From an uncultured Pelagibacteraceae bacterium (lineage in GTDB: Bacteria > Pseudomonadota > Alphaproteobacteria > Pelagibacterales > Pelagibacteraceae), in assembly GCA_902607945.1 (NCBI GenBank), contig CACLMD010000001.1, positions 24,272 through 88,271 of the forward strand: 64,000 nucleotides of DNA. The letters are read 5' to 3'. This document shows, piece after piece, positions 1 through 64,000 of this stretch. The notes under the pieces were generated by a model. That model worked only from the letters and a program-made list of their open reading frames with translations. It was not told the DNA's origin and did not search any database. The position numbers were made by a program, and so were the translations under genes. The stretch's first letter is position 1. The number at the start of each line of letters is the position of its first letter.

Positions 1-1071
1 CAAAATAATAATAAAGATAGAAGTCAACCTAAATATAAAGGAGCTGGTGACATTTTTGAAATTTTTTCAAAAAGCGTTGTTTATATAGGTAATAGAAAGA
101 ATAATAGAATAAATGGAGTAGGTTCTGGATTTATAATAAGTCAACAAGGAAAATTAAAAATTATAACTAATTGGCATGTCATAGATGGAGCTGATAGCTT
201 AAGTGTTTGGATTGAACCAGACAAAGAAGTTGATGAAAATTTTTTAATTACAAAAATTGATTCATATTCTGCCAAATTAATTAAGGTAAATAAAACAAAA
301 GATTTAGCGATGCTTGAGGTTGAAGAATTACCGATAAAAATAGAACCAGTTACTTATGGAAAATTTTCTAAAAAATTAATTGGAAAAAATGCCTATGCTA
401 TTGGTCACCCTAAGGGACATTTATGGACTTTTACACAAGGAATGATAAGTCAAGTAAGACCAAATTATAAGTGGCCTTATAAAGGATCAAGACACCAGGC
501 AGATGTGATTCAAATACAAGTCCCAATTAACCCTGGTAATTCTGGTGGACCTCTATTTAATGAAAATAAAGAATTAATAGGTGTAAATACTTTTACAAGT
601 GATGGAGAAAATTTGAATTTTGCTATAGCTATTAGTGATGTAGTCAAATTTATTAATGAGAAACCAAAACCATTAAAAAAGAAAAAAAGTAAATATATTC
701 AAAAAAAAGAAAAAGGTAATACTTGGATAAAGAAAAAGAAAAAGAAAAACTCTGAAAAAGGATCGATTGATTTATCTAATGCAAAAGAAGTTGATTTAAA
801 TAAAAATGGAATAATAGATACATGGTTAATAGACGATAATAATAACGGAATTTATGAAAAAGCTTATCATGATCAAAATGAAGATGGAATAATTGAAGTT
901 GTTGGAATAGACAAAAATGAAGATGATAATTTTGAAATAATCTTAATTGACACTAATAATAATGGTAATCCTGATGAGGCAGAAATTGATGATAATGAAG
1001 ATGGTAAAACTGATGTAATAGCCTATGACTTCAATGAAGATGGAGAATGGGATAAGTTTGAAAACGTCTAA
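1..1071 (+). CDS. Trypsin-like serine protease with Asp-rich repeat tail (5' truncated)
   Basis: The reading frame is open from the first base, so the start lies outside the window and 356 residues are visible. A DegP/HtrA-like chymotrypsin fold is indicated by all three catalytic motifs, counted from base 1: His59 in TNWHVIDGAD, Asp101 in KDLAMLE and Ser181 in NPGNSGGPLF. No PDZ domain follows. Instead there is a lysine-rich linker (about residues 221-252) and then about seven short acidic units of the form DxNxDGxxD (about residues 262-354), such as DLNKNGIID and DFNEDGEWD, which resemble EF-hand or thrombospondin-type-3 calcium loops. Periplasmic or surface proteolysis is likely, with calcium binding by the tail inferred. 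Protease family is confident; substrate unknown. Confidence 0.85.
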   Translation, partial: QNNNKDRSQPKYKGAGDIFEIFSKSVVYIGNRKNNRINGVGSGFIISQQGKLKIITNWHVIDGADSLSVWIEPDKEVDENFLITKIDSYSAKLIKVNKTKDLAMLEVEELPIKIEPVTYGKFSKKLIGKNAYAIGHPKGHLWTFTQGMISQVRPNYKWPYKGSRHQADVIQIQVPINPGNSGGPLFNENKELIGVNTFTSDGENLNFAIAISDVVKFINEKPKPLKKKKSKYIQKKEKGNTWIKKKKKKNSEKGSIDLSNAKEVDLNKNGIIDTWLIDDNNNGIYEKAYHDQNEDGIIEVVGIDKNEDDNFEIILIDTNNNGNPDEAEIDDNEDGKTDVIAYDFNEDGEWDKFENV

Positions 1072-1072
1072 C

Positions 1073-1537
1073 TTATTTTTGATCTACAGTAATTTTAATT
1101 TTCATAATTTTATCTTCTAAATTTTTGATTGCTTCCATTATTTCTTTTTTTTCTAATTTTGAAATATCTATTCCTCGATCACTTTTTTGATCCTCAGCTA
1201 ACTTTACAACTTCTATCAATTTTCCATGTAAGATTGTTGATTTAACAAGTAATTCATCAATATCATTATTTTTATGAGAACTTGAATTTTCAAATTCATT
1301 AATCACTATATATTCATGCGCATCATATAGTGGTGGTGCTTTACCTTTTTTAATACAAGCTAAATCAAGTTTAATAGAGTCGTTATGATCAATTTGTTGT
1401 TGTAGATCGGGATTACTACATTTTCTTAAATATGAAGAGCCTTTACCAATGGCCTCTTGAATTTCTTCTTCATTTAATATCTTTAAAACCTGCATAATCC
1501 CATTCTCAATAGATGCTGTTTTTCTGATTTTAGCCAT
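1073..1537 (-). CDS. Small phage-regulator-like protein, function unknown
   Basis: This encodes 154 residues and ends one base after the protease stop, on the opposite strand. The N-terminal half carries the segment AIGKGSSYLRKCSNPDLQQQ followed by IDHNDSIKLDLAC. From memory, this resembles a conserved motif in short alphaproteobacterial, phage-associated proteins annotated as putative DNA-binding regulators (a degenerate helix-turn-helix). The C-terminal third is a predicted amphipathic helix rich in Lys and Glu. There is no signal peptide or membrane segment. A DNA-binding role is inference; no phage structural genes lie nearby. It could equally be a conserved hypothetical protein of host origin. 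Confidence 0.6.
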   Translation of the reverse strand: MAKIRKTASIENGIMQVLKILNEEEIQEAIGKGSSYLRKCSNPDLQQQIDHNDSIKLDLACIKKGKAPPLYDAHEYIVINEFENSSSHKNNDIDELLVKSTILHGKLIEVVKLAEDQKSDRGIDISKLEKKEIMEAIKNLEDKIMKIKITVDQK

Positions 1538-1588
1538 AATATTAATTCTTTAATTTACATCTTTATTATAAATAATTAAATTAAATTT

Positions 1589-3079
1589 GTGAAAATTAAA
1601 AATATAATTAGATTTATTTTGTTTTTATTAGTGTTGAATAAGGCACTCTTTTTTTCATCAATCTCATTTTCAGATGAGTACATCTGTGAAAATAAAACAA
1701 TAGATTATCTAATCAATAACGACCCTAGGAATACAGAGTATAATGAGACAAGAAATGATGCTGGAATTCATTTTGATTTTGATTGGAATGGAAAAGATTT
1801 AATAATTATTAAAAGAAATAAAAAAAATTATCCAATAGTGAGATATTCGTTATTTGATAGTAAAAATTTTGAAACTTCAAAAACAGCTATAATAAAAATA
1901 AATAATCAAGATTTATCTAAACTATCGGATAACGAGTTAACAAAACTTACTTATTTAAGTGGTGAAAATAATTATGAAATTGATAATGGTAAATCTATTT
2001 CAATTTTATCAAGACCTTACAAATTTAATAATTTTAAATTAGAAAACTTTGACATTTTAAGTATTCAAAATATCGATACAAATATTGGTATATTAGAAAT
2101 GTCATTTAATTCTAAATTTACAAATGTTAGAAAAGACTTGCTTAAAACTTTAAAAGGAACAGATCTCTTTAGCGATCAATTAATAAATATATGTCGTGAA
2201 GCTAGAGATAAAAATAATTGGCCTTTAGAAACAGTTAAATTTGAAGAATTTAGATATGATGCAGATGTTAGAGAGGGATTAAAAAATAAAGAAATTCTAG
2301 TAAATCCTGTTTTTCAAATTACTATTGATGATGATTTGTTAAGAACTCTAAGAACAGAAAAAGGAGTTGGTTTTTTTAGGCAGTCGTTCGATTTTAGGAA
2401 CTTTCCTTTTGATACTCAAAAACTTATCATAAGAATTAAAACTGGAGTTAAAAATTTTACAAATCGTAATTTTGAAAATGATAAAGACATTGGTACTATC
2501 ACTTTTATTTCCCCAAAGTCTGGTGTATTTGTTAATCTAGAAAATTTTATAAAACCTGAGGTAAATAAACTTAAGGCTTGGAAAATTCCTAATAATGGTA
2601 TTTCTGTAAAAAGTAAAGTTTTATACGGTAATGAATGGAATATTTATAATCAAGAAATTGAGGATGTTGAAGAAAATGTTTTAGATATTGAAATTATAAT
2701 ACAGAGAAATTTTGCACATTATTTATGGAAGATAATGTTACCAGTTTTTTTAATCCTTTGTGTTGCTTGGTATGTTCTTTGGATACCTACAGAAAAATAT
2801 GAAGTAAGATTAAATACTTCTATAATAGCTTTGTTGGCTTTAATTGCTTACAATTTTGTTTTTCAAGATGATATTCCAAAACTGCAGTATTTAACTGATA
2901 TGGATAGATTTATATTATTATCATATATATTTTGTTGTATTCCTGTTTTTTTAAGTATCGCCTTTAGCAAATTCATATCTAAAAACCAAATTAAAGTGAT
3001 GAAAATAAATCGAATAATAAAAATTTGGGGGGGGATTATTTATCTTTTATTAACTGCACAAATATTTTATAGTTATTGA
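1589..3079 (+). CDS. Bacterial pentameric ligand-gated ion channel (Cys-loop superfamily)
   Basis: The 496-residue protein begins at GTG with a hydrophobic signal peptide (residues 1-28). Roughly residues 30-215 form an extra N-terminal region of unknown fold. A beta-rich ligand-binding domain follows, with the hallmark FRNFPFDTQKL in the Cys-loop position; the loop cysteines themselves are absent, as in other prokaryotic members. Four membrane helices follow: M1 about 378-400 (with the conserved Pro in LPVFLILCVAW), M2 about 410-433 (RLNTSIIALLALIAYNFVF), M3 about 442-463 after LTDMD, and M4 about 470-494. The family forms pentameric cation or anion channels in the inner membrane. Ligand and ion selectivity cannot be read from the sequence. 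The long N-terminal extension recalls multidomain bacterial channels such as DeCLIC. Confidence 0.88.
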   Translation: MKIKNIIRFILFLLVLNKALFFSSISFSDEYICENKTIDYLINNDPRNTEYNETRNDAGIHFDFDWNGKDLIIIKRNKKNYPIVRYSLFDSKNFETSKTAIIKINNQDLSKLSDNELTKLTYLSGENNYEIDNGKSISILSRPYKFNNFKLENFDILSIQNIDTNIGILEMSFNSKFTNVRKDLLKTLKGTDLFSDQLINICREARDKNNWPLETVKFEEFRYDADVREGLKNKEILVNPVFQITIDDDLLRTLRTEKGVGFFRQSFDFRNFPFDTQKLIIRIKTGVKNFTNRNFENDKDIGTITFISPKSGVFVNLENFIKPEVNKLKAWKIPNNGISVKSKVLYGNEWNIYNQEIEDVEENVLDIEIIIQRNFAHYLWKIMLPVFLILCVAWYVLWIPTEKYEVRLNTSIIALLALIAYNFVFQDDIPKLQYLTDMDRFILLSYIFCCIPVFLSIAFSKFISKNQIKVMKINRIIKIWGGIIYLLLTAQIFYSY

Positions 3080-3080
3080 T

Positions 3081-3443
3081 ATGAACTTTGGACAATCAAT
3101 ATCTTACTGTTTTTCAAACTATTTTAATTTTAATGGTCGTGGATCAAGATCAGAATATTGGTGGTTTGTTTTGTTTTGTTTGATTTTAGAATTTGGAGGA
3201 AGTGTTTGGGATGCTTCAATGGGTGATACAAGCGGCAACGGATTTATGTACTGGATTGCTGTAGCTGCAACTTTTTTTCCAAGTATAGCTGCTGCTGCTA
3301 GAAGACTACATGATGTTAATAAATCAGGATGGTGGCAACTAATTGCATTTACTATTATAGGATTGATACCATTAATCATTTGGCTAGCTAGTGTTGGTGA
3401 AAAAAAGAAAAATAAATACGGTCAACCAATTAAACTAAGGTAG
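3081..3443 (+). CDS. DUF805 family inner-membrane protein
   Basis: This 120-residue protein starts one base after the ion-channel stop, so the two are probably co-transcribed. It opens with the DUF805 (YhaH) signature: a short amphipathic start, FNFNGRGSRSEYWWF, hydrophobic helices, and the ARRLHDVNKSGWWQL motif before the last helix (IIGLIPLIIWLASVG). The C-terminus is short and basic. The molecular function of the family is not established. Family assignment is firm because of the RGSRSEYWW and RRLHDVNKSGWW blocks; role in relation to the channel is unknown. Confidence 0.88.
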   Translation: MNFGQSISYCFSNYFNFNGRGSRSEYWWFVLFCLILEFGGSVWDASMGDTSGNGFMYWIAVAATFFPSIAAAARRLHDVNKSGWWQLIAFTIIGLIPLIIWLASVGEKKKNKYGQPIKLR

Positions 3444-3452
3444 ATAAAATAA

Positions 3453-3977
3453 TCAATTTCTAACTGATTTTCTAAATTCCCAAGGAAATTGGAATTCTGT
3501 TTGCCATAAACCAAGTTTATTTGTTTTAGCATACTCTTCATCTTCAACAAACTTCTTAGAATATCTTCTATAAGCAAATGCATATCCACTTCTAACTAGA
3601 TATTTAGATAAACTCTCTTCTTTGACAAAACATTCTGCTAAAATTCTATTATATTGGTCAGCTTCGTCTTCTTTGATGCAGGAAACTATATTGTTATTTA
3701 TTTTTTCAATAAGAATAATTTTTGACCAATAACCACAATAAACTTTTACTTTATCAAAAGTACATTGCTGTTTTTTTCCACGATAATAAATCTCCGGTGA
3801 GTCTATCCCTGAAAATCTTATTTTATTACCACTAATTTTGATACTATCACCATCTGTTACAATAGCTTTGCCCGAGATAACATTGTTTTCATTAGATCTA
3901 ACGTCATTATAAGTTAGAAAAAAAAATATTAGACAGGTGCTAATAGCTAAAAAGAGCTTTATTTTGCTTAAATACAT
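3453..3977 (-). CDS. Secreted thermonuclease-like (SNase) nuclease
   Basis: The 174-residue product has a hydrophobic N-terminal segment (about residues 5-23) that should act as a signal peptide or anchor. The rest is a staphylococcal-nuclease-like domain: VTDGDSIKISGNKIRFSGID with PE after it, then YNRILAECFV and a C-terminal GLWQTEFQFPWEFR that is typical of the family. The Asp and Arg positions of the OB-fold active site are recognisable (DGDSI, RFSGIDSPE, YNR). Extracytoplasmic hydrolysis of nucleic acid is likely, perhaps for phosphate or nucleotide scavenging. Its start lies 38 bases inside the upstream MATE gene, which suggests translational coupling. It is the last gene of the minus-strand run that starts at gatC. 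Confidence 0.85.
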   Translation of the reverse strand: MYLSKIKLFLAISTCLIFFFLTYNDVRSNENNVISGKAIVTDGDSIKISGNKIRFSGIDSPEIYYRGKKQQCTFDKVKVYCGYWSKIILIEKINNNIVSCIKEDEADQYNRILAECFVKEESLSKYLVRSGYAFAYRRYSKKFVEDEEYAKTNKLGLWQTEFQFPWEFRKSVRN

Positions 3978-5310
3978 TGTTTAAAAAATAACCAATAAAT
4001 ATTAATAGCGCAATTCCCATTAACCAATTGGTGACCATTATTGTGTAAAAAATATCCTCATAATCCCCTCCTCTAATATTAATTACATACCACAGGCTCA
4101 AAAAAGGAAACGCTGTTAATCTCATTATACTTAAATAAAGACTATAAAGAGGTTTTTTAACCGCTTGAAATACAGCTGTAGTAATAAAAAATGCTGGGTA
4201 TATAGGCCCTATTAATGCTGCTACTTTTAAATAGATAGCACCGTGTTTTATAGCTTCTTGATTGTCTGTAAATAAAGATACAAAAAACTCTGCACCAAAA
4301 AATAATATTATTCCTGCTACTATCATAAAAGAACATCCAAAAAACAAAGCTTTAGTGTACAATTCTCTTATTCTATCAAAGGCTTTAGCTCCGAAGTTTT
4401 GACCTCCTATAGATAGAACAGCAGTATTTAAACCAATAACTGGTAATAAAAAAACTTGTTCAACTCTTAAAGCAGCACCGTATCCTGCAGTAGCTAAATC
4501 ACCAAACTGACCAATGAAATATAAGATATTAAATATACCAACTCCAATAAACAACATGCTAAACATAACAGGGACCGACTGCCTTGTTAAAGGATTTAAA
4601 TATTTAAACTTAGGAATAAAACATACTAATTTTAAGTATTCTCTAATTTTACAATTATTAACTTTATAGGCTAAATAAATTGTTCCGATCAGTTGCGAAA
4701 TTACCGTTGCTATAGCAAGTCCAGCTATACCAAAAGCAGGAATTATTCCATATCCCCATATAAAAAGAGGGTTTAAAAAAATATTTAAGAAAAAACTAAA
4801 TATTAAAACATTTCTATAACTTTTAGTGTCACCTTGAGCATTTAAGGTTCCATTCAAAGAAATCTGAATTAAAACAATGAAAGTTCCATAGAATATGATG
4901 TCCAAATATTCTCTAGTTAATTTTATTCCATCAGCGTCTGATCCCATAATACCTAGAAGATAATCTGATGCATTTAAACCAAAAATTGTTACCAATACTG
5001 AAATTACTAAAGCAAAAATTAAAGATTGTGCAATATACATAGATGCAACTCTCTCTTTTTTTTCACCGATGGAATTACCAATCATTGCATTAGTAGCAGC
5101 ACCTATTCCAACTCCAACAGCAATTATAGTAAAGTAAATTGGAAATGACTTAGCTATTGCACCTATTGCTTCTGCTGAGATTTTTCCTGCAAACCAAGTA
5201 TCAACTAGATTATAAAATGTTTGAAAAAGAGATCCTACACTTGCAGGTATTGTGACTTTACGAAGTAAAAACCATATTGGATCTTTAGTAAGCTTGTATG
5301 AAGTAGACAA
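3940..5310 (-). CDS. MATE family efflux transporter
   Basis: The protein has 456 residues and about twelve hydrophobic helices. The N-terminal part, KDPIWFLLRKVTIPASVGSL then NLVDTWFAGKIS, matches the first helices of MATE (multidrug and toxin extrusion) carriers, and PIYFTIIAVGVGIGAATNAM continues the pattern. The second half repeats the fold (TRQSVPVMFSMLFIGVG; VFLLPVIGLNTAVLSIGGQN). These antiporters use a Na+ or H+ gradient to export cationic or amphiphilic compounds; the substrate here is unknown. The gene begins eight bases after trhO and its 3' end overlaps the nuclease gene by 38 bases. Confidence 0.93.
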   Translation of the reverse strand: MSTSYKLTKDPIWFLLRKVTIPASVGSLFQTFYNLVDTWFAGKISAEAIGAIAKSFPIYFTIIAVGVGIGAATNAMIGNSIGEKKERVASMYIAQSLIFALVISVLVTIFGLNASDYLLGIMGSDADGIKLTREYLDIIFYGTFIVLIQISLNGTLNAQGDTKSYRNVLIFSFFLNIFLNPLFIWGYGIIPAFGIAGLAIATVISQLIGTIYLAYKVNNCKIREYLKLVCFIPKFKYLNPLTRQSVPVMFSMLFIGVGIFNILYFIGQFGDLATAGYGAALRVEQVFLLPVIGLNTAVLSIGGQNFGAKAFDRIRELYTKALFFGCSFMIVAGIILFFGAEFFVSLFTDNQEAIKHGAIYLKVAALIGPIYPAFFITTAVFQAVKKPLYSLYLSIMRLTAFPFLSLWYVINIRGGDYEDIFYTIMVTNWLMGIALLIFIGYFLNNVFKQNKALFSY

Positions 5311-5318
5311 AAATATCC

Positions 5319-6227
5319 TTATTTAAATTCTTTTTGAAAAATATATTTTTTTCCAGATTGTTTTGCTTTGTATACCTGACTTTGTCTCATTCTAAAACGT
5401 GATTTTTGTGACTCAGTTAAGTTGTTATGGCAGTTTGGACAGGAAACCCCTTCTTCAAATTTTTTAGATCTTTTGTCTTTTGTTGAAATTGGCTCTCTAC
5501 ACCCACTACAAATAGAATATGACCCTATTTTTAAACCGTGTTTAAGGCTAATTCTGTTATCAAAAACAAAACACTCACCCTTCCACAAGCTTTCTTTTTT
5601 CTTAATTTTTTTGAGATAATTTAAGATCCCACCATTTAGTTGATATATATTTTTGAAACCCTTCTTTTTTAGATATGCTGAAGTTTTTTCACAACGTATT
5701 CCTCCAGTACAAAACATTGCCACAGGTTTGTTTTTTTTTAGTTTATTTAAGTATTTAGGAAAATCTTTAAAATTATTAACATTTGGATTTACTGATTTTT
5801 TGAATGTTCCAACTTTGTATTCAAATGGTTTTCTAGTATCAATAATGTGTGTGTCTTTATCTTTAATTAGTTTATTCCATTCTTTTGGATCTAAATGAGA
5901 TTTAATATTTCTTTTTTTAGAATCTAATATGAAATTCATTGGAACAACTTCCTTTTTAATTTTTACTTTGGGTTTATGAAATGGTTGGAATTTAGATTTA
6001 GACTCGTTGTTATTATCAAAGTATTTAAATGAAAATAAAAATTTAAGTCTTTTAATTGTTTTATCTATATCTTTGATATGACCAGAAATAGTCCCGTTTA
6101 ATCCTTCTTTAGCAATGATTATAGTTCCTCTTATATTATTTGATGTAAGAAATTTTTGTAGAAGAGCTTTGTTTTTTTTTAAAGATTTAATCTTAATAAA
6201 TTTATAAAAGCCAAAAACTTTAAACAT
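5319..6227 (-). CDS. trhO: tRNA uridine-34 5-hydroxylase, rhodanese-type (TrhO/YceA)
   Basis: TrhO hydroxylates uridine 34 of certain tRNAs on the path to 5-(carboxy)methoxyuridine, using molecular oxygen. The 302-residue protein has the typical order: an N-terminal acylphosphatase-like domain (IIIAKEGLNGTISG), a rhodanese domain with the catalytic loop CTGGIRCEKTSAYL, and a Cys-rich C-terminal part with paired CxxC motifs (CSGC and CPNC). Length and layout are those of the family. Its ATG overlaps the stop of the upstream O-methyltransferase gene by one base (TAATG). The rhodanese Cys is present, so the enzyme should be active. Confidence 0.93.
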   Translation of the reverse strand: MFKVFGFYKFIKIKSLKKNKALLQKFLTSNNIRGTIIIAKEGLNGTISGHIKDIDKTIKRLKFLFSFKYFDNNNESKSKFQPFHKPKVKIKKEVVPMNFILDSKKRNIKSHLDPKEWNKLIKDKDTHIIDTRKPFEYKVGTFKKSVNPNVNNFKDFPKYLNKLKKNKPVAMFCTGGIRCEKTSAYLKKKGFKNIYQLNGGILNYLKKIKKKESLWKGECFVFDNRISLKHGLKIGSYSICSGCREPISTKDKRSKKFEEGVSCPNCHNNLTESQKSRFRMRQSQVYKAKQSGKKYIFQKEFK

Positions 6228-6877
6228 TATAAAACTCTACAAATAGTCATTCCATCACCCAATGGTATAATAATTTGTTCTACTCTTTTATCTTCTGATA
6301 CAAATTTATTAAATTCTCTAATAGAGACTGTAAATTCATCGTTATTTTTTTCATCAACTACTTCACCGTGCCATAAAACATTATCTATTATAATTAACCC
6401 TCCTTGATTAAGCATTCTTAAAGATTTTTCATAATATTCTTTATAATTCATTTTATCTGCATCTATAAAAACCATATCAAATTTTTTATCTTTTAATTCT
6501 TCTAAACTCTTAAGTGCTGGTTTAATTATGGTTTTAATTTTATGAGATTGATTTGCTTTTTTAAAAAAGCTTAGTGCTATTTTATTAGTTTCATCATTTT
6601 TATCTAATGCAATTAATTTTCCATCATCTGGTAAAGCAAGTGAAATTGAAAGTGCACTAAGTCCTGTAAAAGTTCCTATTTCAAGTACATTTTTAATATT
6701 AGAAACCTTTATCATTAAATGTAGAAACTGACACTGAGTAGGATCAACTTGCATTCTTTTAATGTCTCCCAGTGATTTATTGTAATTAATTATTTCTTCT
6801 TGAACTGGATTTAGCTTTAGACCAAAATCATTAATATAATTTTGTAATTTCTCGGTAATATCAAGGTTTGCACCCAT
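6227..6877 (-). CDS. Class I O-methyltransferase, catechol-O-methyltransferase type
   Basis: This 216-residue SAM-dependent methyltransferase belongs to the small cation-dependent O-methyltransferase group (COG4122). Visible motifs are the SAM-binding loop VLEIGTFTGLSALSISLALP, the acidic strand end LIALDKNDE, and FDMVFIDADKMNYKEYYE followed by IIIDNVLWHGEV. The last two supply the metal-binding Asp and Asp-Asn residues. Substrates in the family include catechols, caffeoyl-CoA and tRNA wobble hydroxyuridine. The tRNA methylase TrmR, which methylates ho5U34, belongs to this same group. Because trhO follows immediately and makes ho5U34, a TrmR-like role is an attractive inference here. It lies 4 bases after gatB. 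Confidence 0.88.
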   Translation of the reverse strand: MGANLDITEKLQNYINDFGLKLNPVQEEIINYNKSLGDIKRMQVDPTQCQFLHLMIKVSNIKNVLEIGTFTGLSALSISLALPDDGKLIALDKNDETNKIALSFFKKANQSHKIKTIIKPALKSLEELKDKKFDMVFIDADKMNYKEYYEKSLRMLNQGGLIIIDNVLWHGEVVDEKNNDEFTVSIREFNKFVSEDKRVEQIIIPLGDGMTICRVL

Positions 6878-6881
6878 TGAG

Positions 6882-8357
6882 TTAAAGCTTTTTCTTTAAT
6901 ATCTCATTTATTAATTGAGGATTAGCTTTACCACCAGACGCTTTCATTGCCTGTCCAACAAAAAATCCAAATAGTTTTTCCTTACCTTGTTTATATTCAA
7001 TGGCTTTATCTCTGTTGTCATTAATAATCTTATCTATTAGAGCCTCTAGTGCTTTGGGATCACTTTGTTGTTTCAATCCTTTTTCTTCAACAATTTTTTG
7101 AGGGTCCTGATCTCCATCCATCATTAATTCAAATACTGTTTTAGCTATTTTTCCTGAGATTGTTCCATTTTTAATTAAGTTCACTAGTATTGCCAAATTC
7201 TTTGCACTTATAGGACTTTGAGAGATTTCCAAATTTTTATTATTTAAAACAGCAAACAACTCACCAGTAATCCAGTTGACTGCTAATTTTATATCCTTAT
7301 TTTTTCCCATCTTAGTCACAACTTCTTCAAAATATTTTGCTGTTTCAATATCTGAGACTAAAATATTTGCTTCATATGATGATAGTTTAAACTCTTCTAT
7401 AAATCTCTTCTTTTTATCATCTGGTAATTCAGGTATATCAGTTTTAAGTAGATTTATGAATTCATCGGAAACTTCTAATGGTAATAAGTCTGGATCTGGA
7501 AAATATCTATAATCATGAGCATCTTCCTTTGATCTCATAGATCTTGTTTCATTTTTTTTTGTGTCAAATAATCTTGTTTCTTGATCAATTGATTTGCCTT
7601 CTTCTATTAAATCAACTTGTCTATTAGCTTCATATTCAATAGCCATTTGCATAAATTTAATTGAGTTTACATTTTTGATTTCACATCTTGTTCCAAATTC
7701 TTTTGATCCCTTTGTTCTAACTGAAACATTTACATCAGCTCTTAATGATCCTTCTTGCATATTTCCATCACATGTATCTAAATATCTCATTATTGATCTT
7801 AGTTTCTTAATATACACACTCACTTCATCAGGAGATCTTAGATCAGGTTTGCTTACTATTTCCATTAAAGCTACTCCAGATCTATTTAAATCTACAAAAG
7901 TATTTTGTGGGTCTAGATCATGAATACTTTTTCCTGCATCCTGTTCTAAATGCAATCTTTCTATGCCAACTTCTTTCTGACCTTCGGGCATATCTAAAAT
8001 AACTTTACCCTCTCCTACTATTGGATCTTTAAATTGAGAAATTTGATACCCTTGAGGTAAATCTGCATAAAAATAATTTTTTCTATCAAATACTGAACGA
8101 TTATTGATTTTTGCTTTAAGACCAATGCCAGTTTTAATTGCTTGTTTTATACAAAATTCATTTATTACAGGTAGCATTCCTGGAAATGCTGCATCAACTA
8201 AGCTTACTTGGGTATTTGGTTCAGCACCAAATTTAGTTGACGATGTTGAAAATAATTTTGATTCTGAGGTGACTTGTGCATGTACTTCTAATCCAATTAC
8301 AACCTCATATTGATTATCTTTTCTGTTAATTAGATATTCTGATTTATTTTTACTCAT
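6882..8357 (-). CDS. gatB: Asp-tRNA(Asn)/Glu-tRNA(Gln) amidotransferase subunit B
   Basis: GatB is the kinase-like, tRNA-binding subunit of the GatCAB complex that turns Glu-tRNA(Gln) and Asp-tRNA(Asn) into the correct amide forms. The 491-residue length is typical. Recognisable blocks are [20 protein letters not shown] at the N-terminus, [26 protein letters not shown] and [12 protein letters not shown] in the catalytic cradle. The YqeY-like tail ends with [18 protein letters not shown], which binds tRNA. It overlaps the gatA stop by four bases (ATGA), so the subunits are translationally coupled. Confidence 0.97.
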
Positions 8358-9814
8358 TTAATCCACCAATCAGTTATCTTATTTTTAAAATTAATCTTTT
8401 CTTCCATTGCATATGCAATGTTTAGTATATTTTGTTCATCAAAAGCTTTACCAATTATTTGTAAACCTAATGGATATCCTTTGGCATCATGACCTGCTGG
8501 AATAGAAATTCCAGGTAAACCAGCTAAATTAACTGGTACAGTAAAGATATCATTTAAATACATTGATACTGGATCATCTTTCTTCTCTCCGATTTTAAAT
8601 GCTGAGCTCGGTGTTGAAGGAGTTAATATTGCATCAACCTTTTTATATGCCTCATCAAAATCATTTTTAATCAATTTTCTAACTTTTTGAGCTTTAAGAT
8701 AATAAGCATCATAGTAACCAGATGACAAAACATAAGTTCCAATCATTATTCGTCTTTGAACTTCTGCACCAAAACCTTCTGACCTAGTTTTTTCATACAT
8801 TTCTGTAAGGTTCTCTCCTCCTTTAGCTCTAAATCCATATTTTACACCATCATATCTAGCTAAATTAGATGAGGCCTCTGCTGGTGCTACAATATAATAA
8901 GTTGGCAAGGCGTAACTTGTGTGAGGAAGTGATATATCTAATATTTCTGCTCCACAGTCTTTTGCATACTGAATACCTTTTTGCCAAAGTTCTTCAATTT
9001 CTTTTGGCATTCCATCAACTCTGTATTCTTTTGGTATTCCAATTTTTTTACCCTTAATATTTTTTGATAATTCTTTACTGTATTCATTTCTTTTAAAATC
9101 AATTGAAGTAGAATCTTTAGGATCATAGGTGCTAATTACTTCTTGAAGTAACGCACAATCTTTTACATTCTGCGCCATAGGACCTGCTTGATCTAGAGAT
9201 GATGCAAATGCAACTATACCGTATCGTGAACAACTTCCATAAGTTGGTTTAAGACCTACTGTTCCCGTAAAAGAAGCTGGTTGTCTAATTGAACCACCTG
9301 TGTCTGTTCCAATAGTTATTGGAGTTAATTGACCAGCAACTGCTGATGCTGAGCCTCCTGAAGAACCTCCAGGGACTAAATTTTTATCAATTGGATTTTG
9401 AACATTACCAAAGAAACTAGTTTCATTCGATGATCCCATTGCAAATTCATCACAATTTAGTTTTCCAAGAAGTATGGCTCCTTCATTCCAAATATTTTGT
9501 GTAACAGTAGACTCATAAGTAGGCACAAAATTATTCAAAATTTTACTTCCAGCAGTTGTGCGAATACTGTCTGTACAAAACAAATCTTTAACTGCCATAG
9601 GTATACCTGGTAACTTTAGTTGAAGATTGGGTTTTTGATCAAATTTTTTAGCTTTTTCTAATGCAGATGAATAATCTTCAGTAATGTATGCATTTAACTC
9701 TTTAGATTTTTCAGACCTATTAATAAAAGCTTTTGTAACTTCTTCTGAGGATAATTTTTTATCTTTTATGTTTTTAACTAATTCTGAAAGTGATTGTTTT
9801 GTAATATCTGACAT
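8354..9814 (-). CDS. gatA: Asp-tRNA(Asn)/Glu-tRNA(Gln) amidotransferase subunit A
   Basis: GatA is the glutaminase subunit that releases ammonia from glutamine for GatB. The 486-residue protein shows the amidase-signature features: MAVKDLF supplies the catalytic Lys, [17 protein letters not shown] the cis-Ser region, and [19 protein letters not shown] the nucleophilic Ser. The [18 protein letters not shown] block further supports GatA rather than another amidase. It sits between gatC (one-base TAATG overlap) and gatB (four-base overlap), the classic CAB order. Confidence 0.97.
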
Positions 9815-10101
9815 TATTCAATAACCTTTGGTACAACAAAATAATCTTCATTATCTTGAGGTGAATTTTTTAATATTTGTTTACGAATATCTTCACTTTT
9901 AATCTCATCAGATCTTAATTTAAGAGTAGTTTCAGCAACAGATGTCAGGGGCACAACGTTGTCTGTTTTTAATTCATTAAGTTTTTCGATGAATTTGAAA
10001 ATTGAGTTTAAATCACCAGCTAATTTCTCTGCTTTTTGTTCATCAACTGATATCCTTGATAGTTTAGATATATGCTTTATTGTTTTAAGATCTATGCTCA
10101 T
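9814..10101 (-). CDS. gatC: Asp-tRNA(Asn)/Glu-tRNA(Gln) amidotransferase subunit C
   Basis: GatC is the small belt subunit that holds GatA and GatB together. I chose the ATG at 10101, which gives 95 residues beginning [17 protein letters not shown], the normal GatC start with its DxxxxxxxAxLAxL-like helix. An upstream ATG at 10131 in the same frame would add ten residues (MVVCVIFKYH) that have no match in the family, so it was rejected. The C-terminus contains [20 protein letters not shown] and then [13 protein letters not shown], as usual. It is the first gene of the minus-strand run down to 3453. Confidence 0.93.
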
Positions 10102-10141
10102 ATGATATTTAAATATGACGCAAACTACCACTTAAGTTTAA

Positions 10142-10147
10142 ATTATA
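10142..10147 (-). promoter_or_regulatory. Candidate -10 element for the gatC operon
   Basis: Reading the minus strand, a perfect TATAAT occurs about 40 bases upstream of the gatC ATG in the 50-base divergent gap to ruvX. No convincing -35 hexamer is seen at 16-18 bases, so the call rests on the -10 alone in AT-rich DNA. Confidence 0.3.
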
Positions 10148-10151
10148 CAAT

Positions 10152-10607
10152 ATGATCACCTTAGAGGAATTCAAAAAAAAACAGTTAGATAAGTCTAGAT
10201 TAATAGGTTTAGATCTTGGCTCTAAAAGAATTGGTGTGTCGATATGTGATGAAAAACAATTAATTGCTACACCATTTAAAACTATTAATAGAACCACTGC
10301 TAAAGAGCTCATAAATGAACTTAAAATTATAATTGAAGAAAATAATATTAAAGGGATTATTATAGGAAATCCTCTGAATATGGATGGATCATCAAGTAGC
10401 TCGACTCAGTCTGTAAAAGATACCTCTGACAATATAGAAAAAAGTATTGATATACCTATTTGTCTGTGGGATGAAAGATTATCAACTGTTGGAGCTTTCA
10501 ATTTATCTAGTCAACTTGATGTTAATGTAAGTAAAAGAGAAAAAAAAATAGATGAAAATGCTGCTGCATTTATATTGCAAGGTGCAATAGATTTTTTAAA
10601 TAATTAA
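10152..10607 (+). CDS. ruvX: YqgF/RuvX-family RNase H-fold nuclease
   Basis: The 151-residue product belongs to the YqgF family, implicated in 16S rRNA 5'-end maturation and also annotated as a putative Holliday junction resolvase. The fold is shown by SRLIGLDLGSKRIGVSICDE (first catalytic Asp), IKGIIIGNPLNMDGS (second strand) and LWDERLSTVGA with KIDENAAAFILQ (acidic residues of the RNase H core). The length is close to the usual 140. It is the first gene of a plus-strand series and is divergent from gatC. pyrB follows after 42 bases. Confidence 0.94.
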   Translation: MITLEEFKKKQLDKSRLIGLDLGSKRIGVSICDEKQLIATPFKTINRTTAKELINELKIIIEENNIKGIIIGNPLNMDGSSSSSTQSVKDTSDNIEKSIDIPICLWDERLSTVGAFNLSSQLDVNVSKREKKIDENAAAFILQGAIDFLNN

Positions 10608-10649
10608 TACTTGCTATTATAGAGGTTTATAGTTATAGAGTTGGTTTTA

Positions 10650-11591
10650 ATGGCAATTAAAACCGATAAAGCTGTTAAAATTTCCCAAAAACATCTGTTA
10701 GGTATTCAAGATTTATCGATCAATGATGTTAATTTGATATTAGATGAAGCTCAATCTTTTATAAAGCTAAACCAAAGTAAAAATAAAAAAATTGATACAC
10801 TTAGAGGTAAGACTCAAATAAATCTATTTTTTGAACCCTCAACTAGGACGCAAAGTTCATTTGAACTAGCGGGTAAAAGGTTGGGAGCAGATGTCATGTC
10901 AATGAATATGGCTAATTCAGCTATCAAAAAAGGTGAAACGTTAATAGATACAGCAATGACTTTAAATGCCATGCATCCAGATATTATTGTTGTAAGGCAC
11001 CAAGACTCAGGTGCTTGTAACTTGCTATCTCAAAAAGTTAATTGTTCCGTTTTAAATGCAGGTGATGGCCGAAGAGAACATCCTACTCAAGCGCTATTAG
11101 ATGCTTTAACAATTATAAATAGGAAGAAAAAAATTGAAGGTCTTAAAATAGCAATTTGTGGTGACATCCTTCATTCAAGAGTTGCGAGATCAAATATTTA
11201 TTTACTTAATATGCTTGGTGCTGAAGTAAATATTATAGCACCAACAAATTTAATGCCAAAAGAAATAGAGAAATTTGGTGTAAATACTTTCACCGATATG
11301 AATAAGGGTTTAAAAGATTGTGACATCGTTATGATGTTACGGTTGCAAAATGAAAGAATGACTAGCTCGTTCCTTTCATCAAACAGGGAATATTATGAAT
11401 ATTACGGTTTAACTCCAAACAAGTTGGAGCACGCTAAACCTGATGCTTTAATTATGCATCCAGGCCCAATGAATAGAGGTATTGAAATTGATACAATATT
11501 AGCAGACGACATTAATAAAAGTGTAATTAAAGAACAAGTTGAACTTGGAGTGGCAGTAAGAATGGCTTGTTTAAAAATGTTTTGTATATAG
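10650..11591 (+). CDS. pyrB: Aspartate carbamoyltransferase catalytic subunit
   Basis: PyrB condenses carbamoyl phosphate and aspartate in the second step of pyrimidine synthesis. Motifs are [20 protein letters not shown] (carbamoyl-phosphate loop), [14 protein letters not shown] and [13 protein letters not shown]. The ATG at 10650 gives 313 residues; an in-frame TTG nine bases earlier is possible but less likely. The stop codon is immediately followed by the ATG of the dihydroorotase-like gene, with no base between them. This matches the pairing of PyrB with a DHOase-like partner in other proteobacteria. No pyrI regulatory subunit is present. Confidence 0.96.
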
Positions 11592-12878
11592 ATGAAAAAA
11601 CAATATTTTATAAACGCTAATATAATTGATCCTTTTAACTCAATTAATGAAAGTGGTGGTTTAATTATTGGAGAGGATGGCAAAATTGAAGCTGTTGGAA
11701 AAAAAGTTAATACAAATAATCTTCCTACAAGAGAAAAACCAATTGATTTAAAAGGAAAATATATATTTCCTGGACTTGTTGATATGCGAGTTTTTGTGGG
11801 TGAGCCAGGTTACGAATATAAGGAAAATTTCAAAACTCTTAGCAATGCTGCTTTATCAGGTGGTGTTACCTCAGTGGTTACAATGCCTAATACAGATCCA
11901 ATTATAGATAATGTTTCAATTGTAGATTTTTTAAAAAGACGAGGAAGAGATAAATCTAAGATTAATATTTTTCCCTGTGCGTCTCTAACAAAAAATATTG
12001 AGGGCACTAACATGACAGAATTTGGTTTATTACAAAAAAAAGGAATAGTCGCATTTACGGACGGTATTAAAACAATTCAAAACCCAAGACTAATGTCCAG
12101 AATAATGAACTCTGCAAAAGACCTTGGCTGTCTAATAATGCAGCATGCTGAAGACTACGAACTGGCAAAAAACGGTATGATAAATTCAGGGATAATTGCT
12201 TCAAAATTAGGTTTATCTGGAATACCAGAAATTGCTGAAAGAATTTTAATTGAAAGAGATTTAACTTTATTAGAAAAAGTTAAATGTAGATATCACATAT
12301 CTCAATTGTCCTCACAAAAATCTATTGATGTGATTAAACAAAGAAAAGAAGTAGTTAAATTTACTTCAGGAGTGTCTATAAATAATCTCTCATTAAATGA
12401 AAATGATATAGGTGACTTTAGAACTTTTTTAAAATTATCTCCTCCTTTAAGAAGAGAGGAAGATCGTGAAGCATTAGTTCAAGGGTTAAAAGATGAATTA
12501 ATCGATGTTATCGTTTCAGATCATAAACCAGAAGATGAAGAGTCAAAAAGATTAACCTTTTCTCAAGCTGCGACTGGAGCTTCTGGAATAGAAACTCTTC
12601 TTTCTTTAAGTTTAGAACTTTATCATAATGGATCTCTTAAATTAGAAACCATAATAAAGGCACTAACATCTAATCCAGCCAAATTACTTAAAATTAATAA
12701 AGGCAATCTTTCAATTGGAAATGATGCTGACTTATGTATTGTTGATATAGATAAACCGTGGATTGTAAAAAAAGAAAAATTAGTTTCAAAGTCTAAAAAC
12801 ACCTCTATAGAAGACAAAAAACTTCAAGGCAAGGTAACTAATACCTTTGTAAAAGGTAAGGAATTATTTAAAATATAG
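11592..12878 (+). CDS. pyrC: Dihydroorotase-like protein lacking the HxH metal site (PyrC/PyrX type)
   Basis: The 428-residue amidohydrolase has the overall class I dihydroorotase plan, including PGLVDMRVFVGEPG, GGVTSVVTMPNTDP, CLIMQHAEDYE, CRYHISQLSS and VSDHKPEDEE. At the first block, however, active enzymes have DMHVHLREPG. Here both metal-binding histidines are replaced (Arg66 and Phe68) and the substrate-binding Arg of REPG is Gly70. Other metal-site positions (His in MQHAED, His in YHIS, Asp in SDH) remain. In several proteobacteria such pseudo-DHOases act as non-catalytic partners that support ATCase assembly; alphaproteobacterial proteins with DMRVFVGEPG are often annotated PyrC2. Directly abutting pyrB fits this. 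Catalytic loss is inferred, not shown. Confidence 0.88.
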   Translation: MKKQYFINANIIDPFNSINESGGLIIGEDGKIEAVGKKVNTNNLPTREKPIDLKGKYIFPGLVDMRVFVGEPGYEYKENFKTLSNAALSGGVTSVVTMPNTDPIIDNVSIVDFLKRRGRDKSKINIFPCASLTKNIEGTNMTEFGLLQKKGIVAFTDGIKTIQNPRLMSRIMNSAKDLGCLIMQHAEDYELAKNGMINSGIIASKLGLSGIPEIAERILIERDLTLLEKVKCRYHISQLSSQKSIDVIKQRKEVVKFTSGVSINNLSLNENDIGDFRTFLKLSPPLRREEDREALVQGLKDELIDVIVSDHKPEDEESKRLTFSQAATGASGIETLLSLSLELYHNGSLKLETIIKALTSNPAKLLKINKGNLSIGNDADLCIVDIDKPWIVKKEKLVSKSKNTSIEDKKLQGKVTNTFVKGKELFKI

Positions 12879-12880
12879 TA

Positions 12881-13459
12881 ATGGAATACTTAATTGTAGG
12901 TATAGCATCATACCTAATGGGATCTATTCCATTTGGTTTAATCTTAACAAAAATTTTTTTAAAACAAGATATTAGAAATATAGGTTCTGGTAATATTGGA
13001 GCTACAAATGTCTTGAGGGCTGGAAATAAACTTATTGGATATTTAACTTTAGTACTTGATATAACTAAAGCTATAATCCCTGTGATTTATGTAAAGATTA
13101 ATTTTCCTGAACTAATATACATTGCTTCATTATGTGCTTTTTTAGGACATGTATTTCCAATATGGCTCAAATTTAAAGGTGGTAAAGGAGTTGCTACTTA
13201 TGTTGGAATATTGTTTTCAATAAACATTTTGTTGGGTATTGTTTTCATATCATCTTGGATAATTATTTTTTTATTAAGTAGATACTCTTCACTTTCATCG
13301 ATAATTGCTTCTTTATCAGTGCCTATTTATCTTTTGATAATGGATAATATAAATAACCTCATTTTTTTTATAATAATGTTTGTTTTAATTTTTTTCACAC
13401 ATAGAGAAAATATTAAAAGACTGAAAAACAAAGAAGAAAGTAAGTCACAAATTTATTAA
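12881..13459 (+). CDS. plsY: Acyl-phosphate glycerol-3-phosphate acyltransferase
   Basis: PlsY transfers an acyl group from acyl-phosphate to glycerol-3-phosphate, the first step of phospholipid synthesis, in the inner membrane. The 192-residue protein has five hydrophobic stretches and all three conserved loops: GSIPFGLIL with RNIGSGNIGATNVLRAGNK, and GHVFPIWLKFKGGKGVATYV. It starts two bases after the dihydroorotase-like gene. The C-terminus is a short basic tail. Assignment is secure. Confidence 0.95.
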   Translation: MEYLIVGIASYLMGSIPFGLILTKIFLKQDIRNIGSGNIGATNVLRAGNKLIGYLTLVLDITKAIIPVIYVKINFPELIYIASLCAFLGHVFPIWLKFKGGKGVATYVGILFSINILLGIVFISSWIIIFLLSRYSSLSSIIASLSVPIYLLIMDNINNLIFFIIMFVLIFFTHRENIKRLKNKEESKSQIY

Positions 13460-13496
13460 ATTGACTATCAGACTCTTTTAAGTAGTTTGTTAAATT

Positions 13497-16079
13497 ATGA
13501 ATCTGGTCATAGTTGAAAGTCCTGCTAAAGCTAAAACAATAAATAAATATTTAGGTGATAATTATACTGTCTTGGCAAGCTATGGTCATATAAGAGATTT
13601 ACCGTCTAAAAATGGATCGGTAGATCCTGAGCAAAATTTTAAGATGGAATGGGAAGTTGATAGTTTTTCAAAAAAATATCTAAAAGAAATTACTGATGCT
13701 GCAAAAGAATCCTCTAAGATTATTTTGGCCACTGACCCAGATCGTGAAGGAGAAGCGATTGCTTGGCATGTAAAGGAATATTTAAATGAAAAAAAACTTT
13801 TAAAAGATAAGCAAATTGAAAGAGTTGTTTTTAACGAAATAACAAAAAAAGCGGTAACTCATGGAATTGAAAATCCTAGACAAATTGAACCTTTATTAGT
13901 TGATGCTTATATGGCTAGAAGAGCACTAGACTATTTAGTTGGATTTAATATCTCACCAATACTATGGACAAAACTACCTGGTTCTAAATCTGCTGGAAGA
14001 GTCCAATCTGTTGCTTTAAAATTAATTACTGAACGTGAACATGCAATTGAATCTTTTCAGCCTGATGAATTTTGGACATTAACCGTAAATTTTCAAAATG
14101 ATAAAAATGATAAGATATCTTCAAGCATCTCACAACTTAATGGAAAAAAAATAGAAAAATTTTCTTTTAAAAATAAAAATGATGTAGACGATGCAATTTC
14201 AGAAATCAAAAATAAAAAATTTCAGATTACTGATATTTCGTCTAAAGTAATAAGTAGAAACCCATCTGGTCCTTTCACAACTTCTACGCTTCAACAGGTT
14301 GCTTCAAGCAGACTAGGTTTTGGTGCTTCAAGAACAATGCAAATTGCACAAAAATTATATCAAGGTATTGAAATTGATGGAGAAACAATTGGTTTAATTA
14401 CCTATATGAGAACAGATGGTACAAATTTATCTGCTGATGCAATTTCAGATTTTAGAGATTTCATAAAGAATGAATATGGTGAAGAGTACGTACCAGAAAA
14501 TCCTTTAAATTATTCTGGTAAAAAAGCTAAAAATGCCCAAGAGGCTCATGAAGCTATAAGACCAACTGATATTACTAGATCACCTGACTCAGTTAAAAAG
14601 TATTTAAGTCTGGACCAACAAAAACTATATAATTTAATTTGGAGTCGAGCCTTATCTTCTCAAATGGAAACAGCAAAATTTGATAGAAATACAATTACAA
14701 TTTCTTCAGAAGATAATCAAACAATCTGCAAAACAAGTGGTTCTGTTTTAAAATTCGATGGATACTTGAAGGTATTTCCAAGTCCAAATAAAGATGATGA
14801 TGAGGAAATACTTCCAAAAATGTCAAAAGGACCAATTAACATTGAGGCACTTCTTGATGAACAACATTTTACACAACCACCTCCAAGATACTCGGAAGCT
14901 AGTCTCGTAAAAAAATTAGAAGAACTTGGCATAGGAAGACCATCAACATATGCGAGTATAATTTCAACAATAGCTAATCGAGGATATGCTGAAATAGTTA
15001 ATAAAAGATTTTTTCCTACAGATAGAGGAAAGCTTATTTCAGCCTTTTTGGAAAAATTATTTTCTAAATATGTTGATTATAATTTTACAGCTGGATTAGA
15101 AGATCAGCTTGATGAAATTACATCAGGTAAAGAAAGCTGGATAAAAGTTTTAGAAATGTTTTGGAAAGATTTTAATACTAACGTTTCTGAAGTTAAGGAA
15201 AAAAGAACAAGAGAAGTTTTAGATTTATTAAATGATAGTTTGGGTACTTTAATTTTTGACAAAGACAAAGATGGTAAAGTTGTTAGAAAATGTCAATTAT
15301 GTGAAACAGGATCTCTTAGTTTAAAAAATAGTTTTAGAGGAGGAGCATTTATTGGTTGCTCAAATTATCCTGAATGCAAATTTACAAGACCATTATCTAA
15401 GGCAAAAGCAGCAGCTCAATCTCAATTAGCAGAACCTAAATTTATTGGCAAACATGAAAATGGAAACGATATTTTTTTAAAAAATGGGAGATTTGGACCT
15501 TATCTTCAATATGAAAAATTGCTGGAAACAATAACAGATGAAAAAATTTTAAAGAAAAAAAAGAAAACCAAGAAAAATAAAATAAATGTTAACGAACTTT
15601 TAAAAAATGTTTCAATTCCTAAAGGCTTAGAATTAGAAAGTATCGATTTGGAAAAAGCTAAATTTTTATGCTCACTACCAAAGTCTCTAGGAACTAATCC
15701 TGAAAATCAAAAAGAAATTATATTAAATACAGGAAGATTTGGTCCCTACTTAAAATGTGAAAATAAATCTGCAAGAATTGAAAATATAGAGGATTTATTT
15801 TCGATAGGGCTTAACAGAGCTATTACTTTAATCGCTGAAGCAAAACCTGGTAGAATGTCATCTTCAATTATTAAAGAATTAGGTGAACATCCAGAAGATA
15901 AGAAACCTGTAAGAGTAATGAAGGGTCAATATGGACCTTATATTAAATACAAATCCGTAAATGCAACTATACCTGAAGAAAAAGACCCTACAGAACTTAC
16001 AATGGAGGAAGCGTTGATTTTAATTGAGAAAAGAAGAGAATACGATAAAAGTAAAAAAAATAAAAAAAGGAAAAAATGA
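13497..16079 (+). CDS. topA: DNA topoisomerase I
   Basis: The 860-residue type IA topoisomerase relaxes negative supercoils. The Toprim domain is at the N-terminus (LVIVESPAKAKTINKYLG; ATDPDREGEAIAWHVKEYL). The active-site Tyr is Tyr303 in GLITYMRTDGT. A zinc ribbon follows the catalytic core (CQLC at its start, then CSNYPEC). The C-terminal part carries repeated GRFGPYL/GQYGPYI units, each a DNA-binding module of the type common in alphaproteobacterial TopA, and ends in a Lys-rich tail. Its TGA overlaps the ATG of a small lipoprotein gene (ATGA). Confidence 0.97.
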   Translation: MNLVIVESPAKAKTINKYLGDNYTVLASYGHIRDLPSKNGSVDPEQNFKMEWEVDSFSKKYLKEITDAAKESSKIILATDPDREGEAIAWHVKEYLNEKKLLKDKQIERVVFNEITKKAVTHGIENPRQIEPLLVDAYMARRALDYLVGFNISPILWTKLPGSKSAGRVQSVALKLITEREHAIESFQPDEFWTLTVNFQNDKNDKISSSISQLNGKKIEKFSFKNKNDVDDAISEIKNKKFQITDISSKVISRNPSGPFTTSTLQQVASSRLGFGASRTMQIAQKLYQGIEIDGETIGLITYMRTDGTNLSADAISDFRDFIKNEYGEEYVPENPLNYSGKKAKNAQEAHEAIRPTDITRSPDSVKKYLSLDQQKLYNLIWSRALSSQMETAKFDRNTITISSEDNQTICKTSGSVLKFDGYLKVFPSPNKDDDEEILPKMSKGPINIEALLDEQHFTQPPPRYSEASLVKKLEELGIGRPSTYASIISTIANRGYAEIVNKRFFPTDRGKLISAFLEKLFSKYVDYNFTAGLEDQLDEITSGKESWIKVLEMFWKDFNTNVSEVKEKRTREVLDLLNDSLGTLIFDKDKDGKVVRKCQLCETGSLSLKNSFRGGAFIGCSNYPECKFTRPLSKAKAAAQSQLAEPKFIGKHENGNDIFLKNGRFGPYLQYEKLLETITDEKILKKKKKTKKNKINVNELLKNVSIPKGLELESIDLEKAKFLCSLPKSLGTNPENQKEIILNTGRFGPYLKCENKSARIENIEDLFSIGLNRAITLIAEAKPGRMSSSIIKELGEHPEDKKPVRVMKGQYGPYIKYKSVNATIPEEKDPTELTMEEALILIEKRREYDKSKKNKKRKK

Positions 16080-16213
16080 TAAAAAAAATTTCATCTATAT
16101 TGTTTATTTTAATTTTTACTGGTTGTGCGGGCATTAAAGATAAAATGCCAACTAGAAAAGCATGTACTGGTGAAAAAGATACAATTGCAGACATCTTTTG
16201 TAAAAAAGATTAG
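16076..16213 (+). CDS. Small putative lipoprotein (45 residues)
   Basis: An ATG overlapping the topA stop (ATGA) opens a 45-codon frame. Its product begins MIKKISSILFILIFTGCAG: a basic start, a hydrophobic core and a Cys at residue 17 in a near-lipobox context (FTG-C). The remaining 28 residues are polar, with two more Cys (ACTGEKD and DIFCKKD), and could be exposed in the periplasm. The translational overlap and the secretion signal support a real gene despite its size. Function unknown; small lipoproteins of this type are common and often uncharacterised. Confidence 0.7.
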   Translation: MIKKISSILFILIFTGCAGIKDKMPTRKACTGEKDTIADIFCKKD

Positions 16214-16224
16214 ATTATTCTAAA

Positions 16225-16686
16225 ATGAGTTCTGAAAAAAGAATCAAAGAATTAAGTATAAAATTACCAGAAGCTAAAGCACCGGTTGGTAATTATGTGG
16301 CTACCAAAATAATTGGTAAATTACTTTACATATCAGGACAAATTTCAATAGATGAAAAAGGAGAATTAATTAAAGGTAAGGTTGGAAAAGATTTAGATAC
16401 TGACCAGGCTTACCAAGCAGCAAAAAGATGTGGTCTGAGTATTATTTCTCAAGTTAAAAAAGTATGTGATGATGATTTATCAAAAGTAAAATCATGTGTA
16501 AAATTAACAGGTTTTGTAAACTCTATTGATACCTTTACTGAACAACCCAAAGTAATTAATGGAGCTTCAGATTTGATGGCTTCAATTTTTGGTGATGCAG
16601 GAATGCATACTAGGGCCGCTGTTAGCACTAATAGTTTGCCACTAGGTGTAGCAGTTGAAATAGATGCAATTTTTGAATTAAATTAA
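16225..16686 (+). CDS. RidA/YjgF family protein
   Basis: The 153-residue protein has the RidA chorismate-mutase-like fold markers: APVGNYVATKIIGKLLYISG, the VKLTGFVNSIDTF segment, and the closing HTRAAVSTNSLP then VAVEIDAIFEL, including the conserved Arg that binds the substrate carboxylate. RidA proteins hydrolyse reactive enamine/imine intermediates from pyridoxal-phosphate enzymes. This longer version is a paralogous group, so the exact substrate is uncertain. It follows the small lipoprotein after 11 bases and converges with ugd. Confidence 0.88.
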   Translation: MSSEKRIKELSIKLPEAKAPVGNYVATKIIGKLLYISGQISIDEKGELIKGKVGKDLDTDQAYQAAKRCGLSIISQVKKVCDDDLSKVKSCVKLTGFVNSIDTFTEQPKVINGASDLMASIFGDAGMHTRAAVSTNSLPLGVAVEIDAIFELN

Positions 16687-16687
16687 T

Positions 16688-17995
16688 TTATTTAAATCCT
16701 CTACCTACGCTAAAATATTTAAGATTTTTTTTAATCATTTCTTGTGGAGAATATAAATTTCTCATATCAAAAATTATAATTTTTTTGTTTTTAACTAATC
16801 TTTTAAAATCTAATGATTTAAAATCATTCCATTCAGTATGAATTATTACCAAGTTAGATTTTTCTAAACAGTTTGATATCGATTTAGCATTTCTTACATT
16901 CTTATAATTTTTAAATTCTTCCTTGAAACCTGTGGGATCATAGTATTGAACTTTAGCACCTTTTCTAGACAACTCAGGTATCATTTTTAAACTTGATGAG
17001 TCTCTCATATCATCTGTATTTGCTTTAAAGGTAACACCTAAAAAACTAATCTTTTTATTCTTTATTTTATTATTTAGAATCCCATAAATTCTTTTTAATA
17101 ACAAATTTGATCTATCTTTATTTGATTTTATAACTGATTTAATAATTGATAAATTTGTTTTAAATTTATCTGCAGTTGAAATTATAGCTTTTGTATCTTT
17201 AGGAAAACACGAACCACCATAAGCAGGGCCAGCTCTTAAAAATCGGCTACCTATTCTTTGGTCTAAACCCATGCCTATTGAAATATCATCTACATTAATG
17301 TTTGTTTTTTCACATAAATTAGCAATTTCATTTATAAATGTAATTTTTGTCGCAAGAAATGCATTTGATGCGTATTTAATCAATTCAGCAGCTCTTCTAG
17401 ATGTATTAACATATTTTGCACCTTTGGCAATTAAGGGAGAATATAAATTTTTTAAAATTTTATTCGATTTTTTATCGTTAGAACCAACAATTATTCTATC
17501 AGGATAAACAAAATCTCTTATTGCTTCACCTTCTCTTAAAAATTCTGGATTAGAGACTACTGCAAATTTATTCTTTGAATTTTTTGTTAATAAAATTTTT
17601 TCGATCTCATCTCCAGTAGTTACTGGTACAGTTGATTTGGTAATTATAATTTTAAATTTGTTTAAAGATTTAGATAGATCTTTAGCAACGCCATATATCT
17701 GTCTTAGATCAGCACTACTACCACCTTTCTTGGTTGGTGTGCCTACACATATAAAAATAATATCTGATTTTTTTATAGAGTCTTTAAGATCATTTGAAAA
17801 AGACAATCTTTTATTCTTAATATTTCTTTTAACCAGTTCATCAAGGCCAGGTTCATATATTGGAATTATTCCATTTTGAAGTTTATTTATTTTTACTAAA
17901 TCTTTATCTACACAAATAACTTGATTTCCTAAGTCAGAAAAACAAACACCACTAACTAAACCAACATAACCTGTGCCAATCATGCAAAGCTTCAT
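16688..17995 (-). CDS. ugd: UDP-glucose 6-dehydrogenase
   Basis: The enzyme oxidises UDP-glucose twice to UDP-glucuronate, a precursor for surface polysaccharides. The 435-residue protein has the N-terminal NAD site MKLCMIGTGYVGLVSGVCFS, the block FVYPDRIIVGS, and the catalytic Cys in GPAYGGSCFPKDT. The C-terminal domain contains SFLGVTFKANTDDMRDSSSL and YYDPTGF. It overlaps galU by four bases, so UDP-glucose synthesis and oxidation are coupled. galU is upstream in the same operon. Confidence 0.96.
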   Translation of the reverse strand: MKLCMIGTGYVGLVSGVCFSDLGNQVICVDKDLVKINKLQNGIIPIYEPGLDELVKRNIKNKRLSFSNDLKDSIKKSDIIFICVGTPTKKGGSSADLRQIYGVAKDLSKSLNKFKIIITKSTVPVTTGDEIEKILLTKNSKNKFAVVSNPEFLREGEAIRDFVYPDRIIVGSNDKKSNKILKNLYSPLIAKGAKYVNTSRRAAELIKYASNAFLATKITFINEIANLCEKTNINVDDISIGMGLDQRIGSRFLRAGPAYGGSCFPKDTKAIISTADKFKTNLSIIKSVIKSNKDRSNLLLKRIYGILNNKIKNKKISFLGVTFKANTDDMRDSSSLKMIPELSRKGAKVQYYDPTGFKEEFKNYKNVRNAKSISNCLEKSNLVIIHTEWNDFKSLDFKRLVKNKKIIIFDMRNLYSPQEMIKKNLKYFSVGRGFK

Positions 17996-18807
17996 AATTT
18001 TCCAATTTCTAAATTTGATTTAATATAACCATCCATACTTCCACAATCTAAATACTTTCCTGAAAAATTATGAGCAATAAATTTATTTTTTTCCTTAATC
18101 AATAATTGAATTGCATCCGTTATATGAATTTCACCACCTTTACCTGGCATTTGTTTAATTAACTTTGAAAAAATAGTTTTGGGTAAAATGTATCTTCCAA
18201 TTACTGCTTTAGTAGATGGGGCTGTTTTAATAGATGGTTTTTCTACTACATCTTTTATAAAATAATTTTTTTTATCTATTTTGTTATTCAGCTTATAGAT
18301 ACCCCATCTTGAAACTGCTTTTTTATCAACTTTCATACTGGCCATAACGCTAGAATTAAATCTCTTATGAACTTTAATCATTGATTTGGAACAATTTTGT
18401 TTGATTATGAGATCATCAGGTAATAACATTAAAAAAAATTTATCTTTAATTAATCTTTTAGTTTTTAACACTGCATCACCTGTACCAAGAGGTTTATTCT
18501 GATATACAAACCTAATCATTTTTTTATATTTTAAAATTTTTTTATATTCTTTAATTATTCTTGGATCTTTTTTTTTTTTAAGTATCTTTTTATAGAAACT
18601 GTCATTAAAAAAATAATTCTTAATCATTATTTTTTTTTTTGAAATTATAAAAATAACATCTTTAATTCCCGCTTCAATACATTCGTCTAAAATATACTCA
18701 ATTCCTGGTTTTCCATTAATTGGTAAAAGTTCTTTAGCAAAAACACTTGTCAGTGGTAATAGTCGAGTGCCTAAACCTGCTAGTGGAATAATTGCTTGTT
18801 TAATCAT
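17992..18807 (-). CDS. galU: UTP-glucose-1-phosphate uridylyltransferase
   Basis: GalU makes UDP-glucose from UTP and glucose 1-phosphate. The 271-residue nucleotidyltransferase has IPLAGLGTRLLPLTSVFAKE, LPINGKPGIEYILDE, NKPLGTGDAVL and the metal-site LLPDDLI. It is slightly shorter than the usual 290 residues, mainly at the C-terminus. A run of 12 T on the plus strand near 18568-18579 encodes a Lys tract and is a possible slippage point. Divergent from panC. Confidence 0.95.
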   Translation of the reverse strand: MIKQAIIPLAGLGTRLLPLTSVFAKELLPINGKPGIEYILDECIEAGIKDVIFIISKKKIMIKNYFFNDSFYKKILKKKKDPRIIKEYKKILKYKKMIRFVYQNKPLGTGDAVLKTKRLIKDKFFLMLLPDDLIIKQNCSKSMIKVHKRFNSSVMASMKVDKKAVSRWGIYKLNNKIDKKNYFIKDVVEKPSIKTAPSTKAVIGRYILPKTIFSKLIKQMPGKGGEIHITDAIQLLIKEKNKFIAHNFSGKYLDCGSMDGYIKSNLEIGKL

Positions 18808-18841
18808 TTAAATGTTTTACTTATTAAATTATTTTATACAA

Positions 18842-19654
18842 ATGAAAATTTTATTAACTAATAATGATTTAAATGAGGCATTATATGATGTTTCAAACTT
18901 GGGGTTTGTGCCAACGATGGGCAGTTTACACAAAGGTCATATTTCATTGATAAAAAAATCTTTAAAAGAATGTAAAAGAACTATTGTTAGTATTTTTGTA
19001 AATCCTACTCAATTTAATAATAAAAATGATTTTATAAATTATCCAAGAAGTAATAATAAAGATCTTTTAATTTTGAAAAAATTAAAAATAGATTTTTTAT
19101 ACATGCCAAGAGTAAAAGACATATATTATTTAAAAAGAAAATCTTCAATCAAGCTGAGAGAGAAAGACAAGATACTATGTGCAAAAGTTAGAAAAGGACA
19201 TTTTGAAGGAGTTATTGATGTTATTAAAAGGCTTACTAAATTAATAAAACCATATAAAGTTTATTTTGGAGAGAAAGATTTTCAGCAACTTTATTTAATC
19301 AAAAAATATATCCCAAAAAAACGAGATATTAAGATTATTTCATGTAAAACAATTAGAGATAATAATAAACTCGCATTTTCTTCGAGAAACAAGCTTTTAA
19401 GTAAAAATGAATTAATAAAAGCAAGAAAAATAACTAAACAATTGTTTTTATTAAAAAAAAGACTTTCTAAAAGTAAAAATATTAATCAACTTATATTTAA
19501 AAAAAAAAATGAACTAATAAATTTATTCAATATAAGGTTTGACTACATAGAATTAAGAAATATTTTTAACCTTAGAACTTCAAATAAGGTTAAAAATTCA
19601 AAGTTATTTATTGCTTATTATATTAATAAAGTAAGATTAATTGATAATTTTTAG
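18842..19654 (+). CDS. panC: Pantothenate synthetase (pantoate-beta-alanine ligase)
   Basis: PanC joins pantoate and beta-alanine with ATP, the last step of pantothenate synthesis. Motifs are LGFVPTMGSLHKGHISLI (HIGH-like nucleotide site), SIFVNPTQFN, YFGEKDFQQLYLI and the KMSKS-like FSSRNKLLS. I chose the ATG at 18842 (270 residues, beginning MKILLTNND). An in-frame ATG at 18812 would add ten residues with no family counterpart and leave only four bases to the divergent galU start. The C-terminal domain is very Lys-rich. Confidence 0.92.
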   Translation: MKILLTNNDLNEALYDVSNLGFVPTMGSLHKGHISLIKKSLKECKRTIVSIFVNPTQFNNKNDFINYPRSNNKDLLILKKLKIDFLYMPRVKDIYYLKRKSSIKLREKDKILCAKVRKGHFEGVIDVIKRLTKLIKPYKVYFGEKDFQQLYLIKKYIPKKRDIKIISCKTIRDNNKLAFSSRNKLLSKNELIKARKITKQLFLLKKRLSKSKNINQLIFKKKNELINLFNIRFDYIELRNIFNLRTSNKVKNSKLFIAYYINKVRLIDNF

Positions 19655-19655
19655 T

Positions 19656-21029
19656 TTATAAAAAATAAGCACCTACACCTAAAAAAGATACAAAACCAAT
19701 TACATCGGTAATTGTAGTAACAAAAACACTTGAAGCTATTGCAGGGTCGATATTCATCTTTTTAAGTGTTACAGGTACCAAAATTCCAAATAAACCGGCA
19801 ACAACCATAGTTAGTATCATTGAAATTGATATTATTAATGAAAGTAAAATATCTTGAAACCATAATTGTACAATTAAAGAGCTGATAATAGCAAAGATAA
19901 TACCATTCAAAATACCTATATTAAATTCCTTAAATATATTTTGATTAAAATTATTTTTAGTTAAATCATTTGTAGCCAACGTTCTTACTGTAACTGCAAG
20001 AGTTTGCATCCCAGCATTCCCCCCCATTGAAGCAACGATGGGCATTAAAAATGCTAAAACTACCATTTGTTCGATAGTTGCACCAAATAAACTTATACAA
20101 TAAGTTGCCAAAAAAGCTGTAAATAAATTTAAAAGTAACCAATTAAATCTTCTTTTAGTTTTTTTTATAACACCATCAGTAATTTCTTCGTCGCCTACTC
20201 CGGCTAACCTTAATGCGTCTTCTTCAGCCTCTTCTTTTAATACTGTTAATACATCATCTGAAGTGATCATTCCTACTAACTTATTTGTTTTATCTACAAC
20301 ACATGCTGAATTAAGGTTGTAGTTCTCAAATAAATTACCAACTTCTTCTCTATCCATGTCAACAGGAATTAAAAAAGTAGTATCATCCATAATTGATGAC
20401 ATCTTGGTTTCTCTAGCGGTTCTTAAAACTTTAGATGATGGTACGGTACCAATCGGCTTGAAATTTTCATCTACGATATATATTTCTAAGAATTGTTCTG
20501 GTAAATCCTTGTTTTCTCTTAAATAGTCTATAGTTTGACCAACAGACCAATTGCTAGGAGTTGCTGTAAATTCTCTTTGCATTATTCTAGCAGCACTATC
20601 CTCTGGATAACTTAGACCTTCTAACAAAGCAAAACGGTCTTTTGGAGGTAATGAACTTAATATCGAGTTTTTGTCTTTTTCTTCGACATTTTCTAAGATT
20701 GAAATTGCATCATCTGACTCTAAATTTTTTAGTATTCTTACAATTGCATCAGATGAAAGATATTTAATAATTTCTGATTGAACAGACTCATTTAGTTCAA
20801 CAAAAACTTCTGGGTCGATTCTAAAATTATTTAACTTAATTAGTTTTTCCCTATCATTTTCACCTAAATGCTCTATTATATCAGCTGCATCTGCAGGGTG
20901 CATTTCCTTAAAAGAATTTGTGATAAATAAAGCATCATTATTAGTGATCTTGTCAGTAACTACTTTGATGTACTCTTTATTAAATTCAAAATTGACTTTT
21001 TTATCTTTGATTTTTTTTATTAAAGTCAT
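19656..21029 (-). CDS. mgtE: Magnesium transporter MgtE
   Basis: MgtE is a Mg2+-gated channel. The 457-residue protein has the full domain order: an acidic helical N domain (about residues 25-145, with LSYPEDSAARIMQREF), two CBS domains (about 145-265) and a C-terminal five-helix pore. The pore includes MPIVASMGGNAGMQ and NIGILNGIIFAI. Binding of Mg2+ in the N and CBS domains closes the pore, so the protein itself is the sensor. It converges with panC, with one base between stops. Confidence 0.95.
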   Translation of the reverse strand: MTLIKKIKDKKVNFEFNKEYIKVVTDKITNNDALFITNSFKEMHPADAADIIEHLGENDREKLIKLNNFRIDPEVFVELNESVQSEIIKYLSSDAIVRILKNLESDDAISILENVEEKDKNSILSSLPPKDRFALLEGLSYPEDSAARIMQREFTATPSNWSVGQTIDYLRENKDLPEQFLEIYIVDENFKPIGTVPSSKVLRTARETKMSSIMDDTTFLIPVDMDREEVGNLFENYNLNSACVVDKTNKLVGMITSDDVLTVLKEEAEEDALRLAGVGDEEITDGVIKKTKRRFNWLLLNLFTAFLATYCISLFGATIEQMVVLAFLMPIVASMGGNAGMQTLAVTVRTLATNDLTKNNFNQNIFKEFNIGILNGIIFAIISSLIVQLWFQDILLSLIISISMILTMVVAGLFGILVPVTLKKMNIDPAIASSVFVTTITDVIGFVSFLGVGAYFL

Positions 21030-21089
21030 AAATATACCTATTATTCTGTCGGAACTTTTAATAGATAATTTAGAGAATACAATTTTTTT

Positions 21090-21719
21090 ATGGATATAGA
21101 GATCAAAAAATCAATAAAACCAGTAAAATATGATGATGCTATAACTCGACTTGAAGCTAGATCAAAATTAGTTAATCAATATAAGGATAGAGAACTGATC
21201 TGGATATTAGAACATGAGCCGATTTTTACAGCGGGTACAAGCTTTTCAGAAAGAGATATTATTGATAAATCAATAAATATATATGAAACTAATCGTGGAG
21301 GTAAAATTACTTACCACGGGCCAGGTCAATTAATGTTTTATTTTGTTATTGATTTAAGAAATAAAAAAAAAGATATTAGAAAATTTATTTCAGTAATTGA
21401 AAATTCTATTATTGAAACCTTAATGGAATTTAAAATAAAATGTCATGCTGATAGAAAAAATATTGGCATTTGGTATAATAATAAAGGCAAACTAGAAAAG
21501 GTTGCTGCTATAGGTTTAAGAGTGAGTAAATGGATTGCATATCATGGTTTTTGTTTAAATATAAAAAATGACCTTGAGCCATACAAAAAAATAATACCCT
21601 GTGGGATTTCAGACAAAAATGTTACTAATTTGACAAAAATTTCAAAAATAAAATTTAATAAAATTGATAAAATTTTAATAAACAAATTTATTTCAAACTT
21701 GAAAAATCTAAACGTTTAA
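21090..21719 (+). CDS. lipB: Lipoyl(octanoyl) transferase
   Basis: LipB moves octanoate from acyl carrier protein to lipoyl domains of 2-oxoacid dehydrogenases and the glycine cleavage H protein. The 209-residue protein has [17 protein letters not shown], the [16 protein letters not shown] block, the catalytic Lys in [18 protein letters not shown] and the catalytic Cys in [14 protein letters not shown]. Length is typical. Its last 32 bases overlap the end of the convergent pseudouridine synthase gene. Confidence 0.96.
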
Positions 21720-22605
21720 CTTTTAGTAATTTCTTAAAATAATCTGGCAATAAAGCAGTATATGTATGTTTTACATCATTAATCTTAAATCTAATTTGAT
21801 AAGAATGAAGCATTAAATTTTTGTTAAGACCCTTGCTAGAATTTGATAATTTGTATTTAATATCACCAAATATTGGCTGTCCTATCGCATATAGTTGTTT
21901 CCGTAACTGGTGTTTCCTTCCAGTAATAGGTTTTAATTCAATCAAACTTGCCTCTGAATTTTTATCAATGACCTTAAATAGAGTTTTAGCTTTTTCTGTT
22001 ATTTTTTTTTCTCTATCATATCTAATTAAATCATCATTCCACTCTCCATAATCTTCATTAAGTTCGCCGTGACAAATAGCTAAATATGTTTTATGAACTT
22101 TTCGTAATCTGAATAACGAAGTTAATAATTGTGCACTTTCACGTGTTTTGGCCATGATAAAAACTCCTGATGTATCTTTATCCAATCTATGAACAGAGTA
22201 AGGTTTGGTATTTTTAAAAACATCACTTTTGGCAAATATATCAATAAGATTTTTTTTAGATTTAGTTCCACCTTGAACAGAAATCCCAGAACTTTTATTT
22301 AAAACAATAAAGTCATCATTATCATCTATAATTTGATCTTCATTAGATTTAATAATTTCTTTTGAAGGTTCAAATTTAATTTTTTTCTGAATTATAGTCT
22401 CTTTAAAGTTTATATTAAATAGATCTACTTTATCTTTAGGTTTAATTTTATGTGAGCTTTTAATTTTTTTTCTATTAAGTTTAATATTTCCCGATCTTAA
22501 ATGTTTTTCAATTAAGCTTTGTGGTATTTTTCCTAATAAAAGTCTGATCCATCTATCTATACGCATGTCATTACACGTTGAATCAACGATGTATGACTTT
22601 TTCAT
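21688..22605 (-). CDS. RluC/RluD-type 23S rRNA pseudouridine synthase
   Basis: The 305-residue protein has an N-terminal S4 RNA-binding domain ([20 protein letters not shown]) and a RluA-family catalytic domain with the active-site Asp in [27 protein letters not shown] and [11 protein letters not shown] are further family blocks. Members isomerise specific 23S rRNA uridines; the RluC type (positions 955/2504/2580) is the most likely given the S4 domain, but the target cannot be fixed here. It lies ten bases downstream of rplQ in the same direction. Confidence 0.9.
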
Positions 22606-22615
22606 GGTTTAAGAA

Positions 22616-23071
22616 TTATGCTGTAGCTATATTTTTGTCTTCAACTTTAGGTGTAACTTTAGTTGTTTTTGCTGTTGTATCTTTTTTCTTTCTATCAATT
22701 CTTTTTGCTTCTAAGTCTCTATCCACAAATTCAATGATTGCCATTGGTGCATTATCACCATACCTAAAACCAGCTTTAATAATACGTGTATATCCACCAT
22801 TTCTTTTTTCATATCTTTTTGATAATGTCTTTTTTACTTTATTTGCTAATTTAATGTCTTGTAGTTTTGAAACTAAAATTTTAGTTGTTTGTAAAGTTTC
22901 CTTTTTACCAATAGTTATAATCTTATCTGCTTGAGGTTTTAAAAATTTTGCTTTTGGCAAAGTTGTTTTAATTTGTTCGTACTTTATTAGCGAATTAAGC
23001 ATATTTTTTAAAAGAGCTTTACGATGTTCAGAAGTTCTATTTAACTTCTTATTTGCCATTCCGTGTCTCAT
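22616..23071 (-). CDS. rplQ: 50S ribosomal protein L17
   Basis: L17 of the large subunit, 151 residues. The core begins [20 protein letters not shown] and contains FRYGDNAPMAIIEFVDR at the end of the conserved part. A C-terminal tail of about 30 residues rich in Lys and Thr (from RIDRKKKDTTAK) exceeds the E. coli protein (127 residues). It is the last gene of the alpha operon and overlaps the rpoA stop by one base. Confidence 0.96.
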   Translation of the reverse strand: MRHGMANKKLNRTSEHRKALLKNMLNSLIKYEQIKTTLPKAKFLKPQADKIITIGKKETLQTTKILVSKLQDIKLANKVKKTLSKRYEKRNGGYTRIIKAGFRYGDNAPMAIIEFVDRDLEAKRIDRKKKDTTAKTTKVTPKVEDKNIATA

Positions 23072-24099
23072 TAGATAGTTTCCTCTAATTTTTTAGACAT
23101 TTCAGCAATATTATCTGGTGGCCAGTTGGGTATTTCCATGCCTAAATATAATGACATACCAGTTAGAACTTCTTTAATCTCATTAAGAGATTTTCTACCA
23201 AAATTAGGTGTTCTCAACATTTCACCTTCCGATTTTTGAACAAGATCACCAATATAAATTATATTATCATTTTTAAGACAATTCATTGATCTTACAGATA
23301 ATTCTAATTCGTCAACTTTTCTTAATAGATTTTTATTGAATTCTGGTTCAGTTGAAACTTCTTTAATAGGAGCTTCAACAGGTTCATCAAAATTAATAAA
23401 CATTTTAAGTTGATCTTGAAAAATTCTTGCTGAATAAGCAACAGCATCCTCTGCTGAAATAGAACCATTGGTCTCAACTTCCATAATAAGCTTGTCATAA
23501 TCAAGTGCTTTACCCTCTCTGGCAGTGCTTATTGAAAATGAAACTTTTTTAACTGGACTATACAATGAGTCTATTGCAATTAAACCCAAAGGTGGTTCTT
23601 CTGGTTTATTCAAATCCGCTGGGACATAGCCTTTTCCAGTATTAACATTCATTTCCATATGAAAATTTGTATTTTCATCTAGATTACAAATTACTAAATC
23701 AGGATTCAGTATTTCAACATCAGCAACAGTTGTGATGTCTGATGCTTTAATCTCTCCTGGTCCTTTTGCATCTAAGATTAATTTTTTTGTCCCCTCAGCT
23801 GAACATTTGAGAGCTAAAGATTTTACGTTTAAAACAATATCTGTAACATCTTCTCTTACACCTTTAATTGAAGTGAATTCATGTAAAACACCATCTATAT
23901 GAATTGAAGTTACAGCTGCACCTCTAATTGAAGACAATAGTATTCTTCTTAATGAATTACCTAATGTTAGACCATAACCTTTTTCCAGAGGTTCAGCTAC
24001 AATTTTAGCATGAGAAAGATCTTCACTTATTTTGACATCAAGCTTTGCAGGCTTGATTAAAGATTTCCAATTTTTAACATTAACATTTTCTGTTTCCAT
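23071..24099 (-). CDS. rpoA: RNA polymerase alpha subunit
   Basis: Alpha assembles the polymerase core and its C-terminal domain contacts UP elements and activators. The 342-residue protein shows the N-terminal assembly domain ([29 protein letters not shown]) and a C-terminal helical domain ([36 protein letters not shown]) joined by a linker. It lies between rpsK and rplQ with one-base overlaps on both sides. Confidence 0.98.
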
Positions 24100-24548
24100 T
24101 AAACTCTCCTTTTTTTTGGTGGACGTGTACCGTTATGAGGCATTGGCGTTGTATCTTTAATAGATAAAATTTTAAATCCGCGAGCTTGTAATGCTCTTAA
24201 GGCTGTTTCTCTACCTGATCCTGGTCCTTTAACTTCTACAGATAAAGTTTTCATACCATAATCTAAAGCCTTTGAAGCAGCAGCATCAGCAGCTATTTGT
24301 GCTGCATAGGGAGTCGACTTTCTAGAACCTTTAAAGCCTTTTTGCCCTGCAGAAGCCCATGATATTACATTGCCATTCGTATCTGCGATTGAAATTATTG
24401 TATTATTAAATGTGGACTGAACAAATGCAATACCATTTAAAATATTTTTTTTGACTTTCTTTTTTTTTGAATAAGTGCTTTTGTTTGATTTTTTAGATGA
24501 TTTTTCTGTCTTTTGATCTTTGTTTTCAACTTTCTCTACTTTAGTCAT
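24099..24548 (-). CDS. rpsK: 30S ribosomal protein S11
   Basis: S11 of the 30S platform, 149 residues. The conserved core runs from [19 protein letters not shown] to [11 protein letters not shown] basic N-terminal extension of about 35 residues (Lys and Ser rich, [17 protein letters not shown]) precedes it, longer than in E. coli (129 in total). Two bases separate it from rpsM. Confidence 0.97.
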
Positions 24549-24550
24549 TA

Positions 24551-24934
24551 TTATTTTTTAGTTGGAGTTAATTTTTTTCCCGCGATAGCAATGGCTTTAC
24601 CTTTTCTAGTTCTAGCATTACATCTAGTTCGTTGCCCTCTTGCTGGTAATTTTTTTCTATGTCTTGAGCCTCTATAACAGGCAAGGTCAATAAGTCTTTT
24701 TATGCTTAATGAGTAGTCTCTTCTAAGATCACCCTCAACCTTATAGTTTTGGTCTATATACTCTCGAATCTTTAAAATTTCTTCATCAGTTAAATCATTT
24801 ACTCTTTTTTCTCTAGGTATTTCTAATGATGAACAAATTTTTTGTGAAAATTTATCTCCAATTCCATAAATATAAGTTAAGCCTATATGAACAAGCTTAT
24901 TTTGTGGAATGTTGATACCTGCTATCCGAGCCAT
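24551..24934 (-). CDS. rpsM: 30S ribosomal protein S13
   Basis: S13 of the 30S head, 127 residues. It starts [20 protein letters not shown], has the helix-hairpin-helix [11 protein letters not shown], and ends in the basic tail [16 protein letters not shown] that reaches toward the P-site tRNA. A 57-base gap separates it from adk upstream. No rpmJ (L36) lies in that gap. Confidence 0.97.
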
Positions 24935-24991
24935 ATATTAAGTGATAAATTTTGAGCCTTTTATATAATAAGTTATTTTAATGTCAACGTC

Positions 24992-25555
24992 TTAAACATT
25001 TATAAAAGTGTCTATTTTCCTTGTTATTTCATCAATTTGAAGAGTTCCGTCAATCTCATGAAAATTTAAATTTTTAGAATAGAAATCTAAGACAGGTCTG
25101 GTTGTTTCCATATAAATGTCGTATCTTTTAAGAATAGTTTTCAACTCATCGTCAGATCTTTTTTCTATAGTTTTTCTCTTATTAATTCTTTCAATTATTG
25201 TATTTTTATTTACGTTCAAATAAAAAATACATCCTATTTTTTGATTAGATTCACCTAATAATAAGTCTAAATTTTTAGCCTGACTTAATGATCTAGGATA
25301 ACCATCAAATATTAATTTATTTTTTTTTTGAGGATCAAATATTGATGTTTTTATAAGATTGTTAACAATTTCATCACTTATATATTTCCCGTCATTCATA
25401 TCATTAATTATGACTTTTCCAATTTGTGTATCTTTTTTGATTTCATCTCTAAGCATATCTCCTGTTGAAAGTTGAAAGCCATTAATTTTTTTTACTAAAT
25501 ATTTAGCTTGAGTACCTTTTCCAGCTCCAGGAGGACCAAATAAAATAATATTCAC
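24992..25555 (-). CDS. adk: Adenylate kinase, short form
   Basis: Adk interconverts ATP + AMP and 2 ADP. The P-loop is GPPGAGKGTQAKYL, the AMP site is STGDMLRDEI, and FDGYPRSLSQAKNLD is also present. At 187 residues it is the short type without the zinc-binding LID insert; the LID position reads INKRKTIEKRSDDELKTILK. The place between secY and rpsM is the standard proteobacterial location. secY is 5 bases upstream. Confidence 0.97.
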   Translation of the reverse strand: MNIILFGPPGAGKGTQAKYLVKKINGFQLSTGDMLRDEIKKDTQIGKVIINDMNDGKYISDEIVNNLIKTSIFDPQKKNKLIFDGYPRSLSQAKNLDLLLGESNQKIGCIFYLNVNKNTIIERINKRKTIEKRSDDELKTILKRYDIYMETTRPVLDFYSKNLNFHEIDGTLQIDEITRKIDTFINV

Positions 25556-25560
25556 AGAAA

Positions 25561-26841
25561 CTATCTTCCAAATTTTGTCTTTTTGATTAACTGTTCATAC
25601 TGTGAGCTCATGAGTCTAGTTTGAATTTGTGTTACTGTATCGATTGCAACTACAACAACAATTAAAATTGAAGCACCACCTAGATAAAATGGAATTGGAT
25701 AGTTTGCTATTAAGAATTCAGGCATTAAACAAACTAACGTAAGATATAAAGCCCCTATTGTTGTTAATCTTGTAAGAATAGTTTCTATATATATTGCTGT
25801 ACTCTCACCTGGTCTAATACCAGGTATGAAACCACCATATTTTCTTAAGTTGTCAGCAGTCTCCGTTGGATTAAAAGTTATTGAGGTATAGAAAAATGTA
25901 AAAAAAATAATACCTGATCCGTAAAGCAACATATAAAGTGGCTGACCTTGAGTGAAATACGAGCTTAAATTTAAAAAAGTTTCATTATCAGAAAAATTAA
26001 AATTAGAAAATGTAACTGGTAGTAATAATAATGCAGATGCAAAAATTGCTGGAATTACACCAGCTTGATTTATTTTTAAAGGCAAGTGAGACGACTCTCC
26101 TCCGTACATCTTGTTACCCATTTGTCTTTTAGGATAATTAATTAAAATTTTTCTAAGTGCTCTTTCCATAAAAACGATAAAAAGAATTGTTATTATCAAT
26201 AATACAAACAATGCTAAAATCATTATTGTAGAAACAGCTCCAGTTCTTCCAAGTTCAAAAGTAGCAACTAAAGCTCTTGGTATTTCAGCCACAATTCCAG
26301 CAAAAATAATTAAAGATATTCCATTTCCAATACCTCTTTGAGTGATTTGTTCACCGAGCCACATTAAAAATAAAGTACCCGCAACAATTGTTGTTACTGT
26401 GGAAATTTTAAAAAATAGACCAGGATTGATAACTAAATTGGCTGAAGACTCTAGACCAACTGCTAAACCATAACCTTGAACTGTTGCTAATAAAACGGTT
26501 CCATACCTTGTAATTTGGGTAATTTTAGCTCTTCCTGCTTCACCTTGAGATTTTAGATTTTTAAAATAGTCTGATACTCCCGTTAATAATTGAACTATAA
26601 TTGATGATGAAATGTAGGGCATAATACCCAAAGCAAAAATTGCCATTCTACTTACCGCTCCACCGGCAAAAACATTAAACATTCCAAGTAATCCTTTTTG
26701 ATTACCATCCATTAAAATTTTTAATTGTTCAGGATCAATTCCAGGTAATGGAACAAATGTTCCAAATCTATAAACAGCCAATATAGCTATAGTAAATAAT
26801 ATTCTATTTCTTAAATCATTTGAGGTAGAAGAAGCGCTCAT
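25561..26841 (-). CDS. secY: Protein translocase subunit SecY
   Basis: SecY forms the protein-conducting channel in the inner membrane. The 426-residue protein has about ten membrane helices. Visible blocks are RNRILFTIAILAVYRFGTFV, the TM2 region GGAVSRMAIFALGIMPYISS with SIIVQLL, and KYGGFIPGIRPGESTA before the last helices. It is slightly shorter than the E. coli protein (443). It partners with SecE encoded at 49535-49726. Confidence 0.98.
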   Translation of the reverse strand: MSASSTSNDLRNRILFTIAILAVYRFGTFVPLPGIDPEQLKILMDGNQKGLLGMFNVFAGGAVSRMAIFALGIMPYISSSIIVQLLTGVSDYFKNLKSQGEAGRAKITQITRYGTVLLATVQGYGLAVGLESSANLVINPGLFFKISTVTTIVAGTLFLMWLGEQITQRGIGNGISLIIFAGIVAEIPRALVATFELGRTGAVSTIMILALFVLLIITILFIVFMERALRKILINYPKRQMGNKMYGGESSHLPLKINQAGVIPAIFASALLLLPVTFSNFNFSDNETFLNLSSYFTQGQPLYMLLYGSGIIFFTFFYTSITFNPTETADNLRKYGGFIPGIRPGESTAIYIETILTRLTTIGALYLTLVCLMPEFLIANYPIPFYLGGASILIVVVVAIDTVTQIQTRLMSSQYEQLIKKTKFGR

Positions 26842-26853
26842 AATTAAAATGAT

Positions 26854-27309
26854 CTATTTTTTAAGCTGGATAGATCCACCAATTTTTTCTAGTTTTTCAA
26901 TTGCAGATTTGGATGCTAAATTTGCTTCAATATTTACTTTATTTTTTATTTCACCAGTTCCAAGAATTTTTAATTTAGATGAATTTTTATTAATAATCTT
27001 AAGTTTTTTTAATAAATCAGCATTTAAAACATTATCAGTATTGATAGTTTTTTTATCTATATATGATTGAATCTTTTCTAAATTTATAATTGCAATTTGA
27101 TTTTTTGAAATTGGATTAAACCCTCTTTTAGGCAATCGTCTATATAAAGGCATCTGACCTCCTTCAAAACTTTTAATTGCAACACCAGATCGTGATTTTT
27201 GTCCTTTCACGCCTCTTCCAGAAGTTTTACCTTTTCCAGATCCTATGCCTCTTCCAACTCTAATTTTAGATTTGTTAATTTTTTGTCTATTATTTAATAA
27301 AGTAGTCAT
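26854..27309 (-). CDS. rplO: 50S ribosomal protein L15
   Basis: L15, 151 residues. The Gly/Lys-rich N-terminus (RVGRGIGSGKGKTSGRGVKG) and SFEGGQMPLYRRLPKRGF are characteristic. Its ATG overlaps the rpsE stop by one base (TAATG), which leaves no room for rpmD (L30), normally located between the two. Confidence 0.97.
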   Translation of the reverse strand: MTTLLNNRQKINKSKIRVGRGIGSGKGKTSGRGVKGQKSRSGVAIKSFEGGQMPLYRRLPKRGFNPISKNQIAIINLEKIQSYIDKKTINTDNVLNADLLKKLKIINKNSSKLKILGTGEIKNKVNIEANLASKSAIEKLEKIGGSIQLKK

Positions 27310-27824
27310 TAGCCTCTTTTTTCAATTATTTCAGAGATTTTTTTGTTTCTAATTGCTGAAATTTGTTTTGGTGAATTTTGCTTCATCAGTGCTTTTATTG
27401 TAGCTCTTATGACATTATGTGCATTAGATGTTCCCATAGATTTAGCAACGATATCTTTAACACCTAGAACTTCACAAACAGCTCTGACAGGACCTCCTGC
27501 AATAATTCCTGTACCTTTTGAAGCAGCTCTTAGAACAATTTTTCCTGATCCATCTTTTGCTTTTACATCGTGATGAATCGTTCTTCCCTCTCTTAAAGGT
27601 ATTTGTATAAGTTTTCTTCTTGCAGTTTCATTTGCTTTTTTAATTGCATCTGGAACTTGCTTTGCTTTAGCGTGTGCAATACCAATTTTACCTGCTTGGT
27701 TTCCAACAACAACTAAAGCAGAAAATCCAAATCTTCTTCCTCCCTTAACAACTTTAGTAATTCTGTTAATGTGAACAAGTTTTTCTAATATGTCGTCAGT
27801 TTTTTTATCTTTATTATTTTCCAT
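27309..27824 (-). CDS. rpsE: 30S ribosomal protein S5
   Basis: S5, 171 residues, a decoding-fidelity protein of the 30S. The double-stranded-RNA-binding-like N-terminal domain has [19 protein letters not shown] and the C-terminal domain has [20 protein letters not shown]. It sits between rplR and rplO. Confidence 0.98.
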
Positions 27825-27826
27825 AA

Positions 27827-28183
27827 TTAAAAGTCCATTCCGTTTTTACGAAGAGTTTCAGCAAATACTTTCACACGTCCATGATATTTATAAATACCAC
27901 GATCAAAAAAAACTTTAGTTATTTTTTTTTCTTGAGCTTTTTTTGCCAATTTTTCAGCCACAATTTTTGAAAGTTCAGTTTTATTTACTTTAGACCCTGA
28001 TTTAATATCTTTTTCTACTGATGAAGCAGACAATAATGTTGTATTTTTATTATCATCTATGATTTGAGCTGAAATATTTTTAGCTGATCTTGAAATACAT
28101 AGTCTATATCGATCATTAGAAGCAACTTTTTTAACTTTGTTAGTCACCCTAAACTTTTTTCTTATAGTGGTTGTCAATTTCAT
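27827..28183 (-). CDS. rplR: 50S ribosomal protein L18
   Basis: L18, 118 residues, which binds 5S rRNA. The core reads [19 protein letters not shown] and ends [20 protein letters not shown] then KNGMDF, as expected for the family. It overlaps the rplF stop by one base. Confidence 0.97.
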
Positions 28184-28722
28184 TATTTTTTCTTTCCTTC
28201 TTTTTTAAGAACATATTGTCCTTTTTCTCTAATGCCTTTACCCTTATACGGTTCGATCTTTCTAAAAGTCTTAATTTTTGAAACAACCACGCCAACTAAT
28301 TGTTTATCTGAACCAGAAATTTTTAAAGTGGTTTGTTTTTCAACTACAATCTTGATACCTTCTGGAATATCAAAATTAATGTCATGACTATAACCTAATT
28401 GTAGGTTTAATTGATTTCCTTTTAAAGCTGCCCTATAACCAACTCCAACTAATTCTAAAGTTTTTTCGTAACCAGTACTTGAGCCAACAACTGCATTGTT
28501 TATTAGACTTCTTTTCATACCCCATATGCGTTTTATATTTTGATCAATTTTTTTTGGTTTAATTAGTATTTCTTTTCCATCTTTAATTTCCAAATTAAAT
28601 ATATCTAAATCTATATCTAGGGATTTTTTTCCCAGCGGACCCTCTATATTTATTATATTACCTGCCAATACAACTTTAACTTTGTCAGGTATTACAATAT
28701 TTGTTTTTCCAATTTTAGACAT
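28183..28722 (-). CDS. rplF: 50S ribosomal protein L6
   Basis: L6, 179 residues, near the factor-binding site. Typical blocks are [40 protein letters not shown] (here [20 protein letters not shown]) and the closing [20 protein letters not shown]. Two bases separate it from rpsH. Confidence 0.97.
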
Positions 28723-28724
28723 AA

Positions 28725-29120
28725 TTAAAATACCTTACAGATAATTTCTCCACCTACTTTTTGTTTCCTTGCATCCATATCTGTCATTACACCTTTGGGA
28801 GTAGATATAATTGCAATACCTAAACCATTATTAATTTTTGGTAAGCCACTAGCACTTGAAAAAATTCTTCTACCTGGTTTCGATATTCTTTCAAAATTAC
28901 TTATAACTGGGTTTCCAGAATGGTATTTAAGCTCAAGAGATAAAATAGGTTTTTTTTCTTCATTAGCTACTTTAAAATCTTTGATAAACCCTTCATTTTT
29001 AAGTATATCTGCAATTTTCGCTTTAAAATTTGAAGATGGCAGTTCTACTTTTTTATGGCTTCTTGCTTGAGCATTTTTTACCCTTGCTATCATATCACCA
29101 ATTGGATCACTTAAACTCAT
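28725..29120 (-). CDS. rpsH: 30S ribosomal protein S8
   Basis: S8, 131 residues, a primary 16S rRNA binder; in E. coli it also represses the spc operon by binding its mRNA. Conserved parts are SDPIGDMIARVKNAQARSHK and LGIAIISTPKGVMTDMDAR with the final GGEIICKVF. Confidence 0.97.
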   Translation of the reverse strand: MSLSDPIGDMIARVKNAQARSHKKVELPSSNFKAKIADILKNEGFIKDFKVANEEKKPILSLELKYHSGNPVISNFERISKPGRRIFSSASGLPKINNGLGIAIISTPKGVMTDMDARKQKVGGEIICKVF

Positions 29121-29130
29121 ATTTTCCTTT

Positions 29131-29436
29131 CTACCAGCTTGACTTAGTCATACCTGGGATTAATCCAGCTAAACCTAAATCTCTTAATGCTATTCTTGAT
29201 ATTTTTAATTTTCTATAAACTCCGTGTGGTCGTCCTGTAATTTTACATCTATTCATAACTCTACTCTTGGCAGAATTTCTCGGCATTTTAGAAAGTTTTT
29301 GTTGTGCTTTAAATCTTTCTTCTAAAGGTAATTTTTTATTCATGATTATTTTCTTGAGGTCTTGTCTTTTTTTATAAAGTTTATCCGAAAGTTTAATTCT
29401 ACTATTATTCTTATTTATAGCACTTAGTTTAGCCAT
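29131..29436 (-). CDS. rpsN: 30S ribosomal protein S14 (zinc-independent form)
   Basis: S14, 101 residues, the long form. The C-terminal block NRCKITGRPHGVYRKLKISR and then LRDLGLAGLIPGMTKSSW is conserved. It has a single Cys, so it lacks the CxxC pairs of the zinc-binding short form. Confidence 0.97.
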   Translation of the reverse strand: MAKLSAINKNNSRIKLSDKLYKKRQDLKKIIMNKKLPLEERFKAQQKLSKMPRNSAKSRVMNRCKITGRPHGVYRKLKISRIALRDLGLAGLIPGMTKSSW

Positions 29437-29438
29437 TT

Positions 29439-29993
29439 TTAATTATCTCCTTTTTTTATAAATGGAAAATTCATTTTTTCCAATAAAGCTAAACTATGTT
29501 CTTTACTTTTAGCTTTAATTACAATTACCACATCTAAACCTCTGACTTTATCAGCTCTTTCAAAACTAACTTCAGGAAATATAATATGTTCTTTAATACC
29601 AAAGGTATAATTGCCAAATTTATCAAACCCCTTACTAGATAATCCTCTAAAATCCTTAATTCTTGGTAGTGCAATATTTACAAGTCTATCAATAAACTCA
29701 TACATTTTATTTTTTCTTAATGTAACTTTTAAACCTGCGTTAGAACCTTTTCTAGTTTTAAAATTTGCAACTGATTTTTTAAATTTTGTAACAACTGGTT
29801 TTTGACCAGTAATTTTTGCCATGTCTTCTTCACTTGCTTTTAATATTTTAGAATCAGCTCCATCTAAACCTAAGCCCATATTTAAAACTACTTTTTGAAT
29901 TTCTGGAGTCATAAAAATGTTTTTAAGACCAAGACTATCTTTTAAAGATGGCTGAATATCTTTTTTATATATTTCTTTTAATCTAGGTGTCAT
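29439..29993 (-). CDS. rplE: 50S ribosomal protein L5
   Basis: L5, 184 residues, which binds 5S rRNA and contacts P-site tRNA. It carries KVVLNMGLGLDGADSKIL, GLKVTLRKNKMYEFIDRLVN and ALPRIKDFRGLSSKGFDKFG, followed by GNYTFGIKEHIIFPE. The order rplX-rplE-rpsN is standard. Confidence 0.97.
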   Translation of the reverse strand: MTPRLKEIYKKDIQPSLKDSLGLKNIFMTPEIQKVVLNMGLGLDGADSKILKASEEDMAKITGQKPVVTKFKKSVANFKTRKGSNAGLKVTLRKNKMYEFIDRLVNIALPRIKDFRGLSSKGFDKFGNYTFGIKEHIIFPEVSFERADKVRGLDVVIVIKAKSKEHSLALLEKMNFPFIKKGDN

Positions 29994-30238
29994 TATTTTT
30001 TAGCCTGAACTTTCTTAGTATTTTTTTCAACAATTAACTGTAAATTTGATAAATTAATAAAGTTTTCTTTAGATATAATTCCACCTTTTTTTTCTTTTGT
30101 AGTTTTAATGTGCTTCTTAACCATGTTTATATCTTTAACTTTTGCTCTGTTATTTGGCCTATCTATCTCAATTACTTCACCTTCTTTTTTTTTATCTTTG
30201 CCAGTTAAAATTTTTACCTTTAAACCTTTTTTAATCAT
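29993..30238 (-). CDS. rplX: 50S ribosomal protein L24 (short)
   Basis: L24, 81 residues, shorter than the E. coli protein (104) because the C-terminal part is cut down. The KOW-like start [20 protein letters not shown] and the block [20 protein letters not shown] identify it. L24 starts 50S assembly. It ends in a Lys-rich tail. Confidence 0.95.
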
Positions 30239-30607
30239 TTATAAAACCTCCGGAGCTAAAGAAATAATTTTCATTTGACCTTTATTTCTTAATTCTCTAG
30301 TAACTGGACCAAAAATTCTAGTTCCTACTGGTTCACCTTTATCATCTACTAAAACTGCTGCATTATTATCAAATTTTACTTTAGAACCATCGTCTCTATG
30401 AATTCCTTTTTTAACTCTAACCACTACAGCTTTGTGAACTGTTCCCTTTTTAACTTTTCCTTTTGGAATAGCTTCTTTTATAGCTATTACAATGGTATCT
30501 CCAATGCTAGCGTATCGTCTTTTTGATCCACCTAAAACCTTGATACATTCAATCTTTTTTGCACCAGTATTGTCTGCAACCATTAATTCTGTTTGTACCT
30601 GAATCAT
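30239..30607 (-). CDS. rplN: 50S ribosomal protein L14
   Basis: L14, 122 residues. It begins [20 protein letters not shown] and contains [20 protein letters not shown] and [20 protein letters not shown]. Adjacent to rpsQ with a one-base overlap. Confidence 0.98.
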
Positions 30608-30843
30608 TATTTGTTATTCTCCATTACTTGAAATTTTTTATTTTTCGAAAAAGGTTTACTTTCAATAATTGAAACTTTATCTCCAGCTTTAAATTTATTA
30701 TTTTCATCATGAGCGTTATATTTTTTTCTAACTTTAATAACTTTTTTTAATACAGGATGAGAAAATTTTCTCTCAACCATAACTGTAATAGTCTTGTTAG
30801 GTTTATCACTTACCACAATTCCTGTTAAAATTTTCTTAGGCAT
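30607..30843 (-). CDS. rpsQ: 30S ribosomal protein S17
   Basis: S17, 78 residues, an OB-fold protein. The core reads [20 protein letters not shown] and then [20 protein letters not shown], ending in [18 protein letters not shown]. Its first eight bases overlap the end of rpmC. Confidence 0.97.
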
Positions 30844-31027
30844 TAATTTTTTCCTTTAATGTAGTTTTTAATCTTGCTATTGTTTTTTTTGTTTCTCCAA
30901 TTTTTGAAGGATTTGTGACTTGAGAATTTATTTTTTGAAATCTAAAATTAAATAAATCTTTTTTAAGTTTATCAATATTTTTTGATAATTCATCTTTAGA
31001 TAGTTTTTTAATTTCTTGTTTTTTCAT
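30836..31027 (-). CDS. rpmC: 50S ribosomal protein L29
   Basis: L29, 63 residues, two antiparallel helices near the exit tunnel. [20 protein letters not shown] and [17 protein letters not shown] are the family core. It overlaps rpsQ by eight bases and rplP by one. Confidence 0.95.
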
Positions 31028-31437
31028 TATGCAAATCTTTTTATTGTTTTAGTTTTAATTGGCAGTTTTGCTGATGCTTTATATAAAGCTTCTTTTGCAA
31101 TTTCTTCAGACACTCCATCAACTTCAAATAATATTCTTCCTGGTTTAACACGGCATGCGTAAAATTCTGGGTTTCCTTTACCTTTACCCATTCGAACTTC
31201 AATTGGTTTTTTTGATACTGGTATATTTGGAAAGACTCTGGTCCATACTCTACCTTGTCTTTTCATGTGCCTTGTAAGAGCCACTCTAGCAGCCTCTATT
31301 TGTTTTCCTGTTACTCTTTCTGGTGACATTGCTTTTAATGCAAATGCTCCATAATTTATGAAATTTGCTCTAGAAGCAGTTCCATGAATTCTGCCCTTAT
31401 GAGCTTTTCTCCATTTTGTTCTGACTGGTTGTAACAT
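31027..31437 (-). CDS. rplP: 50S ribosomal protein L16
   Basis: L16, 136 residues, which helps position A-site tRNA. It starts [20 protein letters not shown] and has [40 protein letters not shown] and [10 protein letters not shown]. Length equals the E. coli protein. Confidence 0.98.
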
Positions 31438-31438
31438 C

Positions 31439-32119
31439 TTATTCTTTTACCTCTTTTGGTGAAACCTTGTTTGTCTCTTGGCTAAATTCTTTAGCAAATA
31501 CTTCACCTTTATAAATCCATACTTTAATTCCAATAATTCCATAAGTAGTTAATGCTTCGGCTTCGGCATAATCAATATCAGCTCTCAATGTATGAGAAGG
31601 AATGCTACCATCTCTTAACCATTCAGTTCTCGCAATCTCATTTCCACCTAATCTTCCACTACATGAGACTTTAATTCCTTTTGCACCCAGTCTTATACAT
31701 GATTGCATAGCTCTTTTCATAGCTCTTCTATAAGAAATTCTTTTTACTAGTTGTTGAGCAATATTTTCAGCTACTAAATAAGCATTAGTCTCTGGTTTTT
31801 TAACTTCTTTGATATTTAAAGTAACTTCGTTTTTAGTGAATTTAGATAAATTATTTTTAATTTTGTCAATATCACTCCCTTTTTTTCCAATAACAAAACC
31901 AGGTCTAGAAGTATAAATTGTTACATAACATTTATTAGAAGTTCTTTCGATCATTACTTTAGAAACACCAGAGTTAATAACATTTTTTTTTATATATTCT
32001 CGAATTTTAAAGTCTTCGATTAAATAATTTCCAAAATCTTTTTTCTTAGCAAACCAAACAGAGTCCCAGCCTCTATTCACTCCTAATCTAAAACCTACCG
32101 GATTAACCTTTTGTCCCAT
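31439..32119 (-). CDS. rpsC: 30S ribosomal protein S3
   Basis: S3, 226 residues, part of the mRNA entry channel. The start is [20 protein letters not shown]; the KH domain has [20 protein letters not shown], and the C-terminal domain has [20 protein letters not shown]. Its first 17 bases overlap the 3' end of rplV. Confidence 0.98.
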
Positions 32120-32501
32120 GACTCTCCATTTTTTTTGCTTCTGATAATATTATTGTTACACTTGAATAAGGTTTAAGAATAGGAGCGGCTCTTCCTTTTG
32201 CTCTAGGTCTAAATCTTTTCATTATAATTTTTTTTCCACAATAAGCTTCTTTAACTATTAGGTTATCAATATCATACTGAAAGTTATTTTCTGCATTAGC
32301 TATTGCTGAGTTTATTGTTTTTCTAATGTCTTTTGTAATTCTTTTTTCTGAAAATTGTAAATCTCTAATTGCAATATCAACTTTTTTTCCAACAATACCT
32401 TTTAAAATTGGATTTAGTTTCCTTACACTTGATCTTATATTGTTGTTTATAGACCTAACTATTTTGTCTTTATTATTGTCAATTTTCTTTTTTTTACTCA
32501 T
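32103..32501 (-). CDS. rplV: 50S ribosomal protein L22 with N-terminal extension
   Basis: L22, 132 residues versus 110 in E. coli; the excess is a Lys/Asn-rich N-terminus ([20 protein letters not shown]). The conserved hairpin that lines the exit tunnel is seen in [20 protein letters not shown]. The 17-base overlap with rpsC suggests coupling. Confidence 0.96.
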
Positions 32502-32503
32502 AA

Positions 32504-32806
32504 TTATTTTTTAACTCCAGTTTCAGCAGGTTTTGCTGCTTTTTTATCTGCAGGCGTATGACCAAAGAATGTTCTTGTTGGAGAAAATTCACCAAGTTTG
32601 TGACCAACCATATCTTCTGAAATTGTTATTGGTATAAATTTTTTACCATTATAAATTTGAAAACTAACACCTACAAAGTCTGGTATAATTGTGGATTTTC
32701 TTGACCAAGTCTTAATAGGTATTTTTTTTGGATCTTCTTTATATTTATCTACTTTTTTCATTAAACTTTCTTCAACAAAAGGTCCTTTCCAAACTGCTCT
32801 AGCCAT
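32504..32806 (-). CDS. rpsS: 30S ribosomal protein S19
   Basis: S19, 100 residues, located in the 30S head. It begins [20 protein letters not shown] and carries [20 protein letters not shown] and [21 protein letters not shown] short Lys/Ala tail makes it longer than the E. coli protein (92). Confidence 0.97.
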
Positions 32807-33645
32807 TATTTTGTATCCTTCCTTTTGTTTCTTCTTTTAACAATAAATTTATCAGTTCTTTTATTATCTCTAGTTTTTAAACCTTTTGCGGATTGACCTG
32901 TGGGTGATACAGGATGTCTACCACCAGCTGATTTACCTTCACCGCCTCCGTGGGGGTGATCAACAGGATTTTTTACTACACCTCTTGTGTGAGGTCTTCT
33001 TCCTAACCATCTAGATCTTCCTGCCTTACCTATTTTGATATTTTTTTGATCAGGATTACTTAAAACGCCAATTGTTGCTAGTGATCTTGAGTCTATTTTT
33101 CTAACCTCTCCTGATGAAAGTTTAATTAAACTATAATTTCCATCTAAACCACTTATGATTACTGATGTACCAGCAGATCTTGCTATTTTGCCACCACCTC
33201 CTGGTTGGATTTCAACATTGTGAATATCTATTCCTACAGGTATATCTTGTAAAGGCATACAATTACCTACTTTAATTTCTTTTTTGGATCCATTCTCAAT
33301 GGTGTCACCAACTTTAACTTTTTGTGGTGCTAAGTAATAGGCAAAAGTATTATCTTCGAATTTTACTAACATTATGTAACAAGATCGATTTGGATCGTAT
33401 TCAATTCTTTCTACATTAGCTGGTATATCAAATTTCTTTCTATAAAAATCAACATGACGGTACATTTTCTTGTGACCACCAGCTCTATTTATAGAGGTAA
33501 TATGCCCATTGTTGTTTCTTCCTTTCATTGAATTTTTTGGAGAAACCAATGTTTTAAAAGGTTTGCCTTTCCACAATCCAGTTCTATCAACTAAAATTGT
33601 TCCTCTAGTTGATTTTGTATAAGGTTTAAAAGTTTTTAATGCCAT
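32806..33645 (-). CDS. rplB: 50S ribosomal protein L2
   Basis: L2, 279 residues, needed for subunit association and the peptidyl transferase centre. Diagnostic segments are [40 protein letters not shown] and the conserved His loop [20 protein letters not shown]. Confidence 0.98.
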
Positions 33646-33649
33646 TAAA

Positions 33650-33943
33650 TTAAACTCCAGTTGTTAGATCAATACTTTGACCTTTTTTTAATGTTACGAT
33701 TGCTTTTTTAAATCCAGAGACTTTAACTTTTTTTCCTCTAGTTAATTTTGTTCTATTTTGTTTATTTATAATATTTATTTTTGTAACATTTACTTTGAAA
33801 ATTTTTTCAATATTAATTTTTAAATTTTTTTTGTTTGCACTTGATGGGACTTTAAAAACTACCTTATTTTGTTCCGATAAATTAGTTGTTTTTTCAGTAA
33901 GCAGTGGGGATAAAATTTTATCGTATAAGTGAATTTTTTCCAT
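33650..33943 (-). CDS. rplW: 50S ribosomal protein L23
   Basis: L23, 97 residues, the docking site for trigger factor and SRP at the tunnel exit. The sequence YDKILSPLLTEKTTNLSEQN and VTKINIINKQNRTKLTRGKK fits the family. It overlaps the rplD stop by one base. Confidence 0.96.
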   Translation of the reverse strand: MEKIHLYDKILSPLLTEKTTNLSEQNKVVFKVPSSANKKNLKINIEKIFKVNVTKINIINKQNRTKLTRGKKVKVSGFKKAIVTLKKGQSIDLTTGV

Positions 33944-34566
33944 TATGAATATCTCTTTTCTAGTTCTTTTATTGAGCTTTCTGTAAAGACTACTCTTTTA
34001 AACTTAACAATATCAAAGGCACTAAAATGGTTAATGTCAGTTACTTTTATATTTGGAATATTCTTTATTGATCTCTCAATTTTTTCTTTTGAATTTTTAT
34101 CCAAAACTATAAGAGAATTCGTAATTTCAAACTTTTTAATTATTGAGTACATTTCCTTAGTTTTTTTTATCTCTTTAATGAAATCATTGAAAATTAGTAA
34201 ATCATTATTAATATTTTTTTCTGTAATTATTGACGCTACACTTAGTTTTTTTTCACTTTTATTTAGTTTTCGTTTTTTGTATGCTAATTCACCTTTAGGA
34301 CCATGTGCTATACCACCACCAACAAAAATTGGTGCCTTTTTACTTGCGTGTCTCGCTCCGCCAGTGCCTTTTTGGGCATAAATTTTTGATGTAGGTCCAG
34401 AAACTTCATTTTGTTGTTTTGTTTTAGCATGTCTACCTTTGTAGTTTGCATTTGTTTTATACAAAACACTATTAACTAATTTTGAGTTTATTTTTGCTGA
34501 AAAAATTTTATCTAAAACTTCAATCGAGCTCTTTTTTCCATCTAAATTTAATTTATCTAATTTCAT
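33943..34566 (-). CDS. rplD: 50S ribosomal protein L4
   Basis: L4, 207 residues, lining the exit tunnel; in E. coli it represses the S10 operon. The conserved loop is QKGTGGARHASKKAPIFVGG with GIAHGPKGELAYKKRKLNKS. One-base overlap with rplC. Confidence 0.97.
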   Translation of the reverse strand: MKLDKLNLDGKKSSIEVLDKIFSAKINSKLVNSVLYKTNANYKGRHAKTKQQNEVSGPTSKIYAQKGTGGARHASKKAPIFVGGGIAHGPKGELAYKKRKLNKSEKKLSVASIITEKNINNDLLIFNDFIKEIKKTKEMYSIIKKFEITNSLIVLDKNSKEKIERSIKNIPNIKVTDINHFSAFDIVKFKRVVFTESSIKELEKRYS

Positions 34567-35276
34567 TATTTTTTCTTTTTATCTGGTGTTTTTTTAGCCT
34601 GCTCAGCAACTTTAATTTTTTCTTCAATAGTCAACTTGTTTATATTTTTAATTGATTTTCTTACCAACACTTCAGAATTTTTTGAACCTGGAATTGAACC
34701 TTTCAAATAAAGTAGCTCATTCTCAATGTCAGTCTTAATTATTTCTATATTAAGCATAGTTCTAGGTTTACTACCCATATGACCAGCCATTTTTTTTCCT
34801 TTAAACACTTTACCAGGATCTTGCCTTTGACCTGTTGATCCATGTGATCTGTGAGAGACTGACACTCCATGTGTAGCTCGTAAGCCACCAAAATTGTGTC
34901 TTTTCATCGCTCCTGCAAAACCTTTACCAATTGTTTTTGAACGAGTATCTACAAATTTTATATCTTTAAATATTTCTAAACCAAATTCGTTGCCTTCTTT
35001 ATAATTATCTGTATTTTCAATTCTGACTTCTTTTAGTTTTTTCTTTGCTTCTGTATTTTTTTTTGCAAAAAATCCTTTCATGGCCTTAGTAAGTTTTGAG
35101 TTTTTTACTTTACCAAATCCTAATTGAACTGCTTTGTACCCTCTTTTATTTTCTTCAATAACCTGTATTACTCTTCCTTTCTCCATCTTTAAAACAGTCA
35201 CGGGTACTAATTGACCAGTTTTATAAAACTCTCTAGTCATTCCGATTTTCTTTCCTATTAGAGCTAATTCGTTCAT
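34566..35276 (-). CDS. rplC: 50S ribosomal protein L3
   Basis: L3, 236 residues versus 209 in E. coli. Core blocks are ALIGKKIGMTREFYKTGQLV, GAMKRHNFGGLRATHGVSVS and GSTGQRQDPGKVFKGKKMAG. The extra length is a Lys-rich C-terminal tail (EQAKKTPDKKKK). Confidence 0.97.
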   Translation of the reverse strand: MNELALIGKKIGMTREFYKTGQLVPVTVLKMEKGRVIQVIEENKRGYKAVQLGFGKVKNSKLTKAMKGFFAKKNTEAKKKLKEVRIENTDNYKEGNEFGLEIFKDIKFVDTRSKTIGKGFAGAMKRHNFGGLRATHGVSVSHRSHGSTGQRQDPGKVFKGKKMAGHMGSKPRTMLNIEIIKTDIENELLYLKGSIPGSKNSEVLVRKSIKNINKLTIEEKIKVAEQAKKTPDKKKK

Positions 35277-35277
35277 G

Positions 35278-35586
35278 TTAAATTTTTATCTCCACATCAA
35301 CACCTGATGCTAAGTCTAGTTTCATTAAAGCTTCAACAGTTTGAGGGGTTGGTTCTATTATATCAATCAATCTTTTGTGTGTTCTAGACTCAAATTGTTC
35401 TCTACTTTTTTTATCAATATGTGGAGAACGTAATACCGTATATCTTTCAGTTTTAGTCGGCAAAGGGATTGGTCCTTTTATAGTCGCCCCAGTTCGTTTA
35501 ACTGTATTAACAATTTCTTCAGTTGAGGCGTCTAAAATTTTATTATCGTATGCTCTAAGTTTGATTCTAATATTTTGTTTTTCCAT
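35278..35586 (-). CDS. rpsJ: 30S ribosomal protein S10
   Basis: S10, 102 residues, also the partner of NusB in antitermination. It reads [40 protein letters not shown] and [20 protein letters not shown]. It starts two bases after the fusA stop; tuf is not between them as in many bacteria. Confidence 0.98.
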
Positions 35587-35588
35587 TA

Positions 35589-37667
35589 TTAACCTGCTAT
35601 CTTTTTAGTTACTTCATCCTGGACATTCTGAGGTACTTTTGAATAATGATCAAAAAACATGGAATACTGTGCTCTACCTTGAGACATAGATCTCAAATTG
35701 TTTATATATCCAAACATATTAGCTAAGGGAACCATTGCTGTAATAACAGTTGCATTTCCTCTTTGTTCTTGAGTGCTTATTTGACCTCTTCTACTATTTA
35801 AATCACCTATAACATCACCCATGTAATCTTCAGGAGTTACTACTTCAACTCTCATTACAGGTTCTAATAATTTTAAAGTACCTTTAGTACAAGCTTCCTT
35901 AAAACAAGCTCTGCTAGCGAGTTCAAAAGCAAGTACACTGGAGTCGACATCGTGGTGTAATCCATCTAAAATAGTTACTTTATAATCTATCATTGGAAAT
36001 CCAGCCAATATTCCAGTGTCAGAAATTGTCTCAATTCCTTTTTCAACACCTGGTATAAATTCCTTGGGAATAGCTCCACCTTTAATTTTACTTTCAACAG
36101 ATCTGCCAGCACCTGGCTCCTGGGGTTCCACAAGTAATTTAACTTTAGCAAATTGTCCCGCACCACCACTTTGTTTTTTATGTATGTATTCTACTTCGGA
36201 AGCATTTTCTAATGTTTCTCTATAAGCAACTTGAGGAGCTCCTACATTTGCTTCAACTTTAAATTCTCTTTTCATTCGATCAACAATAATATCTAAGTGT
36301 AGCTCTCCCATACCTTTAATGATTGTTTGACCTGACTCTTCGTCTGAGGTAACTCTGAAGGAAGGGTCCTCTTTTGCAAGTCTTCCTAATGCTTCACCCA
36401 TTTTTTCTTGATCAGCTTTTGTTTTTGGTTCAACAGCAATTTCAATTACTGGATCTGGAAATTCCATTGGTTCTAATAATACTGGCTTTTCTTCATCACA
36501 AAGTGTGTGACCAGTTATTGTATACTTCAATCCAGCTAGTGCTACTATATCACCTGCGTTAGCTTCTTTAATGTCTTCTCTAGAGTTAGCATGCATTAAA
36601 AGCATCCTGCCAACTCTTTCTTCTTTTTCTTTTGATGAATTATAAATACCTGTTCCAGTTTTTATTGTTCCTGAATAGACTCTAATAAAAGTTAAAGATC
36701 CAACAAAAGGATCATTAGCAACTTTAAAGGCAAGTGCTGAAAAACCTGCACCATCTTCAAATTTCATTTCTATCTCTTCCTCTGATCCTGGTTTTGTTCC
36801 TTTAATTGAACCAATGTCTATAGGGCTAGGTAAATAATTTATAACAGCATCAAGTAAAGGCTGAACACCTTTGTTTTTAAAAGCTGAACCTGTTAAAACT
36901 GGTACAAAACTAAAATTTAAAGTACCTTTTCTGATACATTTTATTAAATCTTCTTCTTTAATTTCATCACCATTAAGATAGGACTCCATTAGTTTTTCAT
37001 CCTGTTCAACAGCCATTTCAACTAACTCGGTTCTATATTTTTGAGTTATTTCTTTTAAATCATCAGGAATTTCTTTGTATTCCCACTCTGCTCCTAAAGC
37101 CTCATTCTTCCAAACTTGAGCTTTCATTTTCACTAAATCTACAACCCCTGTTAAAGAAGCCTCAATACCGATTGGAACTTGAGCTACCAATGGTTTAGCT
37201 CCTAATCTATCTCTAATCATGTCTACACATCTAAAAAAATCAGCTCCTGTTCTATCTAATTTATTAACAAAACAAATTCTAGGAACCTTATATTTGTCAG
37301 CTTGTCTCCATACAGTTTCAGATTGAGGTTCTACGCCTGCAACCCCATCAAAAACAGCTACTGCACCATCTAAAACTTTTAATGATCTTTCAACTTCAAT
37401 TGTAAAATCTACATGTCCTGGTGTATCAATAATGTTAATTCTATGATCTTGCCAAAAACAGGTTGTTGCAGCTGAAGTAATTGTAATTCCTCTCTCCTGT
37501 TCTTGTTCCATCCAGTCCATAGTTGCAGCTCCATCATGAACTTCACCAATCTTGTGGCTTTTTCCTGTGTAATATAAAACTCGTTCTGTAGTAGTTGTTT
37601 TACCAGCATCAATATGGGCCATGATCCCAATATTTCTATATTTATCTAAAGTATGAGTTCTAGCCAT
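35589..37667 (-). CDS. fusA: Elongation factor G
   Basis: EF-G, 692 residues from the ATG at 37667 ([20 protein letters not shown]). A longer in-frame start at 37727 would overlap rpsG and add 20 residues not found in the family, so it was rejected. GTPase motifs are [31 protein letters not shown] and [10 protein letters not shown]. The factor catalyses translocation and, with RRF, ribosome recycling. It lies 7 bases after rpsG. Confidence 0.98.
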
Positions 37668-37674
37668 AATTTTT

Positions 37675-38145
37675 TTACCACCTAAAATGCGCAAAAGCTT
37701 TATTTGATTCAGCCATCTTGTGCACATCCTCTCTTTTTTTTACTGCAGCACCTTTTTTTTCGTACGCATCATAAAGTTCATTAAAAATTTTATCTGACAT
37801 ATGTTTATCTTTTCTTTTTCTTGCAGAATCTACTAACCATCTAATTGCTAAAGCTTGAGCTCTTTTACTTTTAACCTCTACTGGCACTTGATAGGTTGCA
37901 CCACCTACTCTTCTTGATCTAACTTCAACTGTGGGTTTGATATTATTAATTGCTTCATTAAATATATTTATTGGTTCATCTTTAGATTTTGTTTTAATTT
38001 TATCTATAGCATCATATACTATTTTTGCTGCAACACCTCTCTTACCATCATACATAATGTTATTAATAAGTTTTGGGATAATTGTTGACTTAAATTTTGG
38101 ATCTGGAATAACATTTTTTTTTGGTTGAGTTTTCTTTCTAGACAT
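37675..38145 (-). CDS. rpsG: 30S ribosomal protein S7
   Basis: S7, 156 residues, organiser of the 30S head; in E. coli it regulates the str operon. Signature regions are [40 protein letters not shown] and [20 protein letters not shown]. One-base overlap with rpsL. Confidence 0.98.
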
Positions 38146-38516
38146 TATTTACCTTTTTTAGTTCCATAAAGAGATCTTCTCTTTTTTCTATTTGCTACTC
38201 CTTGAGTATCAAGATTGCCTCTTAAAATATGATAACGAACTCCAGGTAGGTCTTTAACTCTACCTCCTCTAATTAAAACTACAGAGTGTTCTTGAAGATT
38301 ATGTCCTTCTCCGGGAATATATGCCGTCACTTCAAAACCATTTGACAGTCTAACTCTTGCAACTTTTCTTAGAGCTGAGTTTGGTTTTTTTGGAGTGGTT
38401 GTATAAACCTTAACACAAACTCCTCTTTTTAAAGGTTGCTTTTCTAGAGCAGGAACTTTGTTCCTTTTTGCTTGTTTAACTCTTCTTTTTTTTAACAACT
38501 GGTTAATAGTTGGCAT
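38145..38516 (-). CDS. rpsL: 30S ribosomal protein S12
   Basis: S12, 123 residues, a decoding-centre protein. It has [20 protein letters not shown] (with the Lys linked to streptomycin response) and [20 protein letters not shown] (with the conserved Asp). It is the first gene after the 167-base gap downstream of rpoC. Confidence 0.98.
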
Positions 38517-38683
38517 ATTTTAAAATTTTAATTATTTAAATGTTTTTGAAAGAAATAACTGACAGGTTATTATTGGCAGCGTTTAGTGTCTTAGATTAAC
38601 ACTACATTCCAACCAAAAACACCGCCAAATTACTTATTAATTTGACTTTGTCAAACTAAAACTAAGTTGAGATAATTAAATTT
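38517..38683 (-). promoter_or_regulatory. rpoC-rpsL intergenic region with candidate str-operon promoter
   Basis: This 167-base gap is the largest non-coding stretch inside the minus-strand ribosomal cluster. On the minus strand a consensus TTGACA lies at 38654-38649, inside a perfect 6-3-6 inverted repeat (38641-38655, TTTGAC/GTCAAA). A weak -10 (TAATTT) follows at 16 bases. The rest has no open frame, no Shine-Dalgarno before rpsL and no U-tailed hairpin after rpoC. It probably holds the promoter and leader of rpsL-rpsG-fusA. Confidence 0.4.
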
Positions 38684-41600
38684 CTATTGATTTACTGGGG
38701 TTTCTGACGCTTCAATCTTTTCTTGTTCTGACAGAAATTTATTGTCATCTTCAAGAGCTTTTTTGTTCCATTTATTCTTTATATTACCTGTTCCAGCAGG
38801 GACCAATCTACCAACAATTACATTTTCTTTAAGTCCATTTAATGGATCAATTTTACCTTTAATAGCAGCATCAGTAAGCACCCTTGTTGTTTCTTGAAAT
38901 GAAGCTGCTGATATAAATGACTCTGTTTGTAGTGACGCTTTTGTAATACCCATTAATACTCTTTCACCAACTGCAGGGGTTTTCCCTTCAGCTTTTAATT
39001 TTTCATTATTAATGTCAAACTTAATTCGATCTATAATTTCTCCTGGTAAATATGACGAATCTCCTGAATTCTTAACTTCAATTTTTTTCAACATTTGTCT
39101 TAATATTGTTTCTATATGTTTATCATTAATAATTACACCTTGTAATCTATAAACTTCTTGGACTTGATTTACAAAATATTCAGTTAAATCTTTAATACCC
39201 ATAATTCTTAAAATGTCATGAGGCAAAGGTTGGCCATCTAGAAGATATTCACCTTTTTTAATTCTTTCACCTTGATTAAAATTAATATGTTTTCCTTTAG
39301 GAATTAAATAATTTGATGGTTCAGCTCCATCTTCAGGAACAATTGAAACTTTTTGTTTTCCTCTTACTTCTTTTCCAAAAACTACTTGTCCATCATTTTC
39401 TGCGATGATAGCACTATCTTTTGCTTTTCTTGCTTCAAATAATTCAGCAACTCTTGGTAGTCCTCCAGTGATATCTTTAGTTTTTGTGGTTTCTTTTGGA
39501 AGTCTAGCAATTACATCTCCTGCTGAAACTTTTTGTCCATCTTTGACTGAAAGAATTGAATCTGGCACTAAGTAATATCTCGCTTCATTATCATCAGCTT
39601 TTTTAATTACATTTCCCTTATCGTCTCTTAATGTAATTCTTGGTTTTAAATCAGTGCTTTTAGATTGAGATCTCCAGTCTATAACAGACTTTGATGAAAT
39701 ACCTGTTGCATCATCTGTTGTTTCTTGAATTGAAACACTGTCAATTAAATCAACATAACTCGCAACACCACTTTTTTCGGCAATTACTGGAGTAGTGTAA
39801 GGATCCCATTCACAAATTTTAGTGTTAGCTTTTACCTTATCGTCATTTTTAAAAAATAATTTTGATCCGTAAGCTACTTTGTATATTGCAACTTGAACCC
39901 CATTGTCGTCTTCAATTGATAATTGAGTATTTCTTCCCATTACAATTAAGTTTTTCTTAGAGTCTTCTAAAATATTTGAATTAATAATCTTTAAAGTTCC
40001 CTCATTTTTAGTAACTATTTGAGAATCTTGTTTAACTGATGCTGTTCCACCAACGTGGAATGTTCTCATCGTTAACTGAGTTCCTGGTTCACCTATTGAT
40101 TGTGCAGAAATCATTCCGATTGCTTCACCTACATGAACCATTTTACCTCTCGAAAGATCTCTACCATAACATGTGGCACACACACCTTCTTTAGAACTGC
40201 ATGTCATTACTGAATAAACTTTTAGAGATTTAACACCACCTGCATCAATTTGATCGCATCCTGCTTCATCAATCATAGAAGATTTTTTAATTATAATATC
40301 ACCAGTAATAGGATTTTTCACATCAGCAGCTGTTACTCTACCAAGTGCTCTTTCTGATAGACTGACTACTACATTACCACCTTCTAAAATTTCAGATAAT
40401 TCAATAAATCCTGGGTTTTCACAATTAACTTTAGTTACTGTTAAGTCTTGAGCTACATCACAAAGTCTTCTAGTTAAGTAACCTGAACTTGCAGTTTTTA
40501 AAGCTGTATCAGCCAATCCTTTTCTAGCTCCGTGCGTAGAATTAAAATACTCTAAAGCTGTTAAACCCTCTTTGAAATTAGATATAATTGGACTTTCAAT
40601 AATTTCTCCTGATGGTTTTGCAATTAATCCTCTCATACCAGCTAATTGCTTCATCTGAGCAGCTGAACCTCTGGCTCCACTATCAGCCATCATAAATACT
40701 GAGTTAATTTTTAATCCTTCAGATGTTTTTTCTGTTGCTGAAATACCCTTCATCATTTCGCCAGCAACTTTGTCAGTACATTTTGACCATGCATCAACAA
40801 CTTTATTATATTTTTCACCTCTAGTAATTAAGCCTTCTGAATATTGAGTTTCATATTCAGCAATTAATTTTTTTGTATCATCAATAAGCTGTGTTTTGCT
40901 CTCTGGAATAACTAAATCATCTTTACCAAATGAGATACCTGCTTTAAAAGCGTGCTTAAATCCTAAATCTTTTAATTTATCACAAAAAATAACTGTGGTT
41001 TTTTGTCCACAAAATCTAAATACAATATCAATCACTTCCGAGACAACCTTTTTAGGCAATAATCTATCTATTAATGAAAATTTAATATCTTTATTTTTTG
41101 GTAATAGATTAGCTAATAAAAACCTTCCGGCTGTTGAAGTATATTTTTCAAATTTTTTGTTACCTTTATCATCTATTGTCTCAAATCTAGAGATTATTGT
41201 AGTATGAACCTTTATTTGTCCAGATGATAAAGCAAATTCAATTTGGTCAGCGTCAGTAAAATAACCTGCTGATTTATCAGTTAATGGCTCTTGAGATAAA
41301 TAATAAATTCCTAAAATCATATCCTGACTAGGAACAATTATAGGTTTTCCATTCGAAGGAGATAAAATATTATTTGTTGAAAGCATTAAAATTCTAGCCT
41401 CTAACTGTGCTTCCAAACTTAATGGAACATGAACTGCCATTTGATCACCGTCAAAGTCAGCATTAAATGCAGCACAAGTTAATGGGTGTAATTCTATCGC
41501 ATCACCTTCAATTAATTTTGGTTCAAATGCTTGAACACCTAATCTATGCAGTGTTGGAGCTCTATTAAGTAAAACTGGATGCTCTCTTACAATAAGTTCA

Positions 41601-42847
41601 AGTGCATCCCAAACCGCATTAGTTTCTTTTTCAACTAATTTTTTTGCCTGTTTAATTGTAGAAACTAGCCCTAATTTATTTAATCTTGCATATAAAAATG
41701 GTTTAAATAATTCCAAAGCCATTTTTTTTGGCAGACCACATTCATGAAGTTTTAAATCAGGTCCAACTACAATCACCGATCTTCCTGAATAATCAACACG
41801 TTTTCCAAGTAAGTTTTGTCTAAATCTACCTTGTTTACCTTTTAACATTTCCGCTAAAGATTTTAGAGGTCTTTTTCCAGTTCCAGTAATAACCCTGCCT
41901 CGTCTACCATTATCAAATAATGCATCAACAGACTCTTGAAGCATTCTTTTTTCATTTCTAACAATAATATCTGGTGCTTTAAGATCCATTAACCTTTTCA
42001 AACGATTGTTTCTGTTTATTACTCTTCTATATAAATCGTTTAAATCTGATGTAGCAAACCTTCCACCATCCAATGGTACAAGTGGTCTTAATTCAGGTGG
42101 GATTACTGGTACAACTGTCATAATCATCCATTCAGGTTTTTGACCTGTTTCAATAAACGACTCTATTAGTTTTAATCTTTTAATTGCTCTTTCTTCATTA
42201 ACTTTAGACTTTGTTTCTTTGATATAATTAACTAAATTTTTTCTTTCTTGTTCTAGATCTAAGTTTTTAAGCATCTCAAGAACAGCTTCTGCGCCAATAC
42301 CTGCGGTGAAAGACTCTTCACCAAATTCATCTTGATATTTCGCTAATTCTTCCTCATTTAAAAGTTGGTTTTTTTGTAAACCAGTTAATCCAGGTTCTAC
42401 AACTATAAAGTTTTCAAAATATAATACTCTTTCAATTTCTTTTAACTTCATATCAACTGCTAAGGCAATTCTACTAGGTAAAGATTTTAAAAACCAAATA
42501 TGAGCAACTGGAGTAGCAAGATTAATGTGGCCCATTCTTTCTCTTCGAACATTAGATTTTGTAATCTCAACACCACATTTTTCGCAAATAATTCCTCTAA
42601 ACTTCATACGTTTGTATTTTCCACACAAACATTCATAATCTTTTATTGGACCAAAAATTCTTGCACAAAATAAACCATCTTTTTCTGGTCTAAATGTTCT
42701 ATAATTAATTGTTTCTGGTTTCTTAATTTCCCCATACGTCCATGATTTTATCTTTTCAGGACTTGCTAAAGAAATTTTAATACTACTAAAATTTTGAGCT
42801 TCTGAGATTTCTGTATTTTTAAAAAGGTCAGCTAATTCTTTTTTCAT
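38684..42847 (-). CDS. rpoC: RNA polymerase beta-prime subunit
   Basis: Beta-prime, 1387 residues, carries the catalytic magnesium site in [20 protein letters not shown]. The N-terminal zinc site is seen as [20 protein letters not shown] and the second zinc site as [20 protein letters not shown]. The trigger-loop region has [17 protein letters not shown]. Close to the E. coli length (1407). It starts two bases after rpoB. Confidence 0.98.
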
Positions 42848-42849
42848 GA

Positions 42850-45800
42850 TTAGTTTAACTCCACATTTAATGCTAGGGATTTGATTTCTTTTACTAAAAC
42901 GTTAAATGACTCAGGTATACCTGACTCAAAGTTTTCTTCACCCTTAACAATTGTTTCATAAACTTTTACCCTGCCAGCTACATCATCTGATTTAACAGTT
43001 AAAATTTCTTGTAAAGTATAAGATGCACCATAGGCTTCAAGTGCCCAAACTTCCATTTCACCAAATCTTTGTCCTCCTAATTGAGCTTTACCACCTAATG
43101 GCTGCTGAGTTACTAGACTGTAAGGTCCTGTTGATCTTGCATGAATTTTATCTTCAACTAAATGATGAAGTTTTAACATGTAGATAATCCCAACTGTTAC
43201 AGGTCTATCAAACTTTTCACCTGTTCTTCCATCCCATAAATATGTTTGACCTGAGCCTGGAAGATTAGCCAGTTCTAGCATTTTTGTTACATCTCTTTCT
43301 TTAGCTCCATCAAATACTGGTGTTGAAATTGCAATACCATTTTGCAAATTTTCACACAAATCTCTAAATTCTGTTTTGTTTAATTTTTCAACTTTTTCAT
43401 CAAATATTTCTTCACCATAAACTGATTTTAAAAATTTTGAAATTTTTTCAGTTTTTTCAAATTTTTTATTGTTTTCATTAACTAATTTTCTAACCTCTTC
43501 ACCAAATTCTTTACAAGCCCAGCCTAGATGAGTTTCTAAAATTTGTCCTACATTCATACGACTTGGTACACCTAATGGATTTAAAACTATATCAACTGGT
43601 CTTCCATCTTCTCTGTATGGCATGTCTTCTACTGGTACAATTTTACTTACAACACCCTTATTTCCATGTCTTCCAGACATTTTATCTCCCGGCCTTAATC
43701 TTCTTTTTATGGCTACAAAAACTTTAACCATTTTCATAACACTTGGTAATAAATCATCACCACTTCTGATTTTTAAAACTTTATCTTCAAATCTTTCTGT
43801 AATGTCTTGTTTAGCTTTATTATATTGATCTTTAAGCTGAGCTAGAGTTGCTTCGTTTTTGTCATTTCCCACAACAATCTTAAAAACATCATTAATTGTT
43901 AATTTATTGATATTTTCAAAATTAAGCTTTGAACCTGATTCAAGGTCTTTGATTTTTTTGGTTAAAGACTCTCCTGATAAAAACTGGGCAGCTCTTTGCT
44001 TAATACTTCTTTCAAGAATCTCTTCTTCAACAATTTTATCTTGTTGAACTTGATCAATTTCAGCTCTTTCGATTGTAATTGATCTTTCATCTTTTTCAAT
44101 ACCATGTCTATTGAAAACTTTAACATCAACAACAGTACCACTGCTACCTCTAGACATTCTCAAGGAAGTATCAGTAACATCAATTGCTTTTTCACCAAAA
44201 ATTGATCTCAATAATTTTTCTTCTGGTCCTGAAGCTGAGTCACCTTTAGGAGTAACCTTACCAACCAATATATCACCAGCATTGACCTCTGCACCTATAT
44301 AAACTATTCCTGATTCATCTAAATTTTTTAAAGCCTCTTCATTTACATTAGGAATATCTCTTGTAATTTCTTCTTCTCCTAATTTTGTATCTCTCGCCAT
44401 AATTTCATATTCTACAATATGTACTGAAGTAAAAACATCATCTGTTACGCATCTTTCAGAAATTAAAATTGAGTCTTCAAAATTATATCCTTGCCATGGC
44501 ATAAAAGCTACCGTCACATTTTTACCTAATGCTAACTCACCTAATCTTGTTGATGGTCCATCTGCAATTATATCACCTGATTTTACTTTATCTCCAACTC
44601 TAACTAAAGGTCTTTGATTAATACAAGTATTTTGATTTGATCTTTTAAATTTTTGTAAGTTATAAATATCTACACTTGATTTTGTAAAGTCTGTTTCTTC
44701 AGTAACTTTAACAACAATTCTTTTACCATCAATTTTGTCAACTACTCCTTCTCTCTTTGCAACAATTGTTACGCCTGAGTCTAAAGCAACATCACTTTCA
44801 ATTCCAGTTCCTACTAATGGGGACTCGGGCTTTAACAGTGGCACTGCTTGCCTCATCATATTTGATCCCATGAGAGCTCTATTTGCATCATCATTTTCTA
44901 AAAATGGTATCAGTGAAGCTGCAACTGAAACAAGTTGTTTAGGTGATACATCAATATAATCAATTGTTTCTGGTTTTGATAATAAGAAGTTTAAATTTTG
45001 TCTGCAAGAAACTAGTTCTTCTATAATTTTACCATTTTTATCAATTTTGGTATTTGCTTGTGCAATTGTAAATTTAGTTTCCTCCATTGCAGATAAGTAT
45101 TCAACCTTATCCTGTACAACGCCTTCTTTTACTCTTTTATACGGACTTTCAATAAAACCATATTTATTAATCTTTGCATAAGTTGATAAACTATTAATCA
45201 ATCCAATGTTTGGGCCCTCAGGTGTTTCAATTGGGCAAATTCTTCCATAATGAGTTGGATGAACATCACGCACCTCAAAGCCTGCTCTTTCTCTGGTTAA
45301 TCCACCTGGACCTAATGCAGAAACTCTTCTTTTGTGAGTAATTTCAGATAATGGATTTGTTTGATCCATAAATTGAGATAATTGAGAGCTTGCAAAAAAA
45401 TCTTTTAACGAAACAGTTAATGGTTTTGCATTGATTAAATCTTGAGGCATAGCAGACTCAACATCTAAGGTAGTCATTTTTTCCTTGATAGCTCTTTCCA
45501 TCCGGTAAACACCAATTCTGGCTTGGTTTTCGACTAGCTCTCCAACTGATCTTACTCTTCTATTTCCTAAATGATCAATATCATCAACTTCATCTTTACC
45601 ATCTCTTAAATCTAACATTTTATGAATAATAGCTATTATGTCATCATTTCTTAAAATTGTAATTTTGTCTGAACATTCTAAATTTAATCTAGAGTTCATT
45701 TTAACTCTTCCAACATCAGAGAGGTCATATCTATCTGAACTAAAAAAAAGATTATTAAAAATTTGAGTAGCAATTTCTATTGTAGGTGGTTCACCAGGTC

Positions 45801-46935
45801 TTAACATTTTATAAATTTCGGTAATTGCTTCTTCTTTTGAATTATTTTTATCATTTAAAATTGTGTTTAATAAATAAGGGCCTTTATTTATTAAATTTGT
45901 AACTGAAATTTCTAAAGTATGAATTTTTGCATCTAGTATCTTTTCGATAATAGTATCATTTAGCTCGGTGCCAATCTTAAATATATCACCATCTTCTTCA
46001 CTAACTTTAATATCACTATGTAAAAATTTACCATATAAGGTCTCTCTTGATACTAAAATATCTTTTAATCCATCATTTGAAAGTTTTTTTGCATTTAGAT
46101 AGTTAATTTTTTCTCCTAGCTTAATTACTACTTTACCAGTTTTTGCATCAATTACTTCCTCAGAAAAATTTTTAGCCTTGTAATTCTCAGGGTTAAATTT
46201 TGTTTTCCATTTTTCAGTCTTTGAATCAAATGTAAATTGTTCTTTTTTATAAAACTCATTGGCAATTTCTGATTTTGTATGACCTAAAGCTATTAATAAA
46301 GTAGAGGCAAAAATTTTCTTTTTCCTATCAATTTTAAAATATAAAAAATCTTTAACATCATACTCAAAATCTAACCAAGAACCTCTATTTGGAATTACTC
46401 TGCAATTAAAGAGTAGTTTACCACTTGCATGCGTTTTACCCTTATCATGATCAAAAAATACACCTGGACTTCTATGCATTTGGTTCACAACTACTCTTTG
46501 CACACCATTGGTTATAAAAGTACCGCTATTAGTCATCATAGGTACTTCACCCATGTAAACTTCTTGTTCTTTTGCCGACAAAATATCTTTAGTGTTGTCA
46601 TCTTGATTGATGTCATAAACAACTAATCTTAAAATACATTTTAATGCTGATGAATAAGTAAGACCTCTTGCAATACATTCATCAACATCAAATTTAGGTT
46701 TATCTAATTTATATGATACGTATTCTAATGTTGCTTTGTCATTTAAATCTTCAATGGGAAATATACCTTTAAAAACTCTATCAAAACCTTTTGATAGTTC
46801 CGCTTCTGCGTTAAAATCTGTTAGCTCATCGTAAGAGTTTTTTTGAACCTCAATAAGATTAGGAATAGATAAACTTTCTTTTAGCTTACCAAAACTTTTT
46901 CTAATATTTTTTTTTTCAGTAAAAGATATTTGCAT
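42850..46935 (-). CDS. rpoB: RNA polymerase beta subunit
   Basis: Beta, 1361 residues. Recognisable blocks are the rifampicin-region [40 protein letters not shown], and [20 protein letters not shown] near the active centre. The ATG ([10 protein letters not shown]) lies 12 bases after a perfect hairpin and has no clear Shine-Dalgarno sequence. The usual alphaproteobacterial plan is kept. Confidence 0.98.
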
Positions 46936-46947
46936 CTATATTTTAAA

Positions 46948-46967
46948 CTGATTAACGAATTAATCAG
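46948..46967 (-). promoter_or_regulatory. rplL-rpoB intergenic hairpin with UUCG loop
   Basis: The 54-base rplL-rpoB gap contains a perfect 8-base inverted repeat: CTGATTAA, four loop bases, TTAATCAG. On the transcribed (minus) strand the loop is TTCG, an unusually stable RNA tetraloop. Only a short AT stretch follows and no long U-run, so a partial attenuator or RNase processing site is more likely than a full terminator. In E. coli the same junction holds an attenuator and an RNase III site. It ends 12 bases before the rpoB ATG, so it could also affect initiation. Confidence 0.6.
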
Positions 46968-46989
46968 CTTGTGAAATCTTTCTATTAAT

Positions 46990-47355
46990 TTACTTAAGTT
47001 CTACTTTTGCGCCAGCTGCTTCTAACTTAGCTTTAATTTCTTCAGCTTCTTTTTTTGGAACACCGGCTTTAACTTCTTTAGGTGCACCTTCAACTAAATC
47101 TTTAGCTTCTTTTAATCCAAGCGAAGTTGCTGCTCTTACTTCTTTAATAACATTAATTTTTTTATCACCAGCTGACACTAACATGATTGTAAAGTCATCT
47201 TTATCCGCTGCTGCTTCGCCACCAGCTGCTGCTGCTGGAGCTGCTGCGGCCATTGGAGATACACCCCATTTTTCTTCTAATTGTTTTGAAAGATCTGCTG
47301 CTTCAGCAACAGTCAAACTTGATAAGTCTTCTATAATTTTATTTAGGTCAGGCAT
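46990..47355 (-). CDS. rplL: 50S ribosomal protein L7/L12
   Basis: L7/L12, 121 residues, the multicopy stalk protein that recruits GTPase factors. The N-terminal dimer domain ([20 protein letters not shown]), an Ala-rich hinge ([12 protein letters not shown]) and the factor-binding C-terminal domain ([20 protein letters not shown]) are all present. rplJ is five bases upstream. Confidence 0.98.
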
Positions 47356-47360
47356 ATTGT

Positions 47361-47882
47361 CTACTCTTTAGGTTTTGTTTCAGAAATTTCTGGGGTCAAA
47401 CTACTCATTTTTTCTGAGTGTGCAAGTAAAATACTTACTATTTTTGACGCTGAAGCATTTAATATTGCTATAATATTAGCTCGAGCTTCATCTAATGTAG
47501 GTAAATTAGCAACTTTTTCTACCCCTGCTTGATCTAAAACTTCATTGTCCATTATTCCGCCAATAAGCTTTAAATTTTCATTGTCTTTTGCAAATTTAGA
47601 AAGAATCCTTGCTGACATTATTGCATCTTCTCCAAAAGCGACTGCTGTAGGTCCTGAGAATAAATTTGATAAATCTTTGCACTTAGTTTTTTCTAAGGCT
47701 AATTTTGTTATTCTATTTTTTGTGATTTTAAAAATAATACCCTTTTCTCTCATTTTAGCTCTTAACTCATCAAGCTGAGGCATGGTTAAACCTTGGTAAT
47801 GTGTAACCATTACTGCTTTGCTATTTTCGAACTGAGTAGCCATCTCAGAAATATAATTTTTTTTCTGTTCCTTGTTCATCAT
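47361..47882 (-). CDS. rplJ: 50S ribosomal protein L10
   Basis: L10, 173 residues, anchors L7/L12 dimers and in E. coli autoregulates this operon. Typical segments are [40 protein letters not shown] and the C-terminal L12-binding helix. It starts two bases after rplA. Confidence 0.96.
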
Positions 47883-47884
47883 GA

Positions 47885-48574
47885 CTATAATGCCTTACCT
47901 AATTTAACTTTATAAGAAACACCCATTGTTGATGTAGCAAAAGTATTTTTAATTAAATCACCTTTTAGAGTATTGTTAGATTTTTCTTTCTCTAGAGAGT
48001 CTAAAATTGCATTATAATTTTTTAATAATTGATCATCATTAAAAGATTTTTTACCAATACTTACTCCAATATTTCCATCTTTATCGTTTCTAATTTCAAC
48101 TTGACCAGATTTTGCATTTGTTACAGCTTCTTTTATATTTTCTGAAACAGAACCGAGTTTTGGGTTCGGCATTAATCCTTTTGGTCCCAAAACCTTTCCA
48201 AGTTTTGAAAGCTTAACCATCATACCTGGCGTACAAATTAATTTTTCAAAGTTTAATTCACCAGATTTAATTTTTTCTATAAATTCGTCACTTCCTACCA
48301 AATCTGCTCCAGCATCTTTTGCTTCTTGAGCTTTATTGTCTTCACAAACAACAGCGACTTTTACCTTTTTTCCAGTTCCACCTGGTAAGTTAACAACAGT
48401 TCTAATATTTACTTCACCTTTTTTTTGTTTGTTATTTATTTGAAAACTTAAATCTAAGGACTCATCAAACTTAGTTGTACAATTCTTTTTAAGTTCTGGT
48501 AATAACTTCTCTATAGGCTGAGCATTTTGATCTCTTGTTTTTTCAGGTAGTTTTTTAAATCTTTTAGATTTCAT
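47885..48574 (-). CDS. rplA: 50S ribosomal protein L1
   Basis: L1, 229 residues, the E-site stalk protein and, in E. coli, translational repressor of rplKA. Blocks include VVNLPGGTGKKVKVAVVCED, GADLVGSDEFIEKIKSGELN and PKGLMPNPKLGSVSENIKEA. One-base overlap with rplK. Confidence 0.98.
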   Translation of the reverse strand: MKSKRFKKLPEKTRDQNAQPIEKLLPELKKNCTTKFDESLDLSFQINNKQKKGEVNIRTVVNLPGGTGKKVKVAVVCEDNKAQEAKDAGADLVGSDEFIEKIKSGELNFEKLICTPGMMVKLSKLGKVLGPKGLMPNPKLGSVSENIKEAVTNAKSGQVEIRNDKDGNIGVSIGKKSFNDDQLLKNYNAILDSLEKEKSNNTLKGDLIKNTFATSTMGVSYKVKLGKAL

Positions 48575-49005
48575 TACTCTTTAACCTCTATACCCATTGA
48601 TCTTGCTGATCCTGAAATTATCTTAACTGCTTGATCTAAATCTAGAGCATTCAAGTCATTCATTTTTTGTTTAGCAATCTCTTCTGCTTGTTTTTTTGTA
48701 ATCGAAGCAACAATGCTTCTACCTGGTTCTTTTGATCCACTTTTTAATTTTGCTGCCTCTCTAATAAAAAAAGAAGCTGGTGGTGATTTAATTTTAAAAT
48801 CAAATTTCTTGTCCTTATAAACTGTAATTTCAACTGGAACAGGTTTACCTGCCATTGATTTAGTTTTGTCATTAAATGCTTTACAGAATTCCATGATATT
48901 AACACCACGTTGACCTAATGCAGGTCCTACTGGTGGAGCAGGATTTGCTTGACCACCTTTGATCTGTAACTTTATAAATCCACTAATTTCTTTTTTTGCA
49001 GCCAT
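48574..49005 (-). CDS. rplK: 50S ribosomal protein L11
   Basis: L11, 143 residues, part of the GTPase-associated centre and required for RelA-type stringent signalling where present. It has [32 protein letters not shown] and the C-terminal [14 protein letters not shown]. One-base overlap with nusG. Confidence 0.98.
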
Positions 49006-49535
49006 TAACTTGTTTTCTCCACTTGATTATATTCTAATTCTACTGGTGTTGGACGACCAAATATAGAGACTGAAACCTTAAGTCTAGATTTATCTTCATC
49101 AATTCCTTCTACCATTCCACTGAATGAAGCAAAAGGTCCATCTACTACCTGAACTTTTTCACCAATGCTATACTCTATACCAGATTTCGGCTGAGCCACA
49201 CCATCTTTTATTTGACCTAAAATTTTCTCAATTTCTTTATCAGAAACAGGAACAGGCATTCCTTTTGTGCCCAAAAAACCACTTACTCTCTTTATATTCT
49301 TAATCATATGGTAGATGCTATTATCCATTTCACTCTTAATTAATACATATCCTGGAAAATATTTTTTTTTTCTTTGAACTCTTTTTCCTCTTTTTACTTC
49401 AGTTACATCGTGAGTTGGAACAACAATCTCCTCAAATTTTTCTGAAATTTTAGCTTTTTCAGCTTCTTCTTTTATTAACCCAGCAACTTTATTTTCAAAA
49501 CTTGAGTGCGATTGAACAATATACCAATTTTTCAT
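49005..49535 (-). CDS. nusG: Transcription termination/antitermination factor NusG
   Basis: NusG, 176 residues, travels with RNA polymerase, stimulates Rho and links to S10. The NGN domain starts [20 protein letters not shown] and includes [20 protein letters not shown]. The C-terminal KOW domain has [20 protein letters not shown]. One-base overlap with secE. Confidence 0.98.
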
Positions 49536-49726
49536 TATATACTTACCTTTAACAAGAGTTCTAAAAAAAACTTTAAAACTTGATCAAGAAGTAAAAAAAA
49601 TAAAGACATTACAACCGCCATGATAAAAACCATCAAAGCACCTTGTAAGGTTTCTTTCCAAGTAGGCCATGAAACTTTAAATGCTTCTTGTTTTACTTCT
49701 TGAATAAATTTAATTGGGTTTCTCAT
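49535..49726 (-). CDS. secE: Protein translocase subunit SecE
   Basis: SecE, 63 residues with a single membrane helix, which clamps SecY. It has the conserved amphipathic part IKFIQEVKQEAFKVSWPTWK followed by TLQGALMVFIMAVVMSLFFL. It is the short form, unlike the three-helix E. coli protein (127). It lies 17 bases downstream of tRNA-Trp. Confidence 0.96.
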   Translation of the reverse strand: MRNPIKFIQEVKQEAFKVSWPTWKETLQGALMVFIMAVVMSLFFLLLDQVLKFFLELLLKVSI

Positions 49727-49743
49727 ATTAATTAAGCTCTAAT

Positions 49744-49819
49744 TGGCAGGAGCGGAGGGACTCGAACCCTCAGCCTCCGGTTTTGGAGACCGGCGCTCTA
49801 CCAATTGAGCTACACTCCT
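49744..49819 (-). tRNA. tRNA-Trp (CCA anticodon)
   Basis: The minus strand folds as a full 76-base cloverleaf. The acceptor AGGAGTG pairs with CGCTCCT, the D arm contains AGCTCAATTGGTAGAGC, and the anticodon loop CTCCAAA reads CCA (Trp). The T arm is GAGGGTTCGAGTCCCTC, the discriminator is G, and CCA is encoded. It sits between tuf and secE, the common place for trnW in bacteria. Confidence 0.97.
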
Positions 49820-49829
49820 ATATATAGAG

Positions 49830-51020
49830 TTACTCTATAATTTTAGTTACTACTCCAGCTCCAACAGTTCTTCCACCTTCTCTAATGGCAAAATTTAATT
49901 TTTCAGACATTGCAATTGGTGTAATTAACTTAACTGTAAATTTAGCATCATCACCTGGCATAATCATTTCTGTACCAGCAGGTAATTCTACTTCCCCAGT
50001 AACATCGGTAGTTCTAAAATAAAACTGTGGTCTATACTTAGTAAAGAATGGAGTATGTCTTCCGCCTTCCTCTTTTTTAAGTACATAAGCTTGAGCTTCA
50101 AATTTAGTATGTGGCGTTACTGAACCAGGTTTACAAAGAACTTGACCTCTTTCGATATCATCTCTTTCAACACCTCTTAAAAGAACACCAACGTTGTCAC
50201 CAGCTTCACCTGAGTCTAAAAGCTTTCTAAACATTTCAACACCAGTACAAACTGATTTTTTGGTATCTCTAATACCAACAATTTCTATTTCATCACCAGT
50301 TTTAAGAATACCTGACTCAACTCTACCAGTTGCAACTGTACCTCTCCCAGAAATTGAGAAAACATCCTCTACAGGCATTAAGAAATCTTTATCTTTTGGC
50401 CTATCAGGTTGAGGAATAAAAGCATCAACATTTTTCATCAATTCTAAAATTGAATTTTTTCCAATTTCATCATCTCTTCCTTCCACTGCAGCAAGAGCTG
50501 AACCTTTAGCAATAGGAGTTTTATCTCCTGGGAATTTATATGAAGTTAATAACTCTTTTATTTCCTCTTCAACTAGATCAATCATTTCTTTATCGTCAAC
50601 TTGATCTACTTTATTTAAATAAACACATATCGCTGGAACACCAACTTGTCTTGCTAAAAGAATATGCTCTCTAGTTTGGGGCATTGGTCCATCAGCAGCG
50701 TTAACAACCAAAATTGCTCCATCCATTTGTGCAGCACCAGTAATCATGTTTTTTACATAGTCAGCATGTCCTGGACAATCTACGTGTGCGTAATGTCTTT
50801 TTTCAGTTTCATATTCAACATGTGCAGTAGAGATTGTAATACCTCTTTCTTTTTCTTCTGGAGCTTTATCAATTTGATCGTAAGCAACTGCTTTAGCACC
50901 ACCAGTTTCTGATAAAACTTTAGTGATAGCTGCAGTTAAAGTAGTTTTACCATGGTCAACATGGCCAATTGTACCAATATTACAATGCGGTTTATTTCTT
51001 ACAAATTTTTCTTTAGACAT
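49830..51020 (-). CDS. tuf: Elongation factor Tu
   Basis: EF-Tu, 396 residues, delivers aminoacyl-tRNA to the ribosome. GTPase motifs are [26 protein letters not shown] and NKVD; domain 2/3 blocks include [16 protein letters not shown] and [18 protein letters not shown] good Shine-Dalgarno (GAGGA) lies about ten bases before the ATG, one of the few clear ones in the window. It is the only tuf copy here and is placed between tRNA-Gly and tRNA-Trp rather than behind fusA. Confidence 0.98.
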
Positions 51021-51064
51021 TACTTTTATTCCTCACATTCTTTTTTTTTATAATTTTTAATTCT

Positions 51065-51138
51065 TGGAGCGGGTAAAGGGAATCGAACCCTTACATCCAG
51101 CTTGGAAGGCTAGCGTTCTACCATTGAACTACACCCGC
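51065..51138 (-). tRNA. tRNA-Gly (UCC anticodon)
   Basis: A 74-base cloverleaf on the minus strand. The acceptor GCGGGTG pairs with TACCCGC, the D arm contains AGTTCAATGGTAGAAC, and the anticodon loop CTTCCAA reads TCC (Gly). The T arm is AAGGGTTCGATTCCCTT and CCA is encoded. It lies between tRNA-Tyr and tuf, with 44 bases to the tuf ATG. Confidence 0.97.
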
Positions 51139-51183
51139 ACAACCCCAAGAGTAACACTCCATATTATTTAAAATTTTATTGAG

Positions 51184-51269
51184 TGGTGGAGGGGGAAAGA
51201 TTCGAACTTTCGAAGACCGAAGTCAACGGGTTTACAGCCCGCCCCATTTGACCGCTCTGGAACCCCTCC
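51184..51269 (-). tRNA. tRNA-Tyr (GUA anticodon)
   Basis: An 86-base cloverleaf with a long variable arm on the minus strand. The acceptor GGAGGGG pairs with CCCCTCC, and the anticodon loop CTGTAAA reads GTA (Tyr). The T loop is TTCGAAT, the discriminator is A, and CCA is encoded. It is the first gene of the Tyr-Gly-tuf-Trp-secE transcript. Confidence 0.97.
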
Positions 51270-51274
51270 TTTTT

Positions 51275-51288
51275 GGGGAAGTGTCCCC
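51275..51288 (-). promoter_or_regulatory. Hairpin in the leader of the tRNA-Tyr transcript
   Basis: A perfect GC-rich stem (GGGGA/TCCCC, four-base loop) ends five bases before the tRNA-Tyr 5' end. Its CCCC could also pair with the tRNA acceptor GGGG, so the stem may keep the tRNA from misfolding or guide 5' processing. No U-run follows. Confidence 0.35.
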
Positions 51289-51318
51289 TTGTTCAATAAA
51301 GCTTCAAACAACACGCGT

Positions 51319-51346
51319 TTTATATATTTTATTCATGTAATTGCAA
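51319..51346 (-). promoter_or_regulatory. Candidate promoter of the tRNA-Tyr/Gly-tuf-secE operon
   Basis: On the minus strand, TTGCAA (51346-51341) and TATAAA (51324-51319) are 16 bases apart. A GC-rich discriminator, ACGCG, follows, which is the pattern expected for stringently controlled stable-RNA promoters. The predicted start is about 40 bases upstream of mature tRNA-Tyr. Confidence 0.55.
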
Positions 51347-51399
51347 TATGAGAATTATTAAGAAAATATAGTAAAAAAAGGGTAAAACTAGGGAAAATT

Positions 51400-52149
51400 A
51401 TGAACAAATCAACTTTTTTTATTGTTGGCCAACATGCTGTAATTGAGGCTCTTAAAAATCCAAGAAGAAAAGTTTTAAGACTATTTTTAACTGAAGAAAG
51501 TAAAAAAAATATTCACAGAAATAGCCCTAAAAAAAACTTACTAGAGGATATTAAGGTTTATTTTAAAACAAAGAAAGAGTTGGATAAATATTCTACTAAA
51601 GAAAATTTACTTCACCAAGGATATGTGGCTGAAATTGAACATTTAAACAAACCTATACTTAAAGAGTTTATAAAAGATAAAGATAATGAAGAAATTACTT
51701 TAGTATGTTTAGATAGTGTTACTGACCCAAGAAATATCGGTTCTTTAATTCGAAGTGCATTGTCATTTAATATTGATGGAATTATTATAAAAGAAAGACA
51801 TTTTCCAGATGAAAGTAAACTTATGTACAAGGCTGCAAGTGGAGCGATGGAATATATTAATATATTTGAGGTATCTAATATAAATTCTACTCTAAAAAAT
51901 TTAAAAGATAAAAACTTTTGGATTTATGGTTTTGATGGAAAAGGAGATAAAAAATTTACAGAAATTGAATGGCGAGGAAATAATATTCTTGTTTTTGGTT
52001 CAGAAGGATCGGGCATGCATGAACATACATCTAAATATGCCGATTTTTTAGTAAAGATCGATATTAATAAAAAAATTGAAAGTTTAAATATATCTAACAG
52101 TGCTGCAATTGTTTTTCATCATTTAAGTTACTTAAAAAAAAATGATTAA
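51400..52149 (+). CDS. rlmB: 23S rRNA (guanosine-2'-O-)-methyltransferase, RlmB/SpoU family
   Basis: The 249-residue SpoU enzyme has the N-terminal substrate-binding domain (FIVGQHAVIEALKNPRRKVL) and the SPOUT knot with its three motifs: LDSVTDPRNIGSLIRSALSF, ILVFGSEGSGMHEHTSKYAD and LNISNSAAIVFHHLSYLK. RlmB methylates Gm2251 in the P loop of 23S rRNA; a TrmH-like tRNA target cannot be excluded. An AGGGA Shine-Dalgarno-like site precedes the ATG. Its last four bases overlap the convergent reductase gene. It marks the boundary between the core cluster and the accessory block. Confidence 0.92.
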   Translation: MNKSTFFIVGQHAVIEALKNPRRKVLRLFLTEESKKNIHRNSPKKNLLEDIKVYFKTKKELDKYSTKENLLHQGYVAEIEHLNKPILKEFIKDKDNEEITLVCLDSVTDPRNIGSLIRSALSFNIDGIIIKERHFPDESKLMYKAASGAMEYINIFEVSNINSTLKNLKDKNFWIYGFDGKGDKKFTEIEWRGNNILVFGSEGSGMHEHTSKYADFLVKIDINKKIESLNISNSAAIVFHHLSYLKKND

Positions 52150-53168
52150 TGAATTTTTACCAAAAATCTATGAGCTTTCATATTAGAAATCTTTGATTTC
52201 ATAACTTTTGAAACATCTTTTAATTTTATTACTTTTACTAATTTAGTTAAATCTTTTTTAAATTTTAATGAATTAAATCTTTTAAATATTTTTTTTCTTT
52301 CATTCAGGTTTGTGAGCTCTGCATTAATTCCTTTAATGTTTATACCTCTTAAAATCAAAGGTAAAATATTTATTTTAGAAACGTTATTTAAGATGTTTCC
52401 TATAGAAACAAACATGCCACCTTTGATTAAATACTTCAAACTATTGTCTATTATATCACCCCCTAAATTATCAAATATAACAGAATATTTTTCATTCAAT
52501 AATCCAAAATTATTTGATTTAAGAAACTTTTTTGGTGAATGTATCTTTTTTATATTTAAAATTTTGAAAATGTTACTTGTCTCTTTTTTTGAACTTATTA
52601 CTTCAACATCTATTCCATATGTTTTGAGTAAAAATACTATAAACATTCCAACATTACCTGATGCTCCAGTAACCAATACAGGTTTTTTTTTATTTGTCTG
52701 AATTATTTTTAGAGAATTGTTAAAAGCCTTAATGGCTGTAAAGCCAGATGTGCCTATTATCATTGACTCCTTCAAAGTTAATCCTCTAGGTAATTTATCA
52801 ACCCAGCTTTCTGGAACTAAAATAAATTCTGAAAAAGATCCATTTCTTTCAATGCCCAAAGGTCTAGCTATCACCATAACTTTATCATTTCTTTTAAATT
52901 TTTTTGAGTTTGAATAATAAATAATTCCACTAGCATCAATCCCAGGTATGTGGGGAAATCTTTTAATAAGATTAGGACTATTATTTAAAATTAGAATATC
53001 TTTATAATTTATATTTGTATAAGAAACTTTAATTACAACAAAATTTTTTTTAATATCATTTTTGTATAAATAGTTATTCTTAGTAATTCGATTAGTAATT
53101 TTACCCTTGTGCATTTTAAATATTTTTAATGCATTATAATTTATTGGAAATATCTTATCTAAGCTCAT
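52146..53168 (-). CDS. AcuI/YhdH-family NADPH-dependent enoyl reductase (MDR)
   Basis: The 340-residue medium-chain dehydrogenase/reductase lacks catalytic-zinc ligands. Family blocks are VSYTNINYKDILILNN, RFPHIPGIDASGIIYYSN, GTSGFTAIKAFNNSLK and the nucleotide site VLVTGASGNVGMFIVFLLKT. This pattern is that of AcuI/YhdH acryloyl-CoA reductases, which reduce a 2-enoyl thioester. AcuI acts in DMSP/acrylate metabolism in marine bacteria. Here the gene is the last of a minus-strand operon with FabZ, LuxC and LuxE homologues (four-base overlap with the dehydratase), so reduction of an enoyl thioester in that pathway is inferred. Lys content is much higher than in core genes. Confidence 0.82.
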   Translation of the reverse strand: MSLDKIFPINYNALKIFKMHKGKITNRITKNNYLYKNDIKKNFVVIKVSYTNINYKDILILNNSPNLIKRFPHIPGIDASGIIYYSNSKKFKRNDKVMVIARPLGIERNGSFSEFILVPESWVDKLPRGLTLKESMIIGTSGFTAIKAFNNSLKIIQTNKKKPVLVTGASGNVGMFIVFLLKTYGIDVEVISSKKETSNIFKILNIKKIHSPKKFLKSNNFGLLNEKYSVIFDNLGGDIIDNSLKYLIKGGMFVSIGNILNNVSKINILPLILRGINIKGINAELTNLNERKKIFKRFNSLKFKKDLTKLVKVIKLKDVSKVMKSKISNMKAHRFLVKIH

Positions 53169-53599
53169 TTTTTTGATATAAAATAATTATAGTTCCCACT
53201 AGCAATCTTAATATTTTTTTGATCCTTAACAATTCCAAAAGTTTCAATTTTAATTTTATTAATTTTTAATATCTTTATATAAATATTTAGAATAGTTGGA
53301 TTATTAATTTTAGCATAAAAATTTGTTTTTGAGCTAGTAATAAGACATATTTTATCTTTGAACATTCTATTTGAATAAAGAGTTGATACTATAGTTTGAA
53401 GTATTGACTCCTCTATTAAAGTTCCGGGCATCATTGGATTATCAAAAAAATGACATTTTAAAAACCAGGAATTTTTTTTAACATGTTTAATGCCGGTAGC
53501 CGATTTAAGAGAAATGATATTTTTAACTTTATCTATCATAAGAAAAGGTTCTTTAATTTTTGTTAATGAAATAATCTTTTTTTTATCTAGGTTTTTCAT
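53165..53599 (-). CDS. FabZ-like hotdog dehydratase (first copy)
   Basis: The 144-residue hotdog-fold protein resembles 3-hydroxyacyl-ACP dehydratase FabZ. It has KEPFLMIDKV, the catalytic His50 in WFLKCHFFDNPMMPGTL and the catalytic Glu64 in LIEESILQ. Glycines around the helix differ from housekeeping FabZ (CHFFDNPMMPG instead of GHFPGxPxMPG), so it is a divergent paralogue dedicated to this cluster. Expected reaction: dehydration of a 3-hydroxyacyl group bound to a carrier. It overlaps its neighbours by four bases and one base. Confidence 0.78.
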   Translation of the reverse strand: MKNLDKKKIISLTKIKEPFLMIDKVKNIISLKSATGIKHVKKNSWFLKCHFFDNPMMPGTLIEESILQTIVSTLYSNRMFKDKICLITSSKTNFYAKINNPTILNIYIKILKINKIKIETFGIVKDQKNIKIASGNYNYFISKK

Positions 53600-54789
53600 T
53601 ATTTAGCAATTGTTCTAGATAAAGTTGCAATTATATCAACACCATCCCACTCAGGAGTTAAATCAAAAGCTCTACCAACTGGTACAATTCTATCTATACC
53701 TTTTAACTTATTCTTAATAATAAATTTTTTTAAGACATCAAACTTTGTTCCATGATAAGTTATTGTTTGCAATTTTTCACTCACATAGTCTTTTAATTGG
53801 TCAATGTTTTTAAGGTCAATTTCAAAAAAAGTCCCAAAATTTACACTATTTAAATCATCTAATGTAAATCTTTTACTTTTTAATTTCACCAAGTTAAAAT
53901 CATCTATATCTATTTTGAATTCTTCTTTTTTATTCAAAGAAAAATTCATTAAATTTGAAATCTTTTTATTTGCTCCAGATAGATCTAAATCATACTTCTG
54001 ATTTACTATTTTTTTCAATTTAGTCCAAAAAAAATTTTTATTTTCTTTTTTTTTTCCAAGCCAAAAAATAATATTAGGGGAAGAACAACCAAATTGATCC
54101 ATCGTATAGGTGTCATTAAAAAATTTTTGTGCTAAATTTAACATTTGATTATCATTTAATTTATTTAATTTATCTGAGTCTAAAATAGAAATAGAATACC
54201 TATCAGCAAATGTAAGATCTATACATCTTGGTTTTGTCGTAAAAGTTTTAAATTTATTGATTGTTTTATCTCCACCCCAAATTATTCGTGCTTCGACATT
54301 TTTAGATATTTCTGAAGAAATAGTGTCAGAATTCTCATATTTTATTAACAATAGTTTATTAAATATTTTTTTTAGTTTTCTTTTTTTTGATAGTTTTTTT
54401 AAGATTTTACAAAGTATTTTAACTTGAAAAAAATTTTTACTTGGAAGACGAATTATATTGTTATTACCAGATAATAATCCAAAAACCATTGAATATGCAA
54501 AATTGGTTGGCACGTTTGATGGTGCAATATGTAAAACAGTACCGCGACCTACCCTATCTTTAAAGAAATTATAATTATTAAATAAAGATCTTATATTACT
54601 ATTCCTGCACCAAAAACCAAAGCTAATTAAATCAGGAAATTTTTTGCATTCAATATTAGTCATAATATATTTTGAAATTTCATTTAAAAAGAAAATCACA
54701 TCTTCACTAAAAATTTCAAATGGGCCCTCTTTGAAATCATAATTTCCAATAATTACTTTTATTTCTTTTTTAATTTTAGCTAACATCAC
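53599..54789 (-). CDS. LuxC-family acyl-CoA/acyl-protein reductase
   Basis: LuxC enzymes reduce an activated fatty acyl group to an aldehyde with NADPH, receiving the acyl chain from LuxE. The 396-residue protein has GRGTVLHIAPSNVPTNFAYS, then LSGNNNIIRLPSKN (cofactor site) and the nucleophile Cys235 in DTYTMDQFGCSSPNIIFW. These are the defining LuxC blocks. No luciferase genes are nearby, so the aldehyde is not for light. The gene overlaps the LuxE-like gene by 14 bases, and translation of the two is probably coupled. Confidence 0.88.
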   Translation of the reverse strand: MMLAKIKKEIKVIIGNYDFKEGPFEIFSEDVIFFLNEISKYIMTNIECKKFPDLISFGFWCRNSNIRSLFNNYNFFKDRVGRGTVLHIAPSNVPTNFAYSMVFGLLSGNNNIIRLPSKNFFQVKILCKILKKLSKKRKLKKIFNKLLLIKYENSDTISSEISKNVEARIIWGGDKTINKFKTFTTKPRCIDLTFADRYSISILDSDKLNKLNDNQMLNLAQKFFNDTYTMDQFGCSSPNIIFWLGKKKENKNFFWTKLKKIVNQKYDLDLSGANKKISNLMNFSLNKKEEFKIDIDDFNLVKLKSKRFTLDDLNSVNFGTFFEIDLKNIDQLKDYVSEKLQTITYHGTKFDVLKKFIIKNKLKGIDRIVPVGRAFDLTPEWDGVDIIATLSRTIAK

Positions 54790-55840
54790 TGCAGCCTCTA
54801 AGTTCAGAGTCTGGAACTCTGCCTAAAACAGTAAAATATTTGCCTAATTTACCACATTTGCAATTATCTTCTCCATGAATTATTCCAATATCTTCAGTTA
54901 ATAAACTTTGTCCAGGATAACTTGCTGGTAATAAGGATAAAGTTTGAATCAATCCTGCTTGATTTGTTTTACATAATTCTAATTTTGAATTTCTAATTAG
55001 AATGTCTGAAAAAAGTGAGCAATGAAAATATCCTTTTTCGCATTCAAGAAAAACAGAACCAGTTTGTTCGATCATACCATAATAATTATAAATTTTATTT
55101 ACACCAAGTACATTTTTAGCTTCATTTTTAAATTTAGTATTGTTTACTCTAAATTTGGTCATTTTTTTCCAACCACCACCATGAATTATCATTCCTGAAT
55201 TTTTTTTAAGTCTAATTTTTTTTCTTTTCATCTCATTGATTAAATCAAACCAAATAGAACTGGTAAATCCAAAAATAATAAACTCTTTATCTTTATTAAA
55301 TCGCATATATTTTTTCAATATTGATAAGTCTAATTTTTTTTTTTTATCTAATAAAAAAAATTTATTTCTACATAGTTGTCCAAAACCTTTAATTGCTGCT
55401 CCTTTGGCTGACATTGCTTCTTTTGATTTTAAAAAGCTTTTGCTTTCTAAGAAAAAAATATCCACATCTTTACGAATGATATTTGAAAAGATTTTATTTA
55501 AAGCTTTGGACTGCAAAATAGCAGTTTTATAATCCAAATGAATATTTGATTTCTTTGCATTAGTTGTTCCTGATGAATTAAATGTTGAAACTTTGTTTTT
55601 ATCTTTTTTTGAAATTAAATTAAAATTTTTAAATAGTGAAACATGTAAAAATGGTAGATCTGAAATTGTTTTTGTTTTGGAAATTGACTTAAATAAATTA
55701 TTCGAGATTAACTTATATTCTTTAGAATTATTATAATGAAATTTTGATAATCTTTTAATATTAGAAAAAAAAAGTTTATTTTTTTTTTCAACTGGTAAGC
55801 TAAAAGAATTTAAATTAAATAATTTCTTATAGTTTAACAT
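54776..55840 (-). CDS. LuxE-family acyl-protein synthetase
   Basis: LuxE activates a fatty acid with ATP and holds it on a Cys near the C-terminus before passing it to LuxC. The 354-residue protein contains the adenylate-forming motif TFNSSGTTNAKKSNIHLD, IHGGGWKKMTKFRVNN, IYNYYGMIEQTGSVFLECEK and a C-terminal GRVPDSELRGCSDVS with Cys350 at the acyl-accepting position. It overlaps the AMP-ligase gene by 14 bases and the LuxC gene by 14 bases. Natural substrate unknown; it may be a free fatty acid or a carrier-bound chain. Confidence 0.85.
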   Translation of the reverse strand: MLNYKKLFNLNSFSLPVEKKNKLFFSNIKRLSKFHYNNSKEYKLISNNLFKSISKTKTISDLPFLHVSLFKNFNLISKKDKNKVSTFNSSGTTNAKKSNIHLDYKTAILQSKALNKIFSNIIRKDVDIFFLESKSFLKSKEAMSAKGAAIKGFGQLCRNKFFLLDKKKKLDLSILKKYMRFNKDKEFIIFGFTSSIWFDLINEMKRKKIRLKKNSGMIIHGGGWKKMTKFRVNNTKFKNEAKNVLGVNKIYNYYGMIEQTGSVFLECEKGYFHCSLFSDILIRNSKLELCKTNQAGLIQTLSLLPASYPGQSLLTEDIGIIHGEDNCKCGKLGKYFTVLGRVPDSELRGCSDVS

Positions 55841-57248
55841 TTATTTTTTTAAGCTCGTTGTAACTTATTTTTTTGTTTGGTGTTCTCGGAAAATATTTTA
55901 GCTTAATCACTTCAAAAGATCTAACACTAAAGGTGGTAATTTTTGATATTATATTTATTAATCTTTTTTTTTCATAGTTTTTTTCCATATAAATAAAAAT
56001 TTTTTTATCATCACTATGACAGGCAATTTTATATCCTTTTTTCCTCATTAAATTCTCCAAAGCACCTAGGTCAACTCTATTACCAAAAATTTTAGCAATT
56101 TTATTTTTTCTACTTGTTATAAAATAAAATCCATCCTTATCAAAATAACCTAAATCTCCTGTTGCAAGTTTAAATTGATTTGTATTATCAAATTTTAAAT
56201 CTTTAAAGTTTTTGGAGTACCCCATAAATACATTTTTTCCTTCACAAATTAATTCTCCTTGTTTAAAGGGTTTTAAGATTTTTTTTCCGTATTCATCAAC
56301 TAAATAAATATTATTTCCAGGTATTCCTTTACCAATGCTTCCAATTTTCTTTTTTAAATATTCTGGTTTTAAATATGAAATTCTTGGTGATGCTTCTGTT
56401 TGACCATACATACTATAAAATTTTAAATCATTATTATCACAAAATTTAATTATCTCTCTAATATTTGTTTCTTCTAGTTTTCCTCCAGCTTGAGTAAGAT
56501 ATCTTAATGTTTTAATTCTAATATTTTTAAGACCAATTTTACTTAGGATTTCATATGCATAGGGAACACCATTGAATGAGGTAATTTTATTCTTTTTGAA
56601 AACCTTCCAAAAATTTTTTTCAATTAAGGAATTATTTATAACTATTATTGATCCACCTTTTTCTAAATGGGTATTAATTACAGAAAGCATGTAGCTATAA
56701 CTGATTGGTAAATTTGTTATTGCGCAATCATTTTTTTGAATTTTTAAATATTTGATAATAGAGTCTGTATTATTTTTAAGGTTGGATTTAGATAATTTAA
56801 CGAATTTAATAGTCCCCATCGATCCAGAAGTGGATAACAACAAGGATAAGTTTTTGTTAAGATTTATTTTTTTGATAGATTTATTTTTTAATAAAATTTC
56901 ATTATAAAAACTATACTTTTCTTCACATTTTCTGTGAAATATTGACTCATTTTTTTTTGATAAAAAAATATAGTTAGGTTTATAATTTTTAAAGATCTTA
57001 AGAATATCTTTTTTTTTTGTTTTTGAGTCTACAATTATTGCAGCATGATTATTAATTATACAAAAAATGTATGCTATTAAAGAACCAATACTATTTTCTG
57101 AAATTATTAAGATCAAAGACCTTTGATTAACTTTTTTTTTGATCTTATTTAATTCAATTAATAAATCTTTATAAGTAAGTTTTAAAAAACTTCCATCACT
57201 TATAGCTATTCTGTTACGATGATGAACAAAAGATTTAAATAATCTCAT
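55827..57248 (-). CDS. AMP-forming acyl-CoA/acyl-ACP synthetase-like ligase
   Basis: The 473-residue adenylate-forming enzyme has the ATP loop LLLSTSGSMGTIKFVKLS (the usual T and P are M and I), the FYSMYGQTEASPRISYL motif, the GDLGYFDKDGFYFITSR hinge region and the C-terminal catalytic Lys in PNKKISYNELKK. The protein is shorter than long-chain acyl-CoA synthetases and closer to carrier-loading ligases. Its likely role is to activate an acid for transfer to CoA or to the ACP at 62178-62414. It starts nine bases after the transketolase C-subunit gene. Substrate unknown. Confidence 0.82.
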   Translation of the reverse strand: MRLFKSFVHHRNRIAISDGSFLKLTYKDLLIELNKIKKKVNQRSLILIISENSIGSLIAYIFCIINNHAAIIVDSKTKKKDILKIFKNYKPNYIFLSKKNESIFHRKCEEKYSFYNEILLKNKSIKKINLNKNLSLLLSTSGSMGTIKFVKLSKSNLKNNTDSIIKYLKIQKNDCAITNLPISYSYMLSVINTHLEKGGSIIVINNSLIEKNFWKVFKKNKITSFNGVPYAYEILSKIGLKNIRIKTLRYLTQAGGKLEETNIREIIKFCDNNDLKFYSMYGQTEASPRISYLKPEYLKKKIGSIGKGIPGNNIYLVDEYGKKILKPFKQGELICEGKNVFMGYSKNFKDLKFDNTNQFKLATGDLGYFDKDGFYFITSRKNKIAKIFGNRVDLGALENLMRKKGYKIACHSDDKKIFIYMEKNYEKKRLINIISKITTFSVRSFEVIKLKYFPRTPNKKISYNELKKINVKL

Positions 57249-57257
57249 TTGAAAGAT

Positions 57258-58229
57258 TTATTTAATCTTCAATAAGTTGGATATTTTTTTTGTAATACCA
57301 AGAGCATCAAGTCCGTAGTATTTTAACAAATGATCATATTTTGCAGTCGGTCCAAATTTATCTGGTAATGATAGCGAATAAAGTTCTGATCTAATTTTAT
57401 TTTTTAAAATCTTTTCAGCAATTATACTTCCTAGCCCTCCTACTGAAGTGTGTTCCTCTATTGTGATAATCTTTTTAAACTTTCTCATTAATTTAATTAT
57501 ACTTTCATCTATAGGTTTTAATGAGACAACATTTACTAATTCTGCATTAATCTTTTGTTTTTTAAGGTAATTCAAAGATAGTTTAATTTGACCTAATATT
57601 GAGCCATGTGAAAGAATTAAAATATCATTTCCTTTTGATAATGTAATATTTTTTCCAAATTTATATTTATAATTTTTTTCATAAACATTTAAAGATCCAG
57701 GTACACCTGTAAGCCTGATATAACTGGGTCCCCTATTATTAAAAGCATAATCATCTAAAACCTTACCTAATTCTGAACAATCTGCAGGACAAGTTATGTT
57801 AAGGTTTGGAATGGTCCTCATAATTGCCAAATCTTCGAGTCCAAAGTGGCTATTGCCTAAAAATCCCATTGACAACCCACTGCCTAATGCCACAAGGTTA
57901 ACGTTTTGTTTCATATAGCCTAAATTCATTCTTATTTGTTCACTTGCTCTCATTGATAAAAATGGAGCAAAAGAAGTCACGAACACTTTGTATCCCTCAT
58001 TAGCAAGACCTGATGCAACCCCAATTAAATTTTGTTCACTTATTCCTATTGAAATATATTGTTTTGGAAACTCTATTTTAAATCTTGCTAAACCTGAAGA
58101 TCTTCCTAGATCTGCACTAAGAACAATTAGTTTTTTATTTTTCTTAGCAATATCAAGCATAAATTTACCAAACATTGCTCTTGGACCTAATCTCGACCAT
58201 TGTTTTGTGTCAGTAGAACTAAAATTCAT
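57258..58229 (-). CDS. Transketolase C-terminal subunit (split transketolase)
   Basis: The 323-residue protein corresponds to the pyrimidine-binding and C-terminal domains of transketolase. Key parts are the catalytic Glu in YISIGISEQNLIGVASGLAN, SFAPFLSMRASEQIRM, and EEHTSVGGLGSIIAE in the C domain. With the N subunit two bases upstream it should form a complete thiamine-diphosphate enzyme that moves a two-carbon ketol unit between a ketose donor and an aldehyde acceptor. Split transketolases occur in secondary-metabolite and polysaccharide clusters as well as in carbohydrate metabolism. Its place among LuxC/LuxE genes suggests an unusual acceptor. Confidence 0.88.
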   Translation of the reverse strand: MNFSSTDTKQWSRLGPRAMFGKFMLDIAKKNKKLIVLSADLGRSSGLARFKIEFPKQYISIGISEQNLIGVASGLANEGYKVFVTSFAPFLSMRASEQIRMNLGYMKQNVNLVALGSGLSMGFLGNSHFGLEDLAIMRTIPNLNITCPADCSELGKVLDDYAFNNRGPSYIRLTGVPGSLNVYEKNYKYKFGKNITLSKGNDILILSHGSILGQIKLSLNYLKKQKINAELVNVVSLKPIDESIIKLMRKFKKIITIEEHTSVGGLGSIIAEKILKNKIRSELYSLSLPDKFGPTAKYDHLLKYYGLDALGITKKISNLLKIK

Positions 58230-58231
58230 TT

Positions 58232-59038
58232 TTAATTTAAATTTATTGATTTAATCGATTGTAAATATAGTTCTTTAGTTAATCTTCCATGATGCCAATC
58301 ATTATTGTTCTCCATGAAATTAACACCTTTGCCTTTTATAGTTTTAGTAATTATTGCAGTTGGTTTTGATTTTGATCCTTTTTTAAATGCATTAATTAAT
58401 GCAAGAACATTGTGGCCATTGCAGCTGTTAACATTCCATCCAAAGCCTTTCCATTTTTTTTTCATTTCTTCATAACTCATCATTTTATCTATTGCGCCAT
58501 CATTTTGATGACCGTTACAATCTACAACTACAAATAAATTATTTAAATTTTGTTCTGTTGCTGTTATTGCTGCCTCCCATATAGACCCTTCATAACATTC
58601 TCCGTCTCCAACAACGACTATAACCGAATTATCTTTATTCTTTTTTTTATAAGAAATTGCCAAACCAACTCCAAATGACAAACCTTGTCCTAAACTTCCA
58701 TTAGAAGTTTCTATGCCTATTGATTTATTCATAATTGGATGAGCAATAAATTCACTCTCATTTTTCTGAAATTGCATTAAATCTTTTTTTTTCTTGATAA
58801 AACCTTTGCAATGAAGAATTGACAGCAATGCTAAAAAACCATGTCCTTTACTTAATATAAATCTATCGAATGGTTTATTAATTTTAATATCAAAAATTGA
58901 ATATATTACTGATAAAATTTCAACTATGGATAACGCTCCACCTATATGTGAAGGCTCTCCACAATTATAACTAATATCTAGAATAATTTTTCTAATTTTA
59001 TAACTCAATTTTTTTATTTGATTTACTTTTTTTAACAC
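58232..59038 (-). CDS. Transketolase N-terminal subunit (split transketolase)
   Basis: The 268-residue thiamine-diphosphate domain carries GGALSIVEILSVIYSIFDIK, FILSKGHGFLALLSILHCKG and GLGQGLSFGVGLAISYK. The TPP/Mg2+ motif GDGECYEGSIWEAAI is followed by VVVDCNGHQN. These are complete, so the subunit should be active once joined with the C subunit. It overlaps the SDR gene by seven bases. It is separate from any housekeeping transketolase, none of which lies in this window. Confidence 0.9.
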   Translation of the reverse strand: MLKKVNQIKKLSYKIRKIILDISYNCGEPSHIGGALSIVEILSVIYSIFDIKINKPFDRFILSKGHGFLALLSILHCKGFIKKKKDLMQFQKNESEFIAHPIMNKSIGIETSNGSLGQGLSFGVGLAISYKKKNKDNSVIVVVGDGECYEGSIWEAAITATEQNLNNLFVVVDCNGHQNDGAIDKMMSYEEMKKKWKGFGWNVNSCNGHNVLALINAFKKGSKSKPTAIITKTIKGKGVNFMENNNDWHHGRLTKELYLQSIKSINLN

Positions 59039-59763
59039 TCCATTCCTCCATCTAAATAAATGATTTGCCCATTTATATATTGTGAATTTTTAGATGATAA
59101 AAAGAGTATTAAATTTGCAACTTCAATTGGCTCACAGGCTCTTTTCATGAATGATTTAGAAATTAATTCATTTCTAGATCTAGGATCCATTTTTTTTAAC
59201 ATTTTTGTATTCGTTGCACTAGGACAAATACCGTTAACTCTTATGTTATAATTTGAAAATTCATTAGCCATTATTTTTGTTGCGTGCATCAATGCTGTTT
59301 TACTGCAACCATAAGATAGAGTACCTTTATCTGCTGTTTTAGTCACAACAGATCCAATATTTATAATAGATGCTCTTTTAGATTTTTTTAAGTACTTAAG
59401 TAAAAGTTGAGTCAATCTTATCTGTGAAAAAAAATTCACATCAAAAATTTCTTTTAAATTTTTTTGAGAAGTCATCTCTATTGTCGATCCAGAGGCCTTA
59501 CCAGCGTTATTTATTAATAGATCTAACTTGTTCTTAGTTGAAAAAATTTTTTCTATTTTTTCTTTTAATTGAGACTCATTAGTTAGATCAGCTTCAATAA
59601 TTTGTATTCTTTTAGAAAATTTTTTAACATAATTTTTAAATTTGTTATCTGATTTTCTTATTAAACAAATAACGTTGGCATTATTTTTAAGAAATAAATC
59701 TAAAATTGATTTTCCAATACCTCCATTTGCACCTGTAATTAAAGCTGTTTGACCTTTTAACAT
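59032..59763 (-). CDS. SDR-family oxidoreductase (FabG-like)
   Basis: The 243-residue classical short-chain dehydrogenase has the cofactor site ALITGANGGIGKSI, LLINNAGKASG, catalytic Ser in NIGSVVT, and the YxxxK pair in LSYGCSKTALMH. The C-terminal ends with YINGQIIYLDGGMEC, as in FabG. It likely reduces a 3-keto group or a ketol to an alcohol using NAD(P)H. Operon partners (FabZ-like genes, ACP, transketolase) point to an acyl or acyl-ketol substrate. Seven-base overlap with the transketolase N gene. Confidence 0.85.
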   Translation of the reverse strand: MLKGQTALITGANGGIGKSILDLFLKNNANVICLIRKSDNKFKNYVKKFSKRIQIIEADLTNESQLKEKIEKIFSTKNKLDLLINNAGKASGSTIEMTSQKNLKEIFDVNFFSQIRLTQLLLKYLKKSKRASIINIGSVVTKTADKGTLSYGCSKTALMHATKIMANEFSNYNIRVNGICPSATNTKMLKKMDPRSRNELISKSFMKRACEPIEVANLILFLSSKNSQYINGQIIYLDGGMEC

Positions 59764-59769
59764 TTTATT

Positions 59770-60150
59770 TTATTCTCTAAAAAATTGTTTTTTATGTTTA
59801 GCTTTTTTTAGTAATTTAAACACATTTTCTTTTTTAATATCTTTTAAATAATATTTTTTTCTTAAATTAAGTGAATTTATAACTGAATTTGATGTAAAAT
59901 ATGTATCTAAAATATCATTACCTAAAAGTTTTTGATAAATTTCAATATCTTTTTTTTTAAATATTTTGATTTTTTTTTTTTTTAAATTGAGTAAGAGCTT
60001 ATTTTTTAAATATTTTTTTATTATAGTTTCAATTTTTACAGCATGCGAAAAACAAGGCATAAATTCATCACCCGGTATCATATTGTTTAAAATATTTTTT
60101 AGATTATTTTTAAAAATATATCTTTTTTTTGAATCAGTCATTTCTAGCAA
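59770..60150 (-). CDS. Small protein, possible gluconate-2-dehydrogenase subunit-3-like partner
   Basis: This 126-residue, Lys-rich protein starts inside the end of the GMC oxidoreductase gene (17-base overlap). The segment NILNNMIPGDEFMPCFSHAV resembles the IPxD...P start of gluconate 2-dehydrogenase subunit 3 proteins, which pair with GMC-type flavoproteins. No Tat signal or membrane helix is visible. Translation could begin at 60150 or at the Met at 60141. A run of 14 A codes for the Lys tract near residue 60. Partner role is inference from motif and position. Confidence 0.6.
   Translation of the reverse strand: MLEMTDSKKRYIFKNNLKNILNNMIPGDEFMPCFSHAVKIETIIKKYLKNKLLLNLKKKKIKIFKKKDIEIYQKLLGNDILDTYFTSNSVINSLNLRKKYYLKDIKKENVFKLLKKAKHKKQFFRE
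59970..59983. repeat. 14-base homopolymer (T on plus, A on the coding minus strand)
   Basis: A run of 14 identical bases lies inside the small partner gene and spans a four-Lys tract (TTA, four AAA, ATC). A one-base change would shift the frame for the C-terminal half. It may be a slippage site or a sequencing weak point. Confidence 0.6.
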
Positions 60151-61702
60151 TTAATCTTTTAAAATTTTTTTTTATATAATCCGATATCATTAAAGACACA
60201 GCCTGTACAGTTGATGCAATATTTACTCCAGACGATGAAGGAAATATACTGCTATCAATTATAAATAAATTTTTAATATCATGACATTGTCCAAATTTAT
60301 TTACTACTGAATTGTTTTTATTTGTACCCATTTTGGCAGTACCTACCAAATGCCATCCTGTATTTTTGACTGGACCAAAAGCTTTAATACTTTTTGCACC
60401 AGCTATATTAAGTAATTTTTTACAATGATAAATTCCGTGTGTTAACATTTTCTTTGAATTTTTTGATAGTCTATAATTTATTTTTATACCTGGCATTCCA
60501 TCACTGTCTTTATTTTTATGATCTAACTGTATAAAATTATTTTTATTAGGTGTATCTTCGCAAATTATTGCTAAGGGTATTGTTTTTCCATAATAAGCAA
60601 ATAAATCATTAAAAAATGATTTGCCAAAATTAATCTTTTTAAATTTTTTTAAATAATGAAAAGACTCAATGGGTCCTGGTGATTTTAAAAGTTGAATAGT
60701 ATAACCTCTTTTGAAGTTTCTTTTTTTTTTTGTTTCATAAAATTCATGACTATATATTGAGCATCCTTCAGGACCTTCATTTGAATTTAAAAACTTATTA
60801 AAATGCCCTTCTACAAAGCCTAGTGGATGAAGCATCAAATTTTTACCAAGTTGTCCAGAGTTATTTGCAAGCCCATTAGGAAAATCTTTATTTTTAGAAT
60901 TCATTAATATTCTTGGCGTACCAATGCCGCTAGATGCTAAGAGTATTAATGATGCTTTTAAGAATCTTTTCTCTTTTCTTTTATTTGAGTATATTACTCC
61001 AGTTGCAATTTTATTTTTAGATATCTTAATCTTTAAAACTCGAGAATTAGGTTTTATAATTACTCCATTTTTAACTGCTTTATTTAAGTAAGTCTCTACT
61101 ACAGTTGGTCTAATTCCTTTTTTAAATTTGTTAGATTTTTTTATTGCTGCATAAGATGGCCACCAGTGCCATCCAAGTTTATTAAACGATCTAGCTATTA
61201 AACTTCCTGAATAACCTATGTCTAGTGGCGATTGCAAATTATTAATTCTAGGGTAAGCAGGATCGCCAGCCATTCCAGAAACACCAACCATTTTATCATT
61301 AAGATTATAATATTTTTCTAAGTCATTATAATTAAATAACCAATTAGATCCTATGTCATCAATTTCTTTTGTTTTAAAATCTGAAGGATGAAATCTTGGA
61401 TAATGTCCAGAATAAATAAGTGTTGAGCCACCAACTGCGTTATAATTAGAAATGGAAATTGGTGAGTTATCATTATTTATAGGATAATCAGAGTCAAATT
61501 TTCTTTGGTTTGGATCTATATTAAATTTTTTAAATTTACTTATTTCACGATCTTTATTATTAAATGAATATTCTTTTTTATTTATTAACGGGCCTTGGTC
61601 TATACACACTATTTTAAGATTTAATTTGCTCAAATTCCATGCTGAAGCAGCTCCTGAAGCTCCAGCTCCTATTATAAGGATATCTGTTCTCTCTTTTTTC
61701 AT
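60134..61702 (-). CDS. GMC family oxidoreductase (flavoprotein)
   Basis: The 522-residue glucose-methanol-choline family enzyme has the FAD site ILIIGAGASGAASAWNL, the substrate-side loop YNAVGGSTLIYSGHYPRFHP, and the C-terminal active-site region NTGWHLVGTAKMGTNKNNS with the catalytic His. It ends with SSSGVNIASTVQAVSLMISD. Such enzymes oxidise alcohols to aldehydes or ketones and pass electrons to quinone or cytochrome. The His-containing GTAKMG block is like sugar-oxidising membrane-associated members, which fits the small partner gene downstream. Substrate unknown. Confidence 0.88.
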   Translation of the reverse strand: MKKERTDILIIGAGASGAASAWNLSKLNLKIVCIDQGPLINKKEYSFNNKDREISKFKKFNIDPNQRKFDSDYPINNDNSPISISNYNAVGGSTLIYSGHYPRFHPSDFKTKEIDDIGSNWLFNYNDLEKYYNLNDKMVGVSGMAGDPAYPRINNLQSPLDIGYSGSLIARSFNKLGWHWWPSYAAIKKSNKFKKGIRPTVVETYLNKAVKNGVIIKPNSRVLKIKISKNKIATGVIYSNKRKEKRFLKASLILLASSGIGTPRILMNSKNKDFPNGLANNSGQLGKNLMLHPLGFVEGHFNKFLNSNEGPEGCSIYSHEFYETKKKRNFKRGYTIQLLKSPGPIESFHYLKKFKKINFGKSFFNDLFAYYGKTIPLAIICEDTPNKNNFIQLDHKNKDSDGMPGIKINYRLSKNSKKMLTHGIYHCKKLLNIAGAKSIKAFGPVKNTGWHLVGTAKMGTNKNNSVVNKFGQCHDIKNLFIIDSSIFPSSSGVNIASTVQAVSLMISDYIKKNFKRLIARND

Positions 61703-61711
61703 TATTTTTTC

Positions 61712-62173
61712 TTATTTTTTAGGTATGTATTGATCTAAAATTTCTGGAATTGTAATAGTCATCTCGGCTTCACATGCAATTTCTCCAGAAACAATACCTA
61801 TGCCTGTGCCTTTACACAATCCTCTTTTCCAAGATAACACTTTAGTTTCTATCTCAAGTTTTTCTCCTGGCAATATCTCTCTTTTAAATCTCACATTATG
61901 GGAAATTGCATGAGTCACCTTACCCTTGTTACCTGGTAGTGTTGTGATTGCAACTGTCAACATTTGTGCTAGAGCCTCCAACTGAAGAGCACCTGGAACA
62001 TTTGGATGGCCTGGAAAATGAATTGGAAAAAACCATTCATTATTTGTAAAATTTTTATAACCATTAGCTAATTTTCCAGGTATTACTTTTGTAACATAAT
62101 CTATCATTAAAAAAGGATACCTATTAGGTTGATAATCAAGGAGTTCGACGCTATTTAGAGTTTTTTTTTTCAA
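61712..62173 (-). CDS. FabZ-like hotdog dehydratase (second copy)
   Basis: The 153-residue protein is closer to canonical FabZ than the first copy. It has NRYPFLMIDYV, the catalytic His52 in FFPIHFPGHPNVPGALQLEA, and the catalytic Glu66 in that last block. Dehydration of 3-hydroxyacyl chains on the neighbouring ACP is likely. A related hotdog function such as thioesterase cannot be excluded. It lies four bases after the ACP gene and nine before the GMC gene. Confidence 0.82.
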   Translation of the reverse strand: MKKKTLNSVELLDYQPNRYPFLMIDYVTKVIPGKLANGYKNFTNNEWFFPIHFPGHPNVPGALQLEALAQMLTVAITTLPGNKGKVTHAISHNVRFKREILPGEKLEIETKVLSWKRGLCKGTGIGIVSGEIACEAEMTITIPEILDQYIPKK

Positions 62174-62177
62174 ATTA

Positions 62178-62414
62178 TTAAATTTTAACTTTATATTTTT
62201 TTAAAATCTTTTTACCTTTTTCAAATGAACTGAAATCAATTATATCGTCCATATCCAAAGTAATTTTAAATGTATCTTCAAGAGACCCAACCATTGACAT
62301 GTGACCAACAGAGTCCCATTGTGGAATGGATTGATACTTTAATTTCTTTAACTTAGACTTATCAACTGAAAATGTTTTTATAAAAACTTTGCTATATTTA
62401 TCTAGATTATTCAA
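62178..62414 (-). CDS. Acyl carrier protein (cluster-specific)
   Basis: The 78-residue carrier has the phosphopantetheine attachment Ser35 in IPQWDSVGHMSMVGSLEDTF, in place of the DSLD motif of primary-metabolism ACP. Such DSxGHM variants are typical of dedicated carrier proteins in surface-polysaccharide and natural-product clusters. It presumably tethers the chain acted on by the ligase, dehydratases, SDR and reductase. It is 33 bases from the upstream acyltransferase gene. Confidence 0.87.
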   Translation of the reverse strand: MNNLDKYSKVFIKTFSVDKSKLKKLKYQSIPQWDSVGHMSMVGSLEDTFKITLDMDDIIDFSSFEKGKKILKKYKVKI

Positions 62415-62447
62415 AACGTTATTATTTAATATTTTTAGTTAAGATAT

Positions 62448-63323
62448 TCACTTATAAAGATTAATTTCATTATTTAAATACTTTTTTTCAATAAAATCAA
62501 CATTTTCATAAGAGATTATTTCATTATTTTTTTTATTTTTTTTTATTACTGATACAAGTTTTGGTATTTTGTTTCCTAAATCTTTAAGTATTAATTGAGA
62601 GGATTTTCTAATATCCACTTTAAAACAGATTAATTTTCTATATTTATAAAATTTTGAAATTTCATTTTTAAGTAGTAAATAATCGCATTGCTTTGTTATC
62701 GCAGAATATTCACATAGTTTTCTATTTCTGACATATAAAATAATTCTATTTTTTTTTGTTTGATTATCTAAATTCGTACAGAGTAATTCAAAATTTTTAT
62801 CATATCTATATTTAACCTTAGCAAGATATTCAAGATGATGAACGTGGGTAAAAGATCTGCTATAATGATGACCAAGTGTTAATAAATAAAAATTATCATT
62901 AATAAAATATTTCCATAAAGAATTTTTACCTACCGTATGGGGGTCTTTAACTTTTTTATAGATATTGATTTTTTTTCCAAAACATAAAAAAGAATAAAAA
63001 GGCGTTCCAATTCTATATTTATAATAATCTTTGAGTAATAGTGCACCAAGAGCTCCACTATCACTCGAGCTTAATCTTTGGTTAAATTTTTTTTCCTTAA
63101 CTGAATTAAAGTCAAAAACTGGGATTATTAAGTTACCATTTTTGCCTAAAATTTTTAAAAAAAAATCTAATATTTCTTTTACAAAATCAAAACGGTTAAT
63201 TTTTTTGATATTTAAAGTTTTATATAGTTTGAAAATATCTAAACCAAGATAGATATTATCACCTTTCTTTACTTTCAAATTACCTAAAATTTTTTTTAAA
63301 ATCTTTATACTACTTTTTTCCAT
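62448..63323 (-). CDS. AAC(3)-fold N-acyltransferase-like protein
   Basis: The 291-residue protein shows the aminoglycoside 3-N-acetyltransferase (Antibiotic_NAT) plan. VKKGDNIYLGLDI and LGKNGNLIIPVFDFNS are followed by DSGALGALLLKDYYKYRIGT, DPHTVGKNSLWKYFI and the His-containing SRSFTHVHHLEYLAKV. Members found in sugar or polysaccharide clusters acetylate amino sugars or other amines rather than antibiotics. Here it is the first gene of the accessory operon, so it may acylate the final product. It is very Lys-rich. Resistance function is not implied. Confidence 0.78.
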   Translation of the reverse strand: MEKSSIKILKKILGNLKVKKGDNIYLGLDIFKLYKTLNIKKINRFDFVKEILDFFLKILGKNGNLIIPVFDFNSVKEKKFNQRLSSSDSGALGALLLKDYYKYRIGTPFYSFLCFGKKINIYKKVKDPHTVGKNSLWKYFINDNFYLLTLGHHYSRSFTHVHHLEYLAKVKYRYDKNFELLCTNLDNQTKKNRIILYVRNRKLCEYSAITKQCDYLLLKNEISKFYKYRKLICFKVDIRKSSQLILKDLGNKIPKLVSVIKKNKKNNEIISYENVDFIEKKYLNNEINLYK

Positions 63324-63457
63324 CTTATTTTAATTAATAATTATTATCTTAAAAACTTCATAATTTAAGTGTATATGTTTAAGTATTAAATTAAATTATA
63401 AATATTTTTGGCATTTAAATAATTTAGTAACTTTAATTTCAAGAAAAATACAAATTT
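63324..63457. promoter_or_regulatory. Divergent intergenic region of the accessory operon
   Basis: This 134-base, very AT-rich gap separates the first gene of the minus-strand operon from the divergent aminopeptidase-like gene. It must carry both promoters. Several AT stretches could act as -10 elements, but none pairs convincingly with a -35, and no operator-like repeat is evident. Confidence 0.4.
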
Positions 63458-64000
63458 ATGAATAACTATAGAATTGGAGAAAAGATCTATAAAACAATAA
63501 AAGAACTTTATCCAATAAACAGAAGTTTAACGGGTGATGGAAACAGAAAAACTTTAAGAATCTTTCAAAAAATATCAAAAAAACTCAAAATATTAGAGTT
63601 TAATTCTGGTAAAAAAGTTTTTGATTGGACTATACCACCAGAGTGGAATGTTAAAAGTGCCTACATAGAATCTGATGGTAAAAAGATAATCAATTTTAAA
63701 AAAAATAATTTACATTTAGTATCTTATTCACAACCAATAGATAAAATAATTAGTTATAAAGAATTAAATAAACATCTTTATTCTATTAAAAATAAACCAA
63801 ATGCTATCCCATATATAACATCATATTACAAAAAAAGATGGGGTTTTTGTTTAGCGCATAATGATAGAAAAAAACTTGATAAATTAAAATCTTACAAAGT
63901 TTTTATTGACTCTTGTTTTAAAAAAAAAGGAAAACTATCTGTAGGGGAAATATTAATCAAAGGTAGGTCAAAAAAAGAAATAATTCTAAGTACAAATATT
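63458..64000 (+). CDS. DUF2172/DUF4910-type aminopeptidase-like protein (3' truncated)
   Basis: An ATG at 63458 opens a frame that runs to the window end (181 residues visible). The text KELYPINRSLTGDGNRKTL, KVFDWTIPPEWNVKSAYIES, NNLHLVSYSQPIDKIISYKE and ITSYYKKRWGFCLAHNDRKK matches the family of M28-like metallopeptidase-related proteins (COG4310) known from polysaccharide gene clusters. The zinc-binding residues would lie further downstream. The physiological substrate of the family is not established. It is divergent from the LuxC/LuxE operon and may belong to the same locus. Confidence 0.83.
   Translation, partial: MNNYRIGEKIYKTIKELYPINRSLTGDGNRKTLRIFQKISKKLKILEFNSGKKVFDWTIPPEWNVKSAYIESDGKKIINFKKNNLHLVSYSQPIDKIISYKELNKHLYSIKNKPNAIPYITSYYKKRWGFCLAHNDRKKLDKLKSYKVFIDSCFKKKGKLSVGEILIKGRSKKEIILSTNI

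Follow-up and report, generated by a model that had tools for sequence, protein, structure and literature searches.

A split transketolase encoded with LuxE and LuxC homologues in a conserved surface-glycan gene set: possible two-carbon extension of an aldehyde

A split transketolase encoded directly upstream of AMP ligase, LuxE and LuxC genes in an uncultured Pelagibacteraceae bacterium belongs to a single clade whose genes form part of a gene set found in four bacterial phyla, in surface-glycan contexts. Both halves of the enzyme are encoded on the minus strand, at positions 57258-59038 of the 64,000-nucleotide stretch analysed (hereafter the window), as established from the open reading frame list and from Pfam, NCBIfam and PDB searches. 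We postulate that an unusual acyl group for a surface sugar, probably short and hydroxylated, is the product of the operon, and that a two-carbon ketol is added to the LuxC aldehyde by the transketolase; to this proposal we give an even chance of being correct. The evidence for the pathway context is good; the substrates, including that of the transketolase step, and the order of the steps after the aldehyde are what we infer.

The genes lie within a stretch occupied by minus-strand reading frames only (52146-63323), in which gaps do not exceed 9 bases save for some 33 bases before the TTG start of the acyl carrier protein (ACP) gene. Because of the common strand and tight spacing, the run was read as one operon. 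The gene for the transketolase C subunit (57258-58229) is directly followed by those for an AMP-forming acyl ligase of 473 amino acids (55827-57248; PF00501, 6e-34; STSGS motif), a LuxE acyl-protein synthetase (54776-55840; PF04443, 3e-42) and a LuxC acyl reductase (53599-54789; PF05893, 4e-28), with gaps of 9, -14 and -14 nucleotides. The reading frames, the Pfam and PDB matches and the 9-base gap thus bear out a first-pass annotation of this DNA, which had placed the split transketolase directly upstream of ligase-LuxE-LuxC. The gene for the N subunit (58232-59038) is preceded by one for a short-chain-type (SDR) oxidoreductase (59032-59763; PF13561/PF00106; YxxxK motif), which adjoins the N subunit gene in most loci with the set, as judged from synteny. 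The operon has further members which that annotation had not listed: the ACP of 78 amino acids with a DSVGHM pantetheine site (62178-62414, TTG start at 62414), conserved in the other loci; a FabZ-like dehydratase (61712-62173; NF000582, 113.6 against a cut-off of 113 bits); a GMC flavin dehydrogenase large subunit (60134-61702; PF05199/PF00732) with a probable small subunit (59770-60150); a second, FabA/FabZ-like dehydratase (53165-53599; PF07977, 1e-14), found in the SAR11 variant of the set, including locus L005; and a YhdH/AcuI-type medium-chain reductase (52146-53168; TIGR02823, 245.6 bits, below the cut-off of 297), a possible enoyl reductase also present in L005 and L011. At the upstream end lies a gene of the AAC(3)-like N-acyltransferase family (62448-63323; PF02522, 3e-10), a candidate acyl-to-sugar transferase that adjoins the set in L022 and L011 too.

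On contig C9, the host genome (a SAR11-type draft of 68% completeness) also encodes an ordinary fused transketolase and DXS. No ketosynthase gene was found in the window operon or by a search of the host genome; given the completeness of the latter, the absence is established for the gene set only. A few kb upstream of the set are genes for a C-5 cytosine DNA methylase (L004:8499-9476) and a PD-(D/E)XK nuclease-type protein (L004:5787-6494), which suggests a variable island. A DUF4910/DUF2172 winged-helix protein gene adjoins the set here (window 63458-64000, continuing in L004:1730-3088) and in Pseudoalteromonas (L011:11823-13127).

The N subunit (268 amino acids, GTG start) matches Transketolase_N (PF00456, 8.7e-36), and the C subunit (323 amino acids) matches Transket_pyr (PF02779, 8.3e-32) and Transketolase_C (PF02780, 9.2e-20). 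Among solved structures, the two-chain transketolase of Carboxydothermus hydrogenoformans is nearest to both, its N chain (6yak, 5e-52) to the N subunit and its C chain (6yaj, 2e-54) to the C subunit; by fold, too, 6yaj was the best match when the C subunit was modelled with AlphaFold (pLDDT 88.9). The GDGECYEGS motif and the catalytic glutamate reported at first pass are both present, E65 of the C subunit corresponding to E411 of Escherichia coli transketolase. Together the subunits contain what is expected of a transketolase (EC 2.2.1.1): the ThDP-binding GDG...N motif, the Glu411 equivalent and all five active-site histidines (26, 66, 100, 261 and 473). Compared with E. coli TktA, the N subunit retains the equivalents of His26, His66, His100, His261, Asp155 and Asn185, and the C subunit those of R358, S385, E411 and H473. 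The C subunit has glycine in place of H461, leucine in place of D469 and, at the position of R520, an LTGVP stretch devoid of a basic residue. Two of the four phosphate ligands (R358, S385, H461, R520) and the hydroxyl-recognising D469 are therefore replaced. To the question posed by the first-pass annotation, whether all sugar-phosphate-binding residues are conserved, the answer is mixed: R358 and S385 are kept, while H461, R520 and D469 are not.

Among the C subunits of the clade, H461 and D469 are replaced in 33 of 33 and the basic residue at 520 is lost in 32, the exception being L027, with lysine. Of the 39 split C subunits outside the clade, 38 have arginine or lysine at position 520, and most of the 39 also lack H461 and D469; loss of these two residues was consequently rejected as a mark of the clade. 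On the alignment, residue 520 alone separates the clade from other split transketolases. The Carboxydothermus enzyme keeps H461, D469 and a basic residue near 520, unlike the clade. Another group of Pseudomonadota split transketolases combines R358, G385, G461, L469 and Lys520 with a KGGDP-like motif (L054, L059, L063, L064, L066, L073, L074, L075, L077).

The positions altered include two that have been changed by engineering. In work directed at propanal, the D469T/R520Q variant of E. coli transketolase, shifted towards that aldehyde, showed a 9.6-fold gain in activity over wild type, and S385Y/D469T/R520Q accepts benzaldehydes (PMC6310800); in the yeast enzyme, R528 natively binds phosphate and D477E helps with aliphatic aldehydes (PMC5573996). 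The E. coli variants differ from the clade in being engineered, in carrying other replacement residues and in having H461 unchanged. The lost ligands would fit a non-phosphorylated acceptor. Against this reading stand the retention of R358 and S385 and the frequent loss of H461 and D469 in other split transketolases; moreover, since donor and acceptor share one phosphate site in transketolase, the partial loss of ligands could reflect the donor. The pocket residues are not plainly lipophilic, and the replacements do not of themselves imply a hydrophobic tunnel.

Alignment to the chains of the LuxC-LuxE fatty acid reductase complex (7xc6) showed the acyl-carrying cysteines, Cys350 of LuxE and the active Cys235 of LuxC, to be invariant. 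Chains E and A of this structure are the only close solved relatives of LuxE and LuxC, respectively. The window proteins score far below the NCBIfam equivalog cut-offs for the luminescence LuxC and LuxE (49.7 against 750 and 55.2 against 550 bits), and the operon differs from the luminescence system in lacking LuxD and luciferase and in having an ACP and an AMP ligase. By sequence, then, these proteins are relatives of the luminescence enzymes and not luminescence enzymes themselves. The GMC protein is nearest, among PDB entries, to FAD glucose dehydrogenase (6a2u, 1.5e-38) and to the large subunit of fructose dehydrogenase. The large subunits of both enzymes have small partner subunits. The small protein encoded next to the GMC gene gave no match to PF13618 (gluconate 2-dehydrogenase subunit 3), a weak fold model and no Foldseek match. 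A relative at the same position in L012 exceeds the PF13618 cut-off by 0.1 bit (23.5 against 23.4; the L011 protein scores 19.2), so the window copy is probably a diverged form of the GMC gamma subunit.

A single scan of genome contigs yielded 25 loci with the C subunit. In those not cut by a contig end, the N and C subunit genes are grouped with SDR, ACP, AMP ligase, LuxE and LuxC genes, and the ACP gene adjoins that of the C subunit in several. Most loci also encode a small protein, 117-161 amino acids long, together with the FabZ-like dehydratase and the GMC enzyme, and in these GMC-type sets the dehydratase is about 70-75% identical to the window copy across phyla. The set occurs in SAR11, Burkholderiales, Rhodocyclales, Pseudoalteromonas, Cytophagaceae, Flavobacteriales, Helicobacter, Selenomonadaceae and Oscillospiraceae, and an annotated copy is carried by a Rhizobium leguminosarum plasmid; members of the clade were thus found in Pseudomonadota, Bacteroidota, Campylobacterota and Bacillota. 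In a tree of 75 rows, the 33 C subunits from such sets, that of the window among them, are set apart by a branch supported at 100/100.

The link to LuxE and LuxC was assessed by searching 150 relatives and 399 Pseudomonadota genomes with a C-subunit profile, a search blind to LuxE. Scores fell into two groups, at least 380 bits and at most 278 bits. The set adjoins all seven high-scoring loci fetched, one of which ends at a contig edge at the C subunit gene, leaving LuxE and LuxC out of sight; no LuxE, LuxC, ACP or ligase gene lies within about 8 kb in any of 13 low-scoring control loci. The difference (7/7 against 0/13) gives p 1.3e-5, relatedness and transfer meaning that the loci are not independent trials. 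Six plasmid control loci also lacked these neighbours, bringing the split-transketolase controls to 0 of 19. The coupling of transketolase with LuxE-LuxC suggested at first pass is thus confined to one clade and conserved across four phyla. Viral contigs yielded no relative of the C subunit; phage matches and most plasmid matches were set aside as other split transketolases, with less than 38% identity. Our literature searches found no report pairing transketolase with LuxE or with glycosylation islands.

The set varies in composition. The GMC and dehydratase genes are missing from L083, L027 and L029, indicating that the later steps are not universal. In Helicobacter and two SAR11 relatives (L079:6565-7626, L080:6869-7930, L026:5394-6443), the GMC enzyme is replaced by a radical SAM/SPASM protein, which hints that the same oxidation is perhaps performed with another cofactor. 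The Oscillospiraceae locus L029 has two tandem copies of SDR and both transketolase subunits (7178-8945, 9766-11549) with two LuxE-LuxC pairs, an arrangement that might serve two rounds or two substrates. The SAR11 relative L005 encodes a second, diverged AMP ligase (2377-3804) and two extra SDRs just upstream of the set.

Surface-glycan genes accompany the set. Flagellin is encoded within the fetched stretch in three Burkholderiales/Azonexus loci and within about 1.2 kb in two more. DegT aminotransferase genes occur within or beside sets, in Burkholderiales together with GT41 genes. PseI adjoins the set in the SAR11 relative L079, and the nearest relative of the window locus, L022, has a NeuB-type and a glycosyltransferase-like gene beside it. 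Genes for NeuD/PglD-type or other hexapeptide acyltransferases belong to or flank the set in L016, L025, L017, L081, L082, L083 and the Rhizobium plasmid; the AAC(3)-like gene takes their place in the window, L022 and L011. Every genomic context is a glycan cluster, the annotated sets showed no gene for lipid assembly, and sugars of this type are known to bear short acyl groups (PMC3210612). The medium-chain or "fatty" acceptor of the first-pass annotation accordingly finds no support in these contexts, in the known acyl groups or in the pocket.

The transketolase is an addition to a wider core, since the core is frequent without it. Within a phylum sample, LuxE of this family was detected at 430 bits or more in 14 genomes, ten of which had no transketolase. 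All ten encode ACP, AMP ligase, LuxE and LuxC, and most an SDR as well; PseI and DegT genes are frequent neighbours. In Deinococcus the core adjoins sugar transferase and acetyltransferase genes in an exopolysaccharide cluster. According to two reports (PMC4875605, PMC7874193), the flagellin islands of Aeromonas Group II and Enterobacteriaceae carry the core as "fatty acid" genes (ACP, 3-oxoacyl-ACP reductase, AMP synthetase, LuxE and LuxC) in a surface-glycan setting, often beside pseudaminic acid genes, as here. ACP, AMP ligase, LuxE, LuxC and a reductase are likewise found together in a glycan context in our loci; a transketolase, a GMC enzyme and a gamma-like subunit are not described for those islands, whose genes are putative in function too. 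In Vibrio cholerae, RfbN, which has a LuxE domain, participates in making the 3-deoxy-L-glycero-tetronic acid (2,4-dihydroxybutyrate) substituent of the O-antigen (PMC4772473). The likeness to these O1 rfb tetronate genes lies in that domain. The tetronate genes also include those for ACP, ligase, dehydrogenase and acyltransferase; we know of no transketolase among them. As to the size of the group, an Aeromonas pseudaminic acid derivative of 376.14 Da (PMC7874193) equals Pse5Ac7Ac plus C2H4O2, that is, an acetyl replaced by C4H6O3. This is the size of a dihydroxybutyryl group, which mass alone does not separate from O-methylglyceryl. Taken with the role of RfbN in dihydroxybutyrate synthesis, this arithmetic suggests, by analogy, that the core yields an acyl group that is short and hydroxylated. 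In our reading, a 102 Da cap in Aeromonas flagellin (PMC7874193) also fits a C4H6O3 acyl group.

In the pathway that we propose, the AMP ligase/ACP and LuxE would activate an acid, from which LuxC would form an aldehyde by reduction. To this aldehyde the split transketolase would add a two-carbon ketol, yielding R-CHOH-CO-CH2OH, whose ketone the SDR may reduce, and the GMC dehydrogenase, or the radical SAM/SPASM protein in other variants, would oxidise an alcohol. The product would then return to the ACP, be trimmed there by the reductase and dehydratase(s), and finally pass as an ACP-carried acyl group to an amino sugar of the surface glycan. In bacteria having the core without the transketolase, the LuxC aldehyde is presumably reduced to the alcohol. 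That the LuxC aldehyde is the acceptor, as the first-pass annotation had it, remains plausible: the conserved, clade-specific association with LuxE-LuxC favours it, but LuxE-LuxC operates without transketolase in 10 of 14 genomes and so need not feed it.

In the main rival, the transketolase acts before LuxE-LuxC. It would generate a polyhydroxy ketone, converted to an acid for loading by the AMP ligase, and LuxE-LuxC would reduce the acyl group to an aldehyde or alcohol, just as in the core that lacks transketolase. The five-gene core lacking transketolase, often beside PseI, its presence with an acyltransferase in an exopolysaccharide cluster, and the part played by the LuxE domain protein RfbN in 3-deoxy-tetronic acid synthesis (PMC4772473) all agree with this order. 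It requires, however, another aldehyde acceptor, not obviously supplied by the operon, and loss of phosphate ligands from the pocket makes an ordinary aldose phosphate less likely in that role; we consider this order somewhat unlikely. Another possibility is that the transketolase moves a two-carbon hydroxyethyl or glycolyl unit from a ketose to the adjacent ACP, not to an aldehyde. This is what the two-component DinS/DinU, homologues of NapD/NapB encoded beside an ACP in a biosynthetic cluster, are described as doing (PMC7570522), and the set does have an ACP. Yet NapD-type C subunits are long (754 amino acids in DinS), whereas the one here, at 323, consists of Transket_pyr and Transketolase_C only; those systems have a ketosynthase III partner, LuxE/LuxC are not described for them, and the LuxE-LuxC pair would be left without a linked role. 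Such a transfer seems improbable.

An ordinary split transketolase, providing sugar phosphates for glycan building, would account for the retained R358, S385, catalytic glutamate and histidines, and other split transketolases do act on sugars. This role is disfavoured by the loss of the basic residue 520, H461 and D469 and by the normal transketolase encoded elsewhere in the genome, and it leaves the strict link to LuxE-LuxC unexplained; we regard it as very unlikely. Least probable of all is the original version of the first-pass annotation, in which a fatty aldehyde would be the acceptor and a long-chain 1,3-dihydroxy-2-ketone lipid the product. The LuxE/LuxC relatives of luminous bacteria act on fatty acids, and the families match 7xc6, but the glycan contexts devoid of lipid-assembly genes and the shortness of the known acyl groups (PMC3210612) argue the other way.

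Extension of the LuxC aldehyde, if correct, would have a wider counterpart, which we advance only tentatively: a ketosynthase-free lengthening of chains by two carbons, in which LuxE-LuxC aldehyde formation, C2 ketol addition, flavin or radical-SAM oxidation, return to ACP by an AMP ligase and dehydratase/reductase trimming might supply acyl groups for surface glycans across four phyla. In flagellin islands, the LuxE/LuxC/ACP genes have been published as possible "liposugar" genes. The dedicated transketolase clade gives these genes a concrete, testable chemistry, the addition of two carbons to an aldehyde, and provides a marker gene for finding the product of the set. If the proposal is true, transketolase would join the natural routes to acyl chains, and these would be natural enzymes altered at the positions that engineers changed by hand for non-phosphorylated aldehydes.
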